Shown: piece after piece, positions 1 through 64,000 of the stretch
How positions within the stretch are numbered: the stretch's first letter is position 1
How the letters are laid out: each line of letters starts with the position of its first letter
Source of the DNA: Corynebacterium mustelae
GTDB taxonomy: Bacteria; Actinomycetota; Actinomycetes; Mycobacteriales; Mycobacteriaceae
Direction of reading: 5' to 3'
Assembly: GCF_001020985.1 (NCBI RefSeq)
Contig: NZ_CP011542.1
Location: 3,162,001 to 3,226,000, forward strand
Length of the DNA: 64,000 nt
The notes under the pieces: generated by a model
Databases searched by the model: none
What the model was told of the DNA's origin: nothing
What the model saw: only the letters and a program-made list of their open reading frames with translations
Position numbers and translations under genes: made by a program

Positions 1-103
1 AATGTCCGTATATGAATACATTACACAAAAATGTGTTTTCAACTGGCGATTCACACCAATTTGGGGCACGACACAGAACTAAAACATCACATGCGTTAAC
101 CGC

Positions 104-1591
<1,488 letters not shown>

Positions 1592-3478
1592 GTGAAGCAA
1601 CGACGTCGTCTCATCGCTGCCCAAAACCGTCGCCCAGTCACCGCATCCATTGTTGCGGCAGCACTGGTCGCGAGTGCAGCGGTGGGCATTGGCACAACAT
1701 CAATATTGCAAACCCAAAGCGACGGGATTGACCCCATCGACCCAACGATGACCACCGCAAGCCTCGCCGACGGCGAAAACATCGTTGTTGACGATCCAGC
1801 TATCGCAGCTCAAGGCGAAGGTGACGCGGCACGAACCGTCAAGCAATTTAACCGCGATGAAGAATTCTCGCAGTTTGCCATCACATGGGAAGGCGATAAA
1901 GACCTCGCAGCCTTTGTTCGCGGCCAACGTCCAGACGGAACATGGAGCGAATGGTTTGACACCGAGCCGCTCGACTACGGTTCCTCCGACCCCAACGCCC
2001 GCCAAGGCACCGACCTTATCTTCGTGGAACCTACCACTGCTGTTCAGGTATCCCTCTCAGGTGTTGACCTTGTAGAAGGCACCGAAGCTAAAGAACTCGA
2101 TGTGGTGTTCATTGATGGCGGTGAATCTGAGGTTGCTGCTAACGGAATCAACCTGACCAGCGACTCCGATGGCTTACCTAAAGTCATTTCCCGCAAGGGT
2201 TGGGGTGCAGATGAAAGCATTCGCTGCTCCAATCCCAGTTTCAGTGATGGGACCGCAGGTATCACCATTCACCACACCGCTGGCTCCAACAACTACACCC
2301 GGGAACAAGCACCAGGCATTATGCGCGGCATTTACAAGTACCACGCCCAAAACCTGGGCTGGTGCGACATCGGATACCACGCACTTGCTGATAAATTCGG
2401 CAACCTCTATGAGGGGCGCTACGGCGGCCTAAATAAGGACATCATCGGCGCTCATGCAGGTGGCTTCAACGAAAACACCTGGGCGATTTCTATGATCGGC
2501 AACTATCAAACCGCGCAACCTTCTTCCGAAATGATCCAGGCTGTTGGCGAACTTGCTGGTTGGCGCGCCAAGGTAGCTGGCATTGACCCAACAGGCAAGG
2601 GTGCCCACTACTCTGAGGGAACTAAGTACACCCCTTACCCACAAGGCACCCGAGTTGAGTTGCCTAATATCTTCGCGCACCGTGACGTCGGCCTCACCGA
2701 ATGCCCCGGCGACCATGCGTATGCACAAATGGGTACCATTCGCAATACAGCCAAGGCCAAGTACGATTCGATTGGTGGCGTATCTAATTCCAATCCGATT
2801 GTCACCCCAGACTCTGGTAACTCAGATTCCAACACAGACAATGCGGGCACTCCCCCATCTCGCCAGAACTCCAATCGGGCATCCAATGCCGCAACCAATG
2901 CGCTTGATCTACTCAAGCAACTGCAAAACATCGGTGACACCAAGGACCCCAAGGTGATGGCAACCGCAGCAGTATCTCTCATTTCGGTGGTTATTGGCAT
3001 AGCTTCCGCATTGGGCGTCCTGCCTGGTAGCCTTTCCAAGCTGGGTGACGTCAAGATTATCAATGGCCTTACCTTATCTTCCATCCCGCCGATGGTAGAC
3101 AAGATCGCCGGTTTGTCTTCTGACTCCCCAATCTCGAAGTTATGGAAGACGCTATCGCCAATCCTGGGCTCGGCACGCACGGGTGAAATCCAGTACACCA
3201 ATGGCTATGGACAAGACATCACCTACGCACTGTTTGACAACGGAATCATCATTGGTTCCCCTGAGACTGGATCTCAAGCGCTGTGGGGTGTAATCGGCGA
3301 CACCTGGGCTGCACAGGGGCTTGATATGGGACCACTCGGCCTGCCACTCAACCAGGAGTACCAGGACGGCGACTTGCTCCGTGTGGATTTTGAAGGCGGC
3401 TATATTACCTTCGATCCGGCAACCGGTGCCGTCGATGTAAAGACCAACGTCAACGCTGAAGAAGCGATGGCGGAATAA
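1592..3478 (+). CDS. Secreted N-acetylmuramoyl-L-alanine amidase with PGRP and LGFP-like domains
   Basis: Predicted peptidoglycan hydrolase of 628 aa. It begins with a hydrophobic export segment (about residues 15-40). The amidase_2/PGRP domain lies at about 195-390. Zinc ligands are recognisable: His in ITIHHTAG, His in FAHRDVG, and Cys in TECPGD. The C-terminal 90 residues contain an LGFP-type repeat (MGPLGLPLNQEYQDG), a module found in corynebacterial and mycobacterial cell-surface proteins. The GTG start is supported by AAGGGAG nine bases upstream. The gene stands alone and is closed by a strong hairpin at 3524. A role in wall remodelling or daughter-cell separation is inference; the enzyme class is well supported. 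Confidence 0.92.
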   Translation: MKQRRRLIAAQNRRPVTASIVAAALVASAAVGIGTTSILQTQSDGIDPIDPTMTTASLADGENIVVDDPAIAAQGEGDAARTVKQFNRDEEFSQFAITWEGDKDLAAFVRGQRPDGTWSEWFDTEPLDYGSSDPNARQGTDLIFVEPTTAVQVSLSGVDLVEGTEAKELDVVFIDGGESEVAANGINLTSDSDGLPKVISRKGWGADESIRCSNPSFSDGTAGITIHHTAGSNNYTREQAPGIMRGIYKYHAQNLGWCDIGYHALADKFGNLYEGRYGGLNKDIIGAHAGGFNENTWAISMIGNYQTAQPSSEMIQAVGELAGWRAKVAGIDPTGKGAHYSEGTKYTPYPQGTRVELPNIFAHRDVGLTECPGDHAYAQMGTIRNTAKAKYDSIGGVSNSNPIVTPDSGNSDSNTDNAGTPPSRQNSNRASNAATNALDLLKQLQNIGDTKDPKVMATAAVSLISVVIGIASALGVLPGSLSKLGDVKIINGLTLSSIPPMVDKIAGLSSDSPISKLWKTLSPILGSARTGEIQYTNGYGQDITYALFDNGIIIGSPETGSQALWGVIGDTWAAQGLDMGPLGLPLNQEYQDGDLLRVDFEGGYITFDPATGAVDVKTNVNAEEAMAE

Positions 3479-3523
3479 TAAAACTTCCCTGACCGGAAGA
3501 CCTTGTTATCTCCCTAAAGAACA

Positions 3524-3563
3524 CGTAACCCCGCAGTATTCTCCCTTATACTGCGGGGTTACG
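3524..3563 (+). terminator. Perfect 16-bp hairpin terminator after the amidase gene
   Basis: The arms at 3524-3539 and 3548-3563 are perfectly complementary (CGTAACCCCGCAGTAT and its complement) around an 8-base loop. A T-run follows shortly after. The position just past the amidase stop fits a Rho-independent terminator. Confidence 0.85.
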
Positions 3564-3815
3564 TTATGCGTTTTTCGCTTTTCGACGACCTCAACCCCCT
3601 AAAGTTGGCACAACCGCGAACAACCTATTCTCCCGATATTGACCAGCACCACAGTAAAGCACAGTCTATACAGCAAACAATAAATCTCGAACAAATGATC
3701 TATGTTAGAGTCTAATGTTAGACACCTCGAATATAATGATGGCAATCATAGATATTGATCTAGGATAAAATCCACAAAACTCCACTCAACATAAATCTCT
3801 GAAAGAAGTACTACC
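3564..3815. other. A+T-rich gap before the R-M operon
   Basis: The gap begins with one copy of the dispersed GCTTTTCGACG word (3577) and becomes strongly A+T-rich towards the methyltransferase start. No gene is visible. It probably holds the R-M promoter. The change in base composition is consistent with the R-M pair being acquired. Confidence 0.4.
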
Positions 3816-4859
3816 GTGGAAAACGGTTCTTCACCTAATCATTTACAATCAATCGAAATTTGCGCAGGAGCTGGCGGACAGGCACTCGGACTTGAACGAG
3901 CAGGATTCACCCATGCTGCCGTGATCGAAATTGACAGGTGGGCTTCAGAGACTTTGCGGCTGAATCGGTCGCATGATGGCTTACACGGCCCGTGGCCAGT
4001 TTTCGAACTAGACATTCATGATTTCGACGGTACGCCTTATCGAAATGCGATTGACCTGTTCGCTGGCGGAGTTCCATGCCCGCCATTCTCCATCGCCGGA
4101 AAGCAACTAGGCGCAGCTGATGAGCGTGATTTGTTCCCCCGTGCAATTGAGCTAATTCGAGAGATTAATCCACGGGCGGTTTTGCTCGAAAACGTCAAAG
4201 GGCTGGCTCAGAAACGCTTTGATACTTATCGGCAACAAATAATTGATGAACTTAGTGTGCTAGGCTACACGGTTTTCTGGAAATTGCTATTCGCCTCAGA
4301 TTTCGGCGTACCCCAACTACGGCCGCGTTTTATCCTTGTAGCGTTAAAAAATGAGTATGCTGCATTTTTCCAATGGCCAGACAAGCACATTGAACCACCA
4401 ACAGTTGGGGAAGCGCTAGAAGATTTGATGTCGGCAAACGGATGGTTAGGAGCGAAACACTGGGCGGCTCAAGCTAATTCTATTGCACCTACCATTGTCG
4501 GCGGATCAAAAAAACATGGCGGCGCAGACGTTGGCCCGTCACGGGCACGTGAGGCCTGGCGAAAGCTGGGAGTCAAAGGAAGCTCAATTGCCGAAGAGGC
4601 GCCTGGGAGGGATTTTCCTGTAGGGGATTCTGAAAACTTACCGAGGTTAACAGTCCCCATGGGTGGTGTCATTCAAGGTTTTCCACCCGAGTGGCAGTGG
4701 GCGGGCGGAAAAACCGCTCAATGGCGTCAAGTAGGCAATGCTTTTCCACCACCAGTTGCAGAAGCAATCGGCCGTGCAATCCATAACGCATTAACAAAAA
4801 CAAGGATCACAACCACTGCTAACATCAATAACCAAATTCCAATATCCGTTCCAGTCTGA
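3816..4859 (+). CDS. DNA (cytosine-5) methyltransferase of a Type II R-M system
   Basis: Methylates cytosine in the R-M recognition site and protects host DNA. The 347-aa protein shows the C5-methyltransferase order. It has an N-terminal SAM motif (EICAGAGGQALGLERAG), the catalytic PC motif IV (DLFAGGVPCPPFS), ENV motif VI (LLENVKGL), QLRPR (motif VIII region) and QVGNAFPPPVAEAIG (motif X). It starts with GTG and lies 8 bp upstream of the endonuclease gene, so the two are co-transcribed. Because the partner is NaeI-like, the likely target is GCCGGC, but specificity is inferred from the partner and not seen. Confidence 0.94.
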   Translation: MENGSSPNHLQSIEICAGAGGQALGLERAGFTHAAVIEIDRWASETLRLNRSHDGLHGPWPVFELDIHDFDGTPYRNAIDLFAGGVPCPPFSIAGKQLGAADERDLFPRAIELIREINPRAVLLENVKGLAQKRFDTYRQQIIDELSVLGYTVFWKLLFASDFGVPQLRPRFILVALKNEYAAFFQWPDKHIEPPTVGEALEDLMSANGWLGAKHWAAQANSIAPTIVGGSKKHGGADVGPSRAREAWRKLGVKGSSIAEEAPGRDFPVGDSENLPRLTVPMGGVIQGFPPEWQWAGGKTAQWRQVGNAFPPPVAEAIGRAIHNALTKTRITTTANINNQIPISVPV

Positions 4860-4867
4860 GGAAGATT

Positions 4868-5797
4868 TTGCATTCTGTTCATCCGCTCACACCCGATAAT
4901 GTGAGTATCAACTTTGCACAGCATTTAAGAAATTTTGACCCTGATGGCGAAAAGTGTCGCAAAGCTTTACGAAAGGCTTTAGACCATATTTATGATGGTC
5001 AACGCACTGGTCGCTTCAGTATTGACCAAGTTTCGAAAACAGAGGCAACCCACCTGGGCACCATGGTGGAGATTTACCTCAGACGCACACTTGATGGGTT
5101 CGTCAGCGACGGCGAAAGAATGGATTTTTCCATAGACGGTATCGATGTGGATTGCAAATTTTCCAAAACCCGTTTTGGTTGGATGATTCCGACCGAAACT
5201 GTAGGGAACTACGCTATGGTAACCCACGCAAATGATTATGAGCGCTACTGGCATCTCGGTTTCGTCTACGTAACTGAGGAAATTTTGACTAAAGGCGGTA
5301 ATCGCGATCGTAAACGGAGTATTTCTAAACAAGGACGGCAGGCGATCGCGTGGTGTTGGCAGGAGCATACGCTTCCAGAGAACACCCTACTAACCCTCCC
5401 CAAAGAAACCGTCTCGCTGATTACATCTCATAGACATGGAACTCAACGTATAAACGAATTGTTCCGTGTTGCGCAGCAGCGAATAATCACCCGAAATGTC
5501 ATCGCCACTGTTGCACAACAAGCGGACTATATGAAGCGAGTCCGTGCCAATGGTGGTGCGCGAACTACACTGGCCCCCGAGGGCATAATTATTCTCGGGG
5601 GAGACTACCTAGAGCAGAGAAAGATCGCCCAAGTTCTTGGGATCACGGTCCCGAACAAAGGCGAAATGATATCAGTTAGGGTTAGTTCCAATTGTGACTC
5701 ACAAACCCCAAATACAGTTTCTCTTGCTGCAAAACTGTGGCGGGTCGCAACTGATGCCGACCCCATAGAGCATGCTCCAACACTGCCCACCACCTAA
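4868..5797 (+). CDS. NaeI-like Type II (IIE) restriction endonuclease
   Basis: A 309-aa protein resembling R.NaeI (317 aa). The catalytic layout of NaeI (Glu70, Asp86, Asp95-x-Lys97) is visible here as Glu in GTMVEIYL, Asp in RMDFSIDG and the DCK of VDCKFSK. NRDRKRSISKQGRQAI and the C-terminal LILGGDYLEQRK-type segment also follow the family pattern. NaeI is a Type IIE enzyme that needs a second bound site and is known for a ligase/topoisomerase-like residue region. The start is TTG at 4868; a downstream in-frame GTG at 4901 is possible. It is paired with the upstream methyltransferase. Confidence 0.88.
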   Translation: MHSVHPLTPDNVSINFAQHLRNFDPDGEKCRKALRKALDHIYDGQRTGRFSIDQVSKTEATHLGTMVEIYLRRTLDGFVSDGERMDFSIDGIDVDCKFSKTRFGWMIPTETVGNYAMVTHANDYERYWHLGFVYVTEEILTKGGNRDRKRSISKQGRQAIAWCWQEHTLPENTLLTLPKETVSLITSHRHGTQRINELFRVAQQRIITRNVIATVAQQADYMKRVRANGGARTTLAPEGIIILGGDYLEQRKIAQVLGITVPNKGEMISVRVSSNCDSQTPNTVSLAAKLWRVATDADPIEHAPTLPTT

Positions 5798-5831
5798 GTA
5801 TTGTGGTATTGGCAGTGAATAAAACCAATAA

Positions 5832-6173
5832 TCAGCTTGATAACGACTTAACTTTCACTGTGACAACGAAATCCTCAAGTTTTGCGGTGACCACATCGGT
5901 GGAACGTTGGAAAACTTCGCGTGTAGCGTTTTGAATATCGCTGACAATTTCTTTCACCGGGCGGGAATCATCAATTCCCACCTCGATGGTTACGGTCTTA
6001 GAGTCGTCGTCAAGAATAATTCCGTAGCGGGTTGCACCATCATTTTCACCGCTGACGCGCGCACCCCAGACCCGAAGTGCGCTGGTAATACCGGGCTCAA
6101 GACCTCGAACGCCTGAAATGCCCGTAACTACTTTCACCAGTTCGGTGGCTAGAGCGTTAGAAGTCGTCATCAT
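5832..6173 (-). CDS. Small Asp23-related protein, last gene of the Asp23/sigma operon
   Basis: A 113-aa soluble protein. Its segment order (ALRVWGARVSG, TVTIEVGIDDSRPVKEIVSDIQNATREVF, KLEDFVVTVKVKSL) resembles an Asp23/Gls24 fold: a short beta strand, an acidic helix, then alternating hydrophobic strands. It overlaps the stop of the preceding gene by about 17 bp, so it is translationally coupled to the operon. Two consecutive ATG codons form the start. A role in envelope homeostasis is inferred from the operon and not from the protein itself. Confidence 0.6.
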   Translation of the reverse strand: MMTTSNALATELVKVVTGISGVRGLEPGITSALRVWGARVSGENDGATRYGIILDDDSKTVTIEVGIDDSRPVKEIVSDIQNATREVFQRSTDVVTAKLEDFVVTVKVKSLSS

Positions 6174-6642
6174 GAAGATCCTCTATGTGAATATCGACAT
6201 CAGGGGCGAATTTAAGGTTATCTTGGCACGATGTGCGTACTGCATCGCGTACCCGCGCGGTAAGTTCAGCGTAGTTCTTAGCGGTCACGTGCACGCTAAT
6301 GCGACACCGAACCCGGGTTGGTTGACCGTAGCCGCGTTGGTTTTCTGGCGCTTCGGAGTACTCAAAGGATGAACATAGTGCACTGACCAAGGGGACAGAT
6401 TCCACTGCTTGTCGCACAAGGGTACGTAGCGATAGCTCGGTCATTGTGTATGGTCCATGCTCGGTTGCGGGCATGTGAACCTCAGCACCGTGACGAGCGT
6501 TAGCGCGTACCGCTTCCATAACTGAGTCGAAGACTCGGCTGGAGGGACGTACTGATTCGTCGTTGTCCGCGTCCATCAGATCCCATTCGTCGTGCAGGGA
6601 TTTGATCAGTTGGAGGTAACGTCCGGTGGCTTCGTCGCTCAT
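6157..6642 (-). CDS. Hypothetical Asp23-operon protein
   Basis: A protein of about 161 aa that starts at the ATG at 6642. That ATG overlaps the sigma-factor stop as ATGA and is preceded by GGAGGAG; an upstream GTG at 6648 is less likely. The N-terminal half is helical and acidic (SDEATGRYLQLIKSLHDEWD). The C-terminal half (RVRCRISVHVTAKNYAELTARVRDAVRTSC) looks like the strand-helix unit of Asp23 proteins. The position directly after a sigma factor is where an anti-sigma factor would normally be, and none is otherwise present, so a regulatory role is possible. That is speculation. Confidence 0.55.
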   Translation of the reverse strand: MSDEATGRYLQLIKSLHDEWDLMDADNDESVRPSSRVFDSVMEAVRANARHGAEVHMPATEHGPYTMTELSLRTLVRQAVESVPLVSALCSSFEYSEAPENQRGYGQPTRVRCRISVHVTAKNYAELTARVRDAVRTSCQDNLKFAPDVDIHIEDLHDDDF

Positions 6643-7229
6643 TTCCACTCCTCCATCCGTTGCATAATGAGCGTTCGGGCGCGGGCTATCCGGCCGCGAG
6701 CCGTAGACTCGGTGATGTTTAGGGTGTGCGCGATCTCCTTATAGGACATGCTTTCAACCTCTCGAAGCGCCCAGCATGCGCGTAGCTCGGGGCTCACGGT
6801 GGATAGGACATCAGCGAGCGCCATAATCTGCGCATTGACTTCGCTGGTACGGGCGGGGTCGGTCTCACTGCTGGCGGAGCTTCCGGCATGCACGCTACTA
6901 CCTTTTTGACCCGCTAATTCTTCAAAATTTGTCGGGTCGTGCGGGTCTGTTCCATGCGAGCTTAAGCGCCGGACGGTACTTGTGACTTTATTCGTGCAAA
7001 TTTTCAGCAACCAGCCGCGAAACGCGGCGGGTTCGCGAAGCAAATGCAATCGTCGCCACGCCTGGATGAGGGTTTCCTGCACAACATCTTCAGAGTCTTG
7101 GCGGTTACCTAAAACCATGTATGCCGTGCGGAAAAGGCGACCTTGGTAGCGTTGGATCAATTGCTCAAAGGCAGCCACATCGCCATCTTGTGCTTTGAGT
7201 ACTAAGTGTGTGTCGTTTTGTTGGCTCAC
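6639..7229 (-). CDS. RNA polymerase sigma-70-family (ECF-type) sigma factor
   Basis: A 196-aa sigma factor. Region 2 is at about 8-80 (AFEQLIQRYQGRLFRTAYMV, EDVVQETLIQAWRRL). A Ser/Gly/Asp-rich linker at about 95-130 follows. Region 4 is at about 138-190 (SPELRACWALREVESMSYKEIA, ITESTARGRIARAR helix-turn-helix). The start is GTG at 7229 and overlaps the preceding stop as GTGA. It sits inside the Asp23 operon, so it may direct transcription of that operon. No recognisable anti-sigma factor lies beside it, which is unusual for an ECF sigma. Confidence 0.88.
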   Translation of the reverse strand: MSQQNDTHLVLKAQDGDVAAFEQLIQRYQGRLFRTAYMVLGNRQDSEDVVQETLIQAWRRLHLLREPAAFRGWLLKICTNKVTSTVRRLSSHGTDPHDPTNFEELAGQKGSSVHAGSSASSETDPARTSEVNAQIMALADVLSTVSPELRACWALREVESMSYKEIAHTLNITESTARGRIARARTLIMQRMEEWK

Positions 7230-7852
7230 GCTAACGCTTTCCGACGATGGTCAGCAACCCCTGCGACCGCCTCGGAAGCGGTACCGCTACTAGGTTTGAT
7301 TATCACATCTACTTGTTGCGGTGCTGTGCCTAAGGAAGCAGTGATGTCATCGGCGAGTCGGCGTCGTAACGCGGCGACCGCCCACGAAACCTGAGCTTCC
7401 TGGCTGATCTTCGCGCTTGCTTGCAACCAGATGTTGCGTGAGGAACCAGCCACCCAGACTGAGCAACCAGACACCCCAGGTACTTCTTCAGCCCGCTCGG
7501 ACAAAGCACGTGCTAGTACGTCTGGGGAAACCGTGGCCATGAGGGTGCCGTCAGTGTCGACCAACCGTAGGGGCGCAGTACGTGCTTTACGCGGAATTTG
7601 GGAAATGAGCATCACGATACCCACGATCAACGCGATCAAGGCAATCGCAATGGCTGCGGGAAAGAGCCAATTGCTGTTCGCACTCAGCAAAGCGCCGATG
7701 TGCGTGTGTGGATTTGGCAAAAGTGGTTGCAGTTGTGGCCACGAAACACCCAGGTTTAGCAGGGTTGCCGCCAACCAAGCTGCCGCAAGGGTAATTAGTA
7801 GTCCGATAATGGCAAGCACAACCCGGTTTTTGATACCAGAAATGGAACGCAT
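7226..7852 (-). CDS. AmaP-like alkaline-shock membrane anchor protein
   Basis: A 208-aa protein with two strong membrane segments at about 8-32 and 57-80. A cytoplasmic Asp23-like portion follows (TVSPDVLARALSERAEEVPGV, IWLQASAKISQEAQVSWAVAALRRRLADDI). The layout matches AmaP, which anchors Asp23 to the membrane in Gram-positive bacteria. A strong AAAGGAGG precedes the ATG. It overlaps the sigma-factor start by four bases. The anchor role is inferred from architecture and neighbours. Confidence 0.7.
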   Translation of the reverse strand: MRSISGIKNRVVLAIIGLLITLAAAWLAATLLNLGVSWPQLQPLLPNPHTHIGALLSANSNWLFPAAIAIALIALIVGIVMLISQIPRKARTAPLRLVDTDGTLMATVSPDVLARALSERAEEVPGVSGCSVWVAGSSRNIWLQASAKISQEAQVSWAVAALRRRLADDITASLGTAPQQVDVIIKPSSGTASEAVAGVADHRRKALA

Positions 7853-7871
7853 AATCTGTATCCTCCTTTAG

Positions 7872-8417
7872 TTATGTGCGGCGAAGCCGCACCCGAGGTC
7901 GAATGCCTGTAGCGGGTTTTAGCTGCAACAGTGCATCTTCGGCGGCCGCCTGTACTGCGGAATGCAACGGTTCAGAGTTTCCAAGAACGCTGCCCACCTG
8001 AAGGTCAGCCCGACGTCGACTAGCGTTAACCTTCACCGAGTCCACTCCATCGACTTGTTCCACGCGGTGTTGAACCAATGTGGCCAGATCCCGACGGGTC
8101 ATTACGGTCTCGCCGGGAATGTCGTCGGCGAGTACTGCAACCCGGCGCGGCTGGCCGGGCCACAGAGCAAGTAGAAGTAATAGCACTCCGATAACCGCGA
8201 GAACGCAGGCGGCGACTATAACTGCGGTGGAAGCGAGCTGGGTTGACGCTATCGTTTCCATCGTGTTTTGTGCTTGATGGGGCCACTGGCCAGTCACGAC
8301 ATGCGTTCCAAGTAGCCATAGCCCTACGGCACCTAGAGCTACCAGCACGATTGCCAACACTGTGGCTGGTATCGTCCGGGTCGGCCGCCGGGTGAGACTT
8401 CGGGGGTCGTTGTTCAT
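7872..8417 (-). CDS. DUF6286-like membrane protein of the Asp23 operon
   Basis: A 181-aa protein with two hydrophobic segments (about 15-37 and 57-85, ending LLLLLALWPG) and a C-terminal cytoplasmic domain (MTRRDLATLVQHRVEQVDGVDSVKVNASRRRADLQV). The pattern of a DGVDxVxV turn after the membrane region is shared with the neighbouring AmaP-like protein. It overlaps the upstream Asp23 gene as ATGA. It probably forms part of a membrane-tethered Asp23 assembly. No enzymatic motif is seen. Confidence 0.62.
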   Translation of the reverse strand: MNNDPRSLTRRPTRTIPATVLAIVLVALGAVGLWLLGTHVVTGQWPHQAQNTMETIASTQLASTAVIVAACVLAVIGVLLLLLALWPGQPRRVAVLADDIPGETVMTRRDLATLVQHRVEQVDGVDSVKVNASRRRADLQVGSVLGNSEPLHSAVQAAAEDALLQLKPATGIRPRVRLRRT

Positions 8418-8818
8418 CGCAGTGCTCCTCTTATTGTGCTGCTGGGATCGAGCCAGGAAATCTCGATGTCAATGCGCCCTACTTCTAGTCCAGTGAGGTT
8501 TTCAACTCGAGTGCGCATGCGTTCACGTAGTTCTTGAACGCTGGAATGTAGTGGCAGGGGGAACACCATGCCGATGTCCATGCGTAGTACCGCCATGTTT
8601 CCGTAGAGATCACATTCGACGGTAGGGCGGGAGGAAAAGTCCCGGCGCGCTCCGACTCCCATGACTCCACCCGCTGCGGAGCCGACAAAGCGCACTTCAG
8701 AGGCTGCTTGTTCGGCGATGCGGGCGACAACACGTGCTGGTATGGTTGTGGTGCCGCGTTGTGGGGCGGTTCCCTTCATGTTTTCTGCAATTTCGTCGCT
8801 AATGGTCACGGGCGTCAT
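8414..8818 (-). CDS. Asp23/Gls24 family envelope stress protein (second copy)
   Basis: A 134-aa protein with the typical Asp23 plan: a VVARIAEQAASEVRFVGSA-type helix, VECDLYGNMAVLRMDIGMVFPLPLHSSV strands, and VGRIDIEISWL at the C-terminus. The start ATG overlaps the stop of the upstream DUF2273-like frame (ATGA). It is coupled downstream to the DUF6286-like gene. In Gram-positive bacteria these proteins support envelope homeostasis under alkaline or cell-wall stress; the exact role here is not shown. Confidence 0.82.
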   Translation of the reverse strand: MTPVTISDEIAENMKGTAPQRGTTTIPARVVARIAEQAASEVRFVGSAAGGVMGVGARRDFSSRPTVECDLYGNMAVLRMDIGMVFPLPLHSSVQELRERMRTRVENLTGLEVGRIDIEISWLDPSSTIRGALR

Positions 8819-8992
8819 TGCCTCCAGCGGTCCAGGAGCTCGCGGGCATCAAGTCGGCCTTCTAAGGCAAGGACCCGCGGCTCCCCCGAAGAGGCCGCAT
8901 AGTGCCACCAGGACGAAAGCAGTGAAGGATCCGAAAGCTAGAACTGTGCCGAGGAACAGTCCAATGAGGATAGCTAGGTGTGTGGTCTTCAT
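8815..8992 (-). pseudogene. DUF2273-like small membrane protein, broken by one extra base
   Basis: The ATG at 8992 opens a hydrophobic peptide (MKTTHLAILIGLFLGTVLAF...), with one membrane hairpin typical of the small DUF2273-type protein in Asp23 operons. The frame then ends early. Removing one base from the C5 run at 8883-8887 (G5 on the coding strand) restores a 58-aa protein ending LEGRLDARELLDRWRQ. Its stop would overlap the next start as ATGA, exactly like its operon neighbours. The span of 178 bp is 59 codons plus one base. Either this is a true lesion or an assembly indel; the coupling argues that the intact frame is the native one. Confidence 0.72.
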
Positions 8993-9026
8993 GCATACTC
9001 CTTGGTTGCAGCGTAGATCTTTGGGT

Positions 9027-9510
9027 TTACTTCAATTCGGTGGTGGAGGAGTTGTCAGAATCCTCGTCTGGCAAGTGGACGTCGGTAACGTTTACGTTGA
9101 CTTCAATCACTTCGAGGCCGGTGGTGCCTTCAACCTGCTCGATAATATTGCGGCGGATAGCGTTTCCTACCTCTACGATGGAGACTCCGTATTCAACAAC
9201 AACGGTGACGTCCACAGCTGCTTGGGTTTCGCCTTTTTCTACGCTAATGCCGCCTGCGACGTTGGTCTGAGCGTTAGGGATACGGTCGGTAAGCGCGGCG
9301 TGCAGCGTTGCCCATGTCGTAGACGCCGGGCACCTCGCGGGTAGCCATACCGGCGATCTTTGCAACAACATTTTCTTCAATGGTGGTTACGCCGTGCTCG
9401 GTTTGCAGCGGGCCACGGTTGGCGGTTTCGTTCTTCTCGTGACGCTTTTCTTCACGGTGCTGTGCGATCTCGCGCTGCTGACCGGTTTGTGGGATTGAGT
9501 TATTGTTCAT
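9027..9510 (-). pseudogene. Asp23/Gls24 envelope stress protein, first gene of operon, split by a frameshift
   Basis: Two frames together encode one Asp23 protein. 9510 down to about 9300 gives a charged N-terminus and TTIEENVVAKIAGMATREVPG. About 9300 down to 9027 gives ALTDRIPNAQTNVAGG, AVDVTVVVEYG and GLEVIEVNVNVTDVHLPDE. Dropping one base in the GCCGCGC stretch near 9294-9300 joins them as MGNAARALTDRI, the family consensus. The span is 161 codons plus one base. GAAGGAG precedes the ATG at 9510, so this is the head of the operon. As written the protein would be truncated; a sequencing indel is as likely as a real mutation. Confidence 0.8.
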
Positions 9511-9702
9511 TGTGTGTCTCCTTCAAAAGTTTGTAGTTAACGACTTTCGTCAACTGGGACACTAGTAAGACGCAGTGACTTGAGGAGTTGTCACGCCAAT
9601 ATTGTGTGATTTGAATCACTATATAGAATTGTGGGTGCGTGTCCTGGCGACATGCCGAGAAAAACCAACATGTTGCAGTATCAACAGAGAAAGATAAAAG
9701 CC

Positions 9703-10236
9703 ATGATTGTCGTGATAAACGGCCCATCAAGCTGCGGAAAAACCTCCGCCGCCGCAGCTTTAACAAACATCGCCCCCGGTGCGTGGCTACGGTTTTCCAT
9801 TGATGATTTCATCAACGCACTACCGCCCAAACTCGTTGGTTCCCCCGCCGGGCTAATGATTTCTGAAACTGGCACCGTCAGCACGGGCGCGACGTTTCAT
9901 ATGCTTTTCGACGCCTGGCTCAGCGCCCTAGGGCACCTCGCCCGCACCAGCGTTCATATTGTCTATGACGATGTTTTCCTTGACCCCATCACCAGCAAAC
10001 GCACCCTTTCACAAGCTTTTAGTGGCAATGACATAGTGTGGGTGGCACTTGAATGTTCCCCCGATGAACTCGCACGACGCGAGGCCAGTCGTGGCGATCG
10101 CCCCGCCGGAATGGCTACCAGCCAATTAAGCTGTGTGGACCACCGCTACACAGCGGACATCAGGCTCACCACCGATCGGCTAACACCAGAACAGATAGCC
10201 CGGAAAATCCTTGGTTATATCAATTACCCAGAGTGA
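9703..10236 (+). CDS. Chloramphenicol-phosphotransferase-like P-loop kinase
   Basis: A 177-aa protein that matches the length of CPT (178 aa). It has a Walker A motif GPSSCGKTSAA right after the start, DDF at about 31 (SIDDFINALPP), VYDDVFLD at about 88, and CSPDELARREASRGDRPAG, the lid/Arg region. I chose the ATG at 9703, immediately before IVVINGPSS, over the longer frame starting at 9631. CPT phosphorylates the C3-hydroxyl of chloramphenicol. Many family members have no demonstrated drug substrate, so resistance should not be assumed. It is a single gene with a terminator behind it. Confidence 0.78.
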   Translation: MIVVINGPSSCGKTSAAAALTNIAPGAWLRFSIDDFINALPPKLVGSPAGLMISETGTVSTGATFHMLFDAWLSALGHLARTSVHIVYDDVFLDPITSKRTLSQAFSGNDIVWVALECSPDELARREASRGDRPAGMATSQLSCVDHRYTADIRLTTDRLTPEQIARKILGYINYPE

Positions 10237-10350
10237 AAAATCATTCCCCCAGTCAAATAAATCCCCCGTTCCCACCAAGCCGTGACAATACGCAATCCAA
10301 CACCACATCAGCTGTTTCGCAGGAGATCACACAGCAAAACCAAGCGAATA

Positions 10351-10395
10351 AAAGCAATGTAGAAGCACCATATCCTGATGCTTCTACATTGCTTT
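10351..10395. terminator. Bidirectional hairpin terminator
   Basis: The arms AAAGCAATGTAGAAGCA (10351-10367) and TGCTTCTACATTGCTTT (10379-10395) are perfectly complementary around an 11-base loop, with A-rich and T-rich edges. It lies between the convergent CPT-like gene and the small membrane-protein gene and can serve both. Confidence 0.85.
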
Positions 10396-10448
10396 AAAAA
10401 CAAAAAATATCAAGGCGAAAGCTTAGTCAAAAGACTTTTGGGCATCCA

Positions 10449-10670
10449 CTAATCTTTCTTCGGCCGCCCATACACTGCCACAACAAAGAGAATTAGTGTT
10501 CCCAGTGCAACAAGATTGGAGTAAAGCTCCCAATCCACTTTTGAGTCAAAACCCAAAAGTTTAAGAAGAAAGACATACCCTAAGAGCCCCACAATCAATG
10601 TAACCCACCGCAATAGCAGGTTTTTCCATGATAAATCTATCGACCAAGCATTTTCCGCTCTTCTTTCCAT
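10449..10670 (-). CDS. Small two-helix membrane protein (possible immunity protein)
   Basis: A 73-aa protein with two transmembrane helices (about 18-42 and 47-66) and a positively charged tail (YGRPKKD). GAAAGGAGCAAGAG precedes the ATG. It lies 119 bp behind the secreted bacteriocin-like protein on the same strand. Small basic bitopic proteins in this position are often immunity proteins. I recognise no family; the immunity idea is inference from size and neighbourhood. Confidence 0.5.
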   Translation of the reverse strand: MERRAENAWSIDLSWKNLLLRWVTLIVGLLGYVFLLKLLGFDSKVDWELYSNLVALGTLILFVVAVYGRPKKD

Positions 10671-10789
10671 CTCTTGCTCCTTTCTTTATGTCAAGAATCT
10701 AACTTCGAACCGTACAGACATGGTAGCAAATTCGACCTCGCCATCATGTCTGCACGTCAACGTTGCCCGGGAAATCCCTGAAATAGTTG

Positions 10790-11347
10790 CTACCAGTTGT
10801 GCCTACACTGCCAAGCCCACCAGGCAAGCATGCCAGCAATCGCAAATGCGTTACGCTTGATCCCTTGTTTCGCAAGGTGCTTCACAATAGCCCAAGCGGC
10901 TTTCGCATAATCCTTCTGCCCAATAAATGCGGCAACCACATTGACATCCAAAGCTTTTTTGATGTCATTCGTTGCTTTACCTTTAATGCATTGGAGGAAT
11001 TCCCCAAAACCTTCTTCAACAACTTCATCCGATTCACGGAATACCTCGGAAGTGTTTGTACCCAATTGCGCCGCAGCATCTTCAAGGTTATCTTGCCCGA
11101 AGCGTTCAACGAAAAGCTGTTGCACTTCTGCCTCAGATCCAGCCTCATCCATTTCCTTTAACAGTTCAGCCAGAGCCTCAACCTGCTCTTCTTGTGTAGC
11201 ATTTTCGAACTCTACAGCTGAAAGCTGCTGGGCAGAATCCTGCGTTTCGTACGTTACAGGTTGCGCATTTGCAAGTGAGATGTTCGCCATTGGTAGAATG
11301 GCAACCATCGAAGCGGCCACTAACCGCTTTGATAGTTCAGCTCGCAT
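10790..11347 (-). CDS. Secreted protein with cationic hydrophobic C-terminus (bacteriocin-like)
   Basis: A 185-aa protein starting at the ATG at 11347, where MRAELSKRLVAAS leads into a hydrophobic core and a probable signal-peptidase site after LANA. Upstream in-frame codons lack a signal peptide, so the longer frame to 11500 is rejected. The middle is strongly acidic (EEQVEALAELLKEMDEAG). The last 65 residues change character: CIKGKATNDIKKAL, then a basic helix (AKAAWAIVKHLAKQGIKRN) and a Trp-rich end (MLAWWAWQCRHNW) with two Cys that could pair. An acidic leader plus a basic amphipathic core suggests a proteolytically released antimicrobial peptide. This is unproven. Confidence 0.55.
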   Translation of the reverse strand: MRAELSKRLVAASMVAILPMANISLANAQPVTYETQDSAQQLSAVEFENATQEEQVEALAELLKEMDEAGSEAEVQQLFVERFGQDNLEDAAAQLGTNTSEVFRESDEVVEEGFGEFLQCIKGKATNDIKKALDVNVVAAFIGQKDYAKAAWAIVKHLAKQGIKRNAFAIAGMLAWWAWQCRHNW

Positions 11348-11741
11348 GATAGACCTAACCTTTCTTGCGAATGTTGATTTCTTGGACTCATGCACATACT
11401 CCACATTTGTGCATGAGTCCGAGACTAGATAAGACATAGAACTTTTTCTAGAAATGCAATAAAAAACTTTTAGCAATACCCCCACGATAGGGTAACCCAA
11501 TGAAAAACTTGCTATAAAAACTGAGCCCTTATCTAAATTGAAGCAAATAGCAAACCAACTTCTTCATTAAGAGATAAAAGTTAAAGATTTAAAGCTTCAC
11601 AGCTTCATTGAAAATTCGCACTACTTTCATTTATTTTTCTAAAAAATGAGGCAGTGATCGCAATGCTTCAGGTTTTTAGTCTAGGAAAAACATAAGATAA
11701 GGCGATTCCAAAAACCCCTCGGTTCGGTAATACTGCATTTC
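11348..11741. other. A+T-rich divergent intergenic region
   Basis: This 394-bp A+T-rich region separates the secreted bacteriocin-like gene from the divergent secreted protease. An imperfect dyad with a CATGCACATACTCCACA-type core sits near 11390-11415 upstream of the secreted-protein gene. I see no gene, and no promoter I could defend. Confidence 0.4.
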
Positions 11742-12626
11742 ATGGCTATTCGAATTGAACATAGGCTTACCGCCATAATCAGCACATTGCTACTGGCTTT
11801 GTTAGCGTCTACTTCCCCACAAGCTTTTGCAGAAGAACAGTCCCAGCTTTCGCCTGTTGGCTACAACATTATTGATGGCAAACAAGACACCGAACATCCG
11901 ATTACAAATAGTAGCTTGCTGAATAACCCTGGATTTACATCCACACCTTCATCGCAAGGAACACATTGGATGCTAGAAAAAGTCATCGGGTTCGACTCCA
12001 GGCAACAAGTCCACAACACTGCAACAGCTCCGTTTCGCTGGATTGGGCAAATAAACTTCATCGGCGCAGGTGGACAAGCAGAGTTTTGCACAGGCTCCCT
12101 CATCAGCAGTGACACCGTAATAACCGCTGGGCATTGCTTAGCTCGTGGTGCAGCAGATATTAGTTTTACCCCTGGAGCAAATGGAGATATCGAGTTGTTT
12201 CCGACGGCAAAAGCCACCCAGGTTTGGTACGACTCAAACTTTACAGATCCTGGCAAGGATTGGGGCATCATTAAGCTGGATCAGCCACTCGGTAACGAAG
12301 TTGGCTGGTTTGGAATGAAAATACCTACTGACAACGAGCTACAAGGAAAATTCGCCATCGTCATTGGATACCCATCAGATAAACAAACCAAAACCATGTG
12401 GAAAGATCGAAACAAAACGATTGGATTTACCGCAACTGAAGTTAAGTACCTAGCCGATACGTTCCGAGGTCAGTCTGGCTCACCTGTCGTTGACGACACT
12501 GCCACCCTCTATGCCCTACACCGGGGAGGAACAAATCGCCATAATGTTGGAACTCGTATCCACCCTGATTTATTCAGCATCATCGTGAATGTTTCAAATC
12601 TTGAAACCATTGAAGTCGGATCGTAA
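11742..12626 (+). CDS. Secreted V8-like (chymotrypsin-fold) serine protease
   Basis: A 294-aa exported protease. The signal peptide covers residues 1-30 (cleavage after QAFA). The chymotrypsin triad is visible: His in VITAGHCLA, Asp in GKDWGIIKLDQP, and Ser in FRGQSGSPVV. The Gly-Gln-Ser-Gly-Ser-Pro arrangement and short domain resemble Glu-specific V8-type proteases. It reads divergently from the bacteriocin-like gene, so processing or a shared niche role is conceivable but not shown. It is closed by a hairpin at 12633. Confidence 0.88.
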   Translation: MAIRIEHRLTAIISTLLLALLASTSPQAFAEEQSQLSPVGYNIIDGKQDTEHPITNSSLLNNPGFTSTPSSQGTHWMLEKVIGFDSRQQVHNTATAPFRWIGQINFIGAGGQAEFCTGSLISSDTVITAGHCLARGAADISFTPGANGDIELFPTAKATQVWYDSNFTDPGKDWGIIKLDQPLGNEVGWFGMKIPTDNELQGKFAIVIGYPSDKQTKTMWKDRNKTIGFTATEVKYLADTFRGQSGSPVVDDTATLYALHRGGTNRHNVGTRIHPDLFSIIVNVSNLETIEVGS

Positions 12627-12632
12627 CTTGAC

Positions 12633-12662
12633 TTTGCCATTCAATTTTCGTTGAATGGCAAA
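12633..12662 (+). terminator. Hairpin terminator after the serine protease
   Basis: The arms TTTGCCATTCAA (12633-12644) and TTGAATGGCAAA (12651-12662) are perfect complements around the loop TTTTCG, seven bases after the protease stop. It could also end the convergent HAD gene. Confidence 0.8.
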
Positions 12663-12695
12663 ACCACCTTTAACATGTACCTTGATTATCGACTT

Positions 12696-13514
12696 TTACG
12701 ACTGTCCATAAACTCGCTCTAATACCCGCGCTACCCCGAAATCGTCGTTCGATGTAGTTACCTCATCCGCCACCTGTTTTAACGCGTCGATGGCGTTACC
12801 CATCGCAACACCTGTTCCTGCCCACCGAACCATCTCGATATCATTAGCCATATCCCCAAACGCAATGACATCTTCGGCGGAAACGCCCAGGATATTGCCC
12901 AATTCTTCAAGCCCGGAAGCCTTGGTCACATTCGGTGCGGATAGTTCCAGCAGACCTTCACCGATAGAGAACGTCACATGTGCGATGGATTCTGGAACCA
13001 CGCTGCGCACAGCCGCATACATTTCTTTCGCCGATGCGGTGTGGTTGCGCAACAGCATCTTAATAGCGGGTTGAGAAACCACCGTATCCACGTCAGCTTC
13101 ACCGTGTTCCTCAGATTCCCATGCGTGCACAAAACCTTCCGACACAAGGAAAAGCTCATCGCAACGATCAAAAGCGGATTGCCCAGCACGTTCCACGGCT
13201 ACACCAACAGGTAACACTTCGTCTACCCGAGCAACAATCTCCCGCATCACATGCGGACTTAAAGTCCGGGTGTGCAGCACGCGATCCGCCTCGGAATCAT
13301 AAAGCACCGCCCCATTCGCGCAGACACATATCGGGCGCAGTGGAAGTTGCTCCAGAACGGGAAACAGCCAGCGCGGCGGTCGGCCCGTCGCCAAGGTGAA
13401 GTGACTGCCAGCGGCTGTGGCACGTAGCACGACATCCCGAAGCCTAGGCGTGACACGTTCGCTGGAGGTTATAAACGTTCCGTCGACGTCACTTGCAATT
13501 AGCTTCGGGATCAT
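12696..13514 (-). CDS. HAD-superfamily (Cof-type) phosphatase
   Basis: A 272-aa protein of the Cof/YbjI-type sugar-phosphate phosphatases. Motif I is SDVDGT at residues 8-13 with the nucleophilic Asp. Motif II is in TLATGR. The C2 cap lies in the middle, and motif IV is VIAFGDMANDIEMV. The substrate is not predictable. It is followed at 10 bp by the acyltransferase gene upstream on the same strand, so the two are probably co-transcribed. Confidence 0.9.
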   Translation of the reverse strand: MIPKLIASDVDGTFITSSERVTPRLRDVVLRATAAGSHFTLATGRPPRWLFPVLEQLPLRPICVCANGAVLYDSEADRVLHTRTLSPHVMREIVARVDEVLPVGVAVERAGQSAFDRCDELFLVSEGFVHAWESEEHGEADVDTVVSQPAIKMLLRNHTASAKEMYAAVRSVVPESIAHVTFSIGEGLLELSAPNVTKASGLEELGNILGVSAEDVIAFGDMANDIEMVRWAGTGVAMGNAIDALKQVADEVTTSNDDFGVARVLERVYGQS

Positions 13515-13523
13515 TGTTCCATC

Positions 13524-14390
13524 TCACTTTTTCTTTTTGGCTTTCGCGGCCTTTTTCGCGGCGCGTTGCCGCTTTTCTTCTGCGTCTCGTTCGTCGGCTT
13601 CCGCCGGTGTGGGCGCAGACCCGCCTAAGGATTTCGGCCGCCAATATTCCCCACCGGGAAACGGCCCGTATTCTTCTTCATATTCAGCGCGCAGCTCGTC
13701 TAACATCACAGACATCGTATCCCTAAGCGTCTGTGTGTCTTTTTCTATATCACCAGATAGTTCAATGGGTGCCCCTGCGCGAACCCACACCGGGATATGA
13801 TTACGCCCCAGCTTGCGCGGGTGATCTTTAGTCCAGACTCGCTGTGAACCCCACAACACCATCGGAATAAGCGGCACATTCGCAGTACTAGCAATGCGCA
13901 CCGCCCCAGTTTTAAACTCTTTTAACTCAAAACTGCGTGAAATGGTGGCTTCGGGGAAAATACCCACCAAGTTACCGTCGGCCAAACTGTCAATGGCGGC
14001 ATCTAACGACGATGCCCCCGCCGAACGATCCACCGGAATATGCTTCATTTTCCGCATGAGGGCACCAACAACCGGAACTTCAAAGATTTCTTTCTTCGCC
14101 ATAAACCGCACCAACCGGTGCCCATGCAACTTGGCCACGGCCCCGCTGAAAATGAAGTCGTAGTATCCAGTGTGATTGGCTGCTAACAAAGCTGGGCCGG
14201 TACGCGGGATATTTTCCGAACCAGAAATAGAAAGTTTTATACCCTGGAACCGCAACATCGCGATCACTAACCGGATAATGATGGAGTTATAAATAGTTTC
14301 CCGGGATTCAGACGGGTGGGCTGGGATAGTGGTGAATCCGGGGCGTACCCAAAATATCGATCCGTGTTTTCGCCAACCGGCGCGTGCCAT
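13524..14390 (-). CDS. 1-acylglycerol-3-phosphate acyltransferase (PlsC family)
   Basis: A 288-aa membrane-associated acyltransferase of phospholipid synthesis. The catalytic NHxxxxD motif is NHTGYYD at about residue 61. The glycerol-phosphate-binding motif FPEATISRS at about 138 and the block LIPMVLWGS follow. The C-terminus is very Lys/Ala-rich (KAAKAKKKK), an unstructured basic tail seen in several actinobacterial homologues. It lies between serS and the HAD gene in one orientation. Confidence 0.9.
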   Translation of the reverse strand: MARAGWRKHGSIFWVRPGFTTIPAHPSESRETIYNSIIIRLVIAMLRFQGIKLSISGSENIPRTGPALLAANHTGYYDFIFSGAVAKLHGHRLVRFMAKKEIFEVPVVGALMRKMKHIPVDRSAGASSLDAAIDSLADGNLVGIFPEATISRSFELKEFKTGAVRIASTANVPLIPMVLWGSQRVWTKDHPRKLGRNHIPVWVRAGAPIELSGDIEKDTQTLRDTMSVMLDELRAEYEEEYGPFPGGEYWRPKSLGGSAPTPAEADERDAEEKRQRAAKKAAKAKKKK

Positions 14391-14422
14391 GGTGCGATTT
14401 CCTAACTTACGTGTTTAAGGGG

Positions 14423-15682
14423 TTACTTGATCGGCTCTAAAACGTCTTTGCCAACAAATGGCCGCAACGCTTCAGGAACAATAACAGAGCCATCAGCCTG
14501 TTGATTGTTTTCCAAAATTGCAACCAACCACCGGGTAGTAGCTAAAGTACCGTTCAACGTGGCAGCAACCTGTGCCTTGCCATTCTCGTCGCGGTAGCGG
14601 GTGCGCAACCTACGGGCCTGGAATGTGGTGCAGTTAGATGTCGATGTAAGTTCCCGGTAGGTCTGTTGGGTAGGAATCCATGCCTCAGTATCAAATTTCC
14701 GAGCCGCCGAGGATCCCAAATCACCGCCGGCGACATCAATGATGCGATACGGCACTTCAACTGCTTTAAGCATGTCACGTTCCATATCTAATAGCGCCTG
14801 ATGTTGGGCGGCTGCATCTTCCGGCTTGCAGTACACAAACATTTCCAACTTGTCGAACTGATGCACCCGCAGAATTCCTCGGGTGTCTTTGCCGTAGGAC
14901 CCCGCTTCTCGACGAAAACACGATGACCAACCGGCGTACTTTACCGGCCCCTGCGAAAGATCAATGATCTCATCCTGGTGGTAACCAGCCAAAGCCACCT
15001 CTGAGGTTCCCACCAAGTACAAATCGTCACGTTCTAAATAGTAGATCTCATCCGAATGCGCACCTAAGAAACCGGTGCCGCTCATCACCTCAGGCCGCAC
15101 CAATACTGGCGGAATCATGAGGGTAAAACCAGCAGCTTTTGCTTTCTGCGCAGCTAAAGTCAACATACCAAGCTGTAAAAACGCACCGTCACCAGTGAGA
15201 TAATAGAACCGGGCGCCGCCCACCTTGGCACCGCGATCCATATCGATTAGACCCAGCGAAAGCCCAAGATCAAGGTGATCCTTAGGTTCAAAATCGAAGC
15301 TAGACGGCTCACCTACATGTTCTAAAACCACAAAATCATCTTCACCGCCAGCAGGCGCTCCCTCGACCACGTTATCTATCTGCATCTGAAGGTCAGTTAC
15401 AGTAGCTTCCGCAGCTTTACGGGCTTCTTCCGCCGCTTTCACCTTTGCTTTAAGCTCATTGGAACCTTGCAATAACGCAGGGCGTTCTTCTGGCGTGGCC
15501 TGACCGATCTTCTTCCCGAACGCGTTCTGCTCACTTTTCAGTTCGTCCGCCGCCTTGATGGCGATCCTGCGGGCCTCATCTGCAGCGATGAGCTCATCCA
15601 CCAAGTCCGGATTTGCGCCCCGAGTGAGTTGAGATTGGCGAACAACGTCGGCATTTTCGCGTAGGAATTTCAGGTCAATCAT
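14423..15682 (-). CDS. serS: Seryl-tRNA synthetase
   Basis: A class II aminoacyl-tRNA synthetase of 419 aa, normal length. The N-terminal coiled-coil tRNA-binding arm covers about 25-105 ([26 protein letters not shown]). Motif 2 ([27 protein letters not shown]) and motif 3 (AALNGT / [10 protein letters not shown]) follow. It charges tRNA-Ser with serine. It reads divergently from the GntR regulator. Confidence 0.97.
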
Positions 15683-15766
15683 GTCTATCAGCCTACCGGT
15701 AATGCCCGGGTATTACAGAACCCCTAACCGAAAAATCCAGCACTGGTTATTACCACTAGGGGTAGA

Positions 15767-16525
15767 ATGATATACATGGCCGACACTCTTATGGAGCTGC
15801 CCGCCAGGACCCTGACTGACGGGACAGATACTCCAAAGCACCAACAACTCAGGGAGATCCTTGAAGATTACTGCACCCACCAGTTAAAACCCGGTGATAT
15901 GCTGCCCGGCGAACGGGTACTAGAAGAAACCTATGGCGTTTCCCGCATCACGGTACGACGCGCCATCGGCGACCTGGTTGCCAGCGGCAAGCTTAGGCGC
16001 GCCCGCGGAAAAGGAACCTTTGTGGCCCACTCCCCCTTGGTCGCCCGAGTGCACTTGGCAAGTTTCTCCGACGAAATGTCGGCTCAAAACATTGAATCCA
16101 CCTCCAAAATCCTGCAATCGGCGTGGTCTCCCGCCCCTGAAGATATTCGGGCATTTTTCAACTCCCCACCAAACCAACCACATACCCATCTACGGCGCTT
16201 GCGGTTAGGTGACAAAAAACCATTCTGTATAGATGACGGTTGGTACAATTCCGCTCTCGCCCCGAACTTATTGGAAAACGACGTATATAAATCCGTCTAC
16301 GCGATTTTGGAGCACCAGTACGCAATAGCCATCACCAATGCAGAACAAATAGTCAGTGCCGTCGCAGCAACCATCGAAGAGGCCGAACTTCTGGAAGTCG
16401 ATAAAGGAACCCCATTACTCAAGGTAGTGCGGCTTTCCCGGGCACACCACCGGCCAGTGGAGTGGTGCACTTCAGTCTATCGAACAGACCGCTATGCTTT
16501 GCGCTCACTGATTACTAAGGCATGA
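15767..16525 (+). CDS. GntR-family (HutC/UTRA) transcriptional regulator
   Basis: A protein of about 252 aa. The N-terminal winged helix-turn-helix lies at about 25-95 (LKPGDMLPGERVLEETYGVSRITVRRAIGDLV, KGTFVA) and the C-terminal UTRA ligand-binding domain at about 105-245. The effector is probably a small metabolite such as a phosphosugar. The start at 15767 or 15776 cannot be separated: AGGGGT is four bases from the first ATG, while TAGAAT/GATATAC could be a promoter element. It lies directly upstream of the septum-formation-family gene. Confidence 0.9.
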   Translation: MIYMADTLMELPARTLTDGTDTPKHQQLREILEDYCTHQLKPGDMLPGERVLEETYGVSRITVRRAIGDLVASGKLRRARGKGTFVAHSPLVARVHLASFSDEMSAQNIESTSKILQSAWSPAPEDIRAFFNSPPNQPHTHLRRLRLGDKKPFCIDDGWYNSALAPNLLENDVYKSVYAILEHQYAIAITNAEQIVSAVAATIEEAELLEVDKGTPLLKVVRLSRAHHRPVEWCTSVYRTDRYALRSLITKA

Positions 16526-16535
16526 TGGAATAACT

Positions 16536-17543
16536 ATGGATAAGAAATGGCGCTCCGCAGAAGCTTTGAGAATCGCACTTGTAGCGGCCCTTGCTACAGT
16601 CGCTGCGATTGGCGGGTACAAACTCGTATCCTCCTCCACCCCGCAACCTGTCGCACCAGTGCAGTCTGAGGCGTCGCAAAGCGATAACGCCACAAACTCC
16701 ATTTCGTTCACCTCAGCCGATGTCGGCTCCTGCCTCACCTGGAAGCTTGATGGCGGCGCCATAGCCTCCTTCGAACAAACTGACTGCGCTGGCCCGCACC
16801 GGTTTGAAGTTGCATCCCGCGAAGATCTTGCTGTCTACCCGTCTTCGGAATTCGGCGAGACCGCAAAACTGCCAAACCAAACCCGGCAAGCACAGCTGCG
16901 GGAAGAACTGTGTCTTGATGTCACTATGGAATACTTAGGTGGTTCCTTCGACCCATTAGGCCGATACTCGGTAGCCTCGATCTTGCCACCACAAGAATCT
17001 TGGAATGCTGGCGACCGAACCCTCCTGTGCGGCGTGCAAGCAACCGACTCCTCGGGCACCGTCATCACCACCACCGGCAAAGCCGCGCAACAGGATCAAT
17101 CCCGCGTGTTCGCGGTTGGTTCCTGCGTTGCGGTGGATAGCGCCAGCGCCACCAAAGCGGTTGACTGCTCGGAACCGCACCAATTGGAAACCACCGCAAT
17201 TGTTGATCTCAAAACAGTATTCCCGGACGGAACCCCCAGCATTGAAGACCAAGATTCGCACCTGCGTAAAGCCTGTACACAGGCGGGTCGGGAGTACCTC
17301 GGCGGTGAGGAACAACTCTACCGTTCTACCCTGCAACCATTATGGACATCGCTGCCAGCTAACTCCTGGAACCGTGGTTCACACAGTGTTAACTGCTCAC
17401 TGATGTTCGCTGACGGCGAGAACCTCGGCACATTGGTCGGCTCTGCGAAGGAAACTTTCACCATTAACGGCAACCCGCCAGAAAACCGTCCAGAACGCTC
17501 CCCTATTGTTAACCCGGAAGCGTTAGACAAAGTAGAACACTAA
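16536..17543 (+). CDS. Septum-formation-family membrane-anchored protein
   Basis: A 335-aa protein with one N-terminal membrane anchor (about 9-29). Two repeats of a Cys-containing domain follow, of the kind ADVGSCLTW...TDCAGPHRFEV and AVGSCVAVD...VDCSEPHQLET, with additional CLDV, LCGVQ and NCSLMFAD cysteines. This is the 'septum formation' family of actinobacteria, with an extracytoplasmic, disulfide-rich domain. The cellular role is poorly defined. It begins 10 bp after the GntR gene and precedes the zincin gene by 27 bp. Confidence 0.8.
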   Translation: MDKKWRSAEALRIALVAALATVAAIGGYKLVSSSTPQPVAPVQSEASQSDNATNSISFTSADVGSCLTWKLDGGAIASFEQTDCAGPHRFEVASREDLAVYPSSEFGETAKLPNQTRQAQLREELCLDVTMEYLGGSFDPLGRYSVASILPPQESWNAGDRTLLCGVQATDSSGTVITTTGKAAQQDQSRVFAVGSCVAVDSASATKAVDCSEPHQLETTAIVDLKTVFPDGTPSIEDQDSHLRKACTQAGREYLGGEEQLYRSTLQPLWTSLPANSWNRGSHSVNCSLMFADGENLGTLVGSAKETFTINGNPPENRPERSPIVNPEALDKVEH

Positions 17544-17570
17544 CCCCACCCTGACACCAGGAGGTGTGCC

Positions 17571-17918
17571 GTGATCGATATTAGCGATGAACGCTTTGAA
17601 CAACTCGTGGATCAGGCACTAGCCAGCATCCCCGACGACATCATGCAGCACATCTTAAACGTGGTCTTTCTTATTGAGGACTTTAACCCCGACAACCCGT
17701 GGATACTCGGTCTCTACCACGGAGTGGCGTTGCCGAATCGTACCTTCGATCACACAGGGTATTTACCCGACACCATCACGATTTACCGGCAAGCGCTGAA
17801 AAATTTCTGCCGCACCGAGGAACAACTGGTAGAACAAACCCGAATCACCGTCATGCACGAGGTCGGACACTATTTCGGTTTGGATGAAGACGATCTGGAT
17901 CGACTCGGCTACGGCTAG
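17571..17918 (+). CDS. Metallopeptidase-family (zincin-like) protein
   Basis: A 115-aa small zincin of the DUF1025 type, with the zinc-binding HExxH motif as TVMHEVGHYFGLDEDDL near the C-terminus. A GTG start is preceded by AGGAGG. The family is widespread in actinobacteria; its peptidase activity is generally unproven. It is the last gene of a short operon with the septum-formation-family gene. Confidence 0.85.
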   Translation: MIDISDERFEQLVDQALASIPDDIMQHILNVVFLIEDFNPDNPWILGLYHGVALPNRTFDHTGYLPDTITIYRQALKNFCRTEEQLVEQTRITVMHEVGHYFGLDEDDLDRLGYG

Positions 17919-18266
17919 CAGAAAACGTGATTACTGAGCCCCCTTTCGCGCGCCAGGCTCTAACGCAGTGATTCAGCTGTCCATGCATTTCGTGATGGCT
18001 TCTCACACGTTCAAAATTTCAAGGCACAAGTCCCGTAATTAGATCGTGCGAGACGAGTTGTTGGTGCCAAAACTTTCCAATGGCGCGAGTTTTTCAACGC
18101 AACTTCAACCTCTATCAGCTTTGATGATCGGCGTTTGGAACCAATCCGATACCGCAAATGCACTAGTAAAGAACCTTTCCCCACATGGTTTGCTCATTTC
18201 ACGACAATTCTGTCGCCCCAAAAGCCGGTAGGTATAGCTGACACTACTCACTGATGCGCAACTGGA
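17919..18266. other. Intergenic region before the AbiE locus
   Basis: About 350 bp without a convincing gene. A 61-aa plus frame at 18046 lacks a ribosome site and family features. The base composition falls towards A+T just before the AbiE promoter, which marks the probable edge of an acquired segment. Confidence 0.4.
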
Positions 18267-18344
18267 TTTGTATCATTTTTCTTTTAGCTAAACTTTGTTT
18301 GTATCGCTTATAATGATACAAAAAAGTAAATTAGGTGATACAAA
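18267..18344 (+). promoter_or_regulatory. AbiE promoter with GATACAAA operator repeats
   Basis: Four copies of one 8-mer surround the abiEi start: TTTGTATC at 18267 and 18298 and its complement GATACAAA at 18315 and 18337. The middle two form a palindrome (TTTGTATC-N9-GATACAAA) that encloses a perfect -10 box, TATAAT (18309-18314). The last copy touches the ATG. AbiEi antitoxins are known to bind inverted repeats in their promoter and repress transcription, so this is a strong operator candidate. Confidence 0.8.
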
Positions 18345-19345
18345 TGAAGAATATTGAAGTTTTAGAGGCGCTGGAGCTAGCCGCTTCCGACCAATGGGGG
18401 ATTATCACTACTGCGCAAGCCCAACGGGAAGGCGTTAGTCGACTTCAGCTGGGGCGCCTGGCCAACAAAGGCGTTGTCATGCGAGTACGTCAAGGAGTGT
18501 ACCTTTTGCCATCAGCCCAACATGGGCCTTTCACGGACATCCGCGTTGCTTGGGTTGCACTAGGCGGAGATCTGTTTCCTGATGAACGATGGGAATTAGA
18601 GGAAAAGCTTGTCGTTTCGCATGAATCTGCTGCGCTTATCCATCGGATTGGGGACTTGATTCCAGCGAAGTTAACGTTTACTTCAACGACAAGGAAACAA
18701 ACGTCTCGAGACGACATTTATATCTATGTTAATCGTGGAGTCTCGTGGGCAGACGTTGTCAATGTTGATGGCTTACCAGTGACATCAGTAGAACGTACAG
18801 TAGCTGATTTGGCAGCAAAGAAAATCGAGTTTGGTTACTTGGCCACGATCGTTGTAGATGCGTTGCAAAAAGAGGGAGTCCGATCGAGAACTCTTTCTAC
18901 CAAGCTTGACGGTGTAGCAGGGGCCTATGGTTTTGCTTCTGGTCAGGAACTGGTGCTTGAATGCCAACAGCAAGAGGAAACGGAAGGACACCGACACGAG
19001 ATTGAGGCCGATCTTCCCCCAGCCATCAGGCAGGCCCTGGAGGAATTGGCTGTACAGAACTCTTCCGTTATAAGAACAATCATTGAAGAACTATATCGAC
19101 AACAGACGGATAGTGGTTCACCATCCGCAACGCTTGCCGAACTCGCCACGAAGGACGTGCCTGTGAATACACCATTTCTGGATTCACTGTTAAAGAAACA
19201 AGTTGACCGCTCTACGAAACCAATAAAATCAATCATTGAGGAATCTCGGAGTTTTGCAAAGACACAACGTGCGCTAGATACGTTTTCACGCAGATCAAAA
19301 CAGGATTCTGATAGAAGTTCTGATGTCGAAAAAGAAGGGGAGTAG
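18344..19345 (+). CDS. abiEi: AbiEi antitoxin / transcriptional repressor (Type IV TA)
   Basis: A 333-aa protein. The N-terminal winged-helix domain (about 10-75: DQWGIITTAQAQREGVSRLQLGRL, VRQGVYLLPSA) and the central AbiEi C-terminal antitoxin domain (SRDDIYIYVNRGVSWADVV, TSVERTVADL) are clear. The last 100 residues are extra and helical. The ATG at 18344 has AGGTG seven bases upstream; the GTG at 18335 is a poorer start. AbiEi represses its own promoter and counteracts AbiEii. Its stop lies 2 bp before the toxin start. Confidence 0.9.
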   Translation: MKNIEVLEALELAASDQWGIITTAQAQREGVSRLQLGRLANKGVVMRVRQGVYLLPSAQHGPFTDIRVAWVALGGDLFPDERWELEEKLVVSHESAALIHRIGDLIPAKLTFTSTTRKQTSRDDIYIYVNRGVSWADVVNVDGLPVTSVERTVADLAAKKIEFGYLATIVVDALQKEGVRSRTLSTKLDGVAGAYGFASGQELVLECQQQEETEGHRHEIEADLPPAIRQALEELAVQNSSVIRTIIEELYRQQTDSGSPSATLAELATKDVPVNTPFLDSLLKKQVDRSTKPIKSIIEESRSFAKTQRALDTFSRRSKQDSDRSSDVEKEGE

Positions 19346-19347
19346 AC

Positions 19348-20286
19348 ATGAGCCAGTCTTCAAGTCGCGCCGCGGAGCGCGACTTTAAAAGAAGCCTTTC
19401 TACTCGCATCGGTAACCTTGCGAAGGAAACAAAACGGAGCAGGGACAGCATTCAATTTGAGTTAGTTTTTCAGTGCTTCCTCCATCGGGTTTTTACTGAG
19501 GCTACTGACGCCACACAATGGGTGTTGAAAGGGGGAACTGCCTTGTTAATGCGTAATGGGCATGGTCGCTTCACCCAAGACATTGATTTAGCTCGGGCTA
19601 CAAACTGGGAAAACCCGGATGAGATACGTAGAGAATTTGAGCAGATTGCTCAGCGAAAAGTCCATGATCCTTTTACTTTTTCGGTGACGTCAGTGCATAC
19701 TACAAGTTCTCCCCGACCCGATGGATACGCAACGCCGACAGTTGAGGTGAAGCTGGAAGCTAAGCTGGGCGCGACTGTTTATCACAGGATTAAAATCGAT
19801 GTCTCTGTTCAGCGACATACTCAAGCCCCAATGGAACGAGTACCCATTGATCCTCTCCTCAATCAGCTAACCAAGGACGGAGGGTATGATTCTTTCGATA
19901 TTTTTGCGACCGCTATCGAAGCACATCTTGCGGACAAAATCTGCGCTATGTACGAAATCCACCATAGTGGGGCTAGTAATCGTTTTCACGATTTAGCCGA
20001 CATCATTCAAATTATCTGTACACAAAATTTTTCCGCTGCAAAACTGGTAAATGTTCTAGAACACGAAGCTCGCCGTCGCAGTATTACGTGGCCGACGAAG
20101 CTAGTTCTCCCTAGTCCCGAATGGGAGAAAAATTATAAACAGAACGCCCCTAGCTACGGACTACCAGTAGAGCTTTATCCTTTAGAGGCTTCACTGGATT
20201 TCGCAGGAAAATGTCTGGACGAAGTCCTACAACTTCAACGTATCCATGGCACCTGGAACTACCTGAGACGTATATGGGAGGATTAG
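19348..20286 (+). CDS. abiEii: AbiEii nucleotidyltransferase toxin (Type IV TA)
   Basis: A 312-aa nucleotidyltransferase-like toxin. Motif I (VLKGGTALLMRNG) and the following RFTQDIDLA are the conserved GS/GG and DxD signatures. Lys and Asp residues later in AHLADKICAMYE and RFHDLADII match the AbiEii family. AbiEii-type toxins block growth, some by adding nucleotides to tRNA acceptor ends, and several abort phage infection. It is co-transcribed with the antitoxin. Confidence 0.9.
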   Translation: MSQSSSRAAERDFKRSLSTRIGNLAKETKRSRDSIQFELVFQCFLHRVFTEATDATQWVLKGGTALLMRNGHGRFTQDIDLARATNWENPDEIRREFEQIAQRKVHDPFTFSVTSVHTTSSPRPDGYATPTVEVKLEAKLGATVYHRIKIDVSVQRHTQAPMERVPIDPLLNQLTKDGGYDSFDIFATAIEAHLADKICAMYEIHHSGASNRFHDLADIIQIICTQNFSAAKLVNVLEHEARRRSITWPTKLVLPSPEWEKNYKQNAPSYGLPVELYPLEASLDFAGKCLDEVLQLQRIHGTWNYLRRIWED

Positions 20287-20747
20287 CAGAAACTATTCAA
20301 CACCGTGAAGATTCTAAGGTTAAGCGGAAACTGCGCGTTTTTAGAAGTTTCATTTGCCTAAATTGAGGACTGCCCCACCTTACCAACGTAGCCGCAGTGT
20401 TTAACAAGTTTAGGTGGGCTTGGGCTTCGCTTGTCGACGTTTTAACGCCACCTCCCGCATGTAGCTGAACAGTCTCTCTGTTGCATTCATCCTCACTGAG
20501 CGAATGGTGGTAACGAATAGGCAGGGCTTACGGTGACATATCACTCCGTCCGATGGGGAAACCCAATCGATAGTGCAAACCAGTCATGAGCGCTGGGCCT
20601 GAACTTATAGTGCACCACATCATCTAAACCCCGTGTGTTGAATGATTTATTGCCCAAACCGCAGCGCCCATCGACCCACATGTACTCGCTGGCAGACCGT
20701 AAAACTTCTAGATTCTTATCCGCTGCGATCATGCTTACTCTTCCGTA
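20287..20747. other. Intergenic region with a doubtful small frame
   Basis: 460 bp between the AbiE toxin and the phosphatase gene. A minus-strand frame at 20541-20732 (63 aa, containing EYMWVDGRCGLGNKSF) has no recognised family and may be debris of a longer gene. Nothing else is supported. Confidence 0.35.
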
Positions 20748-21404
20748 TCAGACGACCTCATCCGCCCAGTGTAGACACCGCCAACTGCCGAAGTCGCCGG
20801 TTGGTTCGATGACGGCGAGGGAGCCATTGGCAATGTACCGGTCATTGATAACAGAGCGGTCGCAGGTGGTTCCGTGCAGTCCGATCAGGCGAATCGCGGC
20901 GCCGTGCGATACAACAAAAAGGTCTTTGCCAGCTGCTTGTTCGTAAGCCTTATGGAGGGAAGGAACGTAGCGGTTAAGGAGTTGTCGTGGGGTTTCACCA
21001 CCAGGAAGCCCCACGTCAAGATGCCCAGCTTTCCAGCCGGTTAGCGCCTGATTGTAGTGCTGGTGCGCTTCCTCGGAATTGTGGCCTTCGTAATCGCCGC
21101 AATAGATTTCGTGTAATCCAGGAAAAACTGCGGTGGGTACGGCGGAAACGCCGACCCCAAGTTCCCCACTGGTTTGTGCACCGTAGCCCAGCATCGCCAG
21201 GTGCAGGCTTTGTTGGGCGCGTAGCGCAATGGAGCTGACAGCAAGCCCCAGTTCCGGGGCTATTTCGCGCAGTCGTTGCCCAGCCGCGAGTGCTTGTGAG
21301 CGGCCCATGTCGGTGAGCTCCGCCCCTGGGGGTCGGGTATCGAGATAGCGGCGTGCGTTGGAAAGCGTGCGGCCATGCCGCATGAGAATGATTTTTCCGC
21401 CCAT
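20748..21404 (-). CDS. Histidine phosphatase (phosphoglycerate-mutase family)
   Basis: A 218-aa enzyme of the 2H-phosphatase fold. The phosphorylated His lies in LMRHGRTLSNARRY at residues 7-10, and the second catalytic His in LFVVSHGAAIRLI near 165. The acid residue is in EIYCGDYEGHN. The substrate cannot be predicted. It follows pheA directly (TAATG overlap region), a pairing common in corynebacteria and mycobacteria, so co-transcription is likely. Confidence 0.9.
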   Translation of the reverse strand: MGGKIILMRHGRTLSNARRYLDTRPPGAELTDMGRSQALAAGQRLREIAPELGLAVSSIALRAQQSLHLAMLGYGAQTSGELGVGVSAVPTAVFPGLHEIYCGDYEGHNSEEAHQHYNQALTGWKAGHLDVGLPGGETPRQLLNRYVPSLHKAYEQAAGKDLFVVSHGAAIRLIGLHGTTCDRSVINDRYIANGSLAVIEPTGDFGSWRCLHWADEVV

Positions 21405-22352
21405 TTATTCTGACTCGCTTTCCTGCCCTACTGCTGCGGCTTTCACCCACGCGTCGGCTTCCGCTAATCGTTGTCTGTGTTGATGAAGTTCTAATTCGCG
21501 GTCATTTGCTTGTGCCACTGGCCAGGAGCCTAAAAACCTAATGGAATCGCAATGAGTGTATAACGCGCGCAGCGCTTCGGCCACAAGCGGGTCGGCGATA
21601 TGCCCGTTGATATCAACGTGGAAGCGGTAAGTGCCTAACCCGGTTTCGATGGGTCGAGATTCAATCCGGGATAGGTCCACGCCCCGCACCGCAAACTCAG
21701 TGAGAGCGGCAACAAGGGAACCGGGTTCATTGCGCAGCGTAAATACCACTGCGGTGCGGTCAACCCCGGTGGGCTTAGGTGGCGGGCCGCTGGGACCAAC
21801 CACAACAAAACGGGTGCGGGCACCGGCGACGTCGGCGATGTCATCGGCGACGATGTCAAGGGCGAATAAGTCCGCCGAACGGGTGGGCGCTGCGGCGAGG
21901 TCGGCGCCGCCGTCGGCGACGAGTTGCGCGGCGGCCGCGTTGGAGGATGCGGGAATGAATTCGTGTTCCCCGATGGTTTCCGCCAGCCACGTTTTCACTT
22001 GTTGATAGGCAACCGGGTGGGTTGCCACTCGGTGGACCTGCGATAGGTCGATGCCGGGTTTCACCATCATCGCAAAGGCGATAGGAAGATCCAGTTCGGC
22101 ATAAATATGGACGCCGCGGCCAGCAGCAATGGCGTCGAAAGTGGGGGTGACGGGGCCGTCGACGGAGTTCTCAATGGCGACACAGGCGAAATCCGCGGCA
22201 CCGTCGCGCACGGCGTCGATGGCTTCGCGCGGATTGGTTGCTGGAAGTGGCGTGATGTCTAATGTGCGAAATACCCCGGTTTCGGCGAATTTCCACAGGG
22301 CGGCTTCGGTGAATGTTCCTGCGGGGCCGAGGTAGGAAACAGTGGCGCTCAT
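21405..22352 (-). CDS. pheA: Prephenate dehydratase
   Basis: A 315-aa monofunctional enzyme converting prephenate to phenylpyruvate in phenylalanine synthesis. The catalytic domain covers about 1-185 (YLGPAGTFTEAAL, ACVAIENSVDGPV, TRFVVVG). The ACT regulatory domain follows at about 200-280 with the Phe-binding motif SRIESRPIETGLG. It draws on chorismate, the same branch point used by the phenazine operon at 31-45 kb. Confidence 0.95.
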   Translation of the reverse strand: MSATVSYLGPAGTFTEAALWKFAETGVFRTLDITPLPATNPREAIDAVRDGAADFACVAIENSVDGPVTPTFDAIAAGRGVHIYAELDLPIAFAMMVKPGIDLSQVHRVATHPVAYQQVKTWLAETIGEHEFIPASSNAAAAQLVADGGADLAAAPTRSADLFALDIVADDIADVAGARTRFVVVGPSGPPPKPTGVDRTAVVFTLRNEPGSLVAALTEFAVRGVDLSRIESRPIETGLGTYRFHVDINGHIADPLVAEALRALYTHCDSIRFLGSWPVAQANDRELELHQHRQRLAEADAWVKAAAVGQESESE

Positions 22353-22411
22353 GGCATTACAGCTTATCGGGTATTTGTTAGTGTGCGACAGTTAGCGGGT
22401 ACTCTTGCACC

Positions 22412-23590
22412 ATGTCAGAATCCGTAGAGTCCTTTGCGCAATTATGCGCGGCGGTAGAAAAACTGCGTCCGGAAGAGCATGGTTTTGCATTTTTCGACCC
22501 TTCGGCAACCCCCACACATTCCGGCAGACTCAGTGGCTGGATCATTCCGGCGAAGGATTTATCAGACGTCGCAGGTATGCCGACCACCATGGGTTCGGTG
22601 CATCGAACGTATATCGCCGAAGATACGGATGAATTTATCAGTGCTTTTCGACGCCAGGGGGCACTCGTACCCGGCAAATCCTTAAGCCCAGAAATGGGAC
22701 TAACTGCCTATACCGAGCCGGTTGGGTTACCCCACCCCGATAACCCAACATTGCCGGGGCATACACCTGGTGGTTCCTCCGGCGGGGCGGCCGTCATGGT
22801 GGCACGCGGGCTGGTACGGGCCGCGCACGCCTCGGATGGTGGTGGTTCCATCCGGGTCCCGGCTGCGTGCACTGGCTTAGTAGGCTTCAAGCCCACGCAT
22901 TCGGTGGGTTTTGCCAATCCGGTCGCCCAAGGTTTTATCACCGCAACCGTGGCCGACGCTGCGTTTGTGCATGATATCCCCCTGGTTTCCGATCTGCGCC
23001 CCTTGCGGGTCGGGGTGTTGTTTGAGCCGGTTCATGCGGAAGCTGACCTCGCCGACCACTTAGGTGCCGCTGTGGATGCGGCCGCAGCTACGTTAAGCGC
23101 GGCAGGGCATACGGTAATTCCAGTCAGTCGCCCCTATGGTGATGCACCATTCGCGGCGTTTAAAGACATCCTGGCGTTGCGGTCAACGAAGATCACTGGC
23201 GATGCCTCTCCTATAGTGTCCTGGCTTCAAGACCTGGGATTAGGAATCGGACCTCGCCGCCGCGACGCGGCCGTTACGGAATTCATGTCGGTGCGATCGC
23301 AGTTGCTTCGGGCCTGGGATATTGATGTCCTGCTCAGCCCGATGCTGACTTTCGATCCGCCACCGATTGGGTATTTTTCTGCCATGAAGCCGGAAGATGA
23401 TTTCTATGCCCAAACGCAATGGACACCGTGGGGCACGATGTTTAACATATCTGGTTTAGCTGCCGTTTCGATTCCGTTCCAGCGGATCCGCACCCCTATT
23501 CACTTGGGTGCGTTACGGGCGTCGCAAAGCGAATTATTAAGCCTCGCAGCATCCCTGGTACCAGACCCGCACCGCCGCGTGGAGGATTAA
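22412..23590 (+). CDS. Amidase-signature-family amidase
   Basis: A 392-aa hydrolase. The Ser-cisSer-Lys triad is recognisable: Lys in IIPAKDLSDVAG, the Gly/Ser-rich PGGSSGGAAVMVARG, and the nucleophile segment DGGGSIRVPAACTGLVGFKPT. It is shorter than typical GatA-like proteins (about 450-480 aa), and a stand-alone function on small amides is likely. The substrate is unknown. It is followed 4 bp later by the CPBP gene. Confidence 0.9.
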   Translation: MSESVESFAQLCAAVEKLRPEEHGFAFFDPSATPTHSGRLSGWIIPAKDLSDVAGMPTTMGSVHRTYIAEDTDEFISAFRRQGALVPGKSLSPEMGLTAYTEPVGLPHPDNPTLPGHTPGGSSGGAAVMVARGLVRAAHASDGGGSIRVPAACTGLVGFKPTHSVGFANPVAQGFITATVADAAFVHDIPLVSDLRPLRVGVLFEPVHAEADLADHLGAAVDAAAATLSAAGHTVIPVSRPYGDAPFAAFKDILALRSTKITGDASPIVSWLQDLGLGIGPRRRDAAVTEFMSVRSQLLRAWDIDVLLSPMLTFDPPPIGYFSAMKPEDDFYAQTQWTPWGTMFNISGLAAVSIPFQRIRTPIHLGALRASQSELLSLAASLVPDPHRRVED

Positions 23591-23594
23591 CGCA

Positions 23595-24329
23595 ATGCCT
23601 ATGCCCCGGAAGAAGCTACTGCATGAGATAGCGATCGTCCTTGTTATCACCTTCGGAATATCTGGTCTACGTTCAGCGTTGCGGTTGATCAATTCGTTGG
23701 CTCAACCTGAGCCATTGAATAAGCAGACTGCCACCATTACTGACCATCAGTCGACGGTCATGTGGATCGACTTGGCGTTGCAATTATGCAGCGCGGCAGT
23801 GTTATTCGGCTGGGGCTTTTTGGCGTTGTTCTTGCTGGGACGCACGCTTAACTCCGATGTAGAACGCTGGCCGACGAATATCGCACATGGTGCGGGACTA
23901 GCCGCCCTCATTGGGTTGCCGGGCTTAGCATTGTATGTGGCGGCGGTACACTTTGGCTGGAGCAAACAAGTAGTTCCCTCAGCACTAGATAACGTCTGGT
24001 GGGAAGCACCCGTTTTGATTATCTGGTCGGCAGCCAATGCCTTTGCCGAAGAAATCATCGTGGTGCTGTGGTTTCTAAGCAGGTTGAAACAACTGAACAT
24101 CTCCCCACTGTGGGCGCTTAGTTTATCGGCACTCCTTCGAGGAAGTTACCACCTCTACCAGGGGATTTCTGCCGGTTTTGGCAATATTATTATGGGACTG
24201 ATTTTCGGTGCCTATTTCTATAAAACCGCGCGGATATGGCCGTTGATTATCGCCCATTTCCTCATCGACATCGTCGCGTTTGTAGGCTATTCCCTGCTGC
24301 GCGGCAATTTGAGCTTCTTAGGCTTGTAA
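23595..24329 (+). CDS. CPBP-family intramembrane metalloprotease
   Basis: A 244-aa multi-pass membrane protein. The CPBP/Abi motif is present as NAFAEEIIVVLWFLSRL (the EE pair), with HxxxD-type ligand HFLIDIVAF near the C-terminus and the helix SALLRGSYHLYQG between. About six hydrophobic segments are visible. Family members process prenylated or other membrane proteins, and some confer bacteriocin self-immunity. The role here is unknown. Confidence 0.8.
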   Translation: MPMPRKKLLHEIAIVLVITFGISGLRSALRLINSLAQPEPLNKQTATITDHQSTVMWIDLALQLCSAAVLFGWGFLALFLLGRTLNSDVERWPTNIAHGAGLAALIGLPGLALYVAAVHFGWSKQVVPSALDNVWWEAPVLIIWSAANAFAEEIIVVLWFLSRLKQLNISPLWALSLSALLRGSYHLYQGISAGFGNIIMGLIFGAYFYKTARIWPLIIAHFLIDIVAFVGYSLLRGNLSFLGL

Positions 24330-24383
24330 TTTTTTAAGCTGCGCACCGCTAACCCACCGTGGTTTTCTACTAGTCTTAACCCT

Positions 24384-25700
24384 ATGACTTCGCAGGGTTC
24401 TCGCAAAGATGACTACCTCCGCAATGCGCAGGGGGAAATAATCAAGGATCGATTTGGTCGCCCCGTCCTCCGGCGCGGCACCCCGACCACGCAGTCGTCG
24501 GCAAGCAACCCAACCCACGGAAACGCCCCGGTGCGCAGACCACGCCGCGACGGCAGCGGCGCGTCACGGCCGCACCAGCAACCACCTGCACCTACGCAGC
24601 AACCAGCTACCCGCTATGAAGCTTTTCCCGCCCAACAGCGGCAACTACAGCAACCGCAACAGCAACAACCACCTCGGCCTAAACAATACTTTCCGCCCGC
24701 ACAACCCACTCGGGCCGCACCCAGTAACTACCAACAACCACAGCCACGCCCAGTGCAACCAGCACACATCCCGGCCAGCCCGGCGCGCCGCCGTCGGTTC
24801 CGGCCTCGGGGTTGTGTGGCTGGCTTTACCTGGCTGGTCGCCATTGTCTTGGTTTTGGGTATCGCTGGCACGCTGTGGCTTGATTCCCGGTTAAACCGTA
24901 CCGATGCCGAACCGGTGCAACATGTTGCGAATACCGCTGGCACGAACTGGCTTTTGGTTGGTTCGGATTCTCGCACGGGGCTGAGCGAAGAAGATGTGCA
25001 GCGGCTAGGCACCGGTGGCGACATTGGTTCCATGCGTACCGACACGATTATGTTGTTGCATATTCCGCGTAGCGGGAAAGCCACCCTTGTTTCGTTGCCG
25101 CGTGATTCCTATGTCAACATTCCGGGCTATGGGATGAATAAGATCAACGCAGCGTTTACCTTCGGCGGCGCTCCGCTTTTGAGCCAAACGGTGGAGGAAG
25201 CCACTGGGCTTCGGATCGACCACTACGCCGAGATCGGCATGGGTGGTCTTGCCAATGTTGTCGATGCGGTTGGTGGCATTGAGGTGTGCCCGGAGTACCC
25301 CATTGAGGATCCGCTGGCTAATTTGTACATCGGCGCTGGCTGCCAGACGATTGACGGCCCGACCGCGTTGGGTTACGTGCGTACCCGCGCCACCCCGATG
25401 GGGGATTTGGATCGGGTACAGCGGCAACGGGAGTTCTTCACGGCGTTGGTGAAGAAGACGTCGTCGACAGGTACCCTGGCTAATCCGCTGCGGATCATGC
25501 CGACGATCAATACCGTCACCGGCAGTTTTACGGTTGGGGAATCCGACCATGTGTGGAACCTCGCGCGGGTTGGGCTTGCCATGCGCGGCGGCCTTGCCAC
25601 CGAAACGGTTCCGGTTGCTGGTTTCGGCGATTACGACGTCGGCAGCGTCGTGTTGTGGGACGAGGCGGCTGCCGCCCAACTATTCTCCTCCCTGCAATAG
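24384..25700 (+). CDS. LytR-CpsA-Psr (LCP) family glycopolymer transferase
   Basis: A 438-aa protein with a long Gln/Pro-rich cytoplasmic N-terminus (about 45-135) and one membrane helix (about 147-168). The extracellular LCP domain runs from about 185 to the end (LLVGSDSRTG, MRTDTIMLLHI, SLPRDSYVNIPG, KINAAFTFGG, YVRTRATPMGDLDRVQRQREF with the Arg/Asp catalytic set). In Corynebacteriales LCP enzymes attach arabinogalactan to peptidoglycan. The assignment is firm; which polymer it handles is not determined. Confidence 0.93.
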   Translation: MTSQGSRKDDYLRNAQGEIIKDRFGRPVLRRGTPTTQSSASNPTHGNAPVRRPRRDGSGASRPHQQPPAPTQQPATRYEAFPAQQRQLQQPQQQQPPRPKQYFPPAQPTRAAPSNYQQPQPRPVQPAHIPASPARRRRFRPRGCVAGFTWLVAIVLVLGIAGTLWLDSRLNRTDAEPVQHVANTAGTNWLLVGSDSRTGLSEEDVQRLGTGGDIGSMRTDTIMLLHIPRSGKATLVSLPRDSYVNIPGYGMNKINAAFTFGGAPLLSQTVEEATGLRIDHYAEIGMGGLANVVDAVGGIEVCPEYPIEDPLANLYIGAGCQTIDGPTALGYVRTRATPMGDLDRVQRQREFFTALVKKTSSTGTLANPLRIMPTINTVTGSFTVGESDHVWNLARVGLAMRGGLATETVPVAGFGDYDVGSVVLWDEAAAAQLFSSLQ

Positions 25701-25732
25701 TCTTTGCTTTTCGACGCCCTCGGGTAGTCCGC

Positions 25733-25778
25733 CCCGCCGGGGTTACTTCGATTACATCGGTGTTCCGGGCGGGGTTTT
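25733..25778 (+). terminator. Probable terminator after the LCP gene
   Basis: CCCCGCC (25733-25739) pairs with GGCGGGG (25768-25774), followed directly by TTTTA. The stem is short with a long loop, so confidence is moderate. A copy of GCTTTTCGACGCC (25706) lies between the stop codon and the stem. Confidence 0.6.
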
Positions 25779-26027
25779 ATGCTGTGTGGCGATAATTAAC
25801 ATCTTGCTTATCATCGACTTGGGGAGACCAACCTCGGACTCTATATATGCCGTTATAAGGTAAAAGTGAGTTATGGAAATACAGTGACCTGAGCCAGTGT
25901 TGATGTGATCAACTTCCATGAGATTTTCATCATTCCATTTCTAACGCTATGAAATCACCAACGTAAAGCGTAGAATGGCTGACACTTAATATTTGCTTTC
26001 ATAATTCGTCAGCAAAAGGAGGGAAAC
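25779..26027. other. Intergenic region before the Panacea/Doc pair
   Basis: About 250 bp of A+T-rich sequence with no gene. It must contain the promoter for the toxin-antitoxin pair. AAAGGAGGG immediately precedes the antitoxin ATG. Confidence 0.4.
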
Positions 26028-26600
26028 ATGGCAACTGTGTACAACGTGGGTCAGCTGATTACTGAGCTGGTTCCTAGCATTGACAAAATGCGACTTTATA
26101 AGTTGTGCTTTTTCTCTCAAGGCTGGCATCTAGCTTGGACCGGAATGCCTTTGTTCAATGAAGAGCTGCAGGCATGGACCATGGGGCCTGTACCAAAGTC
26201 CTTGCGGGATCGTTCGGACAGAATTGCTGACGGATGGATCGTTTCATTCATCCCGAATGGGGATTCAACTACGCTTTCGTCGTATGAACGTAGCGTTGTT
26301 GAAAATGTAGTTGCTTTCTATAACGCGTATTCTTCAGAAGAGCTTTCAGAAATTAGTCATGGTCGTGCATGGCTTGAGGCTCGGCGAGGGCTTCCGCACG
26401 ATGCAAAATCTGAACAGCCACTCAGCATCACCACGATTCGTGAAGAATTCACCGATCGTATCCGTTCAGGTGAACCTGCCCCTACAGCTCCGGCAGAAAT
26501 ATTCAATAATACCGACTTCAATTTTGAAGACATGCTTGAGACTGCAATCGAAATTGAAAAGGAATGGCACCGCACATTTGAACTACTTGCCAAGCGATAG
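26028..26600 (+). CDS. Panacea-domain (SocA/GepA-like, DUF4065) antitoxin
   Basis: A 190-aa protein with the Panacea fold signature: YNVGQLITELVPSIDKMRLYKLCFFSQGWHLAW, then LFNEELQAWTMGPVPKSL. The C-terminus is acidic and helical. Panacea-domain proteins neutralise diverse toxins encoded next to them. Here the next gene starts 2 bp on and encodes a Doc/Fic toxin. A very strong ribosome site (AAAGGAGGG) would ensure antitoxin excess over the TTG-initiated toxin. Confidence 0.85.
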   Translation: MATVYNVGQLITELVPSIDKMRLYKLCFFSQGWHLAWTGMPLFNEELQAWTMGPVPKSLRDRSDRIADGWIVSFIPNGDSTTLSSYERSVVENVVAFYNAYSSEELSEISHGRAWLEARRGLPHDAKSEQPLSITTIREEFTDRIRSGEPAPTAPAEIFNNTDFNFEDMLETAIEIEKEWHRTFELLAKR

Positions 26601-26602
26601 CG

Positions 26603-27103
26603 TTGTCTCCAAAAAAATTTTCACAGCAGACTGACGAGGAACGTATTGCAGCTTTCCTCGTCAGTCTCGCGTGTGAGCTTAATAAAAGATGCGGTAAACG
26701 AAAAACTAGTGAAGGGGTTCCAGAAGCATACTCCGGATACTCAGTAGAAAAAGATCTTTTGGAGTCTGCGGTTTACGCTCCTTTTCAAGTATTTAGCAAT
26801 CACCGACCTAGATATGCATCACCCTATGACCGCGCAGCCGCATTGATAGTTCACATCGCCAAAGGACACCCTTTCGGCGATGGAAATAAAAGAACAGCGC
26901 TTCACCTTGGCTTGTCCTATTTACGATACTTATCAATACGTATAACTGAACCAGATGGTGAAGCTGGATCGAGATTTGTCGAAGAAATCGTCATCAGTTC
27001 GCATCCATATGACCTATTGATCCGGCAGGCTAGCCAGCTCCTTCAAGAATGGACTGAACCTGATGCCACCGCTAAGTCGCATCGCAGTAAGCCTAATGAA
27101 TAG
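26603..27103 (+). CDS. Doc/Fic-family toxin
   Basis: A 166-aa protein with the Fic-type core HIAKGHPFGDGNKRTALHLG (about residues 87-106). This matches HxFx(D/E)GNKR; the Phe-Gly-Asp version is close to Doc. Doc phosphorylates EF-Tu and other Fic proteins AMPylate targets; which activity applies here is not determinable. The most likely start is TTG at 26603, two bases after the antitoxin stop and without its own strong ribosome site, fitting low toxin expression by translational coupling. Confidence 0.85.
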   Translation: MSPKKFSQQTDEERIAAFLVSLACELNKRCGKRKTSEGVPEAYSGYSVEKDLLESAVYAPFQVFSNHRPRYASPYDRAAALIVHIAKGHPFGDGNKRTALHLGLSYLRYLSIRITEPDGEAGSRFVEEIVISSHPYDLLIRQASQLLQEWTEPDATAKSHRSKPNE

Positions 27104-27173
27104 GTGCACTCTCTGATATCAGTCACTGTATCTCCCAGCCCAAGTAGAAAATATAGCAATACTTCTATATGAC

Positions 27174-28205
27174 TTACAGCGACCAGGCGGCAAGTGCTGC
27201 GAAGGTGACGCCTGCGACGAGTCCTGCGAGATAATAGCTGGCCACATCGGGCGAGATGGAGAAACCGAAACCCGAGTCCATCACCACGAAGTTGGTCACG
27301 GTGCGTGGTTTGGATCGAACTGTTGCTATCCACCCGACTGAGATGGCCGCACAGATGATGGCGGGTAGTATCCCGTGCGGTTGCCACAGCGTAAGTAGTA
27401 TTCCGACCGCGAGTAGTGTGTGAAGCGCGATGAACAAGCGTCGCACCCGGTGGGCGGCTGTGGTGGACATTGGGCCAAATGTAGCTACACGTGCTATTCC
27501 GGCGCCGATCATTCCCCAGCCGATCAGAAAACTGACGCAGGCAAGCTGCGGCGCACTGGCTGCAAGAGCGATTGTGTAGAGCAGAATGGCAAGGGCGATA
27601 AGTGGCAGGTAGAAGCGGCGATAGAGGCGTCGAAAAGCAAGCAAAAGGTAGTTCGCGGTGGGTGTTTGCTTACGCCACCACTTCGGAGTTTGGGTGATAA
27701 CAGTTGCCGCAATGGCGTTTGATACCAGTTCAGAATCTTGGATACTAATCCCGCCAAGGCCGACGTCGCGGGTACGGCCAGCAGTCAGCAGTTCAGCCAG
27801 CGTCCAATTGCGCATGCCGAACAGGATGCGGCTTACTGCGGCGATGGTCGCCAGCTGCCACCAAAAATCGAGTGCGATACCGATTGCCGCCGCACCCACC
27901 GTAACCACACCAAGTTGAAGGAGTGAATAGTGGTCGATGCCGGACATGGTGCGGGTGAGCTTAGCGTGGTACACCCAGCGGTGCTGCGAAAGCGCCCGCA
28001 GCGGCAAAAGTTGTTCCGCTAAAACATTTGTAAGAAGAACCGCGGCGATTGCGGCCGCCACCGACACCGACCTAGGCACCCGGGCGGTCACCTGCGGCAA
28101 TTCGGGGACGAGTGCGGTTCCGACGCTGATGATAAGCCCGGCACAGATAGCGAAAACCACGGCGATATACACAATGTCACCGGTGCGCGCGAGGTAGGTT
28201 TTCAT
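27174..28205 (-). CDS. ABC-type exporter membrane subunit
   Basis: A 343-aa integral membrane protein with roughly eight to ten hydrophobic helices and no other domain. I use the ATG at 28205, which overlaps the stop of the ATPase gene as TAATG; the longer frame begins inside that gene. It is the permease partner of the adjacent ATPase. The substrate is unknown. The pair is oriented towards the Panacea/Doc locus. Confidence 0.78.
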   Translation of the reverse strand: MKTYLARTGDIVYIAVVFAICAGLIISVGTALVPELPQVTARVPRSVSVAAAIAAVLLTNVLAEQLLPLRALSQHRWVYHAKLTRTMSGIDHYSLLQLGVVTVGAAAIGIALDFWWQLATIAAVSRILFGMRNWTLAELLTAGRTRDVGLGGISIQDSELVSNAIAATVITQTPKWWRKQTPTANYLLLAFRRLYRRFYLPLIALAILLYTIALAASAPQLACVSFLIGWGMIGAGIARVATFGPMSTTAAHRVRRLFIALHTLLAVGILLTLWQPHGILPAIICAAISVGWIATVRSKPRTVTNFVVMDSGFGFSISPDVASYYLAGLVAGVTFAALAAWSL

Positions 28206-28801
28206 TAGAGCAGCACCCGCTCGTCGCAGGCCCACAACATGTCCTCGCTGTGGGTTGCGATGATAATGGTCACCCCGGTGTCCGCTATGGCTCGTAGTTC
28301 CTCGGCGAGAAAAGCCTGCCAGGTTGCGTCGAGATGCCGTTCGGGCTCGTCCATAATCAACACAGTTGCCGGTAGATAAAGCTGGGTTGCCAAGTAGGCG
28401 CGCTGTCGCTGTCCGCTAGAAAGATAGCTTGGCGGCAACGCCGCTAATTCGTCCAGCTGCCAGGGTTCCAGTTGCTCGGTGAGGTCGACCTTTGCCTTGC
28501 GCTCAATCAGTGCGATGTGTTCCCCAAGACTGAGATCGGGCAGGAAAATGGGATCGTCGATGTGGTTAATCCGGCCAGAATTAGTAACATCACCAGGCGG
28601 AACACCGTTGAGGCTGACGGTGCCGTCGTAAGGCTCAAGGTGCCCAGCCAGCGTAAGAAGCAAGGTGGTTTTACCGGCGCCATTCACGCCGGTAATGGCG
28701 TACATTTTCCCAGGCTCAAAGGTGCGCTCAAGCGTGGTGAGCGGGATCGTTCGCCCGATCGTGGCGTTGATATGTAATCCGTTATGCTTTTCGACGCCCA
28801 T
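28205..28801 (-). CDS. ABC transporter ATP-binding protein
   Basis: A 198-aa single ATPase domain. Walker A is GVNGAGKTTLLL at about 38, the signature is LSSGQRQRAYLA at about 125, Walker B is TVLIMDEPERHLD, and the switch His is in IIIATHSEDML. It is short but complete. It forms a two-gene transporter with the overlapping membrane protein. The start ATG at 28801 lies just after a copy of GCTTTTCGACGCC. Confidence 0.92.
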   Translation of the reverse strand: MGVEKHNGLHINATIGRTIPLTTLERTFEPGKMYAITGVNGAGKTTLLLTLAGHLEPYDGTVSLNGVPPGDVTNSGRINHIDDPIFLPDLSLGEHIALIERKAKVDLTEQLEPWQLDELAALPPSYLSSGQRQRAYLATQLYLPATVLIMDEPERHLDATWQAFLAEELRAIADTGVTIIIATHSEDMLWACDERVLL

Positions 28802-28822
28802 TGCTCACCCGAGTCTAAAAAA

Positions 28823-30316
28823 TCAGCCCTGCTCTTTCCGCTCCACCCAGAAATCGGCATTCTTAATGCCGAGCGCCTCCGGGTCAAATTGGGGATCGCG
28901 GCCAGCCTTCTTCTGCTTCCGGTAATCCCACAGCGCTTTATGCGCCGGAACCTGTAAGAACAATATTGCGATGATATTAAGCCAAGCGGTTAATCCCACG
29001 CCGATATCACCCAACGCCCATGCGGTGCCAGGGGTAGTAACGGCACCAACCACCACTGAGACAACGACCAGCACCCGCAGCCCCCAAATGATTCCACGCC
29101 GCGCCGTCCGGTTCGGAATCCACCGGTTGAAATAAGCCACGTTAGTCTCCGCCATGTAGTAGTAGGCGAGCACCGTGGTGAAGGCGAATAACGCCACCGC
29201 CACCGCCACAAAGCTGGGGCCCAGCCCAGCGGCAAAGGAATTAAGACCTTCCTGCACAAAACCAGGGCCAACTGGCACATCCGGGTTAATGGAACCTGGG
29301 TACACGACAGCACCGTCTTCACTTTCACCCTGGAACACCCGGTACATGTCGGTGGAGATAATGATGAAAGCCGTCGCCGAGCACACAAATAAGGTGTCAA
29401 TATACACCGCGAAAGCCTGCACAAACCCCTGCTTAGCCGGGTGGGAAACCTCAGCAGCCGCCGCCGACTGCGGCCCAGTGCCCTGCCCTGCCTCATTGGA
29501 GTAAATACCTCGCTTCACACCCCACATGATGGCCACACCAAGCATGCCGGAAAACGCCGCTTCCTTATCAAAAGCAGAACGGAAAATGAGGCTGAATACA
29601 TCGTCGATCCGGTCATAGTTGACAATCATCACAACAACAGATGCAATGATGTACAGCACTGCCATGAATGGAACAATCAGAGCCGCGAAACTAGCAATAC
29701 GCTTAATTCCGCCAATGATGATGACCGCAAGAGTCACACCCAAAACCGCAGCGGTGATATAGAAATCCACACCCCAAGCGTTCTTCATTGCGGCAGCCAC
29801 ACCATTAGCCTGGATTCCGGGCAAGAAATAAGAGGTGGCCAGAATCATGGAAACCGCAAAGACAATGGCATACACCAACATGAATGGTGCCGCAGCGGTG
29901 TGCTTGAATGCCTTTTCAATGTAATAAGCAGGCCCACCCCGGTACTCACCGGTGTCTTTATCCTTTTCCTTGTAAATCTGCGCCAGCGTACATTCCACAA
30001 ATGACGTCGCCGAACCCAAAAGCGCAACCATCCACATCCAGAAAACCGCGCCGGGCCCACCGAAGGCAATAGCGGTGGCCACGCCAGCAATATTGCCCAC
30101 ACCGACCCGACCAGCCAGCGAGATCATCAGTGATTGGAAGGAAGAAACGCCAGATTCCGATTTCTTACCGCCCACAATTTGGCTGACCATATCGGGAATA
30201 CACCGAATCTGGAGAAATCCCGTGGCGAGGGTGAAAAACACCCCAACCGCCAAGCACAGGAACACCAAGGCTGGCGACCAAATGATCCCATTTAATGTTT
30301 CAATTACAGTTTCCAT
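28823..30316 (-). CDS. Alanine/glycine:cation symporter (AGCS family)
   Basis: A protein of about 497 aa, a Na+- or H+-coupled carrier for alanine or glycine. It has about ten to eleven membrane segments with the family blocks SLAGRVGVGNIAGVATAIAFGGPGAVFWMW, GVKRGIYSNEAGQGTGPQSAAAAEVSHPAKQG and AGFVQ-type regions. The ATG at 30316 has GGTGG upstream and is preferred to the GTG at 30325. It is the last core gene before the IS-bounded phenazine island. Confidence 0.94.
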   Translation of the reverse strand: METVIETLNGIIWSPALVFLCLAVGVFFTLATGFLQIRCIPDMVSQIVGGKKSESGVSSFQSLMISLAGRVGVGNIAGVATAIAFGGPGAVFWMWMVALLGSATSFVECTLAQIYKEKDKDTGEYRGGPAYYIEKAFKHTAAAPFMLVYAIVFAVSMILATSYFLPGIQANGVAAAMKNAWGVDFYITAAVLGVTLAVIIIGGIKRIASFAALIVPFMAVLYIIASVVVMIVNYDRIDDVFSLIFRSAFDKEAAFSGMLGVAIMWGVKRGIYSNEAGQGTGPQSAAAAEVSHPAKQGFVQAFAVYIDTLFVCSATAFIIISTDMYRVFQGESEDGAVVYPGSINPDVPVGPGFVQEGLNSFAAGLGPSFVAVAVALFAFTTVLAYYYMAETNVAYFNRWIPNRTARRGIIWGLRVLVVVSVVVGAVTTPGTAWALGDIGVGLTAWLNIIAILFLQVPAHKALWDYRKQKKAGRDPQFDPEALGIKNADFWVERKEQG

Positions 30317-30601
30317 TGCATCCACCCAACCGCCATCATTATGTGACTAGAGTCACCGAGCAAGAGTATGGGAACTATTGTGCAATAAAATCCGCCGCAA
30401 TGTGCTCATTTCGTTTAAAAACACGCCCATCAACGAAAGCAGATTTCCCCACGCACCCACATCCGGGTACCGAACGGCACCCCGTGACGCCCGAAGACCC
30501 CATGAGCATCAAGACGAAGTTTCTTTTAAAACGCAGTGAGATGCTTTTCGACGCTTGAAAAATCTAAAGGCAACGTATCGCCACATTCCAGTCAGTTGGG
30601 G
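30317..30601. other. Intergenic region between AGCS gene and island boundary
   Basis: About 285 bp. It should contain the AGCS promoter and includes one GCTTTTCGACGCT word at 30543. No gene is seen. The last 50 bases before 30602 are unrelated to the IS, so 30602 marks the truncation point of the left IS copy. Confidence 0.4.
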
Positions 30602-31130
30602 TGTCACGAATGTACGCGTACACTTGGACCTTAAAGCCTTTGACTGACGATAACCATGAGAGGTAATAAACCCACCGACACGATGGTTATTCAACGTCTG
30701 GCAGATGAACTCGACGTCAGAAACGATCACGGTAGTGGTCGATAAACCTGATCATTTCCTAAGGTTTCGGGTCGAGTTCCGATGCGAAAAAGCCGACGTA
30801 GCCTTTGAGCTGCTCATTAATATCCCGTAGTTCCTGGTTTTCACGACGCAACCGTGCATTTTCGGCGATCACATCAGCTTCATCACGGTGAATGATTTCC
30901 GCGCCATCCACGCCTAGCCTTTCTACACCCACTGGGCGTGCCGTATGCCACGACACACCAAGCCTTTGGCGCCACACATTCACACGCCGCCCGCAACGAG
31001 CAGATCTTCAGCCAGAATCCGGTCCTCAACAAGACGGACCACACGATCCTTGAGCATCCTGATCACATTTCCTTGGCATACTCCAGATTTTCCCATCTAC
31101 TCAAACGGAACAAAACCCGGGACACTTCAA
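30602..31130 (-). mobile_element. Truncated IS3-family element (left copy)
   Basis: 529 bp that are about 97% identical, in inverted orientation, to 45794-46323. It contains the IS terminal repeat (outer end at 31130: CCCGGGACACTTCAA) and a degenerate orfA. The orfA C-terminus (30759-30983) has the leucine-rich AENARLRRENQELRDINEQL coiled coil. It also holds the first codons of orfB (TLNNHRVGGFITSHGYRQSKA). It breaks off at 30602 inside orfB. Its terminal repeat points into the phenazine island and ends 15 bp from the last island stop codon. Confidence 0.9.
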
Positions 31131-31144
31131 GTTTTCACCTTTGA

Positions 31145-31513
31145 TTAGTCAATGGGCGCAACTCTAATGCGGTTCCCGTCTGGATCAGCTACGACAAAAG
31201 TTTTTCCGAAAACATCATCATGGGGTTCCTCAAGAACGGATACTCCCTGTTTAACCCATTCATCGTATGTGGCGAGGATTTCTTGCTCGCCACCTCCCAG
31301 ATTTACGCATACTTCAGATGTCCGGGAGCCAGCATTCATAAGTGAATCGCTTTCCCCGGTCCAGAGCGCAAGAGAAACTCCCGATGCAAGATCCATGGTT
31401 ACATAACGAGGAGATTCAAAGCTAGTTTCTAGGTTAAGCAGTTTGGTATAAAAAGCCACCGATGCATCAAGATTTGATGCATATACGATAAACACAATCT
31501 CACGATTACCCAT
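31145..31513 (-). CDS. VOC (glyoxalase/bleomycin-resistance fold) protein, EhpR-like phenazine resistance
   Basis: A 122-aa protein with two VOC repeats (VFIVYASNLDASVAFYTKLLNLETSFES and EVCVNLGGGEQEILATYDEWVKQGVSVLEEP, ending FVVADPDGNRIRV). No metal triad is evident, which fits a binding protein rather than an enzyme. EhpR, in the D-alanylgriseoluteic acid cluster of Pantoea agglomerans, has the same fold and size and sequesters the phenazine. As the last gene of a phenazine operon, self-resistance by drug binding is the best inference. AGGAG precedes the ATG. Confidence 0.82.
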   Translation of the reverse strand: MGNREIVFIVYASNLDASVAFYTKLLNLETSFESPRYVTMDLASGVSLALWTGESDSLMNAGSRTSEVCVNLGGGEQEILATYDEWVKQGVSVLEEPHDDVFGKTFVVADPDGNRIRVAPID

Positions 31514-31546
31514 CTTATAAACACTCCTATTAGGTTTGGTTGGCAG

Positions 31547-32935
31547 TTATTTGGAAAAAGAGTTGAGAAAAGGTCTCTCCATCAGTAAGAATTCACTTAA
31601 ATGCCCATCATGGGGCAAGTCTCGAAAACTCGCTGTGGTCGGCTCATTGATTAACACGCGCCCATTAGAACGGGATCGGAACACCTTAGCTATGATGTCG
31701 ACATCAGATGTAAATAATGATGTAGCGAGAGATCTACTAAGCATTCTTTTTATGTCTATATTTTCGATCGTAGAAATCTCTACCAGCGGAAAAGGCAGCT
31801 CCAAGATCTCTTGTCCCTCCCGGTGTTGTTTACGGCGAAAAACAATAGGCCCTGCAATAATCCTACCATCCAACGCGGTGGACGTGCCATCATAGAGAAT
31901 TTCTACGTTTTGGTCAGAGTAAAATCCCCCTGTAAGGGCGTGAAAACGGTCAACAGAATAACAAGGTCTATCGTCTTTACCAGTTTGAACCCGACACTTA
32001 ATTGCATTGTCGAGAGATTTTATGAGAAGCGACTCCATTTCCCCGGATTTTTCCGTCAAAAGGAGCAACGAGGTATTGAAGCAAGCCACACCGCCAGTTG
32101 CAATAATAGATTTGATAATTTTCTCAATCGTCCTGCCATCCTGACGGCTGGGGTCGATTATCGTTGCAGACCTCCCTGGCCCATAAACCTTTATATCAGT
32201 ACGACCACTGTACCTTTTCTCTAAAGATTTACCGCCGAAAATGATAGACAAATCGCATCTATCAACTAGAAAGTCGCTGGTGAGGTGATCGCAATAAATC
32301 ACCGAAAGAGCTCTTTTGGGCACACCTGCTTTAATAAGACTTTTTGAAAGCCGTAAAGGAGTGAACGGATCCCGGATCGACGGCCTAAGAATAACTTTAT
32401 AGCCATAAAGAAGCGCTTCCACCCAAACGCTATTTGGCCCGGGGCTATTGCCTGGAAGGTTAACAAAAAGAGTATCACCTTTGCGAGCCCGCATAAGGCC
32501 AAAGGAGGGAGGTGATAATTCTCCTAACGAGTTGAGGAAAAAACTATTTCTTCTACGTGCCCCTCTTGCTTTGGCAGGTACTTCTAGAACTGCTTGCGCC
32601 AGCCGCTTTCCGGATTCCTTGACCATTTGCACAGAAAGGCCAGTGGCTTCTGCAACCGATTTACTATACCGTTCGAAATCCTGCCCCCAAAAAGTGGCCG
32701 TTGTAAATAGGTTTGCAGCCTCAGCAAAGACACTTTGATCTATATTCAACAATTCGCCGTCTATGTTCTCAATATTAAACAGATCTGATCGATAGTTGAC
32801 TTCAGCTGCGGAAACCAACTCCACGCGAGTGGATGGCACTCCCGTGATTTCACTGGTGAATCGGCTAGGTAAACTTTCAAACTCACCATGTATTAATGGA
32901 GGAATATGATTTAATGATGGGTTAGTAAACTCCAT
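31547..32935 (-). CDS. LuxC-like acyl reductase (EhpG-like), phenazine carboxylate reduction
   Basis: A 462-aa protein of the acyl-CoA/acyl-protein reductase (LuxC) branch of the aldehyde dehydrogenase superfamily. A nucleotide-binding region is suggested by RKGDTLFVNLPGNSPGPNSVWVEALLYGYKVILRP. The candidate catalytic Cys lies in ATGGVACFNTSLLLL. The start has AAGGAG upstream and lies within the last codons of the upstream EhpF-like gene. EhpF and EhpG were proposed to convert phenazine-1,6-dicarboxylate to 6-formylphenazine-1-carboxylate. I infer the same partnership here. Confidence 0.82.
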   Translation of the reverse strand: MEFTNPSLNHIPPLIHGEFESLPSRFTSEITGVPSTRVELVSAAEVNYRSDLFNIENIDGELLNIDQSVFAEAANLFTTATFWGQDFERYSKSVAEATGLSVQMVKESGKRLAQAVLEVPAKARGARRRNSFFLNSLGELSPPSFGLMRARKGDTLFVNLPGNSPGPNSVWVEALLYGYKVILRPSIRDPFTPLRLSKSLIKAGVPKRALSVIYCDHLTSDFLVDRCDLSIIFGGKSLEKRYSGRTDIKVYGPGRSATIIDPSRQDGRTIEKIIKSIIATGGVACFNTSLLLLTEKSGEMESLLIKSLDNAIKCRVQTGKDDRPCYSVDRFHALTGGFYSDQNVEILYDGTSTALDGRIIAGPIVFRRKQHREGQEILELPFPLVEISTIENIDIKRMLSRSLATSLFTSDVDIIAKVFRSRSNGRVLINEPTTASFRDLPHDGHLSEFLLMERPFLNSFSK

Positions 32936-33956
32936 TTATAAAATTCTCCTTAGCCACGATTTGTTGGTTACTGAGACTAACCAGCCCGTCAGCAGCTATA
33001 ATTCCAAAGTCTCGATCAGGCATTGGAGGATATAGATGGGTCTTAGAAGCATGGGCGTATGCTAATCTTCCTTCGCCTGTTTCCCAAAAAGCATCCTCGT
33101 CTTCGCCACATATGAAAAGCTTTGTGAATGGTGCGTGGAAACTAAACCATTGTTCCGTTTTTTTGCTGCTCAAGTCCACCGGAACTTCTACTCCAAATCC
33201 TAGCGTCATCGTATTTCCCAAGACCCCAAAGAAAGGCAGCCTTGGAAAAATCACATCCCGCATGAACATTTCCGACTCGTTATCAAAGGGCATTCCGCCC
33301 CAACGAATCGAGATATGATTCTCATTAATCACGTCAACGAGCTGATTATCTCTGACTAGGTTTTGCAGAATTGGTGGAGTCGTAATAATGCATCCCACGT
33401 CCTGAGTGAGCAACACGTTCTTCATCTGGTCTATCAAATGTTGCGAATAACCATCCACATTACCGCCATAGCTAGCGGCATTTTTAGCCCATCGTGGATC
33501 AACATCAATGCGAAATGCCTGAGCGCCTTCTTTACGGGCACCTCGAATAGATAATTCTCCTACAACGTGCGGCCCAGTAGGCACCGAAACAAGCCAGTTT
33601 CTACCTGGGTGATGTCCCCACTCCAACATTCTGCTAGCTGACCAATCGATCAACTCATTAGCCCATTCTTCGCCGAGAATTACGCGTTTAGGTACGCCAG
33701 TAGTTCCACCGGACTCAAAAAAACCAGCGATTTTGGTTTTTGCGATCCCTGAGGGAATGAAATCTTCAATTGGGCGTGTTCTAAAATCTTTCTCTAGCTC
33801 AGAAAAACCCTTGGGGGGTACCCCATCCAAGAACCACTTTACTATGAGTTCTCTGCTCCACCCGCTTAGCTTTCTCGAAATCCAATACTTGGAGCCCGTC
33901 GAGTCCGATGTATGCCAGTCAACCATTTTATGGACGTGGTCGGCATAGGTTTTCAT
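32922..33956 (-). CDS. EhpF-like atypical ANL adenylating enzyme (LuxE-related)
   Basis: A 344-aa acyl-adenylate-forming protein. The ATP-binding loop is at about residues 82-90 (ESGGTTGVPK) and an ANL core with WGGMPFDNESEM and YPPMPDRDFG follows. Like EhpF (41 kDa) it lacks the roughly 110-aa C-terminal thiolation domain of ordinary ANL enzymes, so the activated acyl group would pass to a partner reductase. It overlaps KAS III (ATGA) and LuxC, consistent with a stoichiometric pair. The likely substrate is phenazine-1,6-dicarboxylate; this is inferred. Confidence 0.83.
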   Translation of the reverse strand: MKTYADHVHKMVDWHTSDSTGSKYWISRKLSGWSRELIVKWFLDGVPPKGFSELEKDFRTRPIEDFIPSGIAKTKIAGFFESGGTTGVPKRVILGEEWANELIDWSASRMLEWGHHPGRNWLVSVPTGPHVVGELSIRGARKEGAQAFRIDVDPRWAKNAASYGGNVDGYSQHLIDQMKNVLLTQDVGCIITTPPILQNLVRDNQLVDVINENHISIRWGGMPFDNESEMFMRDVIFPRLPFFGVLGNTMTLGFGVEVPVDLSSKKTEQWFSFHAPFTKLFICGEDEDAFWETGEGRLAYAHASKTHLYPPMPDRDFGIIAADGLVSLSNQQIVAKENFINGVY

Positions 33957-34981
33957 GAAAGATCATCTCCAACAATACCTGTAAGTGCAGCCCACTTCAT
34001 TCCAGTGGAAATCGTAGAAAGAATTATCCGTTCTCCTCGATGAAGTCTCCCTGACTCAAAATAATCGATGAATGACAGGATGGGGTCCGCACAACCACAG
34101 TGTCCGTGTTTCGAAACGAGATCAGCGTTGCTGCGTTTTATCCGAGACTGTCTTGCAATCTCTGCAATGGACCGAACTCCCTCTAGGGTATGGAAAAGGC
34201 AACCTGCAGATTCATCCCATTGGGCATTTCTTTTAACTTGGGCGATCACATCTGCCATCGTGCTGCTCCGAATCTCAATAAAATGATACAGCTCTTCTGG
34301 CGTCATTCGATAAATATCTTGGATCCTTTCTCTTCCTGGTTTGTAATACTCTGGGGAAGAAGTCGGAACAATCATTGGTTGAGCAGAGCCACCAAACTCA
34401 ATTCGCATCATGTCAACAAAATACGGAATAGATACTTCTGCGAATGAACCCAAGCGCAATAAGTATTCATCATGCTCTCCCGAGACCGTGACGACAGTCG
34501 CAACAGCAGCATCGCTTAAGATCCCATTCAACAATGAAAATCTGTCATGATGAGCATCTGATACCTTTTGAGCCTGAACGACAAGGCCCACCACACCACC
34601 CCCGTTTTTCAGCATATTTGAAGCTTCGTCAAATGCTGTTACAGCTGAACCGCACCCTTCCGTAATACATCGTGTACGGATTCGATCAACCCCTAATTCC
34701 GCCCCGACTTGACATGCGAAGTCGATCCCTGGGTAGTCAGCTATATCAGTATGAGCGCCGACAATAAAGTCAATATCACCAGCTGTAAGTCCTGCATTCT
34801 GTAGAGCTTTCACTGCAGCATCGCCGCCCATCTCTCGAAGAGATTTATTGGATTTGTAAAAATGGTTATAACCACCAGCTTCAAGAGCTTTTATTTGAGC
34901 GTCAACTGGATAATCTATCCGACTTAGAGACTTTTCCTCCCCTACACTCGACCCCAATCCAACTATGTCTACATTAAGCAT
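33953..34981 (-). CDS. KAS III-like (FabH-fold) acyltransferase
   Basis: A 342-aa thiolase-fold protein. The nucleophilic Cys is C110 (ITEGCGSAV). The His is H264 (LFHTLEGV). Where FabH has the Asn of GNxxxA this protein has KHGHCGCADP, with His at about 294. Loss of the FabH triad Asn is typical of KAS III relatives that transfer an acyl group to an O or N nucleophile rather than condense with malonyl-ACP. The ATG at 34981 is chosen over the GTG at 35011 because GGGGGAA precedes it and its frame begins MLNVDIVGLGSS. It lies between the carrier and EhpF-like genes. Confidence 0.85.
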   Translation of the reverse strand: MLNVDIVGLGSSVGEEKSLSRIDYPVDAQIKALEAGGYNHFYKSNKSLREMGGDAAVKALQNAGLTAGDIDFIVGAHTDIADYPGIDFACQVGAELGVDRIRTRCITEGCGSAVTAFDEASNMLKNGGGVVGLVVQAQKVSDAHHDRFSLLNGILSDAAVATVVTVSGEHDEYLLRLGSFAEVSIPYFVDMMRIEFGGSAQPMIVPTSSPEYYKPGRERIQDIYRMTPEELYHFIEIRSSTMADVIAQVKRNAQWDESAGCLFHTLEGVRSIAEIARQSRIKRSNADLVSKHGHCGCADPILSFIDYFESGRLHRGERIILSTISTGMKWAALTGIVGDDLS

Positions 34982-35180
34982 CACGCTTCCCCCATTCTCC
35001 AATAGGCTCACTTAATATTTCATTTATTGATACTTGAATACCTTTTTGAGCCAATTGTTCCTCCAGAGCTAGCGCTGTTATTGAATTTCCACCGAGATCG
35101 ATGAAGTTGTCACCAGGCTGCACTTCGTCGTCAAAGAGATCGGAAAGAAAATGCAAAATTATGCTTTGCTGATAAGTCAT
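34974..35180 (-). CDS. Peptidyl/acyl carrier protein
   Basis: A 68-aa carrier protein. The phosphopantetheine attachment site is the Ser in FIDLGGNSITALAL. LGGNS rather than the fatty-acid DSLD form is typical of NRPS-type carriers. It overlaps the ligase stop as ATGA and the KAS III start by 8 bp. It would carry the residue activated by the upstream adenylation protein. The host phosphopantetheinyl transferase is presumably encoded elsewhere. Confidence 0.9.
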   Translation of the reverse strand: MTYQQSIILHFLSDLFDDEVQPGDNFIDLGGNSITALALEEQLAQKGIQVSINEILSEPIGEWGKRDA

Positions 35181-36614
35181 TTCTGGTTCTCCTTATTTGT
35201 CAGTTCAGAAATCTTGTTGTGATCAATTTTTCCGCGATCTGTGATAGGCCATTCGTTCGGCGAAAGAAAGATATAGCGGGTTGGACGAGGGAGAACACCC
35301 GAATTGCTTACTACTTGGCGAAGAGTCCGTTTATCAATCGAACTAGTACCATCGGTCTTGATTGCCGCAAATACCTGGTCAAAGGGGGGACAAGAAACAA
35401 CCCACAGATATGCATCCTCAACGTCCTTCTGAGACAGAAGTATATCGACCGTTCGAGAAGGATCGATTCTCTCACCATTGATCTTTAAAAAGCCTGATGA
35501 CCGGCCTTTGAAGATTAGGTCACCGGTTTCTTTTTTTTTCAACGATATCTCCCGTTGCATATTCATCAGTCTTCACTATGCCATCACCGAGGTAGCCTTC
35601 GAACACTTGAGATCCAGAGAGAAACAATTCCCCGCTAGAAATATTAACTCGTAAGCACATATCCCCCATTGGATCCCCAATAGGCACAGACGATAGCGCC
35701 ATATCCTGGCTAGTTAAAAGGTGCACGCTACAAAAGATCGTAGCTTCTGAAGGTCCATAAGCGTTATATATCTGGACTTCATCAGGTGTGACATTGCTCG
35801 GAAGATGCCGCAAAGCATCCCATCCAAGACGCTCTCCACAGAATAAAATCGACCTGGCGTCTTCAAAAAATTGCTGGGAAGTTGCAGCATCTAGCTGGCC
35901 TATTTTTTTAAGTTCAGACGGTGTCAGGGTTATATTTTGTGGGGAAAATTCAGCAATTTTTCTGTATTCTACCACAGACCATTCAGCTATCGGTGTCGGG
36001 CTAATTATAAATTTCCCTTTAAAGAGGACACAACCAAATATTTCCCAAAGGGCCAGATCAAAAGATGGACGATGTTCCCAAAGCCAAGTCTCTCCAGACA
36101 CCAACGTAAGCTTTTCATTTGCGGCAAATAGCATACTGCTCAGGTTAGATCTAGATATCGGAATGATCTTCGGAACACCTGTTGAGCCGGAAGTCTTAAC
36201 AACGTAAACCCATTCCCGGTTCCCGAAATCCTTACACTGATTCTTCTTTGTGATATACGAGAGGTTGCCAGAATTAGATCCCAGCTCCACAACCAATACA
36301 TTTCCATATTCTGATAGCTGCGCAGAAACTGAGTCTGCTTGCTTTATATCATTCGACTCAATACAGAAAGGAACCCTTTTTTTAATCGCCGCTAAAATCC
36401 ACGCAAGTAAATTCGCGGAGTTAACTCCTCTTATAACTATAAACGCTGACGGCGACAAATTATATTTACCCATATGTGCCGTTGCCTCACTGATTTTTGC
36501 AGACAAATCACGTATCGTCGTCTGGGAACTTTGAGATTCTGCAATGATTGAATCTAACTCTTGGTTCAAATAATTATCTACCAACAATTCAAGATAATCG
36601 CGCTCTAATCTCAT
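35177..36614 (-). pseudogene. Stand-alone adenylation (amino-acid-type) ligase, split by a frameshift in an A9 run
   Basis: Two frames make one NRPS-style adenylation protein. The large part (36614 down to about 35530) has VKTSGSTGVPKIIP (core A3), RPSFDLALWEIFG and YNAYGPSEATIF (A5). The Asp of SFDLALWE corresponds to the residue that binds the substrate alpha-amino group in GrsA-type A domains. The C-terminal part (about 35530 to 35177) has GRSSGFLKINGERI (A8) and ITDRGKIDHNKI (A10 Lys). Nine Ts at 35531-35539 cause the shift; eight would restore VEKKETGDLIFKGRSS. The span is 479 codons plus one base. The start at 36614 overlaps phzG as ATGA; the codon at 36638 is rejected. Slippage, phase variation, a real lesion or a sequencing error are all possible. 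Confidence 0.88.
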
Positions 36615-37276
36615 GGCTGAAGCACCTTTCTTGTCCATTCCGAGGCAGAATCATTGGACTTTAAATAAAGGTATCGATGATGCACTCGGTCAAAATCGCC
36701 TTCCCAAAACTCTATTTCTGTAGGCTCAAACATCAACACCACGAACGATTCAGGACATGGTAGTTTTTGAACATTCTCCATTGCGTAATACTCCGCAGCT
36801 CTACTGCGCAAATATTCAATTTTTTCGGTTGATGCTTCTTTACTTTGTTCTGATAGCGCTGATACGATGTCCATGTTCGCAGGCCGTTCCATCCACCATT
36901 CTTGGGCTTTCAAGGCAGAAGCTTCCCTAAGCATGCCACGAATATTGAGCTGTCTGCGTAATTTGGGCCAATAGACATGCCAAGACGCACTTTCAAGAAC
37001 GTTTTTCCCACTCCATTTCCTACTGCCTCTGTGAGTAGCCAAACTCATAGTATTGCCCGAAAAACGAACATTCATTGTGCGAGATGAGATTAAATCGTTG
37101 TCGTCAATCGTGGAGAGGGTTCCTACACAAAACTTGTATTCTTTGCCAGAATTATCTCCCAACCATCCGTGGATAATAGTCCAGGGATCATCTAAGCGTT
37201 TTTTTAAATCCATAATTAATGGGACATCTGCAGAAAAATCCACTGCTTCACCATTTCCACTGGTGGAACTATTCAT
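36611..37276 (-). CDS. phzG: Phenazine biosynthesis FMN-dependent oxidase PhzG
   Basis: A 221-aa protein of the pyridoxine-5-phosphate oxidase fold, the PhzG branch. The order is DDPWTIIHGWLGDNS, SSRTMNVRFSGNTMSLATHRGSRKWSG (FMN-binding strand region), a long helical insert, then ESFVVLMFEPTEIEFWEG and a C-terminal Arg. PhzG oxidises the reactive hexahydrophenazine formed after the PhzF/PhzB steps, giving phenazine-1-carboxylate or phenazine-1,6-dicarboxylate. The start ATG overlaps the phzF stop (ATGA) and has AAGGAG upstream. Confidence 0.92.
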   Translation of the reverse strand: MNSSTSGNGEAVDFSADVPLIMDLKKRLDDPWTIIHGWLGDNSGKEYKFCVGTLSTIDDNDLISSRTMNVRFSGNTMSLATHRGSRKWSGKNVLESASWHVYWPKLRRQLNIRGMLREASALKAQEWWMERPANMDIVSALSEQSKEASTEKIEYLRSRAAEYYAMENVQKLPCPESFVVLMFEPTEIEFWEGDFDRVHHRYLYLKSNDSASEWTRKVLQP

Positions 37277-38109
37277 AGTACAAATTCTCCTTCTCCGATT
37301 AGAGTTGTTTGTCCAGAAAGCGTATAGAATGCGTTTTCAACCGAATAGTCGCCACACATTAGGACTCCAGATGCTCTTCCGACCCCCTGCGTGACCTCAA
37401 TATGCGTCAAAGAAGGCGCTGATTTTCTTATTTCTTTCAGAATAGGAATTACCGCCGTCCCCGTAGCGCGATCTTCATAAACTCCGTAAGAGGGACTGAA
37501 CATCCTATTTTCAATGTATTCTCCCTCAACGAAATAGGCATTTAAGGCTATATCCTTGAATCTTTTCAAACTCTCCCAGTTGGGATCAAAACTTCGCAAT
37601 TCATCAAGGGTGGGGACTTTAACTAAAACATGACGAGGACCACAATCATAGATAGGAAGATCTTGTTCCTGCATTGAAAGCATTTGGCATAGTTTGGCAC
37701 TGTCTTCATATACACTCCGCAGAGGGTCTGGAATTCTAAGATACGATGTCGCTCCATGGTGAGTTTCAAGTAATTGAAACTCAACCTGCATATATCCTGT
37801 ATCAATGATTCCCTTTTTGATCCCCCACATTTCTCGAAAAGACCTAATAGCACCAATAAGAGGGTGACCCGCAAACTTCATAGAGTCATTAGGGTTGAAA
37901 ATTCTTAATTCTATTATTGGGTTTGGTGTCCTTTCTGACCAAGAGATAGCATTCACGAATACGCACTCGGAAAGATTTACAAAAGAAGTTATTTGCTGTC
38001 TAACTTCTACACTCAAATTGCCGTAATCGTATACGACGTAAACTGGGTTACCAAACCCGTAAGATGTTGAAAAAGCACCGATCAGGTGATTTGCAATTCT
38101 AGCCGTCAT
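37273..38109 (-). CDS. phzF: trans-2,3-dihydro-3-hydroxyanthranilate isomerase PhzF
   Basis: A 278-aa protein of the diaminopimelate-epimerase-like fold, the same length as Pseudomonas PhzF. The catalytic Glu is E48 in FVNLSECVFV (equivalent to E45 of PhzF). The second-half signature is MKFAGHPLIG with H82, and RATGTAVIPILKEI provides the second lobe. It isomerises DHHA to the aminoketone that dimerises to the phenazine scaffold. It is coupled by ATGA to the genes on both sides. Confidence 0.95.
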   Translation of the reverse strand: MTARIANHLIGAFSTSYGFGNPVYVVYDYGNLSVEVRQQITSFVNLSECVFVNAISWSERTPNPIIELRIFNPNDSMKFAGHPLIGAIRSFREMWGIKKGIIDTGYMQVEFQLLETHHGATSYLRIPDPLRSVYEDSAKLCQMLSMQEQDLPIYDCGPRHVLVKVPTLDELRSFDPNWESLKRFKDIALNAYFVEGEYIENRMFSPSYGVYEDRATGTAVIPILKEIRKSAPSLTHIEVTQGVGRASGVLMCGDYSVENAFYTLSGQTTLIGEGEFVL

Positions 38110-38405
38110 AGGGATTCACCCCCTACCAAATGTTCAATAACAATAAACTCTTGATCCAAGATAGGACTCCGGCCAGTTACGTGCTCACCTATATTGATTT
38201 GTTTTGTACAATCTATTGGCTTGTGGTTTGTGGAACACATGATAGCACCCCAATATTTCCTATCAAACGAACCAATCCAGATCTTTTCCAACAAATTAGG
38301 AATACTTTTCCATTCTGCGAACCGTCGATGGGTTTCCTCCTCCAGAAGAACGAACTCATCTTCAGAGACGGACCACACTGTTACTCGTGCACGCATTGGC
38401 TTCAT
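38106..38405 (-). CDS. Small YdhR-like ferredoxin-fold protein between phzE and phzF
   Basis: A 99-aa protein with the strand-helix-strand plan of dimeric alpha/beta-barrel monooxygenase-like proteins (MRARVTVWSV, FAEWKSIPNLLEKIWIGSF, RKYWGAIMCS, FIVIEHL). The IPNLxxKIW segment resembles the YdhR family's PGLxxKxW. No metal or cofactor site is visible. It overlaps phzE and phzF as ATGA, so it is expressed strictly with the core enzymes. A monooxygenase, a chaperone for the aminoketone, or a cyclisation aid are all conceivable; none is shown. Confidence 0.6.
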   Translation of the reverse strand: MKPMRARVTVWSVSEDEFVLLEEETHRRFAEWKSIPNLLEKIWIGSFDRKYWGAIMCSTNHKPIDCTKQINIGEHVTGRSPILDQEFIVIEHLVGGESL

Positions 38406-40297
38406 TTGGTTTGCCTCTTCTCATTAATGAGACTGGATACCTCTCGGCGCAAGAAATTTGCGCCATCTTCACTTAGCACAGATTCGGGGTGCCATTGAAA
38501 GGATCTAAAACCTTGAGTTTTTCGATAATTTAAAGTCCTCATTGTTTTATAATCAATTACTTCAAAGCTATTATAGGCAGCAAATTTCTGTGTTTTGCCT
38601 CCTCCAACGTCGAATTCAGACCTACGACCCTGTGCAGATCTTCCAGGAACACGAGCGATTTGATATCCGTCAGCTTTAGCTAATATTTGGTGGCTTAAGC
38701 AAACAGCACATATCGCCACATTCTTTTCTTTAGCAAGTTGTGCCCAATTCAAAATGGCTTTAGCACGGCGATCTTCAACTCGTGGATCGCCCGGGCCGGG
38801 ACCCAAAACTACGCAGTTAAAATCTTTCAGATCAACCATTGCACAGTCCCACTTGATAACTGTTACCTCGTAGCCTTCCCCTTGTAATATATGCGCAATC
38901 ATCCAAATGAAATTGTCCCCGCACTCAATAAGCAGCACTTTTTCGTTCGCCTCACTTGCCGAGTATTTGTTGCGGTTCATCCCCCTCCATACGGCTGGAA
39001 TTTGTTGTGCCCGGCGATCGATAATCTGACGGATTTTATTTGACTCAACTAGCCAATCTATCCTGTCAAAACTTTTCTTCTGAGCGCATGGGCTATCCGG
39101 AATCCCCAATGTAAGCCCCATCATTTTTGCCACTGCATATGCTTTGACGTCTACCTCTTCAACTTCTAGTGCCGGTTCTGAGTCCCGTACAATTGTGGCG
39201 CCTGCACTGATCTTTCCTACGGAGTCACCAACACCAAGCTCCATACTCCGGATCACTAATGCGCTTTCCACCTCATGTGCCCCTCCAGGTGAGCGTTGTA
39301 TCACGCCGCAAGCTCCCGCATAGAATCCTCGACTGCTTCGTTCTATAGATGCAATATGTTTTTCCGCAGATCTTGCTGGACTCCCAACAACAGTTGGGGC
39401 GCCCAAAGCTTCTAAAAGAGCTTCTCCCAGGCTGGATGTGAGTTTCCCATTAATAGAATAGCCAGTATGCAGGATATTTCCGGACTGAATGATTTGAGGA
39501 CCATCTACCGATATCCAATCCTTACATAGTTTGGCCATTATTTTTAGCTCTTCATCTAGAACCATGTTTAATTCATAGATCTCTTTTTCGTCCAATAAAA
39601 ATTGTTCCACAGTTCGACTATCAGCTTCTCCTTTATATGTTCCTGATATCGGTGTCATTTTCGCTTCTCCGTTACACAAGGTGATGAGAGATTCTGGGCT
39701 TGCACCTACAACAAAGTTCATTCCGTCAAACCAGACATAATTCCAGTAGCCCACAGATTTTGACGAAAGAACGCCCAAAAAACACGCCCACGCTGCTTGG
39801 TCAGCAAGGATGTTCTTAGGAAACGCAACATGATAGTCTCTCCGAAAGACAAAGTTGCAGCCTTCGCCAGTTTCGATCAGGACCTCCTGCGCATAGTTAA
39901 ACATTTCCTTTTGTTCTTCATCTGAGTTGTTGGGCAAAATTGTGACTTCTGCATTAGCATTTTTCGCAAAAAGCAAAGCTTGTTCACGGTCAGTTTCGTC
40001 AATCGAAAGTACCTGATGTTGGGTTACATTAAACATCATTGGTTTCAGGTCATCCTGTACAACAATACTGTCACGCTCCGCAATCGCTGAATAAGGGAAC
40101 ATGAAGCACTGGAGGTCAGATTCTTGGCAACACTGATTTATCTCCAGAATCGAATCAAGACAAATCACCTTCTCACCCTCGTAAATATAGACGCGGCTTG
40201 GGTCCTCACGTGCAATCTTTAAAAAGAACGGTTTACCACTGTCGGTGCATTTCTTCCAGGCTCGGTTCAAAATGGTCAAGCCGGGTGAATAGACCAT
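38402..40297 (-). CDS. phzE: 2-amino-2-desoxyisochorismate synthase PhzE
   Basis: A 631-aa fusion of a chorismate-utilising domain and a class I glutamine amidotransferase, as in PhzE. The chorismate half (about 1-410) includes MTPISGTYKGEAD and PTVVGSPARSAEKHI, GFYAGACGVIQRS and ISAGATIVRDSEPALE. The amidotransferase half (about 445-625) has VVLGPGPGDPR, the Cys nucleophile in CAVCLSHQILA, and the His-Glu pair in FQWHPESVLSEDG. The nucleophile elbow differs slightly from the usual GVCLGHQ. It makes ADIC from chorismate and glutamine-derived ammonia. TAATG couples it to phzD. Confidence 0.96.
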   Translation of the reverse strand: MVYSPGLTILNRAWKKCTDSGKPFFLKIAREDPSRVYIYEGEKVICLDSILEINQCCQESDLQCFMFPYSAIAERDSIVVQDDLKPMMFNVTQHQVLSIDETDREQALLFAKNANAEVTILPNNSDEEQKEMFNYAQEVLIETGEGCNFVFRRDYHVAFPKNILADQAAWACFLGVLSSKSVGYWNYVWFDGMNFVVGASPESLITLCNGEAKMTPISGTYKGEADSRTVEQFLLDEKEIYELNMVLDEELKIMAKLCKDWISVDGPQIIQSGNILHTGYSINGKLTSSLGEALLEALGAPTVVGSPARSAEKHIASIERSSRGFYAGACGVIQRSPGGAHEVESALVIRSMELGVGDSVGKISAGATIVRDSEPALEVEEVDVKAYAVAKMMGLTLGIPDSPCAQKKSFDRIDWLVESNKIRQIIDRRAQQIPAVWRGMNRNKYSASEANEKVLLIECGDNFIWMIAHILQGEGYEVTVIKWDCAMVDLKDFNCVVLGPGPGDPRVEDRRAKAILNWAQLAKEKNVAICAVCLSHQILAKADGYQIARVPGRSAQGRRSEFDVGGGKTQKFAAYNSFEVIDYKTMRTLNYRKTQGFRSFQWHPESVLSEDGANFLRREVSSLINEKRQTK

Positions 40298-40920
40298 TAT
40301 CCATCGTCTCCAAACTCGCTTGAATAGAGTAAATCAGAAGAATAAGCAGATAGAAGATTGACCGTCAGCTCATGGTCTACGGATGTAAAATCTGCAATCG
40401 CATCAGGAATAAGAAATGATTCTAGATCTCTGTTAACACAGTCGTAAGCTGTCGCAATAATTCCGACAGATCCATAAATACCACACAAAACAAGTTGATT
40501 GCGTCGGGTCGCGCTTAAAATGCTCGCAAGATTCGTGGACGCAAACGCTGAGTATCGTTGTTTAGTCACAGTGTAGTCAGTAGAAGACCTACTAAGGCGT
40601 GGATCCAATTCAATTTCGGTTCCCGATGAAGCCATTCCTTTCCCCCAAAGGTCTCTTATTATTCCGCGTTCTGCTCTATCGCCATAACCCGCCTGACCAC
40701 TGAAAATAATCGGCATCTCATAATTTCTAGCTGCCTTAATTATCCGGTTTGTGGCATCCAAGAGTTCTTGTTGCAAAAGAGGTGAAAGAAAATTTAAAAA
40801 ATAATTTTGATAATCATGTACAAGGAGCGCTGCCTGGGAAGGTTTTAGTTCCCAGCGCCTCTGACTATCAACTATCGGGATATCAGCGATCGAATAGCTA
40901 ATCTTAGGGATATCGGTCAT
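40297..40920 (-). CDS. phzD: Isochorismatase PhzD
   Basis: A 207-aa protein, identical in length to Pseudomonas PhzD, starting MTDIPKISYS. It hydrolyses ADIC to pyruvate and trans-2,3-dihydro-3-hydroxyanthranilate. The catalytic Asp is in ALLVHDYQNYFLNF and the Lys in TVTKQRYSAF. Where cysteine hydrolases of this fold have their nucleophile, this protein has Gly (GIYGSVGIIATAYD), as expected for an isochorismatase. The ATG at 40920 is preferred to the upstream TTG at 40953, which extends into phzB. Confidence 0.95.
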   Translation of the reverse strand: MTDIPKISYSIADIPIVDSQRRWELKPSQAALLVHDYQNYFLNFLSPLLQQELLDATNRIIKAARNYEMPIIFSGQAGYGDRAERGIIRDLWGKGMASSGTEIELDPRLSRSSTDYTVTKQRYSAFASTNLASILSATRRNQLVLCGIYGSVGIIATAYDCVNRDLESFLIPDAIADFTSVDHELTVNLLSAYSSDLLYSSEFGDDG

Positions 40921-40921
40921 T

Positions 40922-41365
40922 TTATTTATCTTTCGGAATATCTCCACGATCAATTCGAGGAACGTTCATTCCCAATGCTTGGAGCTGTTTTACAGGATTC
41001 ATAAACTCACGTTGCTCTACGATTAATCCATTCTCGAATTTGAAAGCATGTAGGAAATGATTCTCGTAGTAACGTGGACCATAGGCTGGGTAGTTGATAG
41101 TCCCTTTTCCGTCGCATTCTGCCCAGATTTCATCGGGGTCGGTTGTCTCAATTATCCGAATATTAAACCACTCCCAGTCAGGAAACGATTTAAGTGACCA
41201 TTCCGCATGTTCTAGAAGTTTATGCCGCCCCGTAGTGACCACTGCATCACTGTCCGTGGTGTAAAGTCCGGCACTTCCGTCTTCTGCAAATAAGTACGGT
41301 CTTTGACGTCGATCTTCGGGGTCGTTCGAAAGATATTTTCTGACTTTCTCAACATTTGTGGTCAT
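40922..41365 (-). CDS. phzB: Phenazine scaffold-forming protein PhzB (PhzA/B family)
   Basis: A 147-aa NTF2-fold protein. Family features include NDPEDRRQRPYLFAEDGSAGLY, the acidic WFNIRIIETTDPDEIWAECDG and YYENHFLHAFKFENGLIVEQREFMNPVKQLQALG. PhzB catalyses or assists condensation of two aminoketone molecules. Only one copy is present, as usual outside Pseudomonas. I chose the ATG at 41365, preceded by AAGGAGG; the longer frame to 41512 overlaps the upstream gene and has no support. Confidence 0.95.
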   Translation of the reverse strand: MTTNVEKVRKYLSNDPEDRRQRPYLFAEDGSAGLYTTDSDAVVTTGRHKLLEHAEWSLKSFPDWEWFNIRIIETTDPDEIWAECDGKGTINYPAYGPRYYENHFLHAFKFENGLIVEQREFMNPVKQLQALGMNVPRIDRGDIPKDK

Positions 41366-41375
41366 TGATGCCTCC

Positions 41376-42512
41376 TTAAAGCATTTTGGTGAGATTAAAG
41401 GGGTCGTCTCCAAACAAAGCAATACCTGCGGCTTCTTCAGGAATAAACTTCGAAAAACCTCCATGGAGTGCCCCAACATGAATGTCTTTCCAGATTTCTG
41501 CGGCTGGATCACCTTCCACCATGACAGAAGATCCCATTATCCATACAAGTTCATCAGCCACTTCACGACACTGATTCATAACCCTTGAAGCCCTAACACG
41601 CAGCAGTGCACGATTCTTGGAACTCCACAGTTCCCTATTACCGTTTGCTACTCCATCAACAAACTTGGCACCGCCCTTCCCGAATTCATATATTTCTTGC
41701 ACTTTCGAGACCAATCCCCCAATAGTTGATCGAATGGTTCCCGAATCTTTTCCGCAAACATAGCTAGATCCCCCTATGGGGTTCTTAGAAACACGATCGA
41801 TTGCGATGTCAAGAAGGTGAAGAGTTGCTCCAACAATTGAACCTGTTAAACAGTTCATGAGAACACCAGTGAAGAGATTCCGATATGAAGTAGCGTGGTT
41901 ATCACATATAGATCCCTCCAAAATAGCAGAATATGGAATTAATGTATCCTTATCGAGCACTAATGATTCAGCTTTTACCGTGTGACTTCCCGTGCCTTTT
42001 AAACCGATGGCCTTCCAGAAATTGACTACCGCAAGTTCGGTAGATGGCATAAGAGCTACATAGACATCTCCTCCTGGCCGATCATCCTTGACTAATCCAA
42101 CAAACCCTCCCGACTGTTCATAGCCTGAGCAATATTTCCACTCTCCATTTATAGTCGCCGTATTTTTTTTATCGTCAAACGTAACTACTCCTGGTCGTCC
42201 GAGCACCATGGAAACAATCGGATGTCCAAATTGTTCTATAGTTTGGGCGGGAAAATTCCCCAACATCGACCATGCAGAGTTTGATACGCCAACAACCCAC
42301 GCCAAGGATGCATCAAAGCGTCCCAAAGAAACACACGTTTCGTAGACTTCAGAAAGTGACTGTGGTCCATCTAAATGCCACTCTGAAAGTTTCGAGAATA
42401 CGGAAAAAATTTCTGGTTTTACACTGGACTGCTTGCCCAAAACTAACTTGGTGCGTTCCCATTCATCCGCAACTAGATGTACTAGGGTATCAACATCTTT
42501 TTGAAATAACAT
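41376..42512 (-). CDS. Acyl-CoA-dehydrogenase-fold flavoprotein (probable phenazine hydroxylase)
   Basis: A 378-aa protein of the acyl-CoA dehydrogenase superfamily, closest in plan to the group D flavin monooxygenases (HpaB/DszC-like, two-component). It has FDASLAWVVGVSNSAW, TINGEWKYCSGYEQSGGFVG and LKGTGSHTVKAESLVLDKDTLI, the last typical of the FMN-binding middle domain. A C-terminal four-helix domain follows. No flavin reductase is encoded here, so reduced flavin must come from the host. Ring hydroxylation of the phenazine, needed before O-methylation, is the inferred role. It overlaps the SDR gene as TAATG. Confidence 0.78.
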   Translation of the reverse strand: MLFQKDVDTLVHLVADEWERTKLVLGKQSSVKPEIFSVFSKLSEWHLDGPQSLSEVYETCVSLGRFDASLAWVVGVSNSAWSMLGNFPAQTIEQFGHPIVSMVLGRPGVVTFDDKKNTATINGEWKYCSGYEQSGGFVGLVKDDRPGGDVYVALMPSTELAVVNFWKAIGLKGTGSHTVKAESLVLDKDTLIPYSAILEGSICDNHATSYRNLFTGVLMNCLTGSIVGATLHLLDIAIDRVSKNPIGGSSYVCGKDSGTIRSTIGGLVSKVQEIYEFGKGGAKFVDGVANGNRELWSSKNRALLRVRASRVMNQCREVADELVWIMGSSVMVEGDPAAEIWKDIHVGALHGGFSKFIPEEAAGIALFGDDPFNLTKML

Positions 42513-43333
42513 TATCTACTTCCAAATCGGAGCAGTTCTTTTAAAGTCTCTTGAGAATCCAACTCGAATAGCTTCGTAACTTGATCGTGCCCAGTCCCCG
42601 CTCGTGGCATCGGTGACTCGTTAATCATCTGATCAAAAAGAGGAACTGAAGATTCCGTATCGTACAATTCAAATCCACAGCGACAGTTTTCTTGTAGCCA
42701 TAAATCGTTATACCTTGACGAAGAAGGGGTTCGTTCTGCATAACTAGTAGCCCATCCCGTACCTATATGGGGCCCCGGATACAGACAACCTACCTGAATG
42801 CCGAACTCTGCAAGTTCAATACGAAGAGTTTCGCTTAAAGCTCTAACCCCGTACTTAGTTATTTGGTAGGTACCTAAGTTGGGCCAACAATGCAGCCCTG
42901 ACATGCTTGAAACGAAAATGATTCGTCTATCCCCAAATGACGGCATAGCGCGAAGCCCTGCTATGGCGACATTCCTGGAACCAACCACATTTACTCGAAA
43001 ACTCGCTTCAAGATCGTCTGGAGAAACATCTTCGATCGTCCCAAAATGAGCAAAGGCAGCGGCACAAACAACATGAGATATATATGGCAACTTATGTTCC
43101 TGCAATGCCGAGTTGAGGGCTTGCTCAAGCAAAGGATAATTTCGGATATCCTGTTTTATTGAGAAAAACTGTCCGGGAAATGCGGATTCAATATCCGAAA
43201 CGGAATCTGGCTGTCTCGTTATTCCAACCACTTTGTCACCTTGCCGAAGAACTGCTAGCGCCCATTCACGGCCAAGACCACTACTTATCCCAGAGAAAAG
43301 CCACACTCTTTCTTGTGAATTGTAATCAACCAT
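42512..43333 (-). CDS. Short-chain dehydrogenase/reductase
   Basis: A 273-aa SDR. The cofactor motif is SGISSGLGREWALAV at about 15-29 (GxxxGxG). The catalytic Ser and Tyr-x-x-x-Lys are in IIFVSSMSGLHCWPNLGTYQITKYGVRA. A ring or side-chain redox step is likely. One attractive role is reduction of the formyl group made by the EhpF/EhpG-like pair to a hydroxymethyl group, but this is inference. It overlaps the MFS stop by 8 bp. Confidence 0.85.
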   Translation of the reverse strand: MVDYNSQERVWLFSGISSGLGREWALAVLRQGDKVVGITRQPDSVSDIESAFPGQFFSIKQDIRNYPLLEQALNSALQEHKLPYISHVVCAAAFAHFGTIEDVSPDDLEASFRVNVVGSRNVAIAGLRAMPSFGDRRIIFVSSMSGLHCWPNLGTYQITKYGVRALSETLRIELAEFGIQVGCLYPGPHIGTGWATSYAERTPSSSRYNDLWLQENCRCGFELYDTESSVPLFDQMINESPMPRAGTGHDQVTKLFELDSQETLKELLRFGSR

Positions 43334-44723
43334 TCTTTACACCTCTCGATATGTAAGCAGCGATTAGGAGAGCAATGCCAACAAAAGTAAAACCAACAAA
43401 AGAAGCAAATCCGACAGATTGGGCATCAGAGGACTCTCGCCCACCTAAAGCGGACGAAACAATAAAAGCTACAGTCACTCCGCCGATAGCACTGAACGCT
43501 TGTCGTACCCAATTGTAAAAAGCTGCAGCTTCACTTATGATTTCATCGCCGACGGCCAGCATAGAACTGTTTGCCAAAGGTCCGAAAGCAATTCCAGTCC
43601 CTAATTCAGCCAGTACCAGGATTATTATTGATGCGATAATCAAGAAAGCTTTTTCATCCGCCCCGATAAACGATAAGCCCCCAAACAGAAAGCAAGAAAT
43701 CGAAAAGATTATTAGACCAGATATAATTAGAAGCCGCGTTCCCCACTTATTTGACCAGACCCCTGCCAGCACTCCAAAAATGGCGTTTACTACTGAAGCA
43801 AAAACCATTAAGCAAATGATGGTTATTTCATCAAACCTCCACACATATGAAAAGGAAAGCGAAAGAGGAAGATAGTAGGCCGTGAGACTTCCTCCCAGCA
43901 ACGCCGAAGCAAAAACTGCCGCTTTGTATGGGTACTGATCTGTCTTGCTAAAATCCACGATAGGAGCGATTAACCCACTACGACGCAGTTTGATAACCAT
44001 TGCCCCAAGGATAAAAGCAATAACTATCATTATGACGCTAAGCCCCGTAAAACCATTACCAGGACTTAACACTTGTATTCCATATACGAAAGCCATCAAA
44101 GCCAGGCCAGCGATTATCGGGAACGACATTTGCCTGAAAGTAAGTAGCCCATCGGAATATGTAGTTTCAAGAGCCACAACTGACAAGATTAACGAGAGTA
44201 GGATTACGGGGATGTTCACCCAGAAAGCAATCTCCCAATATCCAAAAGCGGCTACACTTTTCGCCAGAACAGGGCCAAGCCCTGTTCCAATACTTGCGAC
44301 TGCACCCCAAATACCGAAAGCTAGACCACGATCATCCGGCTCGAACATGTTAGATATGAAAGCCATACTCTGAGGTGTTATTAATCCTGCCCCTACTCCC
44401 ATCACGAAACGCGCGATCAGTATCAAATGATAATTACCCGACAGAGCACCTAGTAGTGAGCCTGCTCCCACCATCAAAAGTCCGACCGAAAATATTTTCT
44501 TTCTGTCCTTTATATCACCTAACCTCCCTCCAAGAAGCAACGTTCCTGCATATGCAATGAGGTAAAGATTGTTAACTGCCGCAACTTCCGAAACCCCCAA
44601 TTCAAGGTCGGAGATCAGCAGTGGGTATAAAAATGGGATTAGTGTGGTGTCTAGCATAATGATAAAAAATGCTAGACAAAGGCTCAAGAAACCAAGCCTG
44701 CGTCGTTGCGATAGTGAGTTCAT
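43326..44723 (-). CDS. MFS multidrug-type exporter (probable phenazine efflux)
   Basis: A 465-aa transporter of the DHA2-like, roughly 14-helix class. The loop 2-3 motif is LLGGRLGDIKDRKK and a motif C-like stretch is GIWGAVASIGTGLGPVLAK. It is the second gene of the phenazine operon, so export of the product and self-protection are the likely roles. Other phenazine clusters, including the P. agglomerans one, also encode an exporter. No other substrate is suggested by context. Confidence 0.88.
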   Translation of the reverse strand: MNSLSQRRRLGFLSLCLAFFIIMLDTTLIPFLYPLLISDLELGVSEVAAVNNLYLIAYAGTLLLGGRLGDIKDRKKIFSVGLLMVGAGSLLGALSGNYHLILIARFVMGVGAGLITPQSMAFISNMFEPDDRGLAFGIWGAVASIGTGLGPVLAKSVAAFGYWEIAFWVNIPVILLSLILSVVALETTYSDGLLTFRQMSFPIIAGLALMAFVYGIQVLSPGNGFTGLSVIMIVIAFILGAMVIKLRRSGLIAPIVDFSKTDQYPYKAAVFASALLGGSLTAYYLPLSLSFSYVWRFDEITIICLMVFASVVNAIFGVLAGVWSNKWGTRLLIISGLIIFSISCFLFGGLSFIGADEKAFLIIASIIILVLAELGTGIAFGPLANSSMLAVGDEIISEAAAFYNWVRQAFSAIGGVTVAFIVSSALGGRESSDAQSVGFASFVGFTFVGIALLIAAYISRGVKNG

Positions 44724-44725
44724 CG

Positions 44726-45403
44726 TTACGCTTTCCTGGCGCTCGCCACCCAGACGGGGAGTAACGATTCCCCAACACTATTTCTGTTTATTGTTAATTT
44801 ATACATCTTTATCAATTCTTCTATAGATGAATAAACACCGCAGTAAAAATCTAGGTCAACGGAAATATCCGAAAAACCTGCTTGCGTAAGATTCTCCACT
44901 AATTGTTCTTTGGACACTGCAAGTTTTTTTGGCATCCCGTTTGGGACATCGGCAAATGTAATAACCAGCAATCTACCACCCTGATGTAAGTAGGTAGAAA
45001 GGATTTCCAGGTAGCACGAGCGCTCTCCAGACGGAATGGTATGATAGACAGCTGAGTCTAAGATAACGTCGAAGTATTCACCCCACGATTCATTAATGTC
45101 AAAAATATTCTTCTGACGATAGTCAACATTTGAACCTTCATGTCGCTTTTTGCACATCTGAATCGCATCATAGGACAAATCAATAGCGGTAACCGCAAAG
45201 CCCTCAACGGAGGCAAACTCCGCATTTTCCCCAGTCCCACATCCAACATCCAGCAACTTCCCCTTAGGGCAACCTACAAGAGCTTTTTGGACAACCTCTT
45301 GATGATGCCCTACATCCCACGGAATCACCTTAATTTCCACCTCGTTCATTAGCGTTTTCCCCTCATAAACTCCAGCAAGGTTCACCTGGTCAAATTCGTT
45401 CAT
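44726..45403 (-). CDS. SAM-dependent methyltransferase, first gene of the phenazine operon
   Basis: A 225-aa class I methyltransferase. The SAM-binding motif is KLLDVGCGTGENAEFA, followed by VTAIDLSYDAIQMCKK (acidic loop), FDVILDSAVYHTI and GGRLLVITFAD. The ATG at 45403 with AAGGA upstream is preferred to the longer frame at 45427. O-methylation of a hydroxyphenazine (as in griseoluteic acid, which carries a methoxy group) fits the cluster, but N-methylation cannot be excluded. The operon promoter must lie upstream, between here and 45793. Confidence 0.85.
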   Translation of the reverse strand: MNEFDQVNLAGVYEGKTLMNEVEIKVIPWDVGHHQEVVQKALVGCPKGKLLDVGCGTGENAEFASVEGFAVTAIDLSYDAIQMCKKRHEGSNVDYRQKNIFDINESWGEYFDVILDSAVYHTIPSGERSCYLEILSTYLHQGGRLLVITFADVPNGMPKKLAVSKEQLVENLTQAGFSDISVDLDFYCGVYSSIEELIKMYKLTINRNSVGESLLPVWVASARKA

Positions 45404-45793
45404 TTTTATCCTTAACAACCGAGTCAAACGTCTTTAATCACTGACAAAAAATGGGCGATACGGCCATCGTACATAAGTTTTGCTACATTTGCAGTAGACT
45501 TTTGTATCCCATTTTGCTGGCCTACACACCCTTCCGGGGGTGTTTCTGTGTTTTTGTCGCGTGTTTGGGGTGGTTTGTAGGTGAATTTTGTGGGGGTGGT
45601 TTTGGGCGCGGATGAAGTGTCCTCGTCAGGGGAATGTTGCAGGCATCGATTGCCCGCGGCTTAAACGCTGAAATGGATGCACACTTAGGCTATGAGCACG
45701 GTGACCGGGAAGGTGAAGTGTCCCAGGTGTCGATTAGGGATAGTTGGTACCGAGTGTCCGCGTAGTTGGTACTGGGGTTCCGGGTAGTCGGTA
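45404..45793. other. Upstream region of the phenazine operon with an IS256-type transposase remnant
   Basis: 390 bp. The first 100 bp should carry the operon promoter; no confident -35/-10 pair was identified and no regulator gene is nearby. From about 45632 a plus-strand frame reads MLQASIARGLNAEMDAHLGY and continues EHGDREGE, the N-terminal signature of IS256-family (mutator) transposases. It dissolves after 45711 into sequence resembling IS ends (GAAGTGTCCCAGG). So at least two mobile elements have met at this junction. Confidence 0.7.
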
Positions 45794-47122
45794 TTGAAGT
45801 GTCCCGGGTTTTGTTCCGTTTGAGTAGATGGGAAAATCTGGAGTATGCCAAGGAAATGTGATCAGGATGCTTAAGGATCGTGTGGTCCGTCTTGTTGAGG
45901 ACCGGATTCTGGCTGAAGATCTGCTCGTTGCGGGCGGCGTGTGAATGTGTGGCGCCAAAGGCTTGGTGTGTCGTGGCATACGGCACGCCCAGTGGGTGTA
46001 GAAAGGCTAGGCGTGGATGGCGCGGAAATCATTCACCGTGATGAAGCTGATGTGATCGCCGAAAATGCGCGGTTGCGTCGTGACAATCAGGAACTACGGG
46101 ATATTAATGAGCAGTTCAAAGGCTACGTCGGCTTTTTTCGCATCTAGACTCGACCCGAAACCTTAGGAAATGATCAGGTTTATCGACCACTACCGTGATC
46201 GTTTCTGACGTCGAGTTCATCTGCCAGACGTTGAATAACCATCGTGTCGGTGGGTTTATTACCTCTCGTGGTTACCGCCAGTCAAAGGCTTTAAGGTCCA
46301 AGTGTACGCGTACATTCGTGACAGAAACATTGATAGAGCTGATCCGACGTATCCACAAGGAAAATTACTGAAGTCTACGGTGTCTGCACAATGGGGCATG
46401 CTCTACCGTCGTGCTGGGGTGACTATTGGCCGTGAACAAACAGCACGTGTGATGCGTTTGGCGGGTGTGTGCGGTACAAGCAAAGGTAAAACCCCGATCA
46501 CCACCCGTAAAGGCACACAAGCAGATACCCGACCAGACATGGTTAACCGTAACTTCACAGCCAGTTGCCCTAACCGGTTATGGGTTGCTGACATTACCTA
46601 TGTACTAACCAGGAAAGGGTTTGTGTACGCCGCTTTCGTCACCGATGTATTCTCCCGCACGATTGTCGGCTGGGCTTTATCAGATTCACTGCGTACGTGA
46701 GGCATTGCCGCTGCAGGCTCTTAACCAGGCTATTGCTTTACCGAAGGAAACTACCGGGCTGATTCACCATACAGGCCATGGCACACAGTACGTCAGTATT
46801 GTTTACAATCAGCGGCTGAGAGAATCAGGGATTACCGCATCAACCGGCACAGCAAAAGGATTCTTATGACAATGCCCTCGCGGAAAATGTCAACGGCTCC
46901 TTATAAGAATGAACTCATCAATCCCCACAGATGGGTTGATGCTGTAGAAGTTGAAATCGCCACGTTCCAATGGGGTACTTGGTGGAATGAAACCAGACTC
47001 GAAGAAAACCTAGGCTACCGCACACCAGTCGAAGTCGAAACGGAATATTGGAACACCAACCACCAACAAGAAATAATAGAAAACAAGGCAAATGCCTAGG
47101 AACAAAACCCGAGGCAGTTCAA
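45794..47122 (+). mobile_element. IS3-family insertion sequence, degenerate (right copy)
   Basis: An element of about 1,329 bp bounded by imperfect terminal inverted repeats: TTGAAGTGTCCCGGGTTTTG at 45794 and the complementary GGAACAAAACCCGAGGCAGTTCAA at 47099-47122. orfA (about 45846-46147) and orfB (about 46170-47098) are present but broken. orfA has one extra T near 46134 and a premature stop. orfB is spread over frames at 46302-46700, 46690-46870 and 46866-47099. The DDE region is recognisable (NRLWVADITYVLTRKGFVYAAFVTDVFSRTIVGW). No target duplication is evident. It is probably inactive. Confidence 0.9.
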
Positions 47123-47497
47123 AATCCCCACAAAATCTCTCATTCCACTGCGAAACAAACTGGACAGGTTCAACAACATCAAACCCATCAATCCACGAAC
47201 AAACCCATCAATCCACGAAAAAGTCTCATCATCTCTCACCCCAAAGTCTCTGCCTCCCCCGATTGTCTCCCACCGCAGCGCCACATCAAGCACCTGATTA
47301 CCCGCAAGCCGCCACCTAAGCTGCGGCGACAACCACCACAACTCCGCAACCTCCTCCATCACCAGGACATACTCAACCCCAGCCCACTCCATACGCGCAG
47401 TGTAAAAATACGGATCATTCTCGAATCGAGAAACCCCTGTATCAAACAATGAAATATCAGCATGGAACGTCGGAAAGAAAAGCGAATCAATAGCCAT
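47096..47497 (-). pseudogene. Unknown gene truncated by IS insertion and a 20-bp duplication
   Basis: GGAGG precedes the ATG at 47497, which starts a plausible soluble protein rich in Trp and acidic residues (EWAGVEYVLVMEEVAELWWLSPQLRWR). Near 47220 a 20-bp tandem duplication shifts the frame. With one copy removed the reading continues sensibly as FSWIDGFDVVEPVQFVSQWNERFCGDF until the IS end at 47122. So the gene suffered two lesions. I recognise no family. It marks the chromosomal site that received the island's right IS. Confidence 0.6.
47181..47220. repeat. 20-bp tandem duplication
   Basis: AAACCCATCAATCCACGAAC (47181-47200) is repeated immediately, with one final mismatch, at 47201-47220. 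Twenty bases is not a multiple of three, and it frameshifts the gene at 47096-47497. Confidence 0.85.
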
Positions 47498-47541
47498 GTT
47501 TATCCTCCGGGGTTAATTTTGACGCAAGTGAAATACATAAA

Positions 47542-47583
47542 AGCCCACCCGTACCTGCCTTTTTGGCCAGATTCGGGTGGGCT
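47542..47583 (-). terminator. Terminator of the DUF5926 gene
   Basis: AGCCCACCCG (47542-47551) pairs perfectly with CGGGTGGGCT (47574-47583). On the minus strand the stem is followed by TTTTATGTATTT, a fitting Rho-independent tail, 20 bp after the DUF5926 stop. Confidence 0.8.
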
Positions 47584-47603
47584 AGCACCCGGATTGATTG
47601 CCC

Positions 47604-48521
47604 CTAGCGAATGGTCACCTGGCGCGACTGAATGTTCTGCAATTGCCGCCGTTCTTCCGGCGTGAGCTGAGCATCGTTGTCTAATTCCGTGACGATCTTT
47701 TTATCCAATGCCAGCAATTCATCCTTGTAGGTGGTGTGTGACCGGGTTGGGTCAAGATCCCACACCGGTACCGCAACCCCATGGGTGCGGAAAACACCGG
47801 CGAATTTGGTTTCTTCGCCCAGTTTCAATTCACCTTTCGCCGCAATCCGGGCTAAAGCACGAAGTACCTTGTCTTCGTCTTCCGGCCGCACCCACCGGAT
47901 GTACGCCTTGTCGCCAGCGTCGATCCACCATACGGCGCCTTTGATGTCAGCATCGATGCGGTGCGATGGCATAACGTTGTCGTTGGCGACTTTGATTGCC
48001 TGTGCATGCTCCGGGCTGAGTTCTGTACCTTCCGGCAGCCACCAGTTAAAGTCATCGAATCGTTGTATTTCGAGCGGTTGGGAAACGTCGAAAAGCTCGG
48101 CGAGTGCGGGTTCGGTACCGTCGGCCGCGACGCTAACTAGCTGCTGCCCCGGCGCGGCGTCTTGTAACCACCGCAGCGCGAAAGCTAGGTCACGGTGTGG
48201 GTTGTGCGAACGGGAGCCGATTTGCAGTGCGACGAAAGCATCCCCGCCTTCGGATTCTTCCCGCACGATGGCGGCGGTTCCGCCCGGCAGCACCGTGCAT
48301 AGGTACACGTCGCGGTCGACGCCTGTGACGTCGATTTTCGCGGTTGCTGAAGGCACAAACTCTTGTAAAGCGATCAAGTCTGCTTCGGATTTCACGTCGC
48401 CAAATGGTCGTGGGTCGCGCTCATTGGCGGCACGTTCGGCGGCGCGGGCTGCGAGTTTCGCTTGACGACGGCTCATCCCCGCTGGGAGTTGTTCTTTTTC
48501 TTTCCGGTTCTTTTTAGCCAT
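47604..48521 (-). CDS. DUF5926 family protein
   Basis: A 305-aa conserved actinobacterial protein with a basic N-terminus (MAKKNRKEKEQLPAGMSRRQAKLAARAAERAANE), then a mixed domain (RPFGDVKSEADLIALQEFVPSATAKI, FDDFNWWLPEGTELSPEH, VWWIDAGDKAYIRWVRPEDEDKVLRALARI). No catalytic motif is seen. It is conserved next to the GDPD gene in corynebacteria as far as I recall. Function unknown. Confidence 0.8.
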   Translation of the reverse strand: MAKKNRKEKEQLPAGMSRRQAKLAARAAERAANERDPRPFGDVKSEADLIALQEFVPSATAKIDVTGVDRDVYLCTVLPGGTAAIVREESEGGDAFVALQIGSRSHNPHRDLAFALRWLQDAAPGQQLVSVAADGTEPALAELFDVSQPLEIQRFDDFNWWLPEGTELSPEHAQAIKVANDNVMPSHRIDADIKGAVWWIDAGDKAYIRWVRPEDEDKVLRALARIAAKGELKLGEETKFAGVFRTHGVAVPVWDLDPTRSHTTYKDELLALDKKIVTELDNDAQLTPEERRQLQNIQSRQVTIR

Positions 48522-48551
48522 GAGTTACAACTTACCTGACGGTTTCGTCAC

Positions 48552-49295
48552 TCACCCAGCCCGCCCCAGAACTTTTACTGCAATGTCTGGATAGTCTGTC
48601 GCCATCACCCCAACGTCGTGGCTATCTGCCCACAGCATGTCGTCGGGGTCATTTACTGTCCACATGTAGGGTGCATATACTTGGGCATCGCGGTCCAGAA
48701 TCCAGGTGTCGAGTTTCGCCCGCTTGAGGGAAATGCCGAAATTATTCGGGTGGGAAAAATGCAGGTCAGCCGGGTTGACCTTTGCTTCCCATTCCCGCCG
48801 CAGGTAAAAGGTTTCAATGGCGGGAACTAGGGCATTCATGCGGCGAACTGCTGCGTGGGAGAACGAAATAAAATGAACCCGGTCACTCTGGGCTAGACCG
48901 TGATATTTCAGGCATAGCGCAAGCTGTTCTTCCAGCATGCGCCCCATGCGGGTGGGGTGCTTGGCTTCGATATAAATGTGTTTGTCGTCGGTGGCGAACA
49001 CCATGTCGAGCAGTTCGTCCAACGTCAGAATCCGTTGGAGGCTAGCTGCGCCGGTTACGGAATCATCACCAATATTTAGTCGCTTAAGCTGAGCCAATGT
49101 GGAGGTGGACACCACCGCCCTTACCCCTGCTACTCGCAGCATTGTCCGATCGTGGGTGCAGACAACATGGCCGTCTTTTGTCAGCCGCACATCGCATTCC
49201 ACCCCATGTATCGGCAGTTGAAGGGCCTTTTCATAGGCGATGGGCGACATCTCCGGGTAGCGCCCGCTGAAACCTCGATGGGCGACGATGTGCAT
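48552..49295 (-). CDS. Glycerophosphodiester phosphodiesterase
   Basis: A 247-aa TIM-barrel GDPD. The N-terminal catalytic signature is IVAHRGFSGRYPEMSPIAYEKAL (catalytic His), then GVECDVRLTKDGHVVCTHD with the metal-binding Glu/Asp and second His, and IYIEAKHP further on. It releases glycerol-3-phosphate from deacylated phospholipids. No signal peptide is present, so it is cytoplasmic. Confidence 0.92.
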   Translation of the reverse strand: MHIVAHRGFSGRYPEMSPIAYEKALQLPIHGVECDVRLTKDGHVVCTHDRTMLRVAGVRAVVSTSTLAQLKRLNIGDDSVTGAASLQRILTLDELLDMVFATDDKHIYIEAKHPTRMGRMLEEQLALCLKYHGLAQSDRVHFISFSHAAVRRMNALVPAIETFYLRREWEAKVNPADLHFSHPNNFGISLKRAKLDTWILDRDAQVYAPYMWTVNDPDDMLWADSHDVGVMATDYPDIAVKVLGRAG

Positions 49296-49826
49296 TTAAG
49301 CCTCTCCCCTTTTTTCATGACGTCCTGCGGCACTTGGTTTTAAGCCCTTGACTTACGAGGATACGCCCAAATCTAATTGCCAGACGCTTCGTGGGTTTTA
49401 TTGATCCCAGTCCTTCAAGCCTTTCGGGTGTTGTAAGGGTGGCTGGCTTGAGCTTTTCGACGCTTCCGCCGCCCGCTGCTACACCTGTTCCGTTCGTTTG
49501 AAACTGTCAGTGTGATACTTAATGCCGTCACCGGCACAATCGCGTATCTACCATTATCGGCCGTCTACAGATTTTCGATCCAACCCATTGGGATACACCG
49601 GCTGAAGTCGGAGATTTCCTCAAGTAGAAGCGTTTCCCCTGGTGTTTTACCGCATTATCTGCGTTATTTCGGGAATCTCCGACTTGACCAAACGGGAGGT
49701 GACTGCCTGTCAGCTATCTGCCAAGTCCTAAGCTAGGCGGTAGCGCATAAGAAACCGGCACCGCGATCCTGTCGGTGACAGTGCCACGGTGCCGGGTTGA
49801 TGCTAATTAAGGAATCCGCTTAGCCG
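49296..49826. other. Long intergenic region with inverted repeat
   Basis: 531 bp without a convincing gene. It contains a GCTTTTCGACGC word (49452), an inverted repeat at 49605-49685, and a hairpin near 49755-49795 (CCGGCACCG/CGGTGCCGG) that may terminate ldh transcripts. The sequence at 49320-49440 resembles degenerate mobile DNA but I could not assign it. Confidence 0.4.
49605..49685. repeat. Separated inverted repeat (12-bp arms)
   Basis: AAGTCGGAGATT (49605-49616) and AATCTCCGACTT (49674-49685) are perfect complements 57 bp apart. No T-run follows either arm, so a terminator is unlikely. It could be a remnant of a small inverted-repeat element or an RNA structure. Confidence 0.6.
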
Positions 49827-50777
49827 TTAGGCAGGAAAGAATTCTTCCTGAATTTTCCTGAGAGTATTGGCGGAATGTTGGAAACGTTCCATCTCATGAT
49901 CGGAGATTTCCAACTCGACGACCCGGCGAATGCCTCGCCGATTGATGATGGCAGGGGTACCAATGTAGATGTTTTCCTCACCATATTCACCGTTGAGCAG
50001 TGCCGATACTGGTAACGCTACGTCTTGGTTGTGCAAGACGGCGCGGGTGATGCGCGCCAAGCCCATACCAATGCCGTAGGACGTCGAGCCTTTGGCGTCG
50101 ATGATCGTGTATGCCGCGTCCCGAGTTTCCTCAAAAACTCGCTCAAGTTCGGATTCCAGGCCAGGGTTCTTTTCCAATTGTTTACGCATGGAAACGCCAG
50201 CTATTGTTGCAGACGACAGAACTGGGAGTTCGGTGTCGCCGTGTTCGCCGATGATGTATGCGTGGACGGAGGTAGGAGCGACTTCGTAGCGTTCGCCCAG
50301 CATGTAGCGGAACCTGGCCGAATCTAGGACGGTTCCGGATCCGATCACCCGGTGCCAGTCTAGGCCGGAGTAGCGCCATACGGCGTAGCTGAGGATGTCG
50401 ACCGGGTTGGATGCGACAAGGAAAATTCCGTCGAATCCGCTGGCCATGACCTCATCGACGATGGATTTCATGATTTTCATGTTTTTATCCACGAGTTGCA
50501 GTCGGGTTTCGCCAGGTTTTTGTGCAGCGCCGGCGCAGATGACGACCATTGCAGCGTCTTCGCAGTCGGCGTAGGTTCCTTTCGTAACCCGAGTGCGCGA
50601 TGATGCCCACACAACGCCGTGGTTAAGATCCATGACGTTGCCTTCAAGCTTTTTCTCATCAATGTCGATTATGGCCAGATGGTCGCAAGTTCCTTGGTTC
50701 ACCAGCGCGTATGCGTAAGCCACTCCAACATCGCCTGCCCCAATGAGCACGACCTTATTGCCCACGATCTCTTTCAT
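49827..50777 (-). CDS. ldh: L-lactate dehydrogenase
   Basis: A 316-aa NAD-dependent enzyme reducing pyruvate to lactate. The Rossmann motif is [16 protein letters not shown]. The mobile-loop Arg is in [17 protein letters not shown], the catalytic Asp-Arg pair in [15 protein letters not shown], and the His in [13 protein letters not shown]. The ATG at 50777 ([15 protein letters not shown]) is the family start; the frame extending to 50897 adds residues without homology. In corynebacteria this enzyme supports fermentation at low oxygen. Confidence 0.96.
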
Positions 50778-50909
50778 ATCCCAGCACACCTTCCCGAATC
50801 TTTTGCTTTTCGACGGTTGTTTTTCACGACAGCCACTACCGCCAAGTATGCCCGATTTTTTCTGAATATGCCCGATTGAAAATGGATCTGTGGGCAAGAT
50901 CGCACACTT

Positions 50910-52571
50910 TTATCCGAATGTGAACGAGTAGAGTTCCAGCCCTTCAGATGGGATCACGGTAATCAATTCTGGTTCATTCTTGTCTTTACGGACAATGTCA
51001 ACGGAACCGTCTTCGGTGATATCGAATTCTTCGGTTTCACCGGATTCCCGCTTCACAGTGACTTTGCCCTTGCCACTAAGAACCAATTGCACCCATTTAG
51101 CCTGGTAATTCAATTCAATATGTGCATCCTGAGACTGAGGAGTAATCGAGGTTTCCGCAACTTTCCACTTTCCGGCCAGGGAGTAGAATCCAAGTTCAGG
51201 GGTCTCACCAGTACCGAAGTCGTGTTCACCAAGCCGCTCGCCACGGACAGCATTCCACTGATACTTAGAACGCTCAGCACCGAGGTAAGTTTCTGGGGAA
51301 CGTGGCTCGCGAGTTTCAGCTTCCACACCTTTTTCAATCGGATCTGGCAGGGAGATGCTTGGGTCGCGGTCTTGAAGCAGCTGGCGGATAACCATTTCGG
51401 TTTCGGCATAATCGCCTTCGCCTTCATGAATTTGACGCAGCTTACCGGTGTGGTCAGCTAGGTAACGTGCTGGCCAATAGCGGTTATTGAAGTTCTTCCA
51501 GGTAACAAAATCATTGTCTTGTACAACTGGGTAATTGATCTTTTGTGTTACAACAGCATCCTTGACGTTAGCCAACTCGCGTTCAAAGGCATATTCCGGA
51601 GCGTGAACACCGATAACTTCAAAACCGTAATCTTTATAGTGATCGTACAACTTGGTGATGTGCTCATTTGCGCGCTGGCAGTTGATGCATGCATACGCCC
51701 AGAAATCTACAAGCGATACTTTGCCGGAAGTGTGCGGATCAACTGGCTTATCCGTGTTTATCCACTCACCTAACCCTTCGAACTTAGGCAGATCGCCGCA
51801 ATCGTGCGCTTCAGAGGCACCTAACGTCCGGCACGCTTCCAGGCTACCGCCAGCAGTAGCGCCACCCGCTTGAATTTTTTCGCCCAGCGCCTGCTGTGCT
51901 GCACCTGTCCAGTCTGGCAATGCCCGTTGAATGGCAGCTGGTGCGTCGTACGCGAGTGCCACTGCTAGCGCGATAACAACCGCACCCGCTCCGCGTCGAA
52001 AAGCATTGCCGCGCTTCTGGAACCAATCCACCCGCTGTCCAATCTGGTTACCACCAAGTGCGAAGCCGAGAAGAGGGATCGCAGCACCAACTGCAAAGGA
52101 AATGGTCAACGCGATGATCGTTGCGTCGATCTCACCGGTTGCGGCAGCAACGGTAATGGCAGCCAAGACTGGACCAGCACACGGAACATACACGGCACCG
52201 AGGGCAAGGCCCACAGCAAAACCACCTCGACCCTGAACTTTAGACTGCAAGAAATTGGCTTTAGGTAACCGATCAAACGGTGCTTGAAGGATCCGCCCAA
52301 TCGCCGGGATGATCATTCCCAACCCCACAAGTACCAAAAGCCCGATGCCAACCCACCGAACTGTATCTTGTGGCAACCCCAGCGCATTAAGTACCACAGA
52401 ACCGATCAACGTAATTATGGCAAAGCTAAGCGCCAACCCAGCTACCACGAGATAAGGGCGACGTTTATCACCAGCACTAACTGCTAAGATAAGCGGCAGC
52501 ACCGGGATAATACATGGCGACAAACTTGTTAATATGCCGCCGATCAAACCTATGAGAATCATTGAAAACAT
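50910..52571 (-). CDS. dipZ: DipZ-like cytochrome c biogenesis / thioredoxin fusion
   Basis: A 553-aa protein. The N-terminal CcdA/DsbD-type membrane domain has six or seven helices (about 1-225) with SPCIIPVLPLIL and VPCAGPVLAAIT cysteines. An extracytoplasmic thioredoxin domain follows (about 260-400) with redox motif YACINCQRANEH, and then a C-terminal beta-rich domain. DipZ moves electrons outward to reduce or mature exported proteins. The ATG at 52571 with AAAGGA is used instead of the ATG at 52592. In M. tuberculosis dipZ is a SigK target; here sigK/rskA lie just beyond the divergent lipoprotein. Confidence 0.92.
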   Translation of the reverse strand: MFSMILIGLIGGILTSLSPCIIPVLPLILAVSAGDKRRPYLVVAGLALSFAIITLIGSVVLNALGLPQDTVRWVGIGLLVLVGLGMIIPAIGRILQAPFDRLPKANFLQSKVQGRGGFAVGLALGAVYVPCAGPVLAAITVAAATGEIDATIIALTISFAVGAAIPLLGFALGGNQIGQRVDWFQKRGNAFRRGAGAVVIALAVALAYDAPAAIQRALPDWTGAAQQALGEKIQAGGATAGGSLEACRTLGASEAHDCGDLPKFEGLGEWINTDKPVDPHTSGKVSLVDFWAYACINCQRANEHITKLYDHYKDYGFEVIGVHAPEYAFERELANVKDAVVTQKINYPVVQDNDFVTWKNFNNRYWPARYLADHTGKLRQIHEGEGDYAETEMVIRQLLQDRDPSISLPDPIEKGVEAETREPRSPETYLGAERSKYQWNAVRGERLGEHDFGTGETPELGFYSLAGKWKVAETSITPQSQDAHIELNYQAKWVQLVLSGKGKVTVKRESGETEEFDITEDGSVDIVRKDKNEPELITVIPSEGLELYSFTFG

Positions 52572-52722
52572 GGCGTTCCTTTCATGAATCATCCCGCTTC
52601 ACAAGCGGCTCATAAAGGGTTACGACGCTGGCGAAAAAACGGATTGGAAAAATTTTCAATTTTCCCACCAAATCACTACCTAGCTGCGAAAACAAAAGTT
52701 TTTAAAAATTTTTTCTAAAAAT

Positions 52723-52751
52723 CCAATCCAGTGTGCCACCCCGCTCCGAAA
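52723..52751 (+). promoter_or_regulatory. Candidate SigK promoter for the repeat lipoprotein
   Basis: CCAATCC (52723-52729), a 16-base spacer, then CCGAAA (52746-52751). This closely matches the mycobacterial SigK consensus CCATCC-N16-18-CCGAAT. It lies about 100 bp upstream of the lipoprotein start. On the other strand, upstream of dipZ, another CCAATCC is followed after 16 bases by CGTAAC (near 52630-52660), so a divergent SigK promoter pair is plausible. Confidence 0.55.
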
Positions 52752-52852
52752 CAATTTGTGAGTGCCACCGAATGGCACATCACAGATAGGTTTTCCAGAC
52801 CGACATCTCAAGCAAACAGACAGTTTTCAGATTCCATACAAGGAGTACTCTC

Positions 52853-53149
52853 ATGACCAATCGTAAGTTCATCGCTTCCATCTTCGCACTCGGCGTAGCA
52901 GCAACCGGTCTGGTCGCTTGCAACGATTCCGGTTCCTCCGCTCCAGCTTCCGAATCCGCCATGATGCAAAGCGACAAGATGGAAAAGGATGCCATGGAGA
53001 AAGACGCCATGGACAAGAGCGACAAGATGGAAAAAGACGCCATGGAAAAGGACGCCATGGACAAGAGCGACAAGATGGAAAAAGACGCCATGAGCCATGA
53101 CGACAAGATGGAGAAGGATGCCATGGAGAAAGACAAGATGGAAAAGTAG
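52853..53149 (+). CDS. Lipoprotein with MxKDx-type repeats
   Basis: A 98-aa protein. The signal peptide ends in the lipobox GLVAC with lipidated Cys at about residue 23, and a Ser-rich linker follows. From residue 36 to the end there are near-perfect repeats of DKMEKDAMEKDAM and DKSDKMEKDAM, recognisable as the pentapeptide MxKDx class. The residues are almost only Met, Lys, Asp, Glu and Ala; a long charged helix is likely. Its DNA repeats follow the protein repeats. It lies between dipZ and sigK. Metal binding or methionine-based oxidant scavenging at the membrane is speculation. Confidence 0.88.
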   Translation: MTNRKFIASIFALGVAATGLVACNDSGSSAPASESAMMQSDKMEKDAMEKDAMDKSDKMEKDAMEKDAMDKSDKMEKDAMSHDDKMEKDAMEKDKMEK

Positions 53150-53246
53150 CCGTTAGGAAAAACGACATCGGCATCGTCAGCCGTCGTAATGCGCTGGATA
53201 GTTCAGTCTTTTCTCCTTTGAGTATTACCCGGTATCCTAAAGGATC

Positions 53247-53810
53247 ATGGAAATATCCAGCGAAGAATTGCTTGTAAATATCGCCCAAGGCGATAAACAA
53301 GCCTTCGGCACCCTCTACGATCGCACCGCAGCCCGCGTTATTGGTATCTGCATGCAGATACTGCATAACCGGGCTGTAGCCGAAGAAGTCACCCAAGAAG
53401 TATTCATCGAAATATGGCGTAATGCCCACGCATTCTCCCCGGACAAAGGCAGTGCGCTCGGTTGGATTCTTCGGCTCGCTCGGTCGCGGGCCATTGATAA
53501 ACTCCGCTCTCGCACTGCGGCTTTGGCTCGCGATGAGCGTGACGCCGCGTTGGAAAATGTCACTCGATATGTTGATGTCGAAAGTGATGCGCTAGGTGCA
53601 ATTGAAGGTGAGCATCTACGCGCCGCAGTCGACGACATCGGTGAACCCCACCGCAGCGCAATCATGCTCACGTATTTCGGCGGGCTCAGTCAACAACAAC
53701 TCGCCGAACACCTCGGTATACCACTCGGAACCGCCAAAACTCGGGTGCGTGATGGGTTAAAGAAACTCAAAGCCGCACTGCATGTGACTCAAGGAAAGGA
53801 GGGACGATGA
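53247..53810 (+). CDS. sigK: ECF sigma factor SigK
   Basis: A 187-aa sigma factor. Region 2 is at about 10-80 (QAFGTLYDRTAARVIGICM, EEVTQEVFIEIWRNA, GWILRLARSRAIDKLRSR) and region 4 at about 125-180 (IMLTYFGGLSQQQLAEHLGIPLGTAKTRVRDGLKKLK). The next gene overlaps as ATGA and has the layout of RskA. With dipZ close by, this matches the SigK system of mycobacteria. SigK is held by RskA until a membrane signal, probably redox-related, releases it. Confidence 0.9.
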   Translation: MEISSEELLVNIAQGDKQAFGTLYDRTAARVIGICMQILHNRAVAEEVTQEVFIEIWRNAHAFSPDKGSALGWILRLARSRAIDKLRSRTAALARDERDAALENVTRYVDVESDALGAIEGEHLRAAVDDIGEPHRSAIMLTYFGGLSQQQLAEHLGIPLGTAKTRVRDGLKKLKAALHVTQGKEGR

Positions 53811-54475
53811 CCAACCATAACGATGACTGGCTCACCGACTTCGACGATACCGAATTAACCGAAGAAGAGCGCCGCGATCTAGCCGATGCTCTAGCACTGT
53901 CAGCGGTTCCACTTCCCCCTTCAGTTGGGCTGAAAGCAGACATTTTCGCCGCAATCGATAACGTCGAACAGCAAACCCCTGTCGCCGAAGTTATCCCAAT
54001 CCAACGGTATCGCTCCCGTCGAATGGTGGCGATAACTTCCATTGCGGCGGCGGTAGTCGTAATCGCCGCTGCGGGAATCACGTTACCGCAGCTTTTCGAC
54101 GCCCCAACCAGCACTATCACGACACAAGCTTTGTCTGGTGTTGATGCCATGCATGAAATCATGGATGCTGACGACGTACAAAGCGCCAATATGGATGTCA
54201 GCGGTGTGCAATTGCACGTTGTTTCCTCTGATGCCATGGATAAAGCAGGCGCGATGGTGCAAGGAGCCCCAACAGTCAAGGAAGGAATGGGCGTCCAGGT
54301 GTGGAGCGTCACCGACTCTGGAAAAATCATCTCCGCTGGGGTAATCGGACCGGAAGATCATACCGATGTATGGATGCCCTTTGCTGAGGCAACTTCCAAA
54401 GTAATCCTCACTGAAGAACCACTGGCTGGCAGCGAAAAACCAACCGGTGCAATGATCGGGGAAATGAAACTATAG
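53807..54475 (+). CDS. rskA: Anti-sigma factor RskA
   Basis: A 222-aa single-pass membrane protein. The acidic N-terminal sigma-binding part (LTDFDDTELTEEERRDLADALALSAVPLPPSVGLKADIFAAI) is followed by a membrane helix at about 66-88 (MVAITSIAAAVVVIAAAGI). The extracytoplasmic domain at about 95-222 has the RskA C-terminal plan (VQLHVVSSDAMDKAGAMVQGAPTV, GMGVQVWSVTDSGKIISAGVI). It overlaps sigK as ATGA. One GCTTTTCGACGC word lies inside its coding sequence. Confidence 0.9.
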   Translation: MTNHNDDWLTDFDDTELTEEERRDLADALALSAVPLPPSVGLKADIFAAIDNVEQQTPVAEVIPIQRYRSRRMVAITSIAAAVVVIAAAGITLPQLFDAPTSTITTQALSGVDAMHEIMDADDVQSANMDVSGVQLHVVSSDAMDKAGAMVQGAPTVKEGMGVQVWSVTDSGKIISAGVIGPEDHTDVWMPFAEATSKVILTEEPLAGSEKPTGAMIGEMKL

Positions 54476-54493
54476 TTTTTCCGTGGAGTTAGA

Positions 54494-54525
54494 AAAAGGC
54501 CGGGTGGTTTCATCCCCGGCCTTTT
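54494..54525. terminator. Bidirectional terminator between rskA and topA
   Basis: AAAAGGCCGGG (54494-54504) pairs with CCCGGCCTTTT (54515-54525). It lies between the convergent rskA and topA stop codons and gives a U-tail in either direction. Confidence 0.88.
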
Positions 54526-54527
54526 CA

Positions 54528-57485
54528 CTATTTCTTTCGGCTTCCTGCTTTGACTACCCGCTTGGTAGTTTTAGCGGGTTTCTTCGCCGCCTTTTTCGTG
54601 GTCTTTTTCGTGGTCTTTTTCGTAGTTTTCTTCGTGGACTTCTTCGCAGCTTTTTTTGTGCCGCCTTCAGCAGCTTCCTTTGCACGCCGTTCAGACAACA
54701 GTTCATTCGCCCGAGCGTCGGTAAGTGTCAGCGGGTCATCGCCACGCCGCAGCGACGCATTGGTTTCACCATCAGTGACATAGGGGCCGAACCGGCCGTC
54801 CCTCACACTCATGGGTTTGCCCGAAACATCGTTATCACCCAATTCCTTGATAGCCTGCTGGCTGGTGGCACCCCGTCCCCGGCGTTTCGGCTCAGCGTAG
54901 ATGCGGCGTGCCTCGTCGAGAGTAATGGTGAAAATCTGTTCCTCGCTGGAAAGCGACCGAGAATCAGAACCCTTCTTTAAGTAAGGACCGTATCGGCCAT
55001 TTTGCGCGGTAATAACCTCATTATCACTGGGGTCAACTCCCACTTCACGTGGCAAGGAAATCAATTGCAACGCCTCTTCCAACGTCACGGTCGATGGTTC
55101 CATGGAAGAAAACAGCGACGCAGTTGCAGGTTTAAGCGTTTCCTCAATGATCTGATTGATGCGCTTTTCCTTCGCCGCAATGGCAGTTTTGGTTTCCCAA
55201 TTTTTAGGGCGCTTCCCTTCTGCTTTCCGCTGTTCGTCCTCAGCGGCACGCTCCTCGGCGACGATTTCTTCCGCCTTTATTGCGACCTTTTCTTTCTCGT
55301 CCTCACCCATGATTTCTGTGACATATGGACCAAATCGCCCTTCTTTGGCAACGATCATGCGGCCATTCGCCGGATTGAGCCCCAATTCACGGCCAGATTG
55401 CGGTGTGGCAAAAAGCTTCTCCGCATATTCCAGGGTCAATTCATCAGGCGTGGTGGTATCCGAAAGATTAGCCCGCTGGAACTCCGGCTCCCCGTCCTTG
55501 ATTCCGATTTGCCGCTCCAAATACGGCCCGTACCGGCCCACCCGCACGTAGATCGGACGGCCCTCGGCGTCGTCGAAAAGCGGAAGGGAGTTTACAACCC
55601 GGGCGTCGATCTGCTCTAAATTATCGCCGACCAGTGCTTTAAGCCCGCCTTGCCGCGCGATGGTTTCGGCAGTGGCATCGGAGGCATCCGCATCGCCGAA
55701 GTAGAACCCCTTGAGCCAATTGGCACCCACCTCGTTTCCGGCGGCAATATCATCCAGTTCATCTTCCATGGAAGACGTGAAATCGTAATCTACCAGCGCC
55801 GCAAACGACTTCTCCATCAACCCCACAACAGCAAAGGCTACCCAGCTCGGCACCAACGCATTACCGCGCGAATACACATAACCGCGATCCTGAATCGTCT
55901 TAATGATGCTCGCATAGGTGGACGGACGGCCAATGCCAAGATCCTCCATCTTTTTCACCAGCGACGCTTCGGTATAGCGGGCAGGCGGGTTAGTGGAATG
56001 CCCCTCGGCCTCCAACTTATTCACACCCAACTGATCGCCCTGGGATAGCTGCGGCAAGTGCCGCTCCGCATTATCGGCAACATCCCGGCCGTCCGCCTGC
56101 TTGGTGGTTTCCACGTAGGCGCGCAAGAAACCCTGGAACGTAATGGTCCGACCCGTCGAAGAGAACTCAACCTCAGTGCCATCAGTAGCCCGGCCCCCGA
56201 TGGTGACTTTCATCGACGTGCCCTTGGCATCCGCCATCTGGGAGGCCACGGTCCGCTGCCAAATCAACTCATACAGCTTGTATTCTTCCGCATCCAATAC
56301 CGCGTGCAATTCACCTGGGGTAGCAAACCGTTCACCCGCAGGGCGAATCGCTTCGTGCGCTTCCTGGGAGTTTTTCACCTTCCGGTCGTAGCGGCGCGGA
56401 CCAGCTGCAACATAACTGTCACCATACAACGCGATTGCTTGTTCCCGAGCTGCCGTTAACCCCTGCTCCGACAACGTGGTGCTGTCGGTACGCATATATG
56501 TAATATGTCCGTTTTCGTACAGTCGCTGCGCAATCCGCATCGTACGTTCAGAAGTGTAATGCAGCTTCCGGCCCGCCTCTTGCTGCAAAGTCGAAGTCAT
56601 AAACGGCGCATAAGGTCTACGAGTATAAGGTTTTTCCTCCACTGATAGGACGGAAAAGTCCACCCCATCGAGTGCCTGCACCAAGTGCTCAGCACGCTGC
56701 TTATCGACGACAACAACGTCGCCAATAAGCTCTCCCTTGTCATTGAAATCACGACCCAATGCCACCCGTTTACCATCAACCGCCGTCAACCGGCCGTCAA
56801 ACTCTCTCGGGTTACCATCAGTTGCGGGCTGACCCGTATCAAACAGGGCCTTTAAATCCCAATACTCGGCAGAAACGAACGCCATGCGCTCGCGTTCCCG
56901 CTCAACAATCACCCGAGTGGCAACCGATTGCACCCGGCCCGCCGAAAGCCGTGGCATCACCTTTTTCCACAACACTGGTGACACTTCATAACCATACAGA
57001 CGGTCCAAAATACGCCGAGTTTCCTGCGCATCAACCAGGTTCTCGTCCAAATCACGGGTATTTTCAGCAGCAGCAAGAATCGCAGGTTTGGTAATCTCAT
57101 TAAACACCATACGACGCACCGGAACCTTAGGCTTCAAGGTTTCCAGCAGATGCCACGCAATAGCTTCCCCCTCCCGATCGGGGTCGGTTGCTAGCAGTAA
57201 TTCATCAACCTGCTTGAGCTTGGACTTGAGATCAGAAACTTTCTTCTTCTTGTCCGGGCTCACCACATATAGTGGTGCGAAATCATCATCAACGTTAACC
57301 CCCAACCGTGCCCATGGTTCCTTCTTAAACTTGGGTGGTACATCCGCCGCGCCCCGTGGCAGGTCACGAATATGTCCCACCGAAGCCTCGACAATATAAT
57401 CCCCGCCCAAGTAAGGGGCAATTTTTTTCGCTTTTGTCGCAGACTCGACGATCACGAGACGCTTAATGCCGCTACCTTCAGCCAT
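54528..57485 (-). CDS. topA: DNA topoisomerase I (actinobacterial type IA)
   Basis: A 985-aa type IA topoisomerase. The Toprim domain lies at about 7-150 (RLVIVESATKAKKIAPYLG; LLATDPDREGEAIAWHLLETL, the DxDxD-like metal site). The active-site Tyr is in NGHITYMRTDSTTLSEQG. C-terminal actinobacterial repeats such as GRFGPYVTE and GRYGPYLKKGSD follow. The end is a run of KKTTKK units that binds DNA. The ATG at 57485 (MAEGSGIKRLVIVES) is preferred to the TTG at 57503. It relaxes negative supercoils; the gene order with cspA matches mycobacteria. Confidence 0.97.
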   Translation of the reverse strand: MAEGSGIKRLVIVESATKAKKIAPYLGGDYIVEASVGHIRDLPRGAADVPPKFKKEPWARLGVNVDDDFAPLYVVSPDKKKKVSDLKSKLKQVDELLLATDPDREGEAIAWHLLETLKPKVPVRRMVFNEITKPAILAAAENTRDLDENLVDAQETRRILDRLYGYEVSPVLWKKVMPRLSAGRVQSVATRVIVERERERMAFVSAEYWDLKALFDTGQPATDGNPREFDGRLTAVDGKRVALGRDFNDKGELIGDVVVVDKQRAEHLVQALDGVDFSVLSVEEKPYTRRPYAPFMTSTLQQEAGRKLHYTSERTMRIAQRLYENGHITYMRTDSTTLSEQGLTAAREQAIALYGDSYVAAGPRRYDRKVKNSQEAHEAIRPAGERFATPGELHAVLDAEEYKLYELIWQRTVASQMADAKGTSMKVTIGGRATDGTEVEFSSTGRTITFQGFLRAYVETTKQADGRDVADNAERHLPQLSQGDQLGVNKLEAEGHSTNPPARYTEASLVKKMEDLGIGRPSTYASIIKTIQDRGYVYSRGNALVPSWVAFAVVGLMEKSFAALVDYDFTSSMEDELDDIAAGNEVGANWLKGFYFGDADASDATAETIARQGGLKALVGDNLEQIDARVVNSLPLFDDAEGRPIYVRVGRYGPYLERQIGIKDGEPEFQRANLSDTTTPDELTLEYAEKLFATPQSGRELGLNPANGRMIVAKEGRFGPYVTEIMGEDEKEKVAIKAEEIVAEERAAEDEQRKAEGKRPKNWETKTAIAAKEKRINQIIEETLKPATASLFSSMEPSTVTLEEALQLISLPREVGVDPSDNEVITAQNGRYGPYLKKGSDSRSLSSEEQIFTITLDEARRIYAEPKRRGRGATSQQAIKELGDNDVSGKPMSVRDGRFGPYVTDGETNASLRRGDDPLTLTDARANELLSERRAKEAAEGGTKKAAKKSTKKTTKKTTKKTTKKAAKKPAKTTKRVVKAGSRKK

Positions 57486-57878
57486 GAAACGAATGAACCT
57501 CAATTCGGTTAACGCACAAATAAATCACATCGCGAGTACCCACCCAATATGCATACACACTCACACCGGGCAAACACCACTAGATCTTCCACCAAACACT
57601 AGATAAGGTTCAGCAGAAAATACAGACGTTTCCTTATAATACGGGGCTATTGCGCAACTTTGTCCAACCAGATACCCCTCGGCGTTTTCCCGGAGAAATA
57701 TTTTGGCAGCACAGAACAAAAATATTTCCGCCATTTAGCCACGGTATCGGCATATCGACGTCGTTTAACCCCTGCAACCCACATAAAAATATCCCAAACA
57801 TAAACCATGCAAACTACACGGAATAGTTGGGGATACCTAAGCGCGACGGTGCAACCGATCACGCATCAATCGTCTCGG
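57486..57878. other. Intergenic region between topA and cspA
   Basis: About 390 bp. A 71-aa minus frame at 57647-57862 (Trp- and Tyr-rich, one hydrophobic stretch) has no recognised family and no good ribosome site, so I do not call it. The rest should hold the topA promoter and the cspA 3' end. Confidence 0.35.
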
Positions 57879-58082
57879 TTACAGTGCCCGGACACCAAGC
57901 GCCTGTGGGCCTTTTGCGCCATCGCCGACCTCAAATTCAACCAATTGGTTTTCCTCCAACGACCGGAAACCGTTGCCCTGAATCTCCGAGTAGTGGACGA
58001 ACACGTCGGCCGAACCGTCCTCTGGTGCGATGAAGCCGAAGCCCTTTTCAGCGTTGAACCACTTTACAGTGCCCTTAGCCAT
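57879..58082 (-). CDS. cspA: Cold-shock protein CspA
   Basis: A 67-aa single cold-shock domain. It has RNP1 (KGFGFIAP) and RNP2 (DVFVHYSEI) RNA-binding motifs after [12 protein letters not shown]. The ATG at 58082 follows AAGGAAAA; the ATG five codons upstream is less likely because the ribosome site lies inside that extension. It binds RNA and prevents structure at low temperature. It is conserved beside the helicase and topA genes. Confidence 0.96.
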
Positions 58083-58378
58083 AGTATTTTCCTTCATGTG
58101 TTGCTATTTTTCGGTGCGTGGCCCGAGGGATTAAAACAAGGTCGATCACGTATCACGCACACTTAACGCAGCGGTCAAGCTTCCGCTGAACCTCAATGGC
58201 ACAATTTTGGTTATCCATTAAGGTGGCAAAAAATCACGTTGCTAAAATGCCTCTAGGATTGGGTACCTAGTGTGGCGACCTTCATCCAAGTGTTCCACGT
58301 TTGGCAACAAAACGGGAGGGCTAGCCAAACAAAACGGCACAACCTGCAGGTCACCGGCGATAAATTAAAGGAGCAGCC

Positions 58379-60718
58379 ATGCCCCAGCCTAGCCCCAAAG
58401 TAGGGTACCACCTCGGCGCAGAGCTCATCGACGCCCTGCGTAATCGCTTCCCCAACTCCGCCTGCACCCACCTACGCACCATACCCGCCACACAAGCTGA
58501 ATACGCACCTTGGCCCCACTGGATTCACCCCAGCGTTAAAGAAAAACTACTCCACTCGGGCATCACTGCACCGTACTCCCACCAAGCCGCAGCCGCAGAC
58601 AGCGCCTATCACGGCAACCACACTGTTATCGCAACTGGCACCTCATCCGGAAAATCACTGAGCTACTACCTACCAATATTGAGTACTCTTGCCACCAATC
58701 CAACAGCATCTGCGTTGTACATCACCCCCACAAAAGCATTAGGCTCGGACCAATTATCCAACGCAACTGTACTAATACGTGGGATTAGTGAACTTAATTC
58801 CGTCCATCCCGCACCTTATGACGGCGATACTTTAGTAGAAGCCCGCACCGCTATCCGCGACACCTCACGCTTCATTTTCACCAACCCGGACATGCTGCAT
58901 AGCGCAATCCTGAGCAACCACCACAAATGGGGTCGGTTACTGCGCAGCCTGCGGTTCATCGTGATTGACGAATGCCACAGCTACCGTGGCGTATTCGGTG
59001 CACATGTCTCGTTGGTTTTGCGTAGGCTACTAAGGATCGCTCGCACATACGGCAGCAATCCGACGGTGATACTCGCTTCCGCCACCACCGCCACCCCAGC
59101 TGAGCATGCGAGCAGACTCATCGGTGCCCCCGTTACGGCAATAACAACTGATACCGCCCCCGTTGGGGCACGCACAATCGCATTGTGGGAACCTGGCTTC
59201 CTTGAGGGTGCCACGGGTGAACGTGGCGCCCCAGTGCGTCGACCCGCACCCACTGAAGCAGCAGGAATGATGGCAACTTTGGTGACAGAAGGAGCACGCA
59301 CCCTCACCTTTGTACGGTCGCGGGCACAAGCGGAACTAGTGGCGCTTAAAACACAAGAGGAACTTAATAGCCACGGCCGGTTCGACCTCAGCAACCGGAT
59401 CGCATCCTATCGCGCAGGCTACCTAGCCGAGGATCGCCGCGCTCTTGAGCAACGACTTGACGACGGGACTCTGCTCGGTGTGGCCACTACCAATGCACTC
59501 GAACTAGGAATCGATGTTGGTGGCCTAGATGCAGTTATCACCGCTGGATTTCCAGGAACCATAGCCAGCTTCTGGCAACAAGCAGGGCGGGCTGGCCGAC
59601 GAGGCCAAAGCTCCATCATCGTGCTGATCGCCCGAGATGACCCACTCGACACGTACCTCATCCACCACCCAGAGGCGCTTTTGGATCAACCTGTAGAATC
59701 AGCAGTGTTCAATCCCGCCAATCCCTACATCTTGGCAGGTCACCTCTACTGCGCAGCCTTGGAAGCACCACTCACTGATACCGAAATCTCCGAGCTGCAA
59801 GCAGAGCAAGTGGCGGCGTCCCTAGCCCAACAAGGAGTACTTCGCCAACGCAATAACGGTTGGTTTGCCACGTTGCCCCCAGGTGCAACCGACCCACATG
59901 CGTTGGTATCCTTACGCGGTTCTGGCAATCATGTAACTATCGTGGATAGTGACGATGGCAGGATACTTGGCACGATTGACCAAGCACAGGCCAGCTCTCA
60001 GGTACATCCCGGCGCGGTTTATCTGCATCAAGGCGAAAGCTTCGTTGTGGATTCGCTTGACTTGGATAGCATGATCGCCCTCGTACACCCAGAGATTCCC
60101 GATTACTACACCCACGCCCGTTCCACCACCGATATCCGTATCGTTCGTGAACCAGAACATGTCCACAACCCAGCCACTGGTTTGTGGGTGTCACATCTCG
60201 ATGTCGAAGTAACCAACCATGTGGTCGGATACATGATGAAAAGTTTTAGTGGCGATGTCATAGCCACCGTACCGCTGGAATTACCACCCCAGACTTTGGT
60301 GACCAAGGCCGTCGCGTACACCATCGATCCTGCGGTGTTGGATGGGTTAAAAATTGACGACATTCCTGGCACGTTGCATGCTGCGGAACATGCCGCGATT
60401 GGACTGCTGCCGCTTTTAGCCACCTGCGACCGGTGGGATATTGGTGGCGTATCAACTCCGCTTCATGTGGATACGGGGCTACCCACAGTATTCGTTTATG
60501 ACGGACATCCTGGTGGTGCAGGTTTTGCCGAATGTGGTTTCATGCGGTTTGGTGAGTGGATTGCCGCAACGTATGATGCAGTTCGCTCATGTGTGTGCGA
60601 TTCTGGCTGCCCATCGTGCGTCCAGTCGCCTAAATGTGGAAATGGGAATTCTCCGCTGGATAAAGCAGGTGCGATCAAGCTTTTAGGGGCATTATGCACG
60701 ATGCTTGATGCAGGTTAA
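58379..60718 (+). CDS. DEAD/DEAH-box helicase of the MrfA/YprA type
   Basis: A 779-aa superfamily 2 helicase. Walker A is ATGTSSGKSLSYYLP (about 83), the Walker B-type box VIDECHSYRG, motif III ASATTATPAEH, and helicase C motifs ATTNALELGIDVGGLDAVI and QQAGRAGRRGQ. The C-terminus has a DUF1998 domain with four Cys (CVCDSGCPSCVQSPKCGNGN) that probably bind zinc, as in MrfA, a mitomycin-repair helicase. AAAGGAG precedes the ATG. It corresponds in order to Rv3649 of M. tuberculosis and converges on the TadE-like gene, which overlaps it by four bases. Confidence 0.94.
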   Translation: MPQPSPKVGYHLGAELIDALRNRFPNSACTHLRTIPATQAEYAPWPHWIHPSVKEKLLHSGITAPYSHQAAAADSAYHGNHTVIATGTSSGKSLSYYLPILSTLATNPTASALYITPTKALGSDQLSNATVLIRGISELNSVHPAPYDGDTLVEARTAIRDTSRFIFTNPDMLHSAILSNHHKWGRLLRSLRFIVIDECHSYRGVFGAHVSLVLRRLLRIARTYGSNPTVILASATTATPAEHASRLIGAPVTAITTDTAPVGARTIALWEPGFLEGATGERGAPVRRPAPTEAAGMMATLVTEGARTLTFVRSRAQAELVALKTQEELNSHGRFDLSNRIASYRAGYLAEDRRALEQRLDDGTLLGVATTNALELGIDVGGLDAVITAGFPGTIASFWQQAGRAGRRGQSSIIVLIARDDPLDTYLIHHPEALLDQPVESAVFNPANPYILAGHLYCAALEAPLTDTEISELQAEQVAASLAQQGVLRQRNNGWFATLPPGATDPHALVSLRGSGNHVTIVDSDDGRILGTIDQAQASSQVHPGAVYLHQGESFVVDSLDLDSMIALVHPEIPDYYTHARSTTDIRIVREPEHVHNPATGLWVSHLDVEVTNHVVGYMMKSFSGDVIATVPLELPPQTLVTKAVAYTIDPAVLDGLKIDDIPGTLHAAEHAAIGLLPLLATCDRWDIGGVSTPLHVDTGLPTVFVYDGHPGGAGFAECGFMRFGEWIAATYDAVRSCVCDSGCPSCVQSPKCGNGNSPLDKAGAIKLLGALCTMLDAG

Positions 60719-61041
60719 CGCGGACCAGCTCGTGCGGTGGCGGTAGCGGAATTCTCAACCACGATAACAGTAACGTCGCTACCAAACACTGAGCATTTGT
60801 AGATGGTTGCTTGGTTTAACTGCGCGATATAGTCAGCTTTTCTGCAGGGGTGTTCACCGGAATACACCGCCCAGGCGCCTGCAACTGCCGCCAAATCAGC
60901 CGCGACTTGGGCACGATGGCTGGCAATTGTGGTGTTAATTAATGAAGCGATAACTAAAAGTACGGCGGACAAGGCTGCGATCAGGCCAGCGGTGGTTACT
61001 GTCGCGCTTCCAGCTTCATCGTGGATCATAGTGTGCCGCAT
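60715..61041 (-). CDS. TadE-like secreted protein (Rv3654c-like)
   Basis: A 108-aa protein. It opens MRHTMIHDEAGSATVTTAGLIAA, a prepilin-like Gly-Ser-Ala followed by a hydrophobic helix, then a short mixed domain with two Cys (HPCRKADYI, YKCSVFG). It belongs to the Flp/TadE-like secretion neighbourhood at the end of the Tad cluster. Its 3' end overlaps the helicase gene by 4 bp on the other strand. Function is inferred from position. Confidence 0.78.
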   Translation of the reverse strand: MRHTMIHDEAGSATVTTAGLIAALSAVLLVIASLINTTIASHRAQVAADLAAVAGAWAVYSGEHPCRKADYIAQLNQATIYKCSVFGSDVTVIVVENSATATARAGPR

Positions 61042-61043
61042 AG

Positions 61044-61352
61044 TTACTGCTCCATTGGGAAGATAGCCTGGGCTGTCATGGTTCCCAACGGGGCGGGAAC
61101 GGCAGCGCTGGCCGTAGCAAGACCAGCATGTTCCGTGACTGTTATGGTTCCTCGTGGCGGTTGGTAGTCGGTGCCAATCGCGTAGGCACGTGCCGCTGCA
61201 CCAGCGATGTCAATAGCGGAAAGGTATGCCGCTAATGTCATTATTCCTGCCACCATCAATGAGAAAACCACGATGAGGGCACTTAAAGCGATGGCAGTTT
61301 CCACCGTGGTAGAGCCCTCATCCTCGGTAAAAATGACACCGACGTTTCTCAT
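61044..61352 (-). CDS. TadE-family pseudopilin
   Basis: A 102-aa protein whose start at 61352 gives MRNVGVIFTEDEGSTTVETAIAL, a TadE-type processing site (EGSTTVE) before a membrane helix of about 20 residues. The longer frame to 61532 has an unlikely Arg-rich N-terminus and overlaps the pilin gene, so it is rejected. It probably forms part of a Tad pilus or related secretion machine. Confidence 0.8.
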   Translation of the reverse strand: MRNVGVIFTEDEGSTTVETAIALSALIVVFSLMVAGIMTLAAYLSAIDIAGAAARAYAIGTDYQPPRGTITVTEHAGLATASAAVPAPLGTMTAQAIFPMEQ

Positions 61353-61354
61353 GT

Positions 61355-61573
61355 TTATGCCGGCGACTTGCTTAGCGCGTTGGTGATGATGGACTCCAAC
61401 GCATCGGAAACGGAACCTGATGTGACAACCAAGTACAGTGCTCCGGCAAGCGCGGCTGCAGCGAGTGCGCCCATCGCGTATTCGATGGTTGTAGAGCCTT
61501 CGTCGTCGGCAAGTAGGTCCGGTACGTGCCAAGTGGTCCAGGCATGAATGATAGTTGAAAAAATTTTTTCCAT
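61355..61573 (-). CDS. Flp-pilin-like DUF4244 protein
   Basis: A 72-aa small prepilin. DDEGSTTIEYAMGALAAAALAGALYLVV has the Gly-Ser/Thr and Glu5-Tyr6 pattern of Flp pilins directly before the hydrophobic helix. It ends SALESIITNALSKSPA-like and lies 2 bp upstream of the TadE gene. It is probably the pilin subunit of the cluster. Confidence 0.85.
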   Translation of the reverse strand: MEKIFSTIIHAWTTWHVPDLLADDEGSTTIEYAMGALAAAALAGALYLVVTSGSVSDALESIITNALSKSPA

Positions 61574-61598
61574 GATGAATTCCTTTCTCTGGTGAGAT

Positions 61599-62210
61599 TT
61601 ATGTAGTGATGATTTTTAGTCCGAGTTCCAACACAACTGGTGCCAGCCCGAGAAGGAAGAACGCGGGTAGATAGCAGAGGGTAAGCGGCAATGCTATGAG
61701 AACGCCTGCACGTTCAGCGCGCGCAGTGGCATGGTCATTGGCATCTTGACGCAGCTTTTCCGCACCATCGCGGTACCCTTGCGCGAGCGCCGCCCCGGAT
61801 CGTTGCGAGTTGGCAGCCAGCGTCGCAACATGTGCGTAATGGGAATCGGAATAGAGTTCCGCCCACGCTTTTTCAGCTGATATTCCAAGTTCCAAAAGAC
61901 TCGCTGTCCGGTGCCAGCTTGGGGAATTACTCGCGGTTGCTACCGCAGCCGCTGCATGAGCTGGGCTCAACCCAGCTTCGACACAAGCGGCATATAATTC
62001 CAAGTCGGCGGCGGCCGCGACCGGATCCGTATCTGTTTTAGGTGTACGTCTATGCAGTTTGTTATATAGCCGATAAAGCGTGGATTGAAGCGGCCCATCG
62101 CGTATCTTTGTGCCGATTGGTTTTTCGGTCGTGGTGGATATGCGCAGCGCTGGGTTCGGACCAGCTAGCATTATCGCGCAGCCTGCCAGTAAAGCAGCAA
62201 TGATTATCAT
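61599..62210 (-). CDS. TadC-like GspF-family membrane protein
   Basis: A protein of about 203 aa starting MIIIAALLAGCAIML at 62210, rather than the longer frame at 62264, which overlaps the next gene. It has an N-terminal helix, a cytoplasmic T2SF-type helical domain (ADLELYAACVEAGLSPAHAAAAVATA, GAALAQGYRDGAEKLRQDANDHATARAERAG) and two helices at the end. It acts as one half of the inner-membrane platform of the Tad machine. Confidence 0.84.
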   Translation of the reverse strand: MIIIAALLAGCAIMLAGPNPALRISTTTEKPIGTKIRDGPLQSTLYRLYNKLHRRTPKTDTDPVAAAADLELYAACVEAGLSPAHAAAAVATASNSPSWHRTASLLELGISAEKAWAELYSDSHYAHVATLAANSQRSGAALAQGYRDGAEKLRQDANDHATARAERAGVLIALPLTLCYLPAFFLLGLAPVVLELGLKIITT

Positions 62211-63022
62211 GTTGTTGCCCTTTCGATAATGCGGCGTGACCACAGCACCCCAGCGCATTCGCAACCCATTCCCAGAATGAGGATGGCTCCACCCACCCCG
62301 CCGCCGAATAAGAAACCGGGAGCGTCGACACCTAGTGCATAACCCATGCCGATGCCCAACAGAGGCAGCGCCGCCAGAATGATCGCGCTTACAGTCGCAC
62401 CTTGGATACTCGCCCGCATTCGGGCGTCATGGCGCATCTTGTGGTTAATCTGCTCGTGGAGATGACGCAAAATCTTGGTCATACTAATGCCGTGTTGTTC
62501 TGCTATGTCCCACATGCAACCTAGTTGTTGAAGATGACGGTTTTTCGATGTACAGAGGTACCAACTGCCAGCACCACCAATTGCGGCATGGCTGAGTGCC
62601 ACTGCTATGTCGGCGTGTATATGAGCCTCATCTACCTGTTCGCTTGCTGTTTTCAAGGAGTTAATAACACTTGCACCTGCCGATAACTCAGCTATTGCGG
62701 CTTCAAGTAACTGCACTATCTGTTCATTTTGGGTACGAAGTACCCGCTGCGCCGTGATGGAACGCAGTACCACCACCATGGTGGTGGTACCGATGAGACA
62801 TGCGATGACGAGCGAAACAGGGATTGAAATGAGCTGATTGGTCAGAAAAACACCGACAGCCACTACCAACGCTATGCCTGCGGGTGGCGCTTCTGAGAGT
62901 CGCTTGAATGTCTCACGCCATGGCGAAACGCCCGTGGCAGCGATGCGGTGTTTTGGTGGGGGCGGTGTCGCTATCAGGATGGCTACAGCGAAGAGCAAAG
63001 AACACGTTGTTATCGGGTTCAT
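62207..63022 (-). CDS. TadB-like GspF-family membrane protein
   Basis: A 271-aa protein starting MNPITTCSLLFAVAILIA at 63022; the frame to 63073 lies inside tadA and is rejected. It has helices at both ends and a T2SF cytoplasmic domain in between (VQLLEAAIAELSAGASVINSLKTAS, YLCTSKNRHLQQLGCMWDIAEQHG). It is paired with the TadC-like protein downstream and the ATPase upstream, with overlapping stop and start codons. Confidence 0.86.
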   Translation of the reverse strand: MNPITTCSLLFAVAILIATPPPPKHRIAATGVSPWRETFKRLSEAPPAGIALVVAVGVFLTNQLISIPVSLVIACLIGTTTMVVVLRSITAQRVLRTQNEQIVQLLEAAIAELSAGASVINSLKTASEQVDEAHIHADIAVALSHAAIGGAGSWYLCTSKNRHLQQLGCMWDIAEQHGISMTKILRHLHEQINHKMRHDARMRASIQGATVSAIILAALPLLGIGMGYALGVDAPGFLFGGGVGGAILILGMGCECAGVLWSRRIIERATT

Positions 63023-64000
63023 CGACACCGCCCCCAGTCGATATGTGGAGCGGAGGAATCTGAAATGTTCCATAGGATTTCGACAGTGGTGGGAAAACTT
63101 TTTAATATCCCGATTTGGTTTAGGCGCCGTCGTCCATCGGCTAAACGTTTCATTACTAAGATCACTGGCGATGCTGCGGCAAGCTGCGACATGAGCGCGT
63201 CACGTTGCATTCCGCCTTGTGCAGCGAGTGCTTCCAGGCGAGCAGGCACTTCTGTGATCGAATTTGCATGAATCGTTCCAGCACAGCCATCGTGGCCGGT
63301 ATTGAGCGCAGCAAGCAGATCAATAACTTCGACACCACGGATTTCGCCAACAACGATGCGGTCGGGTCGCATCCGAAGTGACTGTCGCAATAAGTCAGCC
63401 ATGGTGACTTCACCGTGGCCTTCGGTATTAGCCCCACGGGAAATAAGGTTGAGGACGTGTGGGTGCTGCGGTCGTAATTCGGCGGTGTCCTCAATACAGA
63501 TGATTCGTTCTTTCGGATCAACCTCGCCTAATAGCGCAGTCAGCATGGTGGTTTTCCCGCTGCCGGTTCCGCCCACAACAATGAAGGACCGCCTAGCCGC
63601 AACCAATTCTTTAAGATTTATAGCTGTTGAATCATTAATGCTGTGTTTTTCAATGAGTGTTTCCAATCGGGCATCAGCTTGCCGAAGCACCCGCAACGAA
63701 ATGCAGGTTCCCGCTTGTACAGGTGGAGATAATATGGCGTGAACACGTATTGTTGTGCCGTCCGGTCGAAGCAAGAATCCGTTTGCGAAGCATTGCGCCT
63801 CATCAATACGACTGCCCGCTGCAGTTATTAACCGGGTTGCCAATTGGCGTACCTGCTGTTCGGAACTAAATCGAACCGCTGCTTGTTCCAGGCCGTTGCC
63901 TCGGTCGTACCATACAGTGCCAGTGCCGTTGACAAGAATGTCCGTGACATTCGGAATTGCCATGATTTGTTCTAATTGACCAATTCCAACGGAGTCGTGA
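63019..64000 (-). CDS. tadA: TadA/CpaF-family secretion ATPase (truncated at window edge)
   Basis: The reading frame is open to base 64000, so the N-terminus lies outside the window; upstream of the in-window ATG at 63963 the frame reads DSVGIGQLEQIMAIPNVTDILVNG, a normal TadA beginning. Walker A is VVGGTGSGKTTMLTALL, the Asp box is RIICIEDTAELRP, and Walker B is MRPDRIVVGEIRGVEVIDLL. This hexameric ATPase powers Tad pilus assembly or secretion. It is first in the visible Tad-like operon. Confidence 0.93.
   Translation of the reverse strand, partial: HDSVGIGQLEQIMAIPNVTDILVNGTGTVWYDRGNGLEQAAVRFSSEQQVRQLATRLITAAGSRIDEAQCFANGFLLRPDGTTIRVHAILSPPVQAGTCISLRVLRQADARLETLIEKHSINDSTAINLKELVAARRSFIVVGGTGSGKTTMLTALLGEVDPKERIICIEDTAELRPQHPHVLNLISRGANTEGHGEVTMADLLRQSLRMRPDRIVVGEIRGVEVIDLLAALNTGHDGCAGTIHANSITEVPARLEALAAQGGMQRDALMSQLAAASPVILVMKRLADGRRRLNQIGILKSFPTTVEILWNISDSSAPHIDWGRCR

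What the first reader, a model, noticed from the sequence alone, without database searches (positions are those of the whole stretch)
31145..45403. A complete 16-gene phenazine antibiotic operon in a Corynebacterium
Seen: phzB, phzD, phzE, phzF and phzG with their catalytic residues, all on the minus strand. The operon also has tailoring, export and resistance genes, nearly all coupled by ATGA or TAATG overlaps. Known: PhzE, D, F, B and G suffice to make phenazine-1-carboxylate or phenazine-1,6-dicarboxylate from chorismate. Inference: the extra genes (EhpF/EhpG-like reduction pair, hydroxylase-like flavoprotein, SDR, methyltransferase, adenylation-carrier-acyltransferase set, EhpR-like binder) are those needed for a griseoluteic-acid-type, aminoacylated phenazine, as in the roughly 16-gene D-alanylgriseoluteic acid cluster of Pantoea agglomerans. 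I am not aware of a described corynebacterial producer; a broad-spectrum phenazine made by such a bacterium would matter for niche competition.
Basis: partly seen in the sequence, partly recalled or inferred. Interest (0 to 1): 0.95.

Follow-up and report, generated by a model that had tools for sequence, protein, structure and literature searches.

The report
IS-bracketed phenazine operon, cap gene split
The ferret-derived bacterium Corynebacterium mustelae carries a chromosomal operon with counterparts of 15 of 16 proteins of a Pantoea phenazine-antibiotic cluster and would likely make a similar coloured phenazine, but its predicted amino-acid-activating gene is split at one of only two nine-A tracts in the genome, so the final capping step is predicted to fail or to flicker on and off.

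Summary
The operon is real: 17 ORFs on the minus strand (31145-45403), closely packed, holding phzBDEFG and counterparts of 15 of 16 proteins compared from a Pantoea agglomerans ehp-type locus. The genome is C. mustelae DSM 45274 by its exact size, 3,474,226 bp. (1) It is not complete: the EhpM-type adenylation gene is two ORFs (364 and 129 aa) meeting at a nine-A tract; the pieces tile 7 of 7 near relatives, and A9/T9 occurs at two places in the genome. (2) Inverted copies of one IS3-family element, one truncated, bracket the operon, at a site where 2 of 40 compared genomes have the flanking genes side by side. (3) The sixteenth gene is predicted to be an ABM-fold protein, also found between phzE and phzF in three proteobacterial loci. 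Near relatives of its EhpF, EhpO or EhpM proteins are named from C. ulcerans, Rothia and Microbacterium; of 242 Corynebacterium genomes only this one matched both PhzB and EhpF. No product was tested.

The parts
44726..45403 (-). class I SAM methyltransferase (ehp-type, likely O-methyltransferase)
   Evidence: Pfam methyltransferase families; 42% to the L018 methyltransferase
43326..44723 (-). MFS exporter (EhpJ-type)
   Evidence: PF07690 124.5 bits; 37% to the L018 MFS protein
42512..43333 (-). SDR oxidoreductase
   Evidence: PF00106; 39% to the L018 SDR
41376..42512 (-). flavin-dependent monooxygenase-like protein (acyl-CoA dehydrogenase type), likely ring hydroxylase
   Evidence: weak PF08028 (22.5 bits, cut-off 22.7) and HsaA (48.8 bits, below cut-off); 38% to the L018 protein in the same module
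40922..41365 (-). phzB
   Evidence: PF03284 183.8 bits; 3ff0 PhzB2 E 1.1e-48
40297..40920 (-). phzD (isochorismatase)
   Evidence: PF00857; isochorismate lyases E 1.7e-36 and PhzD 1nf9 E 2e-34
38402..40297 (-). phzE (ADIC synthase with glutaminase domain)
   Evidence: best PDB match 3r74, E 2.6e-57 (that 3r74 is PhzE is recalled); 30% to L018 PhzE
38106..38405 (-). 99-aa protein, predicted ABM/dimeric ferredoxin-like fold, between phzE and phzF
   Evidence: homologues between phzE and phzF in L015, L016, L019; best of five models pLDDT 77, worst 37; Foldseek to NosA, SnoaB and others
37273..38109 (-). phzF
   Evidence: PF02567 96.5 bits; PhzF 1u1v E 9.9e-29
36611..37276 (-). phzG
   Evidence: PF10590; PhzG 1ty9 E 2.6e-14, 4hms E 2.7e-14; below NCBIfam cut-off
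35520..36614 (-). EhpM-type adenylation gene, first piece (364 aa, N-terminal domain)
   Evidence: PF00501; aligns to residues 1-360 of P0102
35177..35566 (-). EhpM-type adenylation gene, second piece (129 aa, C-terminal domain), other frame
   Evidence: aligns to residues 358-476 of P0102, 65.5%
35531..35539 (-). nine-A tract (T9 on + strand) at which the two frames meet
   Evidence: only A/T run of 9 or more in the window; one of two A9/T9 places in 3.47 Mb
34974..35180 (-). carrier protein (EhpN-type), Ser in LGGNSI
   Evidence: 37% to the L018 ACP
33953..34981 (-). KASIII-like acyltransferase (EhpO-type)
   Evidence: PF08541; 40% to the L018 KASIII; tree
32922..33956 (-). EhpF-type truncated adenylate-forming enzyme
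   Evidence: PDB EhpF 3l2k E 5.5e-46, 3hgu E 5.6e-46
31547..32935 (-). EhpG-type aldehyde dehydrogenase/LuxC-like reductase
   Evidence: PF00171, PF05893; 27% to the L018 ALDH, E 4e-39
31145..31513 (-). EhpR-type phenazine-binding resistance protein
   Evidence: PDB EhpR 3sk1 E 7.4e-20
45794..47122 (.). IS3-family element, full length by its ends, transposase ORFs fragmentary
   Evidence: IS3 transposase model 94.6 bits, below its cut-off of 160; 24-nt end repeats, 88%; 94% copy elsewhere in the genome
30602..31130 (.). inverted copy of the same IS, cut off on its outer side
   Evidence: 97.7% over 530 nt

Best explanation
This is an ehp-type phenazine operon, bracketed by two inverted copies (one truncated) of an IS3-family element and likely acquired horizontally, whose enzymes would likely turn chorismate into a griseoluteic-acid-type phenazine, while the frameshifted EhpM-type gene is predicted to block, or make slip-dependent, the last step that caps it with an amino acid. 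Predicted route (inferred from homology): PhzE, PhzD, PhzF, PhzB and PhzG build phenazine-1,6-dicarboxylate; the EhpF- and EhpG-type proteins activate one carboxylate and reduce it towards a hydroxymethyl group; the flavoprotein and methyltransferase add the ring methoxy group, with the SDR as auxiliary reductase; the adenylation protein would charge the carrier protein and the KASIII-like protein would move the aminoacyl group to the hydroxymethyl; EhpR and the MFS protein bind and export the product. Shown here: gene content, order, homology, the split, the IS copies and the atypical base composition. Not shown: expression, product, colour, self-resistance.
For: 15 of 16 compared Pantoea proteins have a counterpart. 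EhpF and EhpR are the top PDB matches of their counterparts. All roles recur in L015 and L016 in another module order. The adenylation gene is split at the A9 tract; the pieces tile 7 of 7 near relatives, with like conservation on both sides (63.6% and 65.5% to P0102). A9/T9 is at two places in 3.47 Mb (the tool's control, the pattern read backwards, is the same pattern and says nothing). Inverted IS3 copies bracket the operon. GC 40-46% and GC3 33-45% in the operon ORFs against 52-58% and 53-62% in six window genes outside it. Flanking genes side by side in G100 and G126. Two PPTase-family matches in the genome. The species is described as making a greenish-beige pigment (PMC4566179, whole text).
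Against: No product, transcript or colour was measured. Identity to the Pantoea proteins is only 27-53%, so tailoring positions and the capping residue may differ. PhzG scores under the NCBIfam cut-offs for both PhzG and PdxH. One Eh1087 letter (ehpA-O, 15 ORFs, PMC3175449) could not be matched to a gene in L018. The split could be a sequencing error; no reads were available. The pigment may be something else. The right IS copy has fragmentary transposase ORFs and the left copy is truncated; target duplications were not tested.
Confidence: 0.72

Rival explanations
1. Decaying operon: the frameshift is a dead end, the island is on its way out and makes nothing useful.
For: One gene is split; the bracketing IS copies are truncated or have fragmentary transposase ORFs.
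Against: The other 15 ORFs are about as long as their homologues; the piece downstream of the break is as conserved as the upstream one; the species is pigmented.
Confidence: 0.2
2. The sequence is wrong at the A9 tract and the EhpM-type gene is intact, so the strain makes the capped phenazine.
For: Homopolymers are error-prone sites (recalled); relatives are single chains, 7 of 7 and 9 of 9.
Against: The genome was sequenced with Illumina MiSeq from a PCR-free library, which rarely miscounts nine-base runs (recalled).
Confidence: 0.17
3. Split but functional: the two pieces are made as separate N- and C-domain proteins that work together, since the break lies between the two structural domains of the ANL fold.
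For: The break lies between the YATGD motif and the GRSSGFLKINGERI hinge region (domain boundary recalled); the second piece has its own ATG inside the first ORF.
Against: I see no clear ribosome-binding site before the second ATG (22 nt printed); 16 of 16 relatives compared are single chains.
Confidence: 0.08
4. It is a phenazine operon, but the end product is not griseoluteic-acid type.
For: Identities to the Pantoea type are low, 27-53%; EhpF/EhpG homologues also occur in phenazine clusters that lack the full ehp tailoring and capping set (L019, L020).
Against: The whole tailoring and capping gene set is present, with an EhpR-type binder.
Confidence: 0.15

Closest known systems
ehp cluster of Pantoea (Enterobacter) agglomerans (D-alanylgriseoluteic acid); the locus compared here is plasmid pASB05p2, NZ_CP046724 (L018)
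   Same: Counterparts of 15 of 16 proteins compared: five core enzymes, EhpF, EhpG, methyltransferase, MFS, SDR, flavoprotein, adenylation protein, carrier, KASIII, EhpR
   Different: Chromosomal and IS-bracketed; modules in another order; EhpR at the 3' end on the same strand; extra 99-aa ORF; no DUF2165; adenylation gene split; 27-53% identity
ehp-type loci of Aeromonas popoffii (L016) and Janthinobacterium sp. ROICE36 (L015)
   Same: All roles, including the small ORF between phzE and phzF
   Different: Order R, MT-MFS-SDR-FMO, A-CP-KAS, phzBDE-orf-FG, EhpFG; adenylation gene one chain; outside the clade that holds C. mustelae in both trees
EhpO, EhpF and EhpM relatives named from Corynebacterium ulcerans (EhpO, EhpM), Corynebacterium sp. 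(EhpF), Microbacterium (EhpO, EhpF), Rothia terrae (EhpM), and unnamed contigs
   Same: Nearest relatives: EhpO 56-70%, EhpF 54-71%, EhpM 43-63%; the EhpO and EhpF rows used form one clade with C. mustelae
   Different: EhpM a single chain in 7 of 7; their gene neighbourhoods could not be read here

Membership tests
phenazine core pathway (phzBDEFG) | all five core genes together | tested here: met
   PhzG partly by context
phenazine core pathway (phzBDEFG) | catalytic motifs kept (PhzF NLSE, FAGHP, ED.ATG; PhzE CLSH and HPES; PhzD VHD, TK; PhzB H, REF) | tested here: met
   residue roles recalled; PhzG residues not checked
ehp-type (griseoluteic acid) gene clusters | EhpF (ANL without C-terminal domain) followed by an EhpG-type reductase | tested here: met
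ehp-type (griseoluteic acid) gene clusters | methyltransferase, MFS, SDR, flavoprotein module and EhpR | tested here: met
ehp-type (griseoluteic acid) gene clusters | EhpM-EhpN-EhpO genes present | tested here: met
   present by homology, EhpM in two pieces
strains able to make D-alanylgriseoluteic acid | intact EhpM | tested here: not met
   so the strain is not filed as a D-alanylgriseoluteic acid maker
strains able to make D-alanylgriseoluteic acid | product found | not testable with these tools
   needs culture and LC-MS
composite transposon | two copies of one IS at the ends | tested here: inconclusive
   inverted copies found, one truncated; target duplications not tested
assembly contaminant | flanks foreign or contig separate | tested here: not met
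   inside the 3.39-Mb chromosome between genes with relatives in other corynebacteria

The most novel reading that the evidence does not exclude
The nine-A tract is a genetic switch: slippage in it, during replication or transcription, turns the amino-acid-activating enzyme on and off, so one population would make both a capped, antibiotic phenazine and an uncapped, milder pigment. I know of no slip-switched tailoring step in phenazine biosynthesis (recalled; not searched).
Probability: 0.13. Interest if true: 0.75.

Novelty: new member of a known kind. Interest (0 to 1): 0.55.

Why it matters
If active, it would make an animal-associated Corynebacterium a phenazine maker and give a candidate cause for the pigment that helps to recognise the species. 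It points to a Gram-positive branch of griseoluteic-acid-type operons, single proteins of which are named from C. ulcerans, Rothia and Microbacterium. The split capping gene at a genome-rare A9 tract gives a direct test of whether the last step of an antibiotic pathway is off, leaky or switched.

Tried and rejected
Rejected: contaminant (flanks). Rejected: G066 and G163 as further phenazine makers; they have PhzB-like domains (51-99 bits), but a coarse ORF comparison of 19 kb around them matched no phzD, phzF or phzG, only a 26% match to phzE, and neither matched the EhpF alignment. Rejected: G233 as an EhpF carrier (18.6 bits). Rejected: the single TGA flagged in four KASIII loci as an in-frame stop; none lies inside the aligned part. 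No Rfam match at gathering threshold in 30-48 kb. Promoter-like matches were fewer than in shuffles (17 against a mean of 28.4), so no promoter is claimed; none of the 17 ORFs is a regulator by these searches. A scan of viral contigs with the EhpF alignment confirmed none of 32 candidate stretches. Plasmids: EhpF gave 28 records, each under 60% identity and none Corynebacterium; the operon DNA gave 7 records, the best place in each covering 1% of the query. Whether the A9 tract exists in the C. ulcerans or Rothia genes could not be tested: only their proteins were at hand. Trees: 23 of 35 EhpO hits plus 4 loci (the Burkholderia outgroup branch is 10 long, the program warned of long branches, so the root is unsafe) and 18 of 65 EhpF hits plus 11 loci (midpoint root, two long rows, the L009 row starts at a mechanical first start codon). 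Alignment A1 held 16 of 35 hits, A2 12 of 65, A3 6 of the 7 near EhpM relatives; one search used all 7 and not the remoter hits P0109-P0125.
Full report
WHAT IS THERE. The window is bases 3162001-3226000 of contig C1 of a 3,474,226-base genome. That size, and a chromosome of 3,391,554 bp, are those printed for Corynebacterium mustelae DSM 45274 in PMC4566179 (whole text read); the window's own proteins in the protein search lie on a contig of that length. [quoted passage not shown] it does not mention phenazines.

Seventeen ORFs run on the minus strand from 45403 to 31145. Junctions: 12 of 16 overlap (one of these is the split gene), 3 have gaps of 1-10 nt, 1 has 33 nt. In order: methyltransferase, MFS exporter, SDR, flavoprotein monooxygenase-like, phzB, phzD, phzE, a 99-aa ORF, phzF, phzG, adenylation piece 1, adenylation piece 2, carrier protein, KASIII-like, EhpF-like, EhpG-like, EhpR-like.

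CORE GENES. Pfam and PDB sequence matches identify the five. PhzG is the least certain by sequence: 101 bits to the NCBIfam PhzG model and 91 to PdxH, both under the cut-offs. Motifs that carry the known catalytic residues of PhzB, D, E and F are in place (the residue roles are recalled, not looked up).

EHP TYPE. EhpF (E 5.5e-46) and EhpR (E 7.4e-20) are the top PDB matches of their counterparts. Against the annotated Pantoea agglomerans locus on NZ_CP046724, 15 of 16 proteins compared have a counterpart (27-53% identity); only DUF2165 has none. PMC3175449 (passages read) states that EhpA-E make phenazine-1,6-dicarboxylate, that EhpF-O without the exporter EhpJ turn it into D-alanylgriseoluteic acid, and that EhpR gives resistance. 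It counts 15 ORFs ehpA-O; the L018 annotation shows 14 plus DUF2165, so one letter stays unassigned here. L018 is not Eh1087 itself.

A pattern-based scan of a collection with one genome for each of 84,980 species gave 9 loci with an EhpO relative, in 8 proteobacterial species (the window's own genome may be left out, and the scan needs short conserved stretches, so it misses some). Eight of the 9 carry ehp-type neighbours; L013 does not. L015 and L016 hold all roles. The modules keep their internal order but are shuffled among C. mustelae, Pantoea and Aeromonas/Janthinobacterium.

THE SMALL ORF. A homologue of the 99-aa ORF lies between phzE and phzF in L015, L016 and an E. coli plasmid, L019. 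A small ORF also follows phzE in L020; it did not match at E 1e-4, and was aligned with the others because of its place. No Pfam family matches the window protein; one of the five aligned proteins matches ydhR at E 0.13. The best of five models (mean pLDDT 77 from three sequences; the worst had 37) resembles antibiotic-biosynthesis monooxygenase / dimeric ferredoxin-like proteins (NosA, SnoaB and others; best E 3.7e-5). Function: inferred accessory only.

THE SPLIT GENE. Adenylation piece 1 ends at a stop at 35520; piece 2 starts inside it at 35566 in another frame; the frames meet at a nine-A tract. Against P0102 (C. ulcerans, 478 aa) piece 1 covers residues 1-360 (63.6%) and piece 2 358-476 (65.5%). 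The same tiling holds for 7 of 7 near relatives, 472-485 aa long. In 9 of 9 proteobacterial loci the gene is one open frame without a run of 8 or more. A9/T9 occurs at two places in the genome; the other lies in frame near the start of a 377-aa ORF. Slippage is therefore the likely origin (inference). Like conservation on both sides of the break suggests that it is recent or tolerated. Whether it is fixed, switched, leaky or a sequencing error cannot be told here.

ACQUISITION (inferred). Inverted copies of one IS3-family element bracket the operon: the shared part is 30602-31130 and 45794-46323, 97.7% alike; the right copy runs on to 47122 with end repeats, and a 94% copy lies elsewhere on the chromosome. 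GC and third-position GC in the operon are below those of six window genes outside it. The genes on either side (28823-30325 and 47604-48521) are 17.3 kb apart here. They are 121 and 88 nt apart in G100 and G126, and about 13-16 kb apart, with other genes between, in G146, G173 and G095. The other compared genomes have them far apart, on different contigs, or have no close counterpart of one (41 genomes in each search, own included). The site thus looks variable in the genus.

SPREAD. PF03284 matched 3 of 242 Corynebacterium genomes, own included; the other two show no phenazine operon in a coarse look. The EhpF alignment gave 1 clear match of 242, this genome, and one of 18.6 bits. These hold one genome per species, so strain-level carriage, as the C. 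ulcerans proteins suggest, is missed. In an even sample of 394 class genomes the EhpO alignment gave 9 at E 1e-30 or better: this one at 529 bits and eight at 128-184 bits. Protein searches show seven nearer relatives for each of EhpO, EhpF and EhpM (56-70%, 54-71%, 43-63%); the names given are C. ulcerans, Corynebacterium, Microbacterium (foliorum) and Rothia terrae. With C. mustelae, six of the seven EhpO relatives form one clade (99/94) and six of the seven EhpF relatives one (100/100), apart from the proteobacterial rows; the seventh of each was not put in, the roots are not safe and both runs warned of long branches.

LITERATURE. Ten searches of the held library were made: (152 papers, 20 listed; 8; 12; 2; 4; 11; 58,463 for either term, 20 listed; 130, 15 listed; 34, 25 listed), 87 (11). 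Judged by listings (titles, starts of abstracts) and the passages below, none describes a phenazine operon or product in a Corynebacterium. One C. diphtheriae paper names a PhzF-family gene among strain-specific genes (PMC6278121, passages). Two surveys of oral and airway bacteria count phenazine clusters without naming Corynebacterium as the carrier in the passages seen (PMC8549736; PMC6469967). PMC9903846 (passages) speaks of a PhzA/B-only cluster in Bifidobacterium. PMC7591250 (passages) surveys 181 producer genomes and has no occurrence of Corynebacterium in its main text; its supplementary list was not read. The EhpF structure paper is not held, and the original ehp paper was not seen.

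VERDICT. A new, deeply branching member of the ehp type in a host genus for which I found no such operon described, with a split capping gene; ordinary in mechanism, unusual in place, and easily tested.

Noticed in passing
L019 (NZ_CP076707.1, 3808-19801): An E. coli O170:H18 IncFIB plasmid carries phzBDEFG with EhpF/EhpG-type genes, an NRPS-like gene and a gene annotated clbA nearby.
   Followed up: partly
L031 1995-2003 (G000:C1:494494-494502): The only other A9 tract in the genome lies near the start of a 377-aa ORF that follows a 391-aa ORF; a possible second slippage site.
   Followed up: partly
47096-47497: The IS3 copy overlaps the end of a 133-aa ORF; a 40-nt stretch from its outer edge recurs at G000:C1:2910887.
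   Followed up: no
L026, L027, L028: The site between the two flanking genes holds other gene blocks of about 13-16 kb in three other corynebacteria, which suggests an insertion hot spot.
   Followed up: partly
L035: A distant actinobacterial locus holds an adenylation gene, a KASIII-like gene and an EhpF-like gene in a row (25-33% identity), perhaps a remote griseolutein-type cluster.
   Followed up: no
L020 (NZ_CP013415.1): A conjugative Burkholderia ubonensis plasmid has phz genes with EhpF/EhpG, a ketosynthase and a KASIII-like gene of only 24% identity.
   Followed up: no
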